Source of the DNA: a virus
IMG/VR virus record: IMGVR_UViG_3300041955_000887
Span: 1 to 29,716 of that record
Direction: 5' to 3' (one strand)
Length of the DNA: 29,716 bases
Shown here: one piece after another, positions 1 to 29,716 of the stretch
How positions within the stretch are numbered: position 1 is the stretch's first letter
Layout of the letters: every line of letters starts with the position of its first letter
Program-made: the position numbers and the translations under genes
Notes under the pieces: generated by a model
What the model was told of the DNA's origin: nothing
Seen by the model: only the letters and a program-made list of their open reading frames with translations
Databases searched by the model: none

Positions 1-720
1 CAACACGAGCGTCTGTGTGATCCACGCCGGCGAGCCCGACCCTTCGTTCGCGGTCTGAGTCGCAGTCGCCGACCCGCCAGTCGTCGTCGCTGTCAAATAG
101 GAGTCGTCCAGGTAGTAGGCGTGCGCGACTTGCGAGTGCAAAGACGTAAGCCCGGAGGTCGGCGCCGTCTGGCTGCCCGGTATCGCGGCCCAATCAAACA
201 GCGCGATGCCGCCGGTGTAGTTCGGCGTGACAGAAGGGGCGACCGCGTTCCCTGACGTGCCGTATCCGATAACGGCCACATCGATCGGCGATCCCGTCGA
301 CGTGTCGACGTTGTTCCACGCCGACATCGAGGAGAGGCAATAAGCGCTGCCACAGTCGAAGTACACATAGCCACCGTTGTCCGAGGGCTGCGTGTACTTC
401 CAGAAGGACCAGCTTTCGAGGTAATCGGCGCCCGACAATCCGTTTGAGTAATGCTGGATCAGCGTCCAAGGGCCGTAGCCAGATCCCAGTGTGCAGCCTG
501 ACCCGATGCACATATTCGGATTGGGCGTGCCGTCGCCCTGCGTGATGACCATGATCTCGACGGTCACGCCCGCGGTCATCGCTGAGTAGGGGGTCGGAAA
601 GCCGAGGTCGCTATAGGAATCTGTTGGGGTGCCAACCAGGACCGGCGTTGCCGCCCACGCCGCTTTTGCGATCAGCAGCACCGCGAATAGAGAGAGCAAA
701 AACGCGCGCGCCTTTTTCAT
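1..720 (-). CDS. Signal-peptide tail-fibre-like protein, partial (runs off left edge)
   Basis: The frame is open from an ATG at 720 to base 1 (240 codons, no stop), so the C-terminus lies outside the window. The first 23 residues form a clear Sec signal peptide: a basic MKKARAF start, a hydrophobic core (LLSLFAVLLIA) and an AWA|A cleavage-like site. The mature part is Gly/Ser/Thr/Tyr-rich with Trp-containing strands (GPWTLIQHYSNG, YLESWSFWKYTQPSDNGGY), resembling beta-sandwich domains of phage tail fibres. A GAGGA motif precedes the start and overlaps the end of the neighbouring gene. Position after the tail-tip gene suggests a receptor-facing or surface protein (inference). An exported signal peptide on a tail-module gene is odd. 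I recognise no specific family. Confidence 0.75.
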   Translation of the reverse strand, partial: MKKARAFLLSLFAVLLIAKAAWAATPVLVGTPTDSYSDLGFPTPYSAMTAGVTVEIMVITQGDGTPNPNMCIGSGCTLGSGYGPWTLIQHYSNGLSGADYLESWSFWKYTQPSDNGGYVYFDCGSAYCLSSMSAWNNVDTSTGSPIDVAVIGYGTSGNAVAPSVTPNYTGGIALFDWAAIPGSQTAPTSGLTSLHSQVAHAYYLDDSYLTATTTGGSATATQTANEGSGSPAWITQTLVL

Positions 721-731
721 TGCACAAGTCC

Positions 732-1277
732 TCATGCTGCGATCGGCCCAAATGGCTTCCAGGTCCCGGACGTGCCCGCGACGACGCAGATCCATCCCGC
801 GTTTCCGCCGGCGACGGCACCGGTGTTGAAACAGACGTCGCCTTGCGCCCAAGTGCCCGAGGCCGGAGCGGCCGCGCCCCAAGTGAGATGATTGCTCGTG
901 CTCACGGCGTTGACGGAGACGACGTTGGTGCCGTCGCAGCGCACGAATTGCACCGTGCCCGGCAGCACCGCGATCCCGGTGCCCGAAGCGGTTTTCACCG
1001 TCGCGGTCTGCCCGCTGGCGTTATCGACCAGGTAGAGCTTTTTGTTCGCGGCCGGGACGACGATATTGAATGCGCCACCTGATGCGCCAATTAGATGCAG
1101 CACCATGTTGATCCACTGCGCCGACGTCAGCGTGATCGTGCCGCCGGCGGAGCAGTCGAGCTCGAGGTCGCCGGCGATCGCCTGGTCGAGCGAGTCGATC
1201 GCGGCGTTGACGGTAGTCGCCTTCTGGCTCTGCGCCGGATCGACGTGCGTGATTCCGAGATCTGGACTGGTTGGCAT
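732..1277 (-). CDS. Small tail-fibre/tail-associated protein, 181 aa
   Basis: This gene begins 2 bases after the stop of the large tail-tip gene and ends 11 bases before the signal-peptide gene, so it is in the tail operon. The N-terminal part (residues 1-60) is polar and helical. The middle (about 65-125) has a pattern common in phage fibre-associated proteins: a Trp, then ANKKLYLVDNASGQTATVK and GTVQFVRCDGTNVVSVNAV, which look like beta-strands of a trimeric fibre domain. The last 45 residues (GDVCFNTGAVAGGNAGWICV and GTSGTWKPFGPIAA) resemble C-terminal motifs of tail-spike and fibre proteins. No enzymatic motif is seen. The fibre or tip-accessory role is inferred from position and composition. 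Confidence 0.8.
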   Translation of the reverse strand: MPTSPDLGITHVDPAQSQKATTVNAAIDSLDQAIAGDLELDCSAGGTITLTSAQWINMVLHLIGASGGAFNIVVPAANKKLYLVDNASGQTATVKTASGTGIAVLPGTVQFVRCDGTNVVSVNAVSTSNHLTWGAAAPASGTWAQGDVCFNTGAVAGGNAGWICVVAGTSGTWKPFGPIAA

Positions 1278-1279
1278 GC

Positions 1280-4200
1280 TTATACCGTCGCGGCCTCGCC
1301 GAAGCCGCGTCCCACTACCGCCGACATTTGGTAGATCACAGCGTCGATCGCGCTTTGCGGTGAACCGAAGTCCGTGGTCTGGTCAGCCGCGGCATAAGCC
1401 GCGGACTCGGAGGCGACGGCAATGGTACGCACCACCGCGCCAGCTTTGAGGATATCGATCTGATAGCTCTCTGAAGCCTCGCCCAGCGGGACATCGGCGA
1501 CGCCGTCGGCCCAGTCGTTTTCGCCACCAATGCGAGTCTGCCGTAGCCACGTGACCGTGAGGTTGCCGCTCCCATCGCGCGCTCCTTGAATCGAGCAGGC
1601 GGTCAGCGGCATCAGCCGCCGCGCCGTGTCGGTGAAATTGATCGTCGAATCCGGATATCCGCTCTCGCCGATCGAAAGCGCCTGGTAAACGCGTGCCAGG
1701 CCAATCTGGCTATTGTCCTCGCTGACGTCGAGCGTGGAGGCGGTCGAGAGCACGATGAAGCGATCGCCGGCGGCGTGAGTGGCGACGAACGGATCTGAGC
1801 CGCGGCGGCCGCGCAGCAGATCGGACAGCGTATAGGTGCCGTCGTCGTTCTGCGTCACGGTCGCGAATTGGATGATCTCGTTGCCCAGCATGGCGACGTT
1901 GGCGCCGTTGAGCACCGCGATCTCGGAGGTCGAGGCCAGGTTCTCGCCGCCGGCTGACATCATCACCGTGAGCGAGTTCACGCGATCCCAAGTGGTCCAC
2001 GCGCGCGGCGCCGGCAGCGCGCTTATCGCCACGCCGACCGCCGATGGCTCCTCGACCACTTCGAAATTCTGGAAGCTCGAGCCGCCGTCGAGCGACTTCA
2101 TGACGGTGCACCCGTTCCAGGGCAGCGCCTCCTTGAGCGGCGCGGCAGCCAGGTAAAAGCCCGCGGAGCCAGCGTCGGAGTCGCGTAGCGCCGGCGAATC
2201 GATGAAGTACACTACGCTCGGGCTGACCGGCAAATTAGGCATGATCGGGACGCCGATTGGGCCGCTGCCTGGCGCCGCCAGGAGCGGCACATAGAGCCCC
2301 GGGTCCTCGGCCACGCCCTGGCGCGTGATCACGCCATTGGCGCCGAGATCCTCTTGCGTCAGCCGGATGATGAAGGTCGCCGTCTGGCCAGTGTCGGCGT
2401 AGGTCACCTCGACGGTGATGACGTCGGCCGGCGCCAGCGACAGCCACTTGCGCGAAGTAGCGAAGGCGAACTCTCGCGCGATGGACGCCAGGTAGAGCTC
2501 GCGAAACGCGATCTGCGCGGCCTGCGCGGCGGTCAGGTTGATCGGCAGCTCGATCGAGATCTCGTTGAGCGCCGAGAAGATGGTGTCGTACTGAGTGCGC
2601 TTGGCGAGCTGCGTGTTGGCCTGATAGTCGATGCTGGCGTCGACGTAAGTGACCGCCGCGCGCACCGGCAGTTCCTCCTCTTGGGACAGCGTGACTTGCA
2701 GCGGATCGGGACGGGTCTGGCCGCCCTGGTAGGCGCCGACGTCGCCCATCGGAAGCGCCGCGATCGGAGCGCCGCCGCGCAGCACCGCCGTGAGCATGTA
2801 ATCGATTTCGACCAGGTCGAAGGCATACGCGGTCATCAGCGGCGCGAGCCACTCGCGGATCGTGCCCTGGCGGCTTGCGACGTAGCCGGCCACTGGGATC
2901 TCGGCGAGCGCGTCGACGTCGATCTGGTCTTCCGTCAAGCCGCCGCGCTGGCAGAGGTCTGACACGACGGCCGAGAGCGGGACGGTGCCGGCGGTCACCC
3001 GGCCGAAATTGACCTTATATGCGGTGTGATCCGTGCCCGACCAACCGGCGGTCCAGATCGCGCCCGAGGAAGAATCGTAAACGCACTGGTCTCCCGGCAC
3101 GCCTAAGCTCGATGGGTCAATCGTTTCTTCGATTACCCAGCCGATGACATCGAACACTTGCCAGGCGGCGACGAACAGCCCGTTATCTACACCTTTGGCC
3201 CAGCTCGAAGCGCCGCCGCCGTCTGAGCCGACAATGTTCGAGGCTTGCAGCGGCGCGCTCGATACCACCGTTCCAGACGCTGGATCGAATTTGATGAGCT
3301 GCGTGCCGTAGCCGAGCAGCAGCGTTCCATCCTGCGGTACGAAGGCCACGCCCGAATTGCTGTGGCCGCCGCTGAAATCAGAGCTTAGATCGTAGGTCTC
3401 GACCAGGTTGAGCGAGACCGTCATTCCGCTGAGAAGCATCTGAGCTACAAATTCGACGCCAAAGACCGCGCCGCCGGTTACGGTTCCTGTGATTCCTCCC
3501 GCCGCCGGCCCCGCCAGATATGACAGGCCCGTCGAAAAAGCCTGGTTGGTGATTTGGCAGAAGATGCTCTGGCTCTCATTGGTGATCGAAAGGTTGAATT
3601 TGTAGAGCGTGAAATGGCCGTCGCTGTCGCCGAAGGTCGCCCAGAGGTAGCCTTGGTCGTCAAAGCAGCACCAGTCGTATCCGTCCGGACTGTCGGTGGT
3701 ATCGATAGTCCAGGTCGCGAGGCCGAAAGTGCTGCTGGGCTCGCTGAACAGCACGATCGATCCTGATCCGAGTATCGACCAGCGCCCGCAGCCAGCCAGG
3801 AAGCCGTCGCCCGACGCCATCAGGCAGCTAATCGGTGGAAAACTGCCGGTAGTGGGGTCCACGCTTGTGGTGCCCACCGTATCAACAATTTGCAGCGAGG
3901 TGGGATCGATCCGGTCGAGCTGCTCGAACCATCCCGGCGCGTCGACGGCATAGAGGTAGCCGTCGCTGCCGATGCACCAGGGGCCTTCGCCAAGGTCGCT
4001 GCCGCCGAGGCCCAATCCGCTCGCCGTCATAGCGATCGCGTTGGTGACCGGATCGATCTTAGTGATGCAGCCCGCGTCGACGTTGTAGACCCATCCGCGC
4101 TGCTGGTCGATCTGCATCATCCACGGGCTGAGCACGTTCGGTCCGGTTATCGTCAGCGCCGAGGAGCCGGCGGATGCCTCGATCATGACCTCGACCGTGA

Positions 4201-4819
4201 CGTTGGGGATGCGATTCGCGAAGTCCGCCAGTTGCAGGCCGACGATCACGATATAGGCGGTGTCGCGGTATGCGGGCGTGTAGCCAGCGCCAACGGCGCT
4301 CTGAATGAAAGGGTTGGGCATCTGATCGGCGGTGCCCGGCTGGATGTCGATGTAACAGCCGCGCAGGTTCGCCGGCGTGTTGACGGCGCCGGCGCGATAA
4401 TCGATCAGCAGCTTGCCGTCGGCCCAGACGCGGCCGATCGCGGCGATCGGTCCCTCGCAGAGCGAGACCGCGAACGAGACGCTGTAGGTATAGTTGGTCG
4501 CCGACGAGCTGAGCCCCTTGCCGCCGCCGGCGTCGACGCTCTTCTTGTGCGCGACCAGCGGCGTCGACCAGATCACGTTGCCCGAGATTCGCATCGTGGC
4601 ATACGGCACCGGGATCATCTTGCCGTAGGTCGAGACCTGCACCCGCAGATCGTTCACCTGCGGCTTGCCCGCCGACGGCGACAGCAGCCAGCTCAGCCCG
4701 GCTCCGGCCAGCGCGCCCGCCGCCGCGCCGAGCTGCGCACCAAGCGCCGCGTTGCCATAGTAGTTTCCGATGGCGGCTCCACCGAGCATCCCGGCTACGG
4801 TTACTGCGAGTTGCGCCAT
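1280..4819 (-). CDS. Large tail-tip / baseplate host-specificity protein (GTA gp15 'megatron'-like), 1179 aa
   Basis: This is the last and largest tail-tip protein. It follows the distal tail, hub and peptidase genes, as gp15 follows gp12-gp14 in the Rhodobacter GTA. The N-terminus (residues 1-50) is Gly/Ala-rich and membrane-like, as is usual for this family. Residues 50-215 match the conserved phage-tail domain (NDLRVQVSTYGKMIPVPYA, then GNVIWSTPLV). From about residue 605 the tail domain resumes (VPLSAVVSDLCQRGGL, then YAFDLVEIDYMLTAVLRGG) and continues into the C-terminal beta-rich domain (DGTYTLSDLLRGRRGSD). Between about 217 and 605 lies an insertion with repeated Trp/Asp/Gly strands (DDQGYLWATFGDSDGHF, SSSGAIWTAGW) resembling a beta-propeller. 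It likely forms the needle and receptor-contact part of the tail tip. The family call is strong; the insertion fold is inferred. Confidence 0.9.
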   Translation of the reverse strand: MAQLAVTVAGMLGGAAIGNYYGNAALGAQLGAAAGALAGAGLSWLLSPSAGKPQVNDLRVQVSTYGKMIPVPYATMRISGNVIWSTPLVAHKKSVDAGGGKGLSSSATNYTYSVSFAVSLCEGPIAAIGRVWADGKLLIDYRAGAVNTPANLRGCYIDIQPGTADQMPNPFIQSAVGAGYTPAYRDTAYIVIVGLQLADFANRIPNVTVEVMIEASAGSSALTITGPNVLSPWMMQIDQQRGWVYNVDAGCITKIDPVTNAIAMTASGLGLGGSDLGEGPWCIGSDGYLYAVDAPGWFEQLDRIDPTSLQIVDTVGTTSVDPTTGSFPPISCLMASGDGFLAGCGRWSILGSGSIVLFSEPSSTFGLATWTIDTTDSPDGYDWCCFDDQGYLWATFGDSDGHFTLYKFNLSITNESQSIFCQITNQAFSTGLSYLAGPAAGGITGTVTGGAVFGVEFVAQMLLSGMTVSLNLVETYDLSSDFSGGHSNSGVAFVPQDGTLLLGYGTQLIKFDPASGTVVSSAPLQASNIVGSDGGGASSWAKGVDNGLFVAAWQVFDVIGWVIEETIDPSSLGVPGDQCVYDSSSGAIWTAGWSGTDHTAYKVNFGRVTAGTVPLSAVVSDLCQRGGLTEDQIDVDALAEIPVAGYVASRQGTIREWLAPLMTAYAFDLVEIDYMLTAVLRGGAPIAALPMGDVGAYQGGQTRPDPLQVTLSQEEELPVRAAVTYVDASIDYQANTQLAKRTQYDTIFSALNEISIELPINLTAAQAAQIAFRELYLASIAREFAFATSRKWLSLAPADVITVEVTYADTGQTATFIIRLTQEDLGANGVITRQGVAEDPGLYVPLLAAPGSGPIGVPIMPNLPVSPSVVYFIDSPALRDSDAGSAGFYLAAAPLKEALPWNGCTVMKSLDGGSSFQNFEVVEEPSAVGVAISALPAPRAWTTWDRVNSLTVMMSAGGENLASTSEIAVLNGANVAMLGNEIIQFATVTQNDDGTYTLSDLLRGRRGSDPFVATHAAGDRFIVLSTASTLDVSEDNSQIGLARVYQALSIGESGYPDSTINFTDTARRLMPLTACSIQGARDGSGNLTVTWLRQTRIGGENDWADGVADVPLGEASESYQIDILKAGAVVRTIAVASESAAYAAADQTTDFGSPQSAIDAVIYQMSAVVGRGFGEAATV

Positions 4820-4821
4820 CG

Positions 4822-5736
4822 CTATATCAGGTTGCCGTCCTCGTTGCGCTGCCGGAAATAGACGTCGAGATCATGCACCAGGCGGGGCTTGGCGCGCGTC
4901 AATTCGAGCACGCCCCACGTGTTGCGCTTCAGATCGACGGCGGGATCGAACTGGTTGCGCACGATGATTTGCCAGCGCGGCACGTACTGGCGGTCAGTCG
5001 GGCGGCCGTGCCAGCAGTGCTCGATGGTCCATCCCTGCATGTAGCCGAGATCATAATTGACGTGGCGCAGTGCGCGTTCCTGCCACTGCTCGAGCGGGCG
5101 TCGATAGCCGCTGGTCACGCCGCCCGGCATCGAGAGATCGACCTTGCCGATCAGCGCGAGCGCCATGTGGTGATCGCCGGCGCCGAGCGCAGCCGTTTCG
5201 ATCAGGCCGCCGAGCCAATCGAGCGCCTGGCGCGTCGCGCACCAGACGTAGCCGGGATGCGCGAATTCGTAAGGCCCGCCGGGCACGATCTGCTTGTCAT
5301 GCCACCAGATGTTGAGAAACGAACGCCAGTGGGCGACGTGTTCGTCCTGGGGTCCGAGGTCGTAAACGTCGGACCAGGGCTGGATCACCTTGTACTGCTG
5401 CAGGTAGTGCACCGCCTCCCCCGCCCATCCGGACTTGCGCCAGCGGATATCGGCGTCCGCCCAGCAAATGTATCTTGCGTCGCCGGGAAGCCGGCTGGTG
5501 CCCAGGTTGATCAGGTTCTCCTTATTGAACATTAGGCCGCTGGTCCGCACTTTCACGTGATTGACGTGGGGGTTGTCGAGCTCGAATGGTCGGTCGCCGA
5601 GTGCGCATTCGACGGTGGTGAGCTTGGCGCCCTCGTCGAGCACGCGCTGCTCGAAATCGCGATAGAGCGCCAACCGCGACTGCCAGCGGAGGGGGTTGAA
5701 GATCGCCGTGACCACATGCAACTGCGACGCGTTCAT
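4822..5736 (-). CDS. Glycosyltransferase family 2-like (GT-A) protein, 304 aa
   Basis: The N-terminus LHVVTAIFNPLRWQSRLALY has the strand-plus-loop opening of GT-A sugar-nucleotide enzymes. CWADADIRW at about residues 91-99 supplies an acidic DxD-type cluster expected to bind metal and nucleotide-sugar. A later acidic/His segment (GAGDHHMALALIG) could contribute the acceptor-side residues. It sits between the NlpC/P60 peptidase and the large tail-tip gene, a place where GTA-like tail modules normally have nothing. A good Shine-Dalgarno (GGAGGAGGA) lies just upstream, and the stop is 2 bases before the next start. A role in glycosylating a virion protein or host surface glycan is inference. 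The substrate cannot be read from the sequence. Confidence 0.75.
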   Translation of the reverse strand: MNASQLHVVTAIFNPLRWQSRLALYRDFEQRVLDEGAKLTTVECALGDRPFELDNPHVNHVKVRTSGLMFNKENLINLGTSRLPGDARYICWADADIRWRKSGWAGEAVHYLQQYKVIQPWSDVYDLGPQDEHVAHWRSFLNIWWHDKQIVPGGPYEFAHPGYVWCATRQALDWLGGLIETAALGAGDHHMALALIGKVDLSMPGGVTSGYRRPLEQWQERALRHVNYDLGYMQGWTIEHCWHGRPTDRQYVPRWQIIVRNQFDPAVDLKRNTWGVLELTRAKPRLVHDLDVYFRQRNEDGNLI

Positions 5737-5768
5737 CGTTTAGTCCTCCTCCAACAAAGCTCGTTCAT
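5733..5768 (-). other. Possible 11-codon leader ORF with duplicated RBS-start upstream of the glycosyltransferase
   Basis: Between the peptidase stop and the glycosyltransferase start there is an ATG at 5768, preceded by GGAGGAG. Its 11-residue frame ends in a TGA that overlaps the glycosyltransferase ATG as ATGA. The stretch GGAGGAG-TAGACGACGATGAACG is followed by the near-copy GGAGGAGGACTAAACGATGAACG, so the ribosome site and start look tandemly duplicated. The mini-ORF includes tandem AGG codons, which also form the Shine-Dalgarno of the next gene. Whether it is translated is unknown. Confidence 0.35.
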
Positions 5769-5774
5769 CGTCGT

Positions 5775-6233
5775 CTACTCCTCCTCCAGACCGCGGAAGC
5801 GCCACGCGCTGCATAAGTGCTTGTGCCAGAACTCGTCGAGGAGATGCTCGACCACCTTGCGGCTCTGAGCGGTCGCGTGAATCATCGTGCGGCGGCCGTG
5901 CTCGTCCTGGGCCACGATCCCCATGTGGACCGCGCGGCCGCCGTTGGGGTCGGCCACCACGATGACGTCGCCCGGGCGCACCTGTTGCCAGTCGAAAATC
6001 CGATCCATCGCGCTCGCCAGCGCAGTCCGCACCTCGGTCTCCTGCGGATAGCGGCCATAGCCGACCACGTTGAAGTGCTCCCAGGGTGCGAGCTTAAGAG
6101 CGTTGCCGACGACGATCAGCAGGCCGCCACAATCCAGGCCGAGGCCGCGGCTGCGCCCCTGGTGGCGGAAGGGCGTGCCGAGGCACTTCCGCGCCTCGGC
6201 GATGACGTCCGCGCCGGTCGGCTTAGGTTGCAT
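5775..6233 (-). CDS. NlpC/P60-family tail peptidoglycan peptidase (GTA gp14-like), 152 aa
   Basis: A compact NlpC/P60 cysteine peptidase, expected to cut peptidoglycan cross-links during DNA injection from the tail tip. The catalytic Cys is in LGLDCGGL (Cys35). The catalytic His is in AVHMGIV (His103), and a third polar residue is likely His119 in MIHATAQS. The length fits the single-domain phage/GTA form. GDVIVVADPN before the His motif matches the conserved strand of the fold. It overlaps the hub gene by 11 bases, and the order hub-peptidase-tip protein is that of GTA gp13-gp14-gp15. Function is inferred from motifs plus synteny; both are clear. Confidence 0.92.
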   Translation of the reverse strand: MQPKPTGADVIAEARKCLGTPFRHQGRSRGLGLDCGGLLIVVGNALKLAPWEHFNVVGYGRYPQETEVRTALASAMDRIFDWQQVRPGDVIVVADPNGGRAVHMGIVAQDEHGRRTMIHATAQSRKVVEHLLDEFWHKHLCSAWRFRGLEEE

Positions 6234-7563
6234 CGGGGTAGTACAGCACCGCGTCCTGGCCAGGCACCGAGGGCTCGCCGCGGAAGTTGAGGATGTTATC
6301 GAATTTGGTCAGGCAGCTGGGATTCAGCCGCTTGTCGCATCCGGGAACGATCGAGAAGGTGTCGCCGACCTGGATCGTGTAGGGCACCGACAGGAAAAGG
6401 TTGACGTTGGTGCCGTCCCAGGAGCGGACTTCCGCCGTGAGTCCGGCGTTCTGCCCGGTCAGCCAGGTCAGCAGTCCAAAAGCGAACCAATCGGGATTGA
6501 TGGTCGCGATCGTGACCGGCTCGCCGGGCCCGTCGTAGACCAGGGTCTCGTCGACGATGATCTCCTGAACCCAGTCGAGGACGATTATTGCCTGGATGGT
6601 GTAGAGCTGGTCGTTATCTCCCGAGCCGGAGGCCGAGATCTGATCGCCGGCCTGGAAGCCGGCCGCGACAAATCCGCGCGCGGTGTCCTGGATAGAGTTG
6701 CCGTACCCGGAGCCGGCGCGGCCGCCGTAATTTTTGGGAACGAAGGAGATCGTGCTCGCGGTGTAACTGATATTGCGCACCAGGCCGCCCACCAGGCCGC
6801 TCGCCGCGAAAGCGCGGCCGCTGGTGACGGCGGTGACCGTGCCGGTCTGCGCCAGCGAGATCGAGACGTCGGCGCCGGCGGCCTCGTTGACCAGGCCCTC
6901 GGCGCCGGCGAAGGTCAGCGTCTTCGCTGTGAGCGCGGTGATGGTGAGCACCTGGTTATTGCCCGCGTTGCCGAAGCCGGTGATCGAGAGCGGCTGTCCG
7001 ACCGCGTAGCCGGGAACCAGGTTGGTGCCGACGAAGTTGGCGGCCGCGGTGGTCAGGGTCTTGGTCGCCGCGTCCATGCTGATGTCGTCGCGCGTCAGCG
7101 CGCCCAGCGGCACCCCGCAGTCGCCGTCGCCGAGGTCGGCGCGGCAGGTCGGGCTATAGCATCGCCCGCGCTTGGTCTGGAGCGCCTGGGTCAGTCCGCG
7201 CAGCTCGGCCTGGAACTTGTTCTGCTGGACCGTTACCTTGCCCAGCCATCCGGAGCGGTTCTTCTTCACCACCGTGAGCGCTTGCCAGTCGACGGTGCAG
7301 ATCTGAACCGCGGCGTGATTGAACAAACCCGCGCGCAGGTCGGCGTCGGTGATCTCGCTCGAATCCATCACGCCTTGCGCCTCGAGGTTGTCGACCGTCA
7401 GATCGCTCGAGGTGCGGATGGCGGTGCGCGTGTAAGACAGCCCAGGCTGATAGGTGACGCCGTCGATCGTCAGCGGCTGGTCGTGATCGGTGAACGCGAA
7501 CTGGACGTCATCGGTGCGGGTTATCAGCCAGCAGGTGGCGTAGGTCGTGAGATTGTCGCTCAT
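6223..7563 (-). CDS. DUF2163 / phage_BR0599-type baseplate hub protein (GTA gp13-like), 446 aa
   Basis: The N-terminus (TYATCWLITRTDDVQFAFTD) and C-terminus (CDKRLNPSCLTKFDN, then FRGEPSVPG) are signatures of the DUF2163 hub family. In the Rhodobacter GTA the homologue is the hub connecting distal tail and tip, and it holds an iron-sulphur cluster. Candidate cluster cysteines here are Cys135, Cys140, Cys149, Cys409 and Cys417, in CYSPTC, GDGDCG and GCDKRLNPSC. At 446 residues it is longer than the roughly 300-residue GTA form. The excess lies at about 160-365, between the two Cys groups, and contains two similar Gly/Asn-rich beta modules (VPGYAVGQPLSITGFGNAGN and FQAGDQISASGSGDN). It overlaps the upstream DUF2460 gene by ATGA. 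Confidence 0.9.
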   Translation of the reverse strand: MSDNLTTYATCWLITRTDDVQFAFTDHDQPLTIDGVTYQPGLSYTRTAIRTSSDLTVDNLEAQGVMDSSEITDADLRAGLFNHAAVQICTVDWQALTVVKKNRSGWLGKVTVQQNKFQAELRGLTQALQTKRGRCYSPTCRADLGDGDCGVPLGALTRDDISMDAATKTLTTAAANFVGTNLVPGYAVGQPLSITGFGNAGNNQVLTITALTAKTLTFAGAEGLVNEAAGADVSISLAQTGTVTAVTSGRAFAASGLVGGLVRNISYTASTISFVPKNYGGRAGSGYGNSIQDTARGFVAAGFQAGDQISASGSGDNDQLYTIQAIIVLDWVQEIIVDETLVYDGPGEPVTIATINPDWFAFGLLTWLTGQNAGLTAEVRSWDGTNVNLFLSVPYTIQVGDTFSIVPGCDKRLNPSCLTKFDNILNFRGEPSVPGQDAVLYYPDAT

Positions 7564-8171
7564 ACGCGGATCTCCACCACCGGCAGGTTGGAGATGCGCG
7601 CGTTGCCCTCCGGGTCGAGGACGCTGACGGCAAGCTTGTCGGTATCGAAGCGGGCCGGGGTATCAAACTGACCGCTCCAGATCGGCGGGTAGGCGGGCGC
7701 ATCGGTCATAGTCAGTACGCCGGTCGTATAGTCAATTGTGTAGTCAGTTCCTTCGACCATCGCGACATTGTGAACCGTGACTGAGATAGTGAGCTGGACC
7801 GGCTTGGCGATGGCGCGGATGTAGGTCTGGCCGCCGTTGCTGTAGGCCTTGGCGAGCTGAAAAACGGTGTTGCCACCGCCGACGGCGCCGGTCGCGGTCT
7901 GCGCCACGGCGGTATAGTCGCTCCAATCCCTGAAGCGGAAGCCCCGCGCTTTTCCCCAGCGCGCGCGGAAGAAGGCGATTATCACCGCCATCTGCGCCGC
8001 GGTGAAAATGCCGGTCGCCGCGTCCCAGGTACCGCGCGACGCTTGCCAGTTCTGATTGCGGTCCTCGTAGCCGCTCGACAGCACCACGACGTCGGTCGAG
8101 AATTCGGGGCCGCCGGCGGCGCCCAGCGCCAGCGAGGGCGGGAACTGGACCTCGTCGAATGGGCTCGCCAC
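7560..8171 (-). CDS. DUF2460 distal tail protein (GTA gp12-like), 203 aa
   Basis: The opening FDEVQFPPSLALGAAGGPEF and following VVLSSGYEDRNQNW are the family hallmarks of DUF2460, the distal tail protein that caps the tail tube at the baseplate. GFRFRDWSDYTA near residues 80-92 is the second conserved block. The C-terminal half (TISVTVHNVAMVEGTDYTID, then ISNLPVVEIRV) is beta-strand rich, as expected for a tube-like ring. It starts 2 bases after the tape-measure stop and overlaps the hub start by ATGA, so the four tail-tip genes are translationally coupled. Length is normal for the family. Confidence 0.93.
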   Translation of the reverse strand: MASPFDEVQFPPSLALGAAGGPEFSTDVVVLSSGYEDRNQNWQASRGTWDAATGIFTAAQMAVIIAFFRARWGKARGFRFRDWSDYTAVAQTATGAVGGGNTVFQLAKAYSNGGQTYIRAIAKPVQLTISVTVHNVAMVEGTDYTIDYTTGVLTMTDAPAYPPIWSGQFDTPARFDTDKLAVSVLDPEGNARISNLPVVEIRV

Positions 8172-8173
8172 GC

Positions 8174-10474
8174 CTATCCTCTGGCCGCCGCGGTCGCGAG
8201 ATGGCGATGGGCGTCGGCGATGATCTGTCCCGACGACTGGCGGAAGCTGTTGGCGTCAGGCGTGCTGACGTTGATCGTCACCGAAGGGCCGGAAGCGCGG
8301 CCGCCGGCGGTCGCGGCGGCCGCGTCCGGGGTTCGCACCATCACCCGCTCGCCGGGCGTGGCGCGAAAGGCCACCAGCTGGCTATCGATTCCGCCGCCTC
8401 CGCCGACCGTGAAATCGCCGCCGGCGGCGAAGCCGGGGAGGTCGGGAAGGCTCGCGATCTCGGGCATCAGCTGCTGCGCGAAGTCGGTGATGTCCGACGG
8501 CGACGCGCCAGCCTCGGTCGCGCCCGCGAACAGGCCGCCGTACATGCTGCCGAGATTGGCGTAGTCACTCGCGTCGGTCTGCGCGCTGGAGCCGAACAAA
8601 TCTTTGACTCCGGAGACCGCCGCAGCGACCAGGTTGCCTGTGCCTCCGCCTGCGCCTCCGCCGGGGCCCGCGCTGCCGCCATTGAACAGGCCGCCGAACA
8701 TCTTGCTGCTGTCAGCGACCGGCAGCGCGCCCGCTTCGCCCGGCTTTTTGCCCATCAGTTCGTTCAGCAGCGGGTTGATCACCAGCAGCTTGAGGATCAT
8801 CTTCTCGATGTCATCGCTGAAGGCGAGCGCGCCCTGGCTGAGTTCCTGCCACGCGCTCTTGAGGTTGTGGCTCTTGGTGGTGGCGCCGACCAGCGCGTCG
8901 CCGGCCTTGCTCAATCCCTGCGCGAAGCTCTTGTCGAATTCGTTCTCGGCCTTCGCCCCCTCCTGGGCCTGCAGCTTGGCCTGCTCGTCTGCCGACGCCA
9001 GGTTGTAGATCGCCGTGAGCTGCTCCTGGCTGATGCTGATGCCAAGTTTGTTCGCCGCGTTTAGTTCCTGGGTCGCGGCGAGATCGCCGGCGTGCGCGAT
9101 CTGGAGCGCCTGCACCGCCTCGGCGCCCTGGCCGTATGCAACGCGCAGCCGCTCCTGGTACTCGATGTCCTCCTGATACTTGGTGAGCAGTTCTTCGTAG
9201 GGGCGCTGAAACGCGGTGAAATCGGCGTTTGCCTGCTTGGCCTGCTCGTCGGCCTCCGCGAGCCCGCGCGCGGCTTCGATCTTCGCCGGCGGCGCGGTAA
9301 TCCCGAGCCGCGTGGCGTCCTGACGGACCTTCTCTGCCGCGATCTCGCCCGCGTGCGCCACTTCGAGCGCGCGCACCGCCGCGGCGCTGTCGTTGTAAGC
9401 GGCCCGCAGCCGCGTCTGGTAATCGAGGTCGAGCCGATACTGCGCGATCAGCTTGTTGTACTCGGTCGCGAACTCCTGCGCCTTCCTGATCGCGTCGGCA
9501 TCGAGCAGCGGCGGCTTGGGAGCGCCGCCGGCTTCCCACGGCGCGGGCCCGGTTGGGGTGTGCGCCGACATGGCTGCCATTTCATTCGAGGCGCCAGAGG
9601 GCAGCGGCGCCCAGGGCGAGCTCAGGTTGCGAGGAACGGCGAGGTCCTGCAGCTTTTGCACCGAGCCAAGCTGGCCAGTCATGAAGGCCAGAGGCTTGAT
9701 TGCCTCGTTGTGCTCGAAGAGCGGAATTACCTTGAGCAGTCCCTCCGCCAGCTCGTTCTCGAGCAGCTTACCCATCAGCGAGAGCTCGGTGTTGGCCTTG
9801 TCCAGCGCCGCTATATCTTCGCGGCTCAGGATCAGGCCCATTTCCTTGAGGCTGGCGATCTCCTTGTCGATGCCGTCGGCCATCTGCTTGTCGACGGAGA
9901 TCATCCGTTCGCCGCCTTTGCCGAACAGCTCGCGCGCCTCGGCGGCGGCCTTATACTGGTCCGTCATCTCGCCGAGCCGTTTGCTTATGTCGCCGACGAA
10001 CTGCTCCGCAGTCATCCCCTGGCGCTCCGCGCTGGCCGCCTGCAGCGAGCCGAAGAGGTCCTTGAGCGCGGCGACCGTGCCCGGTGCGGGCAGGCCTTGT
10101 TCGAGCTTGCCGATCTGAGCGGTGAAAAATTCGAGCGAGCGGTTGATCGTGTCCTGGGCGACGCCGGCCTTGAGCCCGGCGACCTGGAACGCCTGCAGGC
10201 CTTCGACCGATAACCCCAGCTCGCGCGACATATTGGTGATCTGCGATCCCGTCTCGGTGATCGATTTGACGAACTCGGCGGCGCGCATGCCGGCTTCGGC
10301 GAACTGGACCGCCGCGAGACCCTTAACCCAGCTGGTCAGCTCCTCGATGCTGCTCTGGGTCTGCTTGCCGGTGCGGCCGAACTCGTCGAGGCTCCGGCGC
10401 GCCTGATCCATGCCAGAGCGGAAGCCGGCGACGTCGGCGCGCAGGTTGACGATCAGGTCTCCAACCGTTGCCAT
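8174..10474 (-). CDS. Tail tape measure protein, 766 aa
   Basis: The start is placed at the ATG at 10474, which overlaps the stop of the chaperone T frame as TGATG and opens with MATVGDLIVNLRADVAGFRS, a typical tape-measure N-terminus. An in-frame ATG further upstream only extends through the T gene. The protein is long, Ala/Gln/Glu-rich and mostly helical, with a hydrophobic stretch near KMILKLLVINPLLNEL and a Gly-rich C-terminal region (GGLFNGGSAGPGGGAGGGTG). It sets tail length by being stretched inside the tube. Residues about 339-425 and 426-512 are tandem homologous repeats of 87 residues sharing AY..., A...AL..AHAG and ADEQAK. It is the largest gene between tail chaperone and distal tail, as expected. 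Confidence 0.92.
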   Translation of the reverse strand: MATVGDLIVNLRADVAGFRSGMDQARRSLDEFGRTGKQTQSSIEELTSWVKGLAAVQFAEAGMRAAEFVKSITETGSQITNMSRELGLSVEGLQAFQVAGLKAGVAQDTINRSLEFFTAQIGKLEQGLPAPGTVAALKDLFGSLQAASAERQGMTAEQFVGDISKRLGEMTDQYKAAAEARELFGKGGERMISVDKQMADGIDKEIASLKEMGLILSREDIAALDKANTELSLMGKLLENELAEGLLKVIPLFEHNEAIKPLAFMTGQLGSVQKLQDLAVPRNLSSPWAPLPSGASNEMAAMSAHTPTGPAPWEAGGAPKPPLLDADAIRKAQEFATEYNKLIAQYRLDLDYQTRLRAAYNDSAAAVRALEVAHAGEIAAEKVRQDATRLGITAPPAKIEAARGLAEADEQAKQANADFTAFQRPYEELLTKYQEDIEYQERLRVAYGQGAEAVQALQIAHAGDLAATQELNAANKLGISISQEQLTAIYNLASADEQAKLQAQEGAKAENEFDKSFAQGLSKAGDALVGATTKSHNLKSAWQELSQGALAFSDDIEKMILKLLVINPLLNELMGKKPGEAGALPVADSSKMFGGLFNGGSAGPGGGAGGGTGNLVAAAVSGVKDLFGSSAQTDASDYANLGSMYGGLFAGATEAGASPSDITDFAQQLMPEIASLPDLPGFAAGGDFTVGGGGGIDSQLVAFRATPGERVMVRTPDAAAATAGGRASGPSVTINVSTPDANSFRQSSGQIIADAHRHLATAAARG
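8939..9460 (-). repeat. Tandem 87-codon duplication inside the tape measure gene
   Basis: Two consecutive units, 9460-9200 and 9199-8939, encode aligned segments beginning YNKLIAQYRLDLDYQTRLR and YEELLTKYQEDIEYQERLR. Both continue with AY, ALxxAHAGxxAA, LGI and ADEQAK at matching offsets. The period is 261 bases, from the first Tyr codon of each unit. The copies have diverged at the DNA level, so this is an old duplication. Confidence 0.8.
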
Positions 10475-10734
10475 CAGACTTTCTCCGCGCGGCGGACGAC
10501 CTTGCCGCCCAGCGCCAGCGTCATCGCCATCGCGGCTTGAATTGTGAGGCCGCTGCCACCCATTTGAGTGGTGTCGCGGCTCGCGGCCTCCTCGTCGAGC
10601 TCGGGGAAGAAATCGGCCGCGCGCCACACCGGCGTGTTGCGGCCGCGCTGGACGTTGGCGACGGTCGCGGCGATCACGCCAGCGCGCATTTCGGCGCGGC
10701 GCTCACCAAATGGCTCGAGGCGGTAGAAGGCCAT
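10474..10734 (-). CDS. Tail assembly chaperone, T-type C-terminal part (made by -1 frameshift), DUF4035-like
   Basis: From the internal ATG the 86-residue product starts MAFYRLEPFGERRAEMRAGV and IAATVANVQRG. This is the characteristic block of lambda gpT-like tail chaperone extensions (EPFG..RA..RAG..A..IANV). The same frame is open upstream to the A-AAA-AAC site, adding the conserved lead-in RLALALGKTVAELLGG and ELGEWMAFYR, which makes little sense unless read as a fusion. The natural product is therefore probably G-T, about 246 residues, with translation from 11213 shifting back one base near 10842. The ATG product alone is possible but less likely. The stop overlaps the tape-measure ATG. 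In this family the two-length chaperone coats the tape measure during tail assembly. Confidence 0.88.
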   Translation of the reverse strand: MAFYRLEPFGERRAEMRAGVIAATVANVQRGRNTPVWRAADFFPELDEEAASRDTTQMGGSGLTIQAAMAMTLALGGKVVRRAEKV

Positions 10735-10802
10735 CCATTCACCCAGTTCGGCGCTGCTGATTCCGCCCAGCAGCTCTGCGACGGTCTTGCCCAGCGCGAG
10801 CG

Positions 10803-11213
10803 CTAAGCGGAAGTAGAATCTGCGCTCGGGCCGGGCCCGGAGTTTTTTTCAGCGGCCGCGACGTCGGCCTTGGTCAGCCGGTTGAGCCGTTTCGCGGCCT
10901 GGTACAGGCGATCGATCGCGTCGCCGTTCTTGCGTCCCAGCGCGGCGGCGTCGGCATCGGAGAACAACCGCGCGCCGGAGTCATCGATCGCGCACAGCGC
11001 CACCAACCGCGCACGGATATTGGACATGACGCGCGCGCGCGCCGGTTCCGGCTCTTCGCCCTCGCGCCAGATCAGCGCCATTTCCCACGCGTCGCGCTCG
11101 GCGCCGGTCATCTGGCGCACGATCACCTCGCCGCCCCACTCGGGCACCGCGACGGTCTCGCGGCCGAGATCATCCGCCGCGAGAATTTGTTCCTTGTTCT
11201 TGAGAATCGCCAT
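10803..11213 (-). CDS. Tail assembly chaperone, G-type N-terminal protein, 136 aa
   Basis: The start is the ATG at 11213, overlapping the stop of the major tail gene (TAATG). The 136-residue protein (MAILKNKEQILAADDLGRET, then VPEWGGEVIVRQMTGAERDA) fits the phage tail-assembly chaperone family that precedes the tape measure. The segment RQMTGAERDAWEMAL is typical of the TAC fold. The zero-frame C-terminus after the slip site is a low-complexity tail (NSGPGPSADSTSA) ending in TAG, as in other G proteins whose ends are dispensable. A fraction of ribosomes is expected to shift into the T frame. Confidence 0.88.
   Translation of the reverse strand: MAILKNKEQILAADDLGRETVAVPEWGGEVIVRQMTGAERDAWEMALIWREGEEPEPARARVMSNIRARLVALCAIDDSGARLFSDADAAALGRKNGDAIDRLYQAAKRLNRLTKADVAAAEKNSGPGPSADSTSA
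10842..10848 (-). promoter_or_regulatory. Programmed -1 ribosomal frameshift site A-AAA-AAC
   Basis: On the minus strand the G frame reads GCT GAA AAA AAC TCC, giving the canonical heptamer A AAA AAC with zero-frame codons AAA and AAC. A -1 slip re-reads one base and continues CTC CGG GCC, in frame with the T ORF down to its TGA at 10474. The zero frame ends at TAG 10805-10803. A GC-rich segment (GGGCCCGGCCC) directly downstream could give the stimulatory structure. This matches the position and logic of lambda G-GT. Confidence 0.88.
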
Positions 11214-11644
11214 TACGTGTAGACCAGGGTCGGCGCGCCGCTGATTTGCATCGTGATCGCCGCGGTCAGCACCGCTTCGGGCGCGGCGTTGGGCTCCCAC
11301 TTCGACACGTAGGCCGAGAACGCCCAGGTGCTGACGCCGTCCGGCCACACGATCTGAAAGTCGCGCAGCGTGCCCCTGACGTAGTCGCCGAGGAGCGCCT
11401 GGTGATTCGAATCGTCGGGCATGAAGTCGAGCTCGAAGGTGACCTGGCCCGGCTTCTTGAGCGACGGGATCATGGTCTCGTAACCGCCGGTGGTGTCGAG
11501 CGCGGTGGTGTCGAGCATGGTGGTTTCGAGCGGCGGTCCCTTCAGGCTGCGGACCTTGGGTATGGTGGTGAACACTTCCGGATCGGCGCCGTTGCCGCGT
11601 TGCAGCAGCGTGCCGAGACCGGCTCTGACTTGTCCTGTGGCCAT
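11213..11644 (-). CDS. Major tail tube protein, 143 aa
   Basis: Located between the tail terminator and the tail chaperone, the usual place for the tube subunit. The sequence has features of the lambda gpV/TP901-1 tube family: an N-terminal arm (ATGQVRAGLGTLLQRGNG), then the loop containing SLKGPPLETTMLDTT, and the strands PGQVTFELDFMPDDSNHQAL and DFQIVWPDGVSTWAFSAYV. The size fits a single-domain tube protein with no Ig-like C-terminal domain. The start is preceded by TAAGGGGGCAACAAA, the G-run ribosome site seen at many boundaries here. The stop overlaps the chaperone start. Confidence 0.9.
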   Translation of the reverse strand: MATGQVRAGLGTLLQRGNGADPEVFTTIPKVRSLKGPPLETTMLDTTALDTTGGYETMIPSLKKPGQVTFELDFMPDDSNHQALLGDYVRGTLRDFQIVWPDGVSTWAFSAYVSKWEPNAAPEAVLTAAITMQISGAPTLVYT

Positions 11645-11669
11645 TTTGTTGCCCCCTTAAAGAATGAAA

Positions 11670-12074
11670 TCAGCCGCTATTCCGCTCCTCGTGCATGACT
11701 AGGAAATCGGCCGCGACGTGAAAGGTCTTGGTGCGCGGCTCATACAGATCGTGATCGCCGAGTGCGATGACGCCGGCGACGCGGACGCCGCCGGCGTTGC
11801 CGATGAAGCCGTCGAGCGCGCTGATTACCGCCGCGATCGCGGCCCTGGCGGTCGCGGAATCGTTGGCCCACGCGTCGACCTGGATGCGCGGGCGCGCCAG
11901 GCCCGCCGGACCTTCGAGCACATGTTCGCGCGGCCCATCGACGCGGAAATAGCTGAGCGCGGGATACTGGCCCTCCTCGGGCGTGATCACCGGATAGATG
12001 CGCGTGCCCACGATGTCGGTCACGTCCGAATCGTTGGAGAGTAGGGCGAAGATCGCTTCTTCGGCGGAAGCCAT
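11670..12074 (-). CDS. Tail terminator / completion protein (DUF3168), 134 aa
   Basis: The N-terminus AEEAIFALLSNDSDVTDIVG followed by TRIYPVITPEEGQYPALSYF is the defining block of DUF3168, the tail-terminator family related to lambda gpU. A conserved central RIQVDAWANDSATARAAI follows. The end LYEPRTKTFHVAADFLVMHE matches the family's final strand. It forms a ring on the finished tail tube and contacts the head connector. The ATG overlaps the stop of the upstream 58-residue gene (TGATG), and it lies just upstream of the tube gene. Confidence 0.92.
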   Translation of the reverse strand: MASAEEAIFALLSNDSDVTDIVGTRIYPVITPEEGQYPALSYFRVDGPREHVLEGPAGLARPRIQVDAWANDSATARAAIAAVISALDGFIGNAGGVRVAGVIALGDHDLYEPRTKTFHVAADFLVMHEERNSG

Positions 12075-12250
12075 CAGCCCTCCGTGCTCCCGTCGAGATA
12101 GCGCGGCGGCCGCTCGGCGTCTGGCGTCGCGGCAGCGGCGAGCGCGTCGACACGCGCGCGCAGCCGGCCGATCTCAACGCCCAGGGCCACGCCGACCGCC
12201 GCGTTCACGACGAAGACCAGGAAGGTGAGCGCGAGGATGGCAGCGAGCAT
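12074..12250 (-). CDS. Small single-TM protein, 58 aa, between gp10-like and tail terminator
   Basis: An ORF too short for many gene callers, with TGATG overlaps at both ends: its ATG overlaps the gp10-like stop and its TGA overlaps the terminator start. That is the same coupling used throughout this operon and is strong evidence that it is translated. Residues 2-25 (LAAILALTFLVFVVNAAVG onward) form one transmembrane helix, followed by a short amphipathic segment (EIGRLRARVDALAAAA) and a Pro/Arg-rich end. Membrane proteins are unusual inside the head-tail joining cluster. Function unknown; I recognise no family. Confidence 0.75.
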   Translation of the reverse strand: MLAAILALTFLVFVVNAAVGVALGVEIGRLRARVDALAAAATPDAERPPRYLDGSTEG

Positions 12251-12744
12251 CACGGGCCCTCCCCGGCGGCATTGCTCTTGAGCGCATCGGCTTCGATGCG
12301 GCGATGCGCATAAGCGATGATCGCCGCGACCGCGGCCTCGCGCTTAGAATCGAACGCCGGCCGCATGAACGGATGCGCCGGAACGTTGCCGGCCACGCGG
12401 CCGCGCCGACGTCCGCGCAGGGCGCCCCCCTTGGCGATGCGATGACCGAATTCGACCAGGCGCCCGTACCAGGCTTCCTTGCTCAGATGGACCTTGGCGA
12501 CGAGCGTGCCGCGCGTGCCGCGGCCGCGGCTGGCGATGATCCCTTTGCGCAGTGTCGCGGCCGACTCGCCCTTGGGCAGCGGTGGATGGCCGAGAGGGGC
12601 GAGCCTACGGGCTTCGTCGCGAATCACTACGGCGCCGGCGTAGAGTGCGCCGCGCATCACATTGTTCGCCGCGCGATCGGGCATCGCGGCGAGCAGATCG
12701 GCGAGTTCCTTGCCGCCGGTGATGGTGAGCTCGCCGAACTCCAT
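12250..12744 (-). CDS. HK97 gp10-like head-tail protein, 164 aa
   Basis: The start at the ATG at 12744 overlaps the previous stop (TGATG); an upstream in-frame ATG only reads through the neighbour. The protein begins MEFGELTITGGKELADLLAA and contains VMRGALYAGAVVIRDEARRL with APLGHPPLP. This is the characteristic HK97 gp10 family pattern, a helix carrying R..A...G...I...A...AP. The later AWYGRLVEFGH and NVPAHPFMRPAFDSKREAAV are the other conserved blocks. It acts in joining head and tail. Length and neighbours (head-tail adaptor before, tail terminator after) are standard. Confidence 0.92.
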   Translation of the reverse strand: MEFGELTITGGKELADLLAAMPDRAANNVMRGALYAGAVVIRDEARRLAPLGHPPLPKGESAATLRKGIIASRGRGTRGTLVAKVHLSKEAWYGRLVEFGHRIAKGGALRGRRRGRVAGNVPAHPFMRPAFDSKREAAVAAIIAYAHRRIEADALKSNAAGEGP

Positions 12745-13139
12745 CACGGATTCCTGTCGATCGGCCGTTCGAGCGCGACGATCTCGATCTCGTGATGGCG
12801 CTCGTTGATGTCGTTGATCGCGAGAATGTCGAATTGGCGGCGGCTCGCGGCGCCGGCGCTGGGCCGGTTCCACAAAATGCGCATCTTGGGGTCGAGGTCT
12901 CGCCGCCAGCGGATAGTGATGCGGGTGTCGGCGTCGGGATAGACCTGCTGCCCGGCGAAAATCTCGCGGCCTCCGATCGGCATCACGTTGGCCCACACCG
13001 TGGCGAAATCGACCCAGCCCGATATCTGCGCGCCGGCGGCGTCCTGGCCGGTGACCACCGGAGTCTGGAATGTGATGCGATGGCGGAGCTGGCCGGCCTC
13101 GATCTCGTCGACGGGTTGGGTGGCGGGGTCAAAACTCAT
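12744..13139 (-). CDS. Phage head-tail joining/adaptor protein, 131 aa
   Basis: Contains the head-tail joining family signature: AGQLRHRITFQTPV, then GGREIFAGQQVYPDADTRIT and IRWRRDLDPKMRILW, ending FDILAINDINERHHEIEIVA. These blocks are very regular among stopper proteins of the SPP1 gp16 / HK97 adaptor group. The protein closes the connector after packaging and presents the tail-binding surface. The start overlaps the upstream connector stop by ATGA and the stop overlaps the next start by TGATG. Confidence 0.93.
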   Translation of the reverse strand: MSFDPATQPVDEIEAGQLRHRITFQTPVVTGQDAAGAQISGWVDFATVWANVMPIGGREIFAGQQVYPDADTRITIRWRRDLDPKMRILWNRPSAGAASRRQFDILAINDINERHHEIEIVALERPIDRNP

Positions 13140-13876
13140 ACCGCGTACACCACCTTGTTACGCCACAGCAGGGTGTCGGCGGCGTCCGGGATCTCGACCG
13201 CGGCGGCGCGGAAGCCGGTCAGCACGTGGCTGCGGTTCTCGTACCAGTGCGCGATCATCAGCTTCATCGCCGCCCTAACGCTGGCGGGCACGTCGGTCGC
13301 GGCATCGCCGTAGCCGCAGACGAACTGGATCACCACGGCGTTGAGCACCGGGGCGCGGATTGAGAGCAGCGTGAGCGGCCAGTTGCCGTTGGGTGGCGGC
13401 GCAAGCCGGGCCGGCTCGCTGGCGACGTCGATCTGGTAATTGTCCGAGGGCTCTTCGGGCGACGCCGGGCCCAGGGTCTGCGAGTCGCCATTGAGGTCGA
13501 GGTAATTGATGAAGTCGATCGACTGCAGCGGCGGCTTAGGGACGATGATCGAGCCGGCGCGGAAGTATACTTCGGACTGGTAGGCGAAGGTGTAGCCGAC
13601 CGGCGGAAGGCCGATGCCCAGCGCCGCGTCTCCCATCACGCCTAGGTCGGCGTATCCCTGGTTGTGATCGGCGACTCCGGGAAAATGGTCGAGCACCAGC
13701 TTCCAGGTCTGGGTGATGAACGCGCGGTGGCAGAATTCCTCGCAATACTCGCGCGCGGCCTGGATCAGTACGGTGATCAGTTCATCGTCGTCGACGATGT
13801 CGACGCGCAGATGGAGCTTGGCTTCATCGAGCGACAGCGGCTCGACCGCCGGCCCTTGTATGAGCTGGACCGCCAA
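13136..13876 (-). CDS. Head-tail connector protein (gp6-like / phiE125 gp8 family), 246 aa, TTG start
   Basis: The N-terminal LSLDEAKLHLRVDIVDDDEL and IQAAREYCEEFCHRAF are the gp6-like connector signature. The C-terminal APVLNAVVIQFVCGYGDAA and PASVRAAMKLMIAHWYENRS are the second half of the larger phiE125 gp8 variant. It forms the ring beneath the portal. The start codon is TTG, placed by an AGAAGGGGGGAACAC ribosome site immediately upstream. It lies after the head-decoration genes and before the adaptor, to which it is coupled by a 4-base overlap. Confidence 0.92.
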   Translation of the reverse strand: MAVQLIQGPAVEPLSLDEAKLHLRVDIVDDDELITVLIQAAREYCEEFCHRAFITQTWKLVLDHFPGVADHNQGYADLGVMGDAALGIGLPPVGYTFAYQSEVYFRAGSIIVPKPPLQSIDFINYLDLNGDSQTLGPASPEEPSDNYQIDVASEPARLAPPPNGNWPLTLLSIRAPVLNAVVIQFVCGYGDAATDVPASVRAAMKLMIAHWYENRSHVLTGFRAAAVEIPDAADTLLWRNKVVYAV

Positions 13877-13910
13877 GTGTTCCCCCCTTCTGCGGTTCGT
13901 TATCTGCCGC

Positions 13911-14564
13911 TCAGACTCCGATCGCGACGATGTCGTAGGTAACGGGCGTGCCGCTGCTGCCGTTGGCGACTTGCAGCAGATCGCCGGTGCTGGGCGTGAC
14001 TGTGTAGCCGCTGGCGTTAGGCGCGATCAGCACCAGGAGGCCGCCGGGTTTTATATGGACGGTGTTGTTAGCAGCGCCGAACATCGAGGCCAGGCCGTCG
14101 GAACTCGCGCCGCCGACCACGACATCGTTGGTGTTGTTCGGGCTGGCATAGATGATCAGCACCTTGAGCACGGTGAAGCTCAGCGCGTCGCCAAACGCGT
14201 CGGTGAGCGCGCCGCCGTTGAAATCGAGCTGCTCGCTGGTGCTGGCAGCAAGCGTGCGGGTGTCCTGGTAAAGAATGTCGCCCTGATTGGCGTCGGTGCC
14301 GGCCGAGAATGTGTAATCGCGCTCATACTGCAACGGCTGAGTGGCCTGGCCGAGATCGAGCGATTTGACCAAGCTGCCCAGCGCCCTGATGGTCAGCGCG
14401 GTCGGTCCGATAGTCGTATTCGGCGTAGCCGTGGCTGTCGGCGTCGGCGTCAACGTCGGCGTGGCGGTCTGCGCGAGACTAAGCGACGCCGAAACCAGCA
14501 CGAACGCGAGCGCCACCGTCAGACTTATGCGTAAGCGCGCGATCGGTCCGATGGTCCTGATCAT
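13911..14564 (-). CDS. Secreted-type virion structural protein with signal peptide and Thr/Pro linker, 217 aa
   Basis: The start is set at the ATG at 14564, because AGGAGG lies 5 bases upstream (TAGGAGGCACAATG). Residues 1-32 form a signal peptide (basic start, hydrophobic LTVALAFVLVSASLSLA, then AQT). Residues 33-50 form a Thr/Pro/Ala linker (TATPTLTPTPTATATPN). The mature domain contains LSFTVLKVLIIYASPNNTND, VVVGGASSDG and VHIKPGGLLVLIAPNASGYT, a pattern common in small phage head-module proteins found near capsid genes. A capsid-surface or spike role is inferred from position next to the spike-base protein. The signal peptide is unexpected for a virion protein assembled in the cytoplasm. 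Confidence 0.78.
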   Translation of the reverse strand: MIRTIGPIARLRISLTVALAFVLVSASLSLAQTATPTLTPTPTATATPNTTIGPTALTIRALGSLVKSLDLGQATQPLQYERDYTFSAGTDANQGDILYQDTRTLAASTSEQLDFNGGALTDAFGDALSFTVLKVLIIYASPNNTNDVVVGGASSDGLASMFGAANNTVHIKPGGLLVLIAPNASGYTVTPSTGDLLQVANGSSGTPVTYDIVAIGV

Positions 14565-14572
14565 TGTGCCTC

Positions 14573-15067
14573 CTACCAGAGTGAGATCATGTTGGTGGCG
14601 GTCGTGTTGGTGGCCTTCACGCGGCCGACGCGGATCGGCAGCAGCGCGCCGGCCGGGACGCCGACTAGCGTCACGGTAGTTTTGTTCTGCAGCACCACGG
14701 CCACGTTTCCGGCAACGCCCACGAACAGCCATCGCGTGACATCGCTCAGGTCGGCGCTATCGCTGGGCGTGACCGAAGCGGCGTGGGTTGCGGGCGCGAT
14801 CCAGGCGTGCGGCGTGAGATCCGGATAGTCGTCGACAGCGGTCGCGGTCGCCGTTGGCGTCGGCGTGGCGGTTGGCGTCGGTGTCGCCGTCGGCGTGGCG
14901 GTTGGCGTCGGTGTCGCCGTCGGCGTTGGCGTGATGGTTGGCGTCGGTGTGGCGGTTGCGGTGGGAGTCGCCGTTGCCGTCGGCGTCGCCGTCGGCGTCG
15001 CCGCGGCGGCGTCGCGTGTGGCCATTGCCAGCAACAGCGCCAGCGCCAGGATTATCCGTGCGCGCAT
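14573..15067 (-). CDS. Spike-base-like protein (GTA Rcc01079-type) with signal peptide and Thr/Pro stalk, 164 aa
   Basis: Three parts are visible. Residues 1-22 form a Sec-type signal peptide (MRARIILALALLLAMATRDA, then AA). Residues 23-77 are a nearly perfect Ala/Thr/Pro repeat. Residues 98-164 contain SVTPSDSADLSDVTRWLFVG, VAGNVAVVLQNKTTVTLVG and TNTTATNMISLW, which match the small beta domain of GTA head-spike base proteins and many phage head-module proteins. In the GTA, spikes sit on capsid vertices and contact host capsule. Here the stalk could lift the domain off the capsid, or the signal could export it (both inference). It lies 8 bases before the companion gene with the same signal-linker architecture. 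Confidence 0.8.
   Translation of the reverse strand: MRARIILALALLLAMATRDAAAATPTATPTATATPTATATPTPTITPTPTATPTPTATPTATPTPTATPTPTATATAVDDYPDLTPHAWIAPATHAASVTPSDSADLSDVTRWLFVGVAGNVAVVLQNKTTVTLVGVPAGALLPIRVGRVKATNTTATNMISLW
14838..15005 (-). repeat. Low-complexity Thr/Pro/Ala-coding repeat with a 30-bp perfect tandem duplication
   Basis: The DNA is built from GTCGGCGTGGCG/GTTGGCGTCGGTGTCGCC-type units on the plus strand. Bases 14861-14890 are repeated exactly at 14891-14920. The units encode alternating TPTATPTPT in the spike-base-like gene. Such repeats change length by slippage, so stalk length may vary between isolates. Confidence 0.9.
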
Positions 15068-15071
15068 CGCC

Positions 15072-15308
15072 TTATTTCTCCGACCTGGTCTCCTTGGCAG
15101 CCGGCTTCGCCTGGACCGCTTTCTCGGCCGGCCCGGCGCTCATCGCGGTTTCGCGCGCCGCCGGCGTCGCTGACTTAACGGTCACGGCCTCGGCGAATTT
15201 GCTGGCGATCAATTCCTTGGCGTAAGCGTCGGGAACCTCGATCACCTGGCCGACGCGGGCTACCCCGATCTTGGGATGAGCCATCGCGGTGTGCATTCTG
15301 ACTTTCAT
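15072..15308 (-). CDS. Small basic head-module protein, 78 aa, unknown function
   Basis: A short protein with a compact N-terminal domain (KVRMHTAMAHPKIGVARVGQ, then VIEVPDAYAKELIASKFAEA) followed by an Ala/Lys-rich tail. Small proteins of this shape, with a GxxIEVPD..A..LI..g.A pattern, are frequent beside phage capsid genes, but I cannot name a function. AAGAGGGGGAGCGA upstream of the ATG is a good ribosome site. It precedes the signal-peptide spike gene by 4 bases. Confidence 0.75.
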   Translation of the reverse strand: MKVRMHTAMAHPKIGVARVGQVIEVPDAYAKELIASKFAEAVTVKSATPAARETAMSAGPAEKAVQAKPAAKETRSEK

Positions 15309-15344
15309 TCGCTCCCCCTCTTGAAAAAACTCTGCGGGGCGCCC

Positions 15345-15716
15345 TTACGCCGCCGGCGCCGGGACAAAAAGCCCGACGAAGGTATCGGCGGACAAATTGG
15401 TGGCGGCGCGCTGCTGCAGCTCGTTAGCGACGCTGACCGTCGCCTCAAAGTCGGTGCCGGGAACCTTGACCAGCATGGCGCCACCGGCAGTCGGAGCGCC
15501 GAAGATCGCGAGCAGCTGATCGCCGACTTCGGTGCCCTCGGCCGTGCAGGCGCCGGCGCCGTTGTTGCCGACGATCGGGAGCGCGTAGATTCCGAGGGCC
15601 GAGGCGTCGAGTGACGCGCCCGCGTCGAAGGCCAGGGTCGCGCCGGCTTTCACGCGCAGGACTTGGCCACCCTGCTCTAACACCACACCGCCGTTGTAAT
15701 CCGCATCACTTCCCAT
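15345..15716 (-). CDS. Putative capsid decoration / small head protein, 123 aa
   Basis: A beta-rich, Gly/Ala-rich, nearly Cys-free protein: YNGGVVLEQGGQVLRVKAGA, then TLAFDAGASLDASALGIYAL and LSADTFVGLFVPAPAA. AGGAGAG precedes the ATG. It sits two genes downstream of the major capsid gene, where decoration or cement proteins are usually encoded, and its composition fits. No sequence family is recognised with certainty, so the decoration role is inference. Confidence 0.7.
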   Translation of the reverse strand: MGSDADYNGGVVLEQGGQVLRVKAGATLAFDAGASLDASALGIYALPIVGNNGAGACTAEGTEVGDQLLAIFGAPTAGGAMLVKVPGTDFEATVSVANELQQRAATNLSADTFVGLFVPAPAA

Positions 15717-15776
15717 CGCTCTCTCCTTTCGGGCCCGCGAACCGAACCAAACGACTTAACGCCAGCCGCCAATCAG

Positions 15777-16208
15777 CTACGGCGAAACGAACTGCGCCAT
15801 CTGCGAGATGCTGGTGTCGGGCACCGCCGGCAGCTTGTCCCCCGAGTAGAGGATCGCGATCACGCCATTGATCACCGCGTTGGCGGTGCCGCGGTCGACG
15901 ATCGGCTGCACGTAGCGGGTCTGCGGACGGTATATGTCGAGCACCAGCGCTTTGCCGGAATCGGCGTCCGCCATCGCTGGCGTGACCGCCGGGGTCGCGA
16001 AAGCGGCGTAGCCGCTGTTGATCGCGGTGGACGATCCCTGCGCCGAGAGTGAGGTCTTCTGATCAGCGGTCAAGGTGCCAAACAGCGCGACGAACAGCAC
16101 GCCGTCGTAGCCCTGCATGTCGACGCCCGAGGCGCCGGTATAATTGGCGTCTCCAGCCGCCTGCGCGCCAGCCAGGACCAGGATTGTCACATTTGCCGAA
16201 AGCTGCAT
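15777..16208 (-). CDS. Small virion structural protein downstream of capsid, 143 aa
   Basis: Contains GVDMQGYDGVLFVALFGTL, VLDIYRPQTRYVQPIVDRG and TANAVINGVIAILYSGDKLP. This is a recurring pattern in proteins encoded directly after HK97-type capsid genes: a GydGvlF strand, a central kP..RYV..v..R block, then an N..i.gi.aI.Y strand. Function is not established to my knowledge; a capsid accessory or decoration role is likely. AAAGGGGGGAAGCAA precedes the ATG, and a strong hairpin separates it from the capsid gene. Confidence 0.78.
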   Translation of the reverse strand: MQLSANVTILVLAGAQAAGDANYTGASGVDMQGYDGVLFVALFGTLTADQKTSLSAQGSSTAINSGYAAFATPAVTPAMADADSGKALVLDIYRPQTRYVQPIVDRGTANAVINGVIAILYSGDKLPAVPDTSISQMAQFVSP

Positions 16209-16226
16209 TTGCTTCCCCCCTTTGGA

Positions 16227-16284
16227 AACAAAAAGAGACCGGGCCCGTCCCCTCTGGGGCGCCGCAGGCGCGCCACGGGCCCAG
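16227..16284 (-). terminator. Hairpin plus T-run (intrinsic-terminator-like) after the major capsid gene
   Basis: On the minus strand GGGCCCGT (16282-16275) pairs perfectly with ACGGGCCC (16248-16241). Two inner stems (GCGCC/GGCGC and CCCC/GGGG) are also possible, and TCTCTTTTTGTTT follows. It lies between the capsid stop at 16292 and the next start at 16208, so it would end or attenuate capsid transcripts, or stabilise their 3' ends. Confidence 0.7.
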
Positions 16285-16291
16285 TCAGTTG

Positions 16292-17650
16292 CTATGAAGC
16301 GAGAGTCACCCGCGCGAACGCCTCCTCGAACACGGGCATGCCGTCGAGCTCCATGCGCATAATGAAGCCCTCCTGGTTCGATGCGGCGTAGAGCTCGACC
16401 AGGCGCTGCACGGTCATGTCGAGCGCGTCGGCGATCCAGTAGCGCGAGAAATCGCCCAGGATGCCGACGTACTGGCCCGCGGTGAAGGTGCTGGGCACGT
16501 ACTCCGACTCATAGACCGGGATGTTCAGGAGCATGTCGGGAGTTCCGGCTTGGAGGCCGGGCTGCCACATGTAGCGGCCCACGCCGTCTTTGAGCTTGGA
16601 GACCATCGAGATCCCGTCGCGGTGAAACAGCCACACCGCCGAGCGCCGATAGGGCGCTTTCAGCGCGTATTTGCAGTCCTGGATTCCGTCCGGAGCGATC
16701 TGCGTGGTGGTGTTGACGCTCACGACGTCGCGGTCGGTGGAGATGCCGTTGGCCGAGGCCACGAATACGCCCAGCGGCTCCTGCGATCCGGTGCCGAGCA
16801 GGAACGCCTGCTCTTGGGTGATGCCGAACTTGTAGGCGAAGCGGTCGGCGATCAGCGCCTCGAGGTCGATCACGCTGGCGCGGAGCAGCTTCTTGCTTAC
16901 CTTGATCTGCTTGGCCAGCGGATGGGGAGCGAAGGCGCGCTTGCCGAAGTCCATGGTGGTGTCGGTGGTGCCGGTCGCGAGTTCGGAGGTCCAATCGGCG
17001 TCTGCTGGGTTGTCCTCGAGGGTCGGCACGCCCAGGTCCTGGGCCTTGGTCACTACGACTTTGTTCGCGAGTCCGCGGATGTATACGTAGTCATCGATCT
17101 TGCGGATCAGCGTCGCCTGGAACTGCTCGGGCGGCACGGTAAAGCCGCCGGCGGGATCGGCGCCCATCAACAGGTCGCGGCGCTCGTCGCTGGTGAGTTC
17201 CTGCACGCCATAAGCCAGCTGCTTGAGCCAGGCGCGGTAGGAGGGCGCCGCGCGCAGGTCGCTCTCAAGCTGATCCATGCGCTTGCGCTCGGTTTCGTTC
17301 AGGGTCTGGAACTGGCGGCCGCGCGCGTTGAGTCCGGCGGGGCTGTAGCGGTCGCGCGACCATAGCCCGCGATATTCCGCGGTGCGTGCGCGCAGCTCTT
17401 CGGCGGTGGCGGGCGCGCTGGTTTCGGTGGTGGCTTGGCGTGCGGCGGCGGCGTTGTCGCGGTCGAGTTCGAGCTGCTCTTCAGCCCGCGTGATGCGCTC
17501 CTTGAGCGAGCCGGCGTCTGCGATCGCCTTGTCGTAATTGGTGCGCTCTTCGGCGGTGAGGTCGCGGTTTGCCTTTTCGGCGCTCTCGGAAATGTCACGA
17601 GCGGCCTTGACCAGCTTGCCGCGCTCTTCCCTAAGTTCCCTGAGTTCCAC
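16292..17650 (-). CDS. HK97-family major capsid protein, 452 aa, GTG start
   Basis: The start is placed at GTG 17650 (V-E-L-R-E-L-R-E-E-R), preceded by AAGGGGGAACCTC; longer in-frame starts read through the terminator-like hairpin and are unlikely. Residues 1-75 form a charged coiled coil, the delta/scaffold domain expected to be removed by the protease. The shell domain follows from about residue 145 (MGADPAGGFTVPPEQFQATL, then IRGLANKVVV and ISVSKK-type motif QIKVSKKLLRASVIDLEALI, FLLGTGSQEPLGVF). The C-terminal ISMVSKLKDGVGRYMWQPGL and YVGILGDFSRYWIADALDM are canonical HK97 strands. Order portal-protease-capsid is standard. Confidence 0.95.
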   Translation of the reverse strand: MELRELREERGKLVKAARDISESAEKANRDLTAEERTNYDKAIADAGSLKERITRAEEQLELDRDNAAAARQATTETSAPATAEELRARTAEYRGLWSRDRYSPAGLNARGRQFQTLNETERKRMDQLESDLRAAPSYRAWLKQLAYGVQELTSDERRDLLMGADPAGGFTVPPEQFQATLIRKIDDYVYIRGLANKVVVTKAQDLGVPTLEDNPADADWTSELATGTTDTTMDFGKRAFAPHPLAKQIKVSKKLLRASVIDLEALIADRFAYKFGITQEQAFLLGTGSQEPLGVFVASANGISTDRDVVSVNTTTQIAPDGIQDCKYALKAPYRRSAVWLFHRDGISMVSKLKDGVGRYMWQPGLQAGTPDMLLNIPVYESEYVPSTFTAGQYVGILGDFSRYWIADALDMTVQRLVELYAASNQEGFIMRMELDGMPVFEEAFARVTLAS

Positions 17651-17893
17651 GAGGTTCCCCCTTGGTGTTTGTCGGGCTGGGAACTCAGGCAAAACAAAAC
17701 GGGCGCGAAGCTCCCGGCCCGGATGATTCCGGGTCTGGCAGCTTGCGCGCCCGACGATCGCGTCTGGCGTGTGCCGCACCAGCGGCTTAGCTGGTCACCG
17801 ATCTCGGTCCGGAGGCCTCGCCGCTTCGGCCCGCCCTATCGGCGGACCCTGTAATCGATCGTAAGCGTGACGCGCGGCGCGGCACGAGTCAAA
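17651..17893. other. 243-bp non-coding gap upstream of the capsid gene
   Basis: No supported ORF. It contains the large hairpin at 17691-17753 and a short leader with the G-run ribosome site just before the capsid GTG. Most intergenic gaps here are under 60 bases, so this one probably carries regulation. No convincing -35/-10 pair was found between hairpin and start. Confidence 0.6.
17691..17753 (-). terminator. Large hairpin plus T-run upstream of the capsid gene (terminator or attenuator)
   Basis: On the minus strand CGGGCGCG (17753-17746) pairs with CGCGCCCG (17707-17700). The stem extends through AGCTT-type bases (one-base bulge), and an inner CCCGGA-ATCA-TCCGGG hairpin is present. TTTTGTTTT follows at 17699-17691. 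Only about 40 bases remain to the capsid start, so either transcription reads through or a processed capsid mRNA begins here. Confidence 0.7.
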
Positions 17894-18082
17894 TTACCCG
17901 TTGGGTCCGTTCCGCCAGCGCGGCCAATTGGGGAAGTTGCCGCCGCCGCTGAAAAGCAGCAGCAGCACGACGATCAGGACGATCAGCGGCACGCCGCCTC
18001 CGAACGCGCCGTAGTGGCTATACCCGTAGTAAGGGCCGAAGCCGCCGAATAGCAGCACCAGCAACACAATCAACAAAAGCAT
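17894..18082 (-). CDS. Small two-TM protein, 62 aa
   Basis: Two hydrophobic helices (LLLIVLLVLLFGGFG and VPLIVLIVVLLLLFSGG) are separated by a Tyr/Gly/His loop (PYYGYSHYGAFGGG). The protein ends in a Pro/Trp/Arg/Asn-rich tail. AAAAGGGGGAGAGCCT precedes the ATG. Very similar tiny Leu/Gly/Tyr-rich proteins are common in proteobacterial genomes and phages, but none has a known function I can cite. The location between protease and capsid is unusual for a membrane protein. A holin-like role cannot be excluded but nothing specific supports it. Confidence 0.72.
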   Translation of the reverse strand: MLLLIVLLVLLFGGFGPYYGYSHYGAFGGGVPLIVLIVVLLLLFSGGGNFPNWPRWRNGPNG

Positions 18083-18117
18083 AGGCTCTCCCCCTTTTAC
18101 GATTTTTCCTCGAACTC

Positions 18118-19137
18118 TTACTCCAGCGCTTCGAGCTCGGCGCGGCGGCGCAGCGCCGCGGCCCTGGCGGCGCCCTCCGATCGCGGGATAACACCGTCAT
18201 CCATCAGCCGCCGGCGCCCTTCGGCCACCAGCTGGTCGAGCGCGCGCACGTTGACGTCGGTATCGGGATACGCCGGATAGGTGACCGCCGCGACGTCGCC
18301 GTCGTGCAAACTGACCTTTTTGAGCGTGCGCACCAGGGTGCCGTCCTTCTCTTCGTTCCAGTCGTCGTCGAGCACGCGGAATGCGAACGAACACTGCGAG
18401 ATATCGCCGCGCTCGATCGACGCCATCAGGTCGCGCGCGGCCTGGTTATCGGGCGGCTCGCAATCGAAGTGAAGGCCGGTGGAGTCGACCGCGAGCTTGA
18501 GGGTGCCGCTGGTGGTGCGGCCGAACACCTGGTTTGCGTCGTGATTGAAAGTGAATCTCACGTCGGGCGCGCTGGCCAGGGTCTGGTCGAAGGCGTGCGG
18601 ATCTATCTGCTCGCGGAACGCCATGAAACCGAAACCCAGCGGCAGCGAGCGCGTGCCGAATTTGGCCGCATAGCCAGCCATCATCGGCGGCTGCTGGATG
18701 CCCTCGTCGCCGCCGGCGGCGCGCTTGCGAATCACCTGAAGCGATCCGTCGAGCATGCGCCGCTCGAGGCCGCCGGCCGAGCTGCTCTTGAGCTCGGGTA
18801 CGTCCTTTTTGGCGTCCTTGAGATGGGCCGCCAGATGGGCGTGGACGCCTTTACGATCGGCCTCCGGGATGTTGGCGCCGCCGCGGCCGCCGTTGAGGAT
18901 CGCGATTCCGCTCGAGCACGCGCGCAGGTTGGCCGCGCCGACTTTGCCGTCGCTGTCGACTTCGTGGTGGATGAACTTGAAGTCGCTCTTCTTGGTGCCG
19001 TCGCCATCGGGGTCCTCCCAGGCGAAGGCCGAGCGGTAATAAGCCTGCGTGCCGTCGTTTTTTAGATGCGCCTTGGCGGCCGGGCCGTCCCAGGCAGTAT
19101 CGACCGTGTCGGTATGATGGACACCGATTGCTCCCAT
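18118..19137 (-). CDS. HK97-family prohead protease with N-terminal accessory domain, 339 aa
   Basis: Residues 1-115 form a separate domain (HHTDTVDTAWDGPAAKAHL, KFIHHEVDSDGKVGAANLRA, ILNGGRGGANIPEADRKGVH) that is often fused to or encoded beside phage prohead proteases. Its function is not known to me. Residues 130-300 are the serine protease domain. The catalytic His is in RFTFNHDANQVFGRT (His199) and the Ser in DISQCSFAFRV (Ser250), with the conserved VAAVTYPAYPDTDVNVRAL end. It matures the capsid by removing the delta domain. It is preceded by AAAAGGGGGGAACA and follows the portal gene. Confidence 0.93.
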   Translation of the reverse strand: MGAIGVHHTDTVDTAWDGPAAKAHLKNDGTQAYYRSAFAWEDPDGDGTKKSDFKFIHHEVDSDGKVGAANLRACSSGIAILNGGRGGANIPEADRKGVHAHLAAHLKDAKKDVPELKSSSAGGLERRMLDGSLQVIRKRAAGGDEGIQQPPMMAGYAAKFGTRSLPLGFGFMAFREQIDPHAFDQTLASAPDVRFTFNHDANQVFGRTTSGTLKLAVDSTGLHFDCEPPDNQAARDLMASIERGDISQCSFAFRVLDDDWNEEKDGTLVRTLKKVSLHDGDVAAVTYPAYPDTDVNVRALDQLVAEGRRRLMDDGVIPRSEGAARAAALRRRAELEALE

Positions 19138-19164
19138 TGTTCCCCCCTTTTGCTTGCGATCAGG

Positions 19165-20799
19165 TCACTGCGATCCTGCTCTCTCGCGCTTGCGCGCGAG
19201 CGCGTCTTCGGTCTCTTCCCGGAAAGGCAGCGCGGCCCGCACGATCGCGGCCACGCGGGTCGTTTCCCAGCTCGCGAGCAGCGCCTCGAAGTCGGCCGCG
19301 TTCGCCCGCGCGAACACTGGGATCAGCGATTGGCGCGACGCGCGGATATGCTCCTCGTCGGCCTCGAAATCGGCGTAGAACTTCTCGATCTCGCGCATCA
19401 GCTCGCGCGCGTCAGAGTTGGGCCTATGCTTCTTGGCCAGCCGGCGCAGCGCGGTCACTTCCTTGCGCACCAGGCGCTCGGCATTTTGGGTGAGGAGCGC
19501 GCGCAGTGTCTTGAGCATCATCGCGCGATCCTCCTCGTCCTCGGGGTCGGCGTCAGGTTTGGCTGGCGGCGTGGGTGGCGGCTGCGGCGCGTTCAACTGG
19601 GTTCCGGTGATGTTGGCCGCGATATGATATTCGTCGCCGCCCGGGCGAGGGTTCCGGTTTTCCATCTCGCGGACCTCGTTCGGGCAGAACACGCCGCGAT
19701 CGAGCGCCGCCGAGTAGGCGGCCCAGCGGCTGGCCATGTCGCCGCGCAACAGCGCGTCGACCAGGAATTCGGCGAAGTAGATCGGCCGCGATTTCGCGCT
19801 CAACAGGTCGCGCGAGATCGCACCCTCCCAGCGCCGCAGATGCGGCATCAGGCAGTAGATCACGAACTCGAGCGACTGCTGCTCGATATTGGAGAAGGTC
19901 GCGCGATCGAGGTCCGCCAGCATGTGTAACGGCACGCCGAACATCCGCGCGATCTCGCTGACCTGGAACTTGCGCAGCGCGAGAAATTCGGCGTCGCGGT
20001 TGGTGATGCCGATTTTCTCAATGCCTAGGCCTTCTTCGAGCAGGGCGATCTTGTGCGCGTTGGGCAGGCCGGCGTTAGCCTCCTGAAAACTCTGTTTCAG
20101 CCGCTTCGCGGCCTCGGCGCTGAGGGTCTTGGCATGGGTCAGCACGATCGCCGGAGTGGCATCGTTAGAAAAAAAGCGCGCCTCGAATTCCTCGGCCGCC
20201 ATGCCCAGCCCGACCGCCTCGCGCATCAGCGCGATCGGCGACAGGCCGGTGATGCCGTCGCTCGAAAACCCGCGCAGATGGAACATCTCTTCGGCGGCGA
20301 TCAGCCTGCGTGGACCGATGATCGGGCTGAATTCGTACCAGATCGATCCATCGTCGCGTTTGAAGGCGCGGACGCGATCGGGATTGAGTGGAACCAGCTG
20401 CGCGACCGACCCGTCGTTGCGGTAGAAGATCTCGCTGTAGGCGTTTCCGCGCAGCAGCAGATGACCAGTCATCATCTCGCGCCACTCGAATGAGGTCTGC
20501 CAGCGGTTGGGAACATCGTGCAGAGTCGAGAACAGCGGGGCATCGACCGCGCGCTGCTTGCCGCCGCCGTCGAGGCGGCGATAGAGCACCAGCGGCAGCA
20601 TCGCGACTCCCTGCGCAATGATCACGACCGCACGATAGACCGGGGCCGTGCGCAGCGCGCTCTCGGGCGTCACCCAGGTGCCAGTCGCGGTCTGGGTGCC
20701 GCGGCCCATCAGCTGCACCAGCCACGGATCGCCGTTGGAGAGCGATGTGCGCTGTTCTGCGGGCGGACGCGCCCGCGTCATCACCGAGAGCAGGCCCAT
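19165..20799 (-). CDS. HK97-family portal protein with C-terminal extension, 544 aa
   Basis: The portal domain spans about residues 30-415: VYRAVVIIAQGVAMLPLVLY, then TGHLLLRGNAYSEI, VPLNPDRVRAF, GFSSDGITGLSPIALMREAV, FGVPLHMLADLDRATFSN and IEQQSLEFVIYCLMPHLRRW. All are hallmark blocks of HK97 portals. After a Pro-rich linker (PQPPPTPPAKPDADPEDEED) comes a helical extension to residue 544, longer than the core family. Such extensions occur in related phages. It forms the dodecameric ring through which DNA is packaged. The ATG directly follows the stop of the 53-residue gene. Confidence 0.95.
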   Translation of the reverse strand: MGLLSVMTRARPPAEQRTSLSNGDPWLVQLMGRGTQTATGTWVTPESALRTAPVYRAVVIIAQGVAMLPLVLYRRLDGGGKQRAVDAPLFSTLHDVPNRWQTSFEWREMMTGHLLLRGNAYSEIFYRNDGSVAQLVPLNPDRVRAFKRDDGSIWYEFSPIIGPRRLIAAEEMFHLRGFSSDGITGLSPIALMREAVGLGMAAEEFEARFFSNDATPAIVLTHAKTLSAEAAKRLKQSFQEANAGLPNAHKIALLEEGLGIEKIGITNRDAEFLALRKFQVSEIARMFGVPLHMLADLDRATFSNIEQQSLEFVIYCLMPHLRRWEGAISRDLLSAKSRPIYFAEFLVDALLRGDMASRWAAYSAALDRGVFCPNEVREMENRNPRPGGDEYHIAANITGTQLNAPQPPPTPPAKPDADPEDEEDRAMMLKTLRALLTQNAERLVRKEVTALRRLAKKHRPNSDARELMREIEKFYADFEADEEHIRASRQSLIPVFARANAADFEALLASWETTRVAAIVRAALPFREETEDALARKRERAGSQ

Positions 20800-20961
20800 T
20801 TAACTTCGCAGCTCCGCGATCAGGCCGAGCGCAAAGAAAGCCGCTCCGGGAATCATGTAGCCGAGCGGATGCCAGGCCAGGTGGGCGCCGTAGGACAGCA
20901 CGGCGAGGCCTCCGAATAGGCTCGCGGAGCCGAGGACCTCCGCCAAGATTCGTTTCATCAT
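20800..20961 (-). CDS. Small two-TM protein, 53 aa, upstream of portal
   Basis: Starts at ATG 20961, where AAAAAGGGGATCGGG gives a ribosome site; a second ATG follows immediately. It overlaps the stop of the 58-residue gene and ends with TAA directly abutting the portal ATG. The sequence MMKRILAEVLGSASLFGGLA continues to a second hydrophobic segment (MIPGAAFFALGLIAEL), so two membrane helices are likely. Not recognised as a family. Tight coupling on both sides supports translation. Confidence 0.72.
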   Translation of the reverse strand: MMKRILAEVLGSASLFGGLAVLSYGAHLAWHPLGYMIPGAAFFALGLIAELRS

Positions 20962-21134
20962 CCCGATCCCCTTTTTGGCAACGAGTCGAAATAGTCGACG
21001 CGGAAGCCGGCCTTAAGCGCTAACGCCTTGAGCCGGTCGTCGGTCGCGGCATGAGCGGCGCCGTCGCCGATCACCAGCGACAGCGCAGGCTTTCCCAGCA
21101 CGGCGCCGGCGAGCGGCACGCGAACAATCAGCAT
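20958..21134 (-). CDS. Small protein, 58 aa, unknown
   Basis: Begins at ATG 21134, overlapping the end of the Fis-HTH gene by 7 bases, and ends in the ATGATGA overlap with the next gene. The product (MLIVRVPLAGAVLGKPALSL, then VIGDGAAHAATDDRLKALAL and AGFRVDYFDSLP) looks like a small alpha/beta fold. No family recognised. Coupling to both neighbours is the main evidence. Confidence 0.65.
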   Translation of the reverse strand: MLIVRVPLAGAVLGKPALSLVIGDGAAHAATDDRLKALALKAGFRVDYFDSLPKRGSG

Positions 21135-21463
21135 CGGCGCGCCTGCTGCAGCAGCCGATAAAGCGTCGACCTGGAGATCCCGAGTAGCTTCGCCGCCGCT
21201 CTCTTGTTCCCGCCCGTCACGACCATCGCGTCACGGATGGCTCGGAGAATGGCTCGGAGCTTCGCGGTGGCGATTCCCATGCTGGGTGAGGCCGCCAGGA
21301 CCGCGGCGACGTCCTCGATGGCGCGGAGTTTCAGTGGAGTTGGTGCGACGACGGATGGTGCGGTGGGCGGCGCGGCCGGTTGCGTCATGTTGGTGCGTCG
21401 CGCGCGCGAATTCGGGTCGGGCTCAGGCGGCATCTCCTGGCCACGGTAAGTGCGGAAGATCAT
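21128..21463 (-). CDS. Fis-type helix-turn-helix protein, 111 aa
   Basis: Start chosen at ATG 21463 (MIFRTYRGQEMPPEPDP), which overlaps the previous stop by ATGA; ATG 21388 is an alternative. Residues about 1-45 are Pro/Ala-rich and probably disordered. Residues about 70-108 are a classic Fis HTH: IRDAMVVTGGNKRAAAKLLG then ISRSTLYRLLQQA. TGGN..AAA.LGISR.TLY is the DNA-binding signature of Fis and of NtrC-type activator C-termini. No AAA+ domain is present. It probably binds DNA to regulate late genes, or assists packaging as a DNA-bending protein (inference). Its place between Ku and portal is unusual. Confidence 0.82.
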   Translation of the reverse strand: MIFRTYRGQEMPPEPDPNSRARRTNMTQPAAPPTAPSVVAPTPLKLRAIEDVAAVLAASPSMGIATAKLRAILRAIRDAMVVTGGNKRAAAKLLGISRSTLYRLLQQARRC

Positions 21464-21669
21464 CGCGGCAGCTCGACCAGGGGCAAGCCGTTGCCGCGGC
21501 CGGACTCGGTGAGTCGGCGCGAGGTTTCGACGACGATCCAACGGAAGCAGGTCGCGCAGACCTGGTGGCGTTCGATCGAGCGAGGTTTAGTCGAGCGCTT
21601 GCCGCAGCGTTCGCAGACGTTGCGGTCCACGGGCTGCGGGGCTTGGCTATTGAGCGGGCGGATCAACAA
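21460..21669 (-). CDS. Zinc-ribbon-like protein, 69 aa, TTG start
   Basis: The only reasonable start is TTG at 21669, with GGAGGA about 12 bases upstream; a GTG 13 codons later is the alternative. Two CxxC pairs (NVCERCGKRS and HQVCATCFRW) about 18 residues apart suggest a zinc ribbon. The stop overlaps the start of the Fis-HTH gene (ATGA), so the two are probably co-translated and may act together. It is the first gene after a non-coding gap that has a promoter-like sequence. Confidence 0.68.
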   Translation of the reverse strand: MLIRPLNSQAPQPVDRNVCERCGKRSTKPRSIERHQVCATCFRWIVVETSRRLTESGRGNGLPLVELPR

Positions 21670-21906
21670 GGCCCGGCGCGATCCTCCGACCCTGCCTCAC
21701 CGGCCATGCAAATATGCAAAAACGGCGAGGGCTCAGGAACAGCGGGCCGCCGAGCTTTGGCTCAGGCGAGATCACCCATTATGCGCGCGAGACGAAGACT
21801 CGCTGGGACATCGGTTCCAGCGCGAAGGCGCGCGGACGGCTCCCGTCGGGGAGCAATCAGCTTTAAGTTGTATGGCTGCGGTTGGGAACGAGTCAAAAAG
21901 CGCAGC
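21670..21906. other. 237-bp non-coding gap between Ku and the zinc-ribbon gene
   Basis: No supported ORF on either strand. It contains the promoter-like pair at 21867-21896, a small GACGG-GAGC-CGTC hairpin near 21836-21850, and GGAGGA near 21682-21687 that probably serves the TTG start. Just after the Ku stop the minus strand reads GCTGCGCTTTTTG with only a weak stem, so a terminator there is doubtful. Confidence 0.55.
21867..21896 (-). promoter_or_regulatory. Candidate sigma70-type promoter for the zinc-ribbon/Fis-HTH/portal operon
   Basis: On the minus strand TTGACT (21896-21891) and TACAAC (21872-21867) are separated by 18 bases, with the AT-richer ACTTAAAGC just after. It lies in the 237-bp gap after the Ku gene and points toward the portal. 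This is a sequence match only. Confidence 0.4.
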
Positions 21907-22788
21907 TTACATATAGCGCGCCGGCCCGCGAGCGCCGCCAGGGGCTGAGGCTTTGGTCGTTTGGTCGCCGTTGCGGCGCGCCTTGATGCCGCCCGGGCGG
22001 CCGATTCCTAACGAGGCCCGCAACCGCTCGTTCAGATCCAGCACGGCGGCCGGCGCCTGCACCGGCGCAGCCTTGCCTGGCGACGCGGCCTGACCGGCTT
22101 TGCGCTGCTCGACGAATTCCAGGAGCCGCGCGCGCTGCTCGTCGGCGGTCTCGGCAAAAAGGTCGCGACCGTCATCCATCGTGTCGACCAGCTGCGTGGC
22201 CAGCGCCAGGGTAGTGCGCACGACGGGGCGCGGCTCGGGGCCCGGCGCGTCGATCGCGTCGCGGACCTCGCCGGCATAGTAGAGCATCGCCAGCGTAAAC
22301 CGCTGGATTATGGGATTGGTGAGCAGGACGGCGAACCGCCGGCGCCCATACAGCACGAGGCGCACCAGACCGATTTTCTTGCGCTTGGTCACCGCCGCAA
22401 ACATGGTTCGGTAGGCATCGCGCGAGGCCTTCGAATCGACGCCGACGTAGTAGGTGCTGCCATCCAACCGGATCGGCTCCATTAGCGCTGCTGGCCGAAG
22501 GGTCACCACCTCGAAGACGCCGTCTGCCTCGGGTTCCATCGCGTCGAGCTCGGCGCTCGTAAAGACCGTGGTCTCTTCGCCGTTCGGGAGGCCATGCGCG
22601 CAGTCGACCTTGCGATCGAGCACGCGCTGGCATTGCGCGCACCACAGCTGCTGGCTTACCTGCGCGAGACACTCGGCATGGATGAGCTTGAAGCTCAGCC
22701 GCTCCTCTTTGGCGGCCAGATAGAGCTTGACCGGGACGGCGACCTCCCGGAACTTCAGGGTTCCGACTGCTACGGCGCGAAGACTCAT
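21907..22788 (-). CDS. ku: Phage-encoded Ku DNA end-binding protein, 293 aa
   Basis: Strong resemblance to bacterial Ku across the core. The N-terminus has VGTLKFREVAVPVKLYLAAK and LSFKLIHAEC. A Cys cluster (Cys40, CAQC at 50-53, Cys63) lies in the usual zinc-ribbon position. FTSAELDAMEPEADGVFEVV, STYYVGVDSKASRDAY, KIGLVRLVLYGRRRFAVLL and LAMLYYAGEVRD match the ring-forming beta-barrel and bridge. About 110 residues of C-terminal tail, basic at the end, may recruit a ligase. Ku rings thread onto DNA ends in non-homologous end joining. No ligase gene is in the window, so it would rely on a host LigD-like ligase, as proposed for mycobacteriophage Ku. It starts 3 bases after an unknown gene downstream of the terminase. 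Confidence 0.9.
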   Translation of the reverse strand: MSLRAVAVGTLKFREVAVPVKLYLAAKEERLSFKLIHAECLAQVSQQLWCAQCQRVLDRKVDCAHGLPNGEETTVFTSAELDAMEPEADGVFEVVTLRPAALMEPIRLDGSTYYVGVDSKASRDAYRTMFAAVTKRKKIGLVRLVLYGRRRFAVLLTNPIIQRFTLAMLYYAGEVRDAIDAPGPEPRPVVRTTLALATQLVDTMDDGRDLFAETADEQRARLLEFVEQRKAGQAASPGKAAPVQAPAAVLDLNERLRASLGIGRPGGIKARRNGDQTTKASAPGGARGPARYM

Positions 22789-22791
22789 GGC

Positions 22792-23316
22792 TCATTTCCT
22801 CCCATCGACCGACGAAAGCATTTCGCGGGCCGTCTGCCTGGCGTAGGACTCCGACAACTCGGCCAGCCGATCCGCGAGTCGCTTGGCTCCGCCGGCGGCG
22901 GCCGATTGGAGGTCGGCCTCGAGCGCGGCGAGCAGCTGGCGTCCCTGCCCGAGCGGCAGCGGTGCCAGCTCGAATCCGAACTGCAGCAGCGTTTTGCGAT
23001 AGAGGGCGAGCAGCGGATCGAACAGCCGATCGCAGAACTTGCTATGGCTTTCGGCACTGCTCCGGAGCGCGGCCATCACCGCCGCGGGTTCGGCGACCGC
23101 GGCGAGCCTGGCCAGCGGGCGTAGGACCGCGCGGGCCGCCCGGTCAGCGGCGAGCTCGAACACCTCGGTAAAGTGGTCGCGCGACTCGCGCGCCACCGCG
23201 GCCTCGCCCGCGCGCCTGAGCGCGCAGTGCGCGGCCAGCCCGCACGACAAAGGTTCTTGCGGCGCGCTGCGCGAGATCGAGCTATGCCGCAGGGCCTGCA
23301 GCATGCGCATTAGCAT
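22792..23316 (-). CDS. Unknown helical protein between large terminase and Ku, 174 aa
   Basis: The start is placed at ATG 23316, which overlaps the terminase stop as TGATG; ATGs at the 3rd and 5th codons are alternatives. The protein is Ala/Leu/Arg-rich and almost entirely helical (HFTEVFELAADRAARAVLRP, AALRSSAESHSKFCDRLFDP, LLALYRKTLLQFGFELAPLP), ending in AKRLADRLAELSESYARQTA. No catalytic motif, signal or TM segment is seen, and I do not recognise the family. It ends 3 bases before Ku with a shared AGGAAATGAGCC ribosome site, so it is likely made together with Ku and may act on the same DNA ends or on packaging (inference). Confidence 0.8.
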   Translation of the reverse strand: MLMRMLQALRHSSISRSAPQEPLSCGLAAHCALRRAGEAAVARESRDHFTEVFELAADRAARAVLRPLARLAAVAEPAAVMAALRSSAESHSKFCDRLFDPLLALYRKTLLQFGFELAPLPLGQGRQLLAALEADLQSAAAGGAKRLADRLAELSESYARQTAREMLSSVDGRK

Positions 23317-25022
23317 CACAGCACCGTCAGTCCGCGCGTTTCGTAGACGCTCGCACCGCTTCCCATGCCAACCATAGCCCGCGAGAGTGCGATAATCACC
23401 GCCACCACGCCATCGACGCGCTCGCTCGAGGCCTTCTTGTCGGGCTTGATATTGCCGTTCGAATCGGTGTGGACCGCGATGTTCGACGCGTTCCATCGCA
23501 GCACCGGATTGCCGCCGTGGCGCAGCTCCCGCTTCAGTACCTGCGAGCTCAGCAGTTTCATAGGCTCGCTCAGGGTCTGCGTTCCCTGCCTGACTTCGAC
23601 CATCGTGAAGCCGTCCTGCTCGCCGAGCTCGGTGGCGATCTGCGTGGCGTTCCACGGATCGAAGCCGATTTCCTGAATCGAATACTGGCCGGCGAGCTCG
23701 CGCAGGCGCTTACGGATGTAGCTATAGTCGGTGACCTCGCCCGGCGTGGCCTCGATCAGGCCGTCTCTGATCCAGTTGAGGTAGGGCACGCGATCGCGCT
23801 GGGCGCGCTCGCGGGCGCCGTCCTCTGGCACCCAATACCAGAGCAGCACGTCCCAGCGGGCTGGGGCCGGTTCCTGTTTTTCGACCTCAGATGAGGGCGC
23901 AAAAGAGGAACAAGCTCCCGCGCTAACCTGTTCCTCGTCGGGAACATCCTCGCTAGGGATCGAGTTGCCAGGATCATCCCCGGCCGGTAGATCCTTTGGC
24001 GGGAACACCAGGGCGAGCGCGGTCAAGTCGGTCCTCGAGGCCAGGTCGAGGCCGGCCCAGCAGGGTCGGCCGCGCAGCTCCTCGAGCGGAATCGGGTCGG
24101 CGCACTGGTCCCATCGGTCCATGGGCAGCCAGCGCGTGACCTGCTCGGTCCAGAGGTTCAAATACAAGCGCTTGAAATTGTTTTCCGCGGCCGCGTTGGA
24201 GATCGCGAACTGGCACCGCTCGCGCAGGAAATCGGGTTTGACGCTGACTCCATAATTGGGATTGGCCGCGGCCCAGGTTTCCTCGCGCTTCCAGTATTCC
24301 GGATCTTTGCGATCTTCGGCCTCGTCGGCCGCGTAGATCACCACCAGCAGATTCGGATTCTCGATGATGCCGTCCCTCACCTTGAGCGCGTGGTCGTGCA
24401 GCTCCCAGCAGATCGAGTGTCGGTCGACGCCGGCGGTGGTGGCGGCAACGATTAGCGGCTGGCGTCGCGCGCCGCTGCCGCTGGTGAGCACATCCCACAG
24501 CTCGCGATTTGGCTGGGTGTGGACCTCGTCGAACAGGATGCCGTGCGGATTGAAACCGTGCTTGGTCTCGGGAGCGCTGGACACGGTCTGGTAGAAGGAG
24601 CCGCTCGCCGCCACCACGATCGAGCGCTTATACACCTGGGACCGCCGGCTGAGGGAGTCCGATTGCTGCACCATAGCCTTGGCGCAGCCGTGGATGATCC
24701 CGGCCTGAGGCTCGTCCGCGGCCGCGGAATAGATCTCGGCGGCGGGCTCGTTGTCGCAGAACAGTAGGTAGAGCCCGATCCCGGCGACCAGGGTCGACTT
24801 GCCGTTCTTGCGCGGCACCTCGATCCATACAATCCGGTAGCGGCGGGTGCCGTCCGGGCGTTTCCACCCGAACAGCGGACGCACGATCTCGTCGCGCTGC
24901 CACGGCTCGAGCACGAAGTGCTCGCCGGCCCATTCGCCCACCGCGTGGCGAAGAATGGTCGAGAAGAACTGCTCCGCGCGGTCGGCGGCGGCCTCGTCGA
25001 AGATGAAGTCGCTTGTCGCCAT
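23316..25022 (-). CDS. terL: Terminase large subunit (ATPase-nuclease), 568 aa
   Basis: Full domain set of a Terminase_1 family packaging motor. The Walker A-like VPRKNGKST is at residues 69-77 and the Walker B ILFDEVH at 162-168. The coupling motif AATTAG is near 194-198. The RNase H-like nuclease has acidic residues in AGLDLASRTD (Asp326), IGFDPWNAT (Asp455) and ERVDGVV (Asp537). It cuts concatemers and pumps DNA through the portal. A Pro/Glu/Ser-rich low-complexity insertion at about 343-388 separates the first nuclease strand from the next; it is not part of the family core. The ATG has no strong ribosome site. Its stop overlaps the next gene. Confidence 0.96.
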   Translation of the reverse strand: MATSDFIFDEAAADRAEQFFSTILRHAVGEWAGEHFVLEPWQRDEIVRPLFGWKRPDGTRRYRIVWIEVPRKNGKSTLVAGIGLYLLFCDNEPAAEIYSAAADEPQAGIIHGCAKAMVQQSDSLSRRSQVYKRSIVVAASGSFYQTVSSAPETKHGFNPHGILFDEVHTQPNRELWDVLTSGSGARRQPLIVAATTAGVDRHSICWELHDHALKVRDGIIENPNLLVVIYAADEAEDRKDPEYWKREETWAAANPNYGVSVKPDFLRERCQFAISNAAAENNFKRLYLNLWTEQVTRWLPMDRWDQCADPIPLEELRGRPCWAGLDLASRTDLTALALVFPPKDLPAGDDPGNSIPSEDVPDEEQVSAGACSSFAPSSEVEKQEPAPARWDVLLWYWVPEDGARERAQRDRVPYLNWIRDGLIEATPGEVTDYSYIRKRLRELAGQYSIQEIGFDPWNATQIATELGEQDGFTMVEVRQGTQTLSEPMKLLSSQVLKRELRHGGNPVLRWNASNIAVHTDSNGNIKPDKKASSERVDGVVAVIIALSRAMVGMGSGASVYETRGLTVL

Positions 25023-25228
25023 GTCAATTACGAGGCGACAGTCGGACTCGACAATGCTTGCTCATGCGCCGAACTGGAAGCTGGGCTGCCCGACTCTACT
25101 GGCGGTAGACTTTCGAGGATCGATCCTCGTGTAGGGCGCCTTAAGAAATTCGACAAGGCGCTGGAGAAGGTGGTGCGATCGGCAAAATGAAATCATCTGC
25201 GCAATAGAGCGTCGATCCCGGTCAGCAT
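25023..25228. other. 206-bp gap between small and large terminase genes
   Basis: The two terminase genes usually overlap or nearly touch. Here the gap contains a perfect 16-bp palindrome (25114-25129). The best minus-strand frame is a 44-residue ORF from an ATG with no ribosome site and no recognisable content, so I treat it as non-coding. It is a candidate for a packaging initiation (cos/pac) or regulatory site. Confidence 0.55.
25114..25129. repeat. Perfect 16-bp palindrome CGAGGATCGATCCTCG
   Basis: The sequence equals its own reverse complement over 16 bases and lies in the middle of the terS-terL gap. There is no T-run beside it, so it is a poor terminator. It could be a binding site for a dimeric protein or for the terminase. 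Confidence 0.85.
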
Positions 25229-25741
25229 TCACCCCTTTATACGCAAGAAAAATGCCTCTTCGGGGTCGTTGCTGGCCGCCGGCGCTCCCTGGATACGCGA
25301 TCGCGAGCTCGGCGACATCCCGAATTCGGTGGCGATCTTGACCATCCGATCGAACGCGTGGTCGACCAAAGTCGCGTAGGGCGATTTGACCGGCCCCCTG
25401 TCGGAGCGGCCCGCTTTGACCAGAAGTCCGTGCTTCTGCAGCCCGCGGCTGGCGACGACCCAGCGCGCGTAAGCGTCGCAATACAGCGCCAGCAGCGCCC
25501 CGTCGATGTCGGTGAGCAGGCCGAGCTTCGACAGCTGGCGACTCACGCGGTGGTACTCGCGAGTCGCCTCAAGCGCGAGCTGCTGGCCCTCCTGTGCGAG
25601 TTCGCGGCCGCGCTTGCTGAAATGCCTCGGGGGCCGCGGCACTGTGGCCGCCGGCTTGGCCTCGGCCTGGTTAACCGGCCGCTTGCCGCGATTTCCTTCG
25701 ATGACCCGCAGCCGGGTCGGCTTGGGCCTGCGCCCTTTCAT
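25229..25741 (-). CDS. terS: Terminase small subunit, P27 family, 170 aa
   Basis: The opening MKGRRPKPTRLRVIEGNRGK matches the P27-type small terminase signature (KPT.L...GN.GKR). The middle, SRQLSKLGLLTDIDGALLAL followed by YCDAYARWVVASRGL, is the conserved helical core. The C-terminal block KIATEFGMSPSSRSRI is the usual family end. It recognises the packaging site and loads the large subunit. AAAAGGGGGGGGACAAGG precedes the ATG. Position just upstream of terL, though with an unusual gap, fits. Confidence 0.94.
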   Translation of the reverse strand: MKGRRPKPTRLRVIEGNRGKRPVNQAEAKPAATVPRPPRHFSKRGRELAQEGQQLALEATREYHRVSRQLSKLGLLTDIDGALLALYCDAYARWVVASRGLQKHGLLVKAGRSDRGPVKSPYATLVDHAFDRMVKIATEFGMSPSSRSRIQGAPAASNDPEEAFFLRIKG

Positions 25742-25771
25742 CCTTGTCCCCCCCCTTTTGTTGTAAGGGAC

Positions 25772-26548
25772 TTACAGGACAGACTCCAACGCCTGCTGTT
25801 GCTCCCTCTTCTCCCCCCGCTCCCCTTGGTCCTCGGCAGACGCTAAATACCGAACAGAAAGGGCTGAATCCCCGCGACACGGTGAACACATCGCAGCACG
25901 CGGCGCGGCAGACGTTGAATAAACTCCAAAAGGGGGGCTGAACGATTGTGAAAGGACGCTCCATATCAGCGTGACCGCCAAAAGCATACCCGCCACCGCT
26001 ACACAAAATTGAGCCAGAATCATTTGATCAGCCTTGCGATTGGCAATCCGATGGTTGTCTTGGAGCACCTGATGCATCGCGCCGATATAGAACCGCTTGA
26101 GCGGGTCCGGTCCAGCTACAATCTGCTCTTGCGGTAGCCAAGTAGCCTCACTTAGTGCGCTCCAATTTTGCGCGCCCCGGAGTGCCAATCCGGCGCATAC
26201 GCATGCCGCGCCCGCGAAAATGCCCGCGACCGCTATTGCGATTGACTCCACACAGAAGTGCATCCCGCTTGGGCCACGTATCAGTAAAAACGCCAATATC
26301 GCGCTACTATAGCCAACGAGAGTGGTGGCTTTGGAATCTATCAGCGCAACACGATCATCGTTTGTTGCGAGCAAGACTCTTCCAAACTCAAACAATTCGT
26401 TTGTCACTTCCTCCGAAGAATACTTTTGGAGTAAGTCATCAACATCCGCGCCACGCATCTCTATAGTCTTGGTCGAACCTAAAATCAGTTGTCGTATTAG
26501 TTGCTTGATTTTAGCCAAACGCTCCACCGTTAAAGCCCCCACCCCCAA
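25772..26548 (-). CDS. Membrane effector-like protein B (PycTM/SLATT-like), about 251-258 aa
   Basis: The longest frame starts at TTG 26548; GTG 26527, 2 bases after the upstream stop and behind GGGGGC, is at least as likely. The core has VTNELFEFGRVLL, then ALIDSKATTLVGYSSAILAF (Asp71, Lys73 then TM1), TM2 at about 101-123, a cytosolic segment with LKRFYIGAMHQ and NRKADQMI, and TM3 (VAVAGMLLAVTLIW). The DxKA-plus-TM-pair plan resembles Pycsar and SLATT-type membrane effectors that depolarise membranes in anti-phage systems. It is paralogous to the upstream protein. The C-terminal tail is Ser/Cys/Glu-rich. No nucleotide cyclase or sensor is adjacent, so the role is open: defence, superinfection exclusion or lysis. 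Confidence 0.75.
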   Translation of the reverse strand: MGVGALTVERLAKIKQLIRQLILGSTKTIEMRGADVDDLLQKYSSEEVTNELFEFGRVLLATNDDRVALIDSKATTLVGYSSAILAFLLIRGPSGMHFCVESIAIAVAGIFAGAACVCAGLALRGAQNWSALSEATWLPQEQIVAGPDPLKRFYIGAMHQVLQDNHRIANRKADQMILAQFCVAVAGMLLAVTLIWSVLSQSFSPPFGVYSTSAAPRAAMCSPCRGDSALSVRYLASAEDQGERGEKREQQQALESVL

Positions 26549-27138
26549 AGGAAATTAAGAAGGGCGGATAGTTCCTTACCCATACCCAAGCGCCAAGTCT
26601 CAACAAGAAGTGGCAGCGCTAACAGGGTTGCTCCCACAACTACGAAGCGTTCTGTCCGAACAAGACTTTCTGCCTTTTGTTTGTTTTTGGTGCGATATGA
26701 CACGACGAGCCGGTACATCCCGATAAGGTAATAACGTCGCAATTGGTCGGGATATTGAAAGTACTCGTTGGCAAACCAAAGGTTTTTTTCATCGAGTCCT
26801 TGGACAGTTTGAATTCGTACCGCCATTATTGCGGACCATGCTGCAACAAGCAGGATGATGAGTCCAAAAAATAGACAGACCGATCCGAGCGGCCAATCGT
26901 TAACCAAATCTTTCCAACTCGAAAAAGTCGATATGACCACAACGATCATCGCTCCGGCAATACTGGCAAACGCGCCGGCTTTCGTGTCAAGCCAATTAAA
27001 CGAGTCAAGCGCATCGCGCACCAAGTCCTTCCCGAAATCATAGAGTTCTATGGTGACTTCAGGATCTTCATATTCTGTCAGTCGTTGGATGATCTCGTTC
27101 TCACCCGGCACGATTTCGTTCGCTTCGGATCGATCCAC
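26530..27138 (-). CDS. Membrane effector-like protein A (PycTM/SLATT-like), 202 aa, GTG start
   Basis: GTG start at 27138 with AAGGGGGAATTT directly upstream. VTIELYDFGKDLVRDALDS and NWLDTKAGAFASIAGAMIVV (Asp51, Lys53 then TM1) align with protein B, as do LRRYYLIGMYRLVV and NKQKAESLVR before TM3 (about 165-182). TM2 is at about 84-106. The two proteins are thus diverged paralogues encoded in tandem. The DNA is clearly AT-richer than the phage genes on both sides, which suggests recent acquisition. Structurally it looks like the 2-plus-1 TM effectors of Pycsar/CBASS-type immunity. This is resemblance of layout and DxKA motif, not a proven family assignment. Confidence 0.77.
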   Translation of the reverse strand: MDRSEANEIVPGENEIIQRLTEYEDPEVTIELYDFGKDLVRDALDSFNWLDTKAGAFASIAGAMIVVVISTFSSWKDLVNDWPLGSVCLFFGLIILLVAAWSAIMAVRIQTVQGLDEKNLWFANEYFQYPDQLRRYYLIGMYRLVVSYRTKNKQKAESLVRTERFVVVGATLLALPLLVETWRLGMGKELSALLNFLWGWGL

Positions 27139-27276
27139 AAATTCCCCCTTGTCCCAAAATCGCGAATTTCGCGGTCACGCGCGCGTGGCCCGCACGCGGT
27201 CAACGCGCGCTCATTCCCAGAGATTTTCCCCCCTCCCCCCCTCCGAGGCAAAGCGCGCTGGCGCGCGGGTAGTGTC
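27139..27276. other. 138-bp gap upstream of the membrane-protein pair
   Basis: No ORF supported. It contains CGCGAA-T-TTCGCG (27161-27173), alternating GCGCGC stretches, a G/C-run, and a GCGCGC-type hairpin near 27254-27266 just after the truncated winged-helix gene. A TTGACC occurs on the minus strand but no acceptable -10 follows. Confidence 0.5.
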
Positions 27277-27522
27277 CTAACTTGAATTTCCGACGATCTG
27301 CTCAACTTTCTGCGGGCGTTTATTGCACATCTCCAAATAGATTCGCGCCGCTTCGGGAATGGTTTTACCAAGGAACGTTCCTGAATGAATTTCACGTCCG
27401 CTAGGGCCACCACCACCATCCGGCGACAGGCCCGCCCGCTTCCGAAGCCCAGAGATCAGCAGGTCGATTTCCGCTCGCTGCGCTTCGAGATCCGCGATTA
27501 CCGCATCGTATTCGTTACCCAT
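27277..27522 (-). CDS. Truncated winged-helix (HARE-HTH-like) protein, 81 aa
   Basis: The N-terminal helix (YDAVIADLEAQRAEIDLLIS) and Gly-rich linker are followed by FLGKTIPEAARIYLEMCNKR and PQKVEQIV. That is the start of a widely distributed winged-helix domain of the form G.tI.eAA..yL....rpq...eI, which normally continues with about 30 more residues. Here it stops three codons later (GNSS, TAA), and no continuation is found in the other frames. AGAGGCAATTAAC precedes the ATG. It is probably a 3'-truncated gene whose end marks the junction with the foreign membrane-protein island. Confidence 0.7.
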   Translation of the reverse strand: MGNEYDAVIADLEAQRAEIDLLISGLRKRAGLSPDGGGGPSGREIHSGTFLGKTIPEAARIYLEMCNKRPQKVEQIVGNSS

Positions 27523-27650
27523 GTTAATTGCCTCTTTGTCTTCGTTCCTCTACAATCCGGCGCCCGCGTATCGCGGCAGTTTGCGGCGCCACAGTTCATG
27601 CCGTCCCGCAATCGCGCGCGCGCGACCGGCTTGTTGCGGACGCGCTTCAT
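27498..27650 (-). CDS. Small basic Cys-containing protein, 50 aa
   Basis: ATG at 27650 overlaps the J-domain gene stop by ATGA, and the end overlaps the next start. The product (MKRVRNKPVARARLRDGMNC, then GAANCRDTRAPDC) is basic with Cys20, Cys25 and Cys33. No family recognised. Evidence is the coupling plus lack of a better use for this stretch, so moderate confidence only. Confidence 0.5.
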   Translation of the reverse strand: MKRVRNKPVARARLRDGMNCGAANCRDTRAPDCRGTKTKRQLTWVTNTMR

Positions 27651-28330
27651 GCCAGTTCCGCGCGGGCTTGAGCGATCGCCAGGTTGAGCTGCGCCATCTG
27701 CAGCGAATCTCCGCCGGCGACGTCCGGATGCGCGATCCGCGCGATCTCGCGATACTTCGCCTCGGCCCGCTCGCGAGTGATCCGATCGTCTTCCTTGAAG
27801 CCGAGTACTCGCCGCCACGGGATCGTGCTCTCGCTGAAGTCCTCGAGCGCTTGGTAGCCGCGGAAGGCCTGCGCCAATGTGCCGACGCCGTAATTCTCGA
27901 TCGAGCGCGTCGAGCGGATGTGCGCGGCCAGCGCCGCAATGTTATCCGCCACGCGCTCCCATCGATCGCACGCGAGCACCGTGCGCTTGCCTGCCAGGGA
28001 AAACCAGACCGCGGCTCCCGGATCGTCCGGCTCCTTTTGTCCGCCGCGTGGCAGGCCGTTTAGCCGAGTTTCGAGGTTCGTCGAGAGCACCGGATGCTGC
28101 GCGCCGAGCAGGGTGAGCTGCTGCTCCAGCCGTTCTATCGCGATCGGGACGCTGACCTGCTTGTCGCGCTGCGCCGTAACCGCGCGATTGACCATTTGGC
28201 CGCCTTCGACGCGGCATTCGGTACGCTCGTAGCGCTCGCCGACCGTGAACGGCGCCACCGCGATCCGCGCCGAGGGCTTGGTGCGCGGCTTCTGTTGCGG
28301 CCAATAAAGCGGCCATGCGGTCTCGGACAT
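27647..28330 (-). CDS. J-domain (DnaJ-like) phage protein, 227 aa
   Basis: The last 60 residues carry a J domain: WRRVLGFKEDDRITRERAEA, then YREIARIAHPDVAGGDSLQM and LNLAIAQARAEL, with the essential HPD tripeptide. The N-terminus (AWPLYWPQQKPRTKPSARIA) is the form seen in phage proteins encoded near HNH genes. The middle (about 55-150) is uncharacterised (VPIAIERLEQQLTLLG, ADNIAALAAHIRSTRSIENY). It likely recruits host DnaK during replication or virion assembly (inference). The ATG follows the HNH stop directly. Confidence 0.88.
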   Translation of the reverse strand: MSETAWPLYWPQQKPRTKPSARIAVAPFTVGERYERTECRVEGGQMVNRAVTAQRDKQVSVPIAIERLEQQLTLLGAQHPVLSTNLETRLNGLPRGGQKEPDDPGAAVWFSLAGKRTVLACDRWERVADNIAALAAHIRSTRSIENYGVGTLAQAFRGYQALEDFSESTIPWRRVLGFKEDDRITRERAEAKYREIARIAHPDVAGGDSLQMAQLNLAIAQARAELA

Positions 28331-28684
28331 CTAAGCGCCTCCCATCGTCTTGCGGCTGTGGCAGGGCTTGCACAGTCCCTGAAGATTCGAATCGGAATCG
28401 CTGCCGCCGGCGCGCCTGGGCACGATGTGGTCAACCTCTGCGGTCGGAACTAAAGGGCCGGTCTCGTCGATGTACCATTGCGCCGAACAGCTGCGGCAGA
28501 ACGGGTCGCGTACGAGGATGAGCGATCGCAGCTCACGCCAGCGGCTGCCATAGCCGCGCTCGGCGGAATTGCCGCGCCGAGCGTCGACCGACTCAGATCG
28601 CTGGTGCGCCGGGCAATACGCGCCCCGGCCCACCAGCTCGCGACATCCTTGCGCCGCGCAACCGTGTGGCGCTCTAAGCGGCAC
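28331..28684 (-). CDS. HNH endonuclease, 117 aa, GTG start
   Basis: Contains two parts. The N-terminal zinc-binding CAAQGCRELVGRGAYCPAHQ is followed by RELRSLILVRDPFCRSCSAQ. The HNH core has VDHIVPRRAGGSDSDSN and LQGLCKPCHSRKT, holding the catalytic His and metal-binding CxxC/CxxCH. In HK97-type phages such an enzyme, encoded just upstream of terS, is needed with the terminase for packaging. Here about 2.6 kb of other genes intervene. The start is GTG with GAGGCCA upstream, overlapping the previous gene by 11 bases. Confidence 0.93.
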   Translation of the reverse strand: MPLRAPHGCAAQGCRELVGRGAYCPAHQRSESVDARRGNSAERGYGSRWRELRSLILVRDPFCRSCSAQWYIDETGPLVPTAEVDHIVPRRAGGSDSDSNLQGLCKPCHSRKTMGGA

Positions 28685-28793
28685 TGGCCTCGGGCGACGC
28701 TGCTGCCTTCGGCTTGGTCTGCCGCTTCGGTTTCGCCGCCGGTTTTTTGACGGGCTTGGATTTTTTCTTCGACGGTTTCGTCGACGACTTCAT
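28674..28793 (-). CDS. Lys/Ala/Pro-rich histone-H1-tail-like peptide, 39 aa
   Basis: AAGGAGGTCCCA upstream of the ATG at 28793 is one of the best ribosome sites in the window. The product (MKSSTKPSKKKSKPVKKPAA, then KPKRQTKPKAAASPEASAA) is a Lys/Ala/Pro repeat like bacterial histone-H1-type tails and probably binds nucleic acid. A longer in-frame ATG exists upstream, but its extra residues look like non-coding shadow. It precedes and overlaps the HNH gene. Confidence 0.72.
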   Translation of the reverse strand: MKSSTKPSKKKSKPVKKPAAKPKRQTKPKAAASPEASAA

Positions 28794-28829
28794 TGGGACC
28801 TCCTTCTCCGCAACGCGGAATATAGCTTC

Positions 28830-28845
28830 AGCACCAGCTGGTGCT
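28830..28845. repeat. Perfect 16-bp palindrome AGCACCAGCTGGTGCT
   Basis: Equals its own reverse complement. It overlaps the TAG stop of the 83-residue gene and lies in the 50-bp gap before the Lys-rich gene. No T-run follows, so it may be a protein-binding site or an mRNA-stabilising hairpin. Confidence 0.8.
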
Positions 28846-29095
28846 AGGAGCTCGATACCTCGATCATGACTCCGGCGCGCTTCCGTCCGCGGCTGGCGAC
28901 CACGCCGGGCAGCCATTTGCCCCGATGCTCGATCCATACACGTGTGCCTTCCGGCGTCGTCCACCAGGTAAACCGAAAAGGATCGTCGAGATCGGGTCCA
29001 TCGGTCGCGATGTCGCGCGCCTGCGCGGCCTGCAACGCCGTCACGGCGGGATCGCGCTCATCTTCCTGTGTCAGGACCTGTGCACGCCTGCTCAT
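28844..29095 (-). CDS. Small SH3-like phage protein, 83 aa
   Basis: Start at ATG 29095, overlapping the microprotein stop by ATGA, with GGAG 7 bases upstream; a longer frame to 29323 is shadow of the neighbour. The N-terminus is charged and helical (VLTQEDERDPAVTALQAAQA). The C-terminal half (FTWWTTPEGTRVWIEHRGKW and LPGVVASRGRKRAGVMIEV) reads as a small beta-barrel similar to SH3-type folds. Function unknown. Confidence 0.75.
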   Translation of the reverse strand: MSRRAQVLTQEDERDPAVTALQAAQARDIATDGPDLDDPFRFTWWTTPEGTRVWIEHRGKWLPGVVASRGRKRAGVMIEVSSS

Positions 29096-29178
29096 GATGG
29101 GCTCCACTGGCCGCCGCGAAAGATGTGGATCACGGTAACCCAAGACCTCGCAGGACCCTCGACCTGTAAGTGTCTCAT
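29092..29178 (-). CDS. 28-residue microprotein
   Basis: AAGGAGCCCAGCG precedes the ATG at 29178. That ATG overlaps the upstream stop (ATGA), and its own TGA overlaps the next ATG (ATGA). The peptide is MRHLQVEGPARSWVTVIHIF followed by RGGQWSPS. The combination of strong ribosome site and double coupling argues for translation, though it might serve only to relay ribosomes. No function is evident. Confidence 0.6.
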   Translation of the reverse strand: MRHLQVEGPARSWVTVIHIFRGGQWSPS

Positions 29179-29468
29179 CGCTGGGCTCCTTCCGCCGAGA
29201 GCACGAGCAGCACGCGGCCGTCAGGCTCGACGACGTCGTAAGCCAGCCCCGCGACGACCAATTCCGCCAGCGCGCGCCAGGCGCAATTTTCGTCCCCGTG
29301 ATAATTGAGCTCGCAACAGCCATGCACTTGCAGCTTCGTCAAGGCCGCGGCTTTGATCGCGCACACCAGGCAATAGGGATGGCACGGATGGCCGATCGGC
29401 AGGCGGTGTCCGGAGCGCGGTCCGAAGAAGCCGCGGCCGCACATTTCCGAGACCAAGGGGGTAGCCAT
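29175..29468 (-). CDS. Cys/His-rich small protein, 97 aa, putative metal-binding
   Basis: GGGAG upstream of the ATG. Cys and His cluster between residues 10 and 63 (GHPCHPYCLVCAIKAA, VHGCCELNYHGDENCAWRAL), enough for one or two zinc sites. The C-terminus (YDVVEPDGRVLLVLSAEGA) looks like a beta-hairpin, so it could be a small winged or zinc-binding fold. Not recognised as a named family. It is coupled to the downstream microprotein. Confidence 0.75.
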   Translation of the reverse strand: MATPLVSEMCGRGFFGPRSGHRLPIGHPCHPYCLVCAIKAAALTKLQVHGCCELNYHGDENCAWRALAELVVAGLAYDVVEPDGRVLLVLSAEGAQR

Positions 29469-29609
29469 CTAACGCGCTCCCGCCGGCAGTTGCGCCGCGA
29501 TCGCATCGGCGCCCTCCTGCAGCATGGGACGCACAACAGCCTGGCTGAGGTAGGTCATCGCCGCGGCGAACACCACCAGGCAAAAAATCATGGTCTTGAT
29601 CACGTCCAT
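29469..29609 (-). CDS. Small N-terminal TM protein, 46 aa
   Basis: AGGAGG lies 9 bases before the ATG at 29609. Residues 4-20 (IKTMIFCLVVFAAAMTY) form one hydrophobic helix, followed by SQAVVRPMLQEGADAIAAQL. The stop is directly upstream of the next start. Function unknown; it is the first gene seen in this block. Confidence 0.7.
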   Translation of the reverse strand: MDVIKTMIFCLVVFAAAMTYLSQAVVRPMLQEGADAIAAQLPAGAR

Positions 29610-29633
29610 CGTCGTCTGCCTCCTGAGTGTTTT

Positions 29634-29710
29634 GCGGGGGAGCGAGTCGAACCCGCTGTCTCCTGGCTATGAGCCAGGCGAAGTGGCGAATTACCGTCTG
29701 TCTCCCCCGC
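29634..29710 (-). tRNA. tRNA-like element with CAT anticodon (Met/Ile2 type), degenerate
   Basis: On the minus strand an anticodon arm CCTGG-CTCATAG-CCAGG is perfect and gives anticodon CAT. The T-loop box GGTTCGACTC is present. The ends pair as GCGGGGGAG/CTCCCCCGC. However, the T-stem 3' side is about 3 bases short of a normal 5-bp stem and 7-base loop. The D-arm is long and contains a TTCGCC-AC-TTCGCC direct repeat. It is therefore a pseudo-tRNA, a divergent phage tRNA, or a tRNA-derived remnant. Confidence 0.45.
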
Positions 29711-29716
29711 GCGTTT

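Follow-up and report, generated by a model that had tools for sequence, protein, structure and literature searches.

The packaging operon of an uncultured tailed phage encodes a protein which, on the combined evidence of sequence profiles and a predicted fold, can be settled as a true prokaryotic Ku (Table 1). Ku proteins of phages have been known before; the novelty here lies in a ku gene that adjoins the terminase genes, an arrangement which hints that the protein may act at the termini of the phage DNA. The version of this role that we favor, at a probability of roughly 0.45, is that the phage Ku binds these termini and assists LigD, an ATP-dependent ligase supplied by the host, in joining the cos ends into a circle. 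The stretch of DNA analyzed, hereafter the window, is an IMG/VR record of 29,716 bases, classed as linear and representing a fragment of the phage genome; no end repeats were detected in it.

Table 1. Genes of the packaging and head region in the window, in order of transcription
Feature	Positions	Strand	Assignment	Basis or remark
HNH	28331..28684	(-)	HNH endonuclease, gp74-like by family and position	type stimulating cos cleavage in HK97
TerS	25229..25741	(-)	P27-type small terminase subunit (Terminase_4)	Pfam/PHROG family match
TerL	23316..25022	(-)	HK97-type large terminase subunit, ATPase and nuclease domains	
X	22792..23316	(-)	174 aa, predicted all-helical at low confidence	no family match
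ku	21907..22788	(-)	divergent prokaryotic Ku, 293 aa, ATG start	Pfam, PHROG, NCBIfam, PDB, Foldseek
HTH	21128..21463	(-)	Fis-type HTH protein	in the ku-portal gap
portal	19165..20799	(-)	portal protein	
protease	18118..19137	(-)	prohead protease, S78	
MCP	16292..17779	(-)	major capsid protein	

Identity, fold and divergence of the window Ku

The protein is recognized by the Pfam profile of the Ku beta-barrel domain family (PF02735; 2.4e-20, scoring 73.6 bits where the cut-off is 25), by the PHROG family 'Ku-like DNA end binding' (phrog_4873; 1e-28) and, in sequence searches, by Ku chains of the PDB (3.5e-18). The NCBIfam model Ku_bact (TIGR02772) is matched over its full length (positions 1-259 of 259; 4.4e-39) with 134.5 bits, which is below the equivalog cut-off of 150, and the protein is hence placed in the Ku domain family rather than proven equivalent to the Ku of non-homologous end joining (NHEJ). 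An AlphaFold2 model, built from an alignment of 20 Ku proteins from viral contigs, reached a mean pLDDT of 79.7 and a pTM of 0.69. Its best Foldseek match is the DNA-bound Ku core of B. subtilis (3.7e-17), ahead of DNA-bound M. tuberculosis Ku (7e-17), both at probability 1.00, and then of human Ku70/80. TM-scores against the bacterial chains are 0.50-0.56 when normalized to the length of the query and 0.54-0.71 when normalized to that of the target. Only two viral proteins of BFVD were recovered at E 0.001: one is the Ku encoded by mycobacteriophage Dylan, the other is labeled 'Ku-homolog' and comes from an uncultured Caudovirales phage. We also considered Gam of phage Mu, an end-binding phage protein for which end protection has been proposed (PMC1378119), as an alternative identity and rejected it: no Gam occurs among the 50 best PDB fold matches listed, the Pfam, PHROG and NCBIfam searches return Ku only, and the packaging module of the window is of the HK97 type, not the Mu type. 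The identification as Ku in an earlier note on this DNA, which had called for a profile search and for a structural comparison with bacterial Ku and Mu Gam, is thus borne out on both counts.

The window protein shares its fold, its length, a C-terminal helix and a basic tail (approximately 30 residues long and probably disordered) with the bacterial Ku proteins typified by those of B. subtilis and M. tuberculosis and by TIGR02772. The helix contains the sequence DLNERLRASL and retains a DLxxxLxxSL pattern; in B. subtilis Ku, the inner C-terminal region is reported to recruit LigD (PMC12658125). Residues H37, C50 and C53 align, with identical spacing, with His35, Cys48 and Cys51 of M. tuberculosis Ku, which are proposed to bind metal across the dimer bridge (PMC12658125), and this shared constellation is probably the Cys cluster that the earlier note had described as readable alongside the core Ku motifs. 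The latter part of that description fared less well, in that KGYE...YV, a motif shared by 90% or more of the aligned relatives, has become AHGL...TT in the window protein, and the model is weak at residues 65-68, the site of the alteration. KGYE is also absent from several true Ku proteins, such as those of mycobacteriophages at L046 and L052. Of the adjacent M. tuberculosis residues L13 and V14, which when mutated together break filaments and lower survival (PMC12658125), the former is replaced by Glu15 and the latter is kept as V16. The loss of KGYE, the sub-equivalog score and the lack of an adjoining ligD set the window Ku apart from its bacterial counterparts.

The nearest Ku proteins, that of viral contig L154 and Burkholderiales plasmid Ku, are approximately 30-33% identical to the window Ku, and about 33% is the maximum identity to any Ku found; the viral contigs and genome contigs searched contained no close relatives. 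In a maximum-likelihood tree the protein lies on a branch of approximately 1.5 substitutions per site, no sister to it has support, and an altered function is possible given this long branch. Kinship with one particular group of phage Ku proteins through a shared CxxC was considered but is not supported by the tree, in view of the long branch and low support.

The packaging operon and the companion gene

On the minus strand, the gene order runs from the HNH endonuclease through a phrog_9210 gene, two membrane-protein genes, TerS, TerL and the gene we call X to ku, and thence through small ORFs to the portal protein, the S78 protease, the major capsid protein, the tape measure protein and the tail genes. 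This corresponds to the HK97-type cos layout, with HNH, TerS, TerL and portal in one operon. The HNH protein of HK97, gp74, acts to promote cleavage at cos (PMC9410871), and the association of an HNH gene with TerS and TerL in the window suggests cos packaging. The TerL of the window has an acidic, Pro/Ser-rich insert of approximately 46 residues between the ATPase and nuclease domains, which is absent from L002-L004. The two neighboring genes for membrane proteins that lie between HNH and TerS (25772-26548(-) and 26530-27138(-); GC 0.53 and 0.48) are weakly matched by the Pycsar effector PycTM (0.0095 and 1.2e-5, respectively); this pair is AT-richer than the operon, unlike ku. At the contig end (29634-29710(-)) there is a tRNA-like sequence with a CAT anticodon loop, for which ARAGORN makes no call and the Rfam tRNA-Sec match is sub-threshold (22.8 bits against 47).

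The coupling of ku to the terminase operon claimed in the earlier note is real: the start codon of X shares one base with the stop codon of TerL (TGATG), three bases separate the X stop from the ku ATG, and a GGAGG stands 5' of that ATG. No promoter-like or same-strand terminator-like sites were found in 20700-25800, a weak test in a GC-rich phage. The GC3 values of ku (0.82) and X (0.84) equal those of the TerL, portal and major capsid protein genes (0.83-0.84), which suggests that ku is a settled resident; a recent acquisition from a host, which we also considered, is not supported, as its composition equals that of the operon. The placement of ku between terL and portal likewise stands as to position, with the qualification that a gap of approximately 1.1 kb with small ORFs, one of them encoding the HTH protein, lies between ku and portal.

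X agrees with its earlier description as a companion without known function. It has no relatives in the viral contigs, Pfam, PHROGs (searched with a longer frame), PADLOC or the PDB, and its model, with a mean pLDDT of 54.7, is too weak for a fold search. A search with PF01068 detected no ATP-dependent ligase on the 29.7-kb fragment, in keeping with the earlier observation that ku is unaccompanied by a ligase; since the record is a fragment, such a gene may lie elsewhere in the phage genome. As the terL-X-ku arrangement was met once, the case for functional coupling is one of gene order.

Ku in other phages and at related terminase loci

A tblastn search with three Ku queries recovered Ku in at most 81 of 50,697 phage records, of which 80 are Mycobacterium phages and the remaining one is a faecal contig without annotation; the Ku of Streptomyces phage BillNye (PMC11936186) was not matched by these queries. 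On the whole, annotated phage Ku appears almost confined to mycobacteriophage clusters J (Omega) and O (Corndog). These are likewise phage-encoded, single-domain versions, reported to aid in circularizing genomes with 4-base 3' ends (PMC4351075), and their phages have the HNH-TerS-TerL-portal-protease-capsid module in common with the window phage. Homology of the packaging genes to those of the window is clear for the portal and protease of Pound (cluster J), and weak for the TerL of Pound and for the HNH and portal of Firecracker (cluster O). In the cluster J stretches read, no ATP ligase lies beside ku. The window Ku is 26-29% identical to the cluster J proteins, and tblastn with it gave no match to the cluster O versions. 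The cluster J Ku has an Lsr2-like C-terminus (PMC3706429); none was identified in the window Ku. The principal difference lies in gene location: ku is far from the terminase genes both in Pound (approximately 98.8 kb, against 0.9-5.7 kb) and in Firecracker (approximately 55 kb, against 13-15 kb for TerL), whereas in the window it follows TerL inside the late operon.

Approximately 20 further IMG/VR viral contigs with Ku, some of which may be host DNA or host flank, were recovered with a DNA pattern for VKGYE...YV, which by its nature cannot detect versions lacking the motif, such as that of the window. Profile-led scans yielded one contig, and an alignment of nine Ku proteins was too diverse for patterns to be derived. 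That one contig (L053) encodes its Ku at 3755-4582, together with a Mu-type portal, and has a serine recombinase gene 0.7 kb downstream. Four viral contigs (L142, L145, L161 and L166), some of which may be host flank, each contain two adjacent, different ku genes. An ATP-dependent ligase was matched in 5 of the 22 further viral Ku contigs, adjacent or close to ku in four of these, and was not found in the other 17, as expected if the ligase is borrowed. Eight Ku-bearing viral records have a TerL matching phrog_9, one of them weakly. Four phage contigs (L155, L164, L140 and L146), three of them with a phrog_9-type TerL, encode Ku proteins with H..CxxC at the bridge that are 26-28% identical to the window Ku and keep the KGYE which the latter has lost. 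Transcription of their ku genes leads away from the packaging genes, and small HTH genes lie nearby where the surroundings were read; in L155 and L164 ku is divergent from HNH/TerS/TerL, at distances of approximately 1.5 kb to TerS and 1.2 kb to HNH.

Among 42 viral contigs and 80 bacterial loci with a related TerL (the latter with flanks of 10 kb, many loci being short), none has Ku near this gene, and the terL-X-ku-portal order remains a single occurrence. Of 28 genomes with a related TerL, only 10 contain Ku at all. Most relatives have only a small gap between terL and portal, with 2-5 kb of unrelated cargo in a few (L006, L008, L080, L104 and L112). In L104, from a Bacteroides MAG, an opposite-strand ORF between terL and portal (11817-12908(-)) shows leucine-rich repeats and a TIR-like region by eye, and in L002, a TerL relative, an ORF that is integrase-like by eye (8565-9707) lies shortly downstream of terL.

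Possible roles at the genome ends

We infer that a homodimer of the phage Ku would thread onto the linear phage DNA at its ends, hold or protect them, and recruit the host ATP-dependent ligase, so that short cohesive ends generated by the HNH nuclease and TerL might be joined to give a circular genome. Because translation of ku accompanies that of TerL and precedes that of portal, its product is probably made late, and the terminase-cut ends, already suggested in the earlier note, are a plausible site of action; the protein could act on the packaging-cut ends themselves or ride in the virion and act at the next infection. The closest precedent is Corndog, which has 4-base 3' ends and an HNH gene beside the terminase, and appears to recircularize by end joining, likely aided by its Ku (PMC4351075). 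NHEJ is also reported to be required for circularization of some mycobacteriophages (PMC3898472). As the window phage shares Ku and the HNH/terminase set with Corndog, the likeliest of the roles considered is circularization through short cohesive ends, sealed by a ligase of the host. In its favor we count the retained bridge residues, the DLxxxLxxSL helix, the coupling to TerL, the settled GC3, and the two contigs L155 and L164 with ku within 1-1.5 kb of HNH/TerS/TerL. Against it we count the single occurrence of the arrangement, the loss of KGYE...YV, the replacement of L13 by Glu15, the long branch and the late timing.

Several of these adverse features would sit more comfortably with a late protection of the phage genome ends against RecBCD, in the manner of Mu Gam, for which no ligase would be needed. 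Ku and Gam are both end-binding, Gam blocks the loading of RecBCD (PMC1378119, PMC12407980), and no ligase was found on the contig; the KGYE loss and the change in the synapsis loop would be less of a handicap to a protein that caps ends than to one that joins them, and late expression would suit the guarding of terminase-cut ends before or during packaging. We nevertheless regard this as somewhat unlikely, given that the fold is that of Ku, with the listed PDB matches devoid of Gam, and that the retained helix lies in the region tied to ligase recruitment by cellular Ku. A more radical departure, in which the Ku fold is re-used purely for packaging, as an end clamp or as a terminase regulator acting with X and without NHEJ, would account for the long branch, the lost motif and the operon shared with TerL and X; with neither a homologue of X nor a second case found, we consider it very improbable.

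The gene could also be a passenger (moron) in a terL-portal cargo slot, serving the lysogen or host, for example in DNA repair, with no part in packaging or circularization. The unrelated cargo in the same slot of a few relatives (the gap being small in most), the absence of Ku from all other related TerL loci examined, and its frequency on plasmids and scattered distribution over unrelated viral contigs point in this direction. Morons usually carry their own promoter. None was seen for ku, which is tightly coupled in translation to TerL via X and has the codon composition of the operon, and this makes a passenger role unlikely.

If circularization is indeed the role, the position of ku in a late operon means that action at the entry stage is to be expected only of a protein that travels in the virion. 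Such carriage was suggested for the Ku of Omega, although mass spectrometry did not detect Ku in the particles (PMC3706429). A specific elaboration would be an end-capping module of Ku and X that is coupled to the terminase: Ku, produced along with TerL, would load onto the HNH- and TerL-cut ends and, carried in the virion, circularize the genome at the next infection, with X serving as its loader or virion-targeting partner; we hold this to be decidedly doubtful. If true, it would answer the open suggestion of a capsid-packaged phage Ku (PMC3706429).

The approximately 20 added viral Ku contigs, even as some may include host DNA, suggest that phage Ku is more widespread than the annotated record indicates. 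In the genomes checked, the annotated mycobacteriophage ku genes are far from the packaging genes. Here ku is translated with the terminase, so that gene order itself ties the binding of ends to their cutting and points to late synthesis, and a ku gene in the late operon makes the idea of a virion-carried Ku testable.
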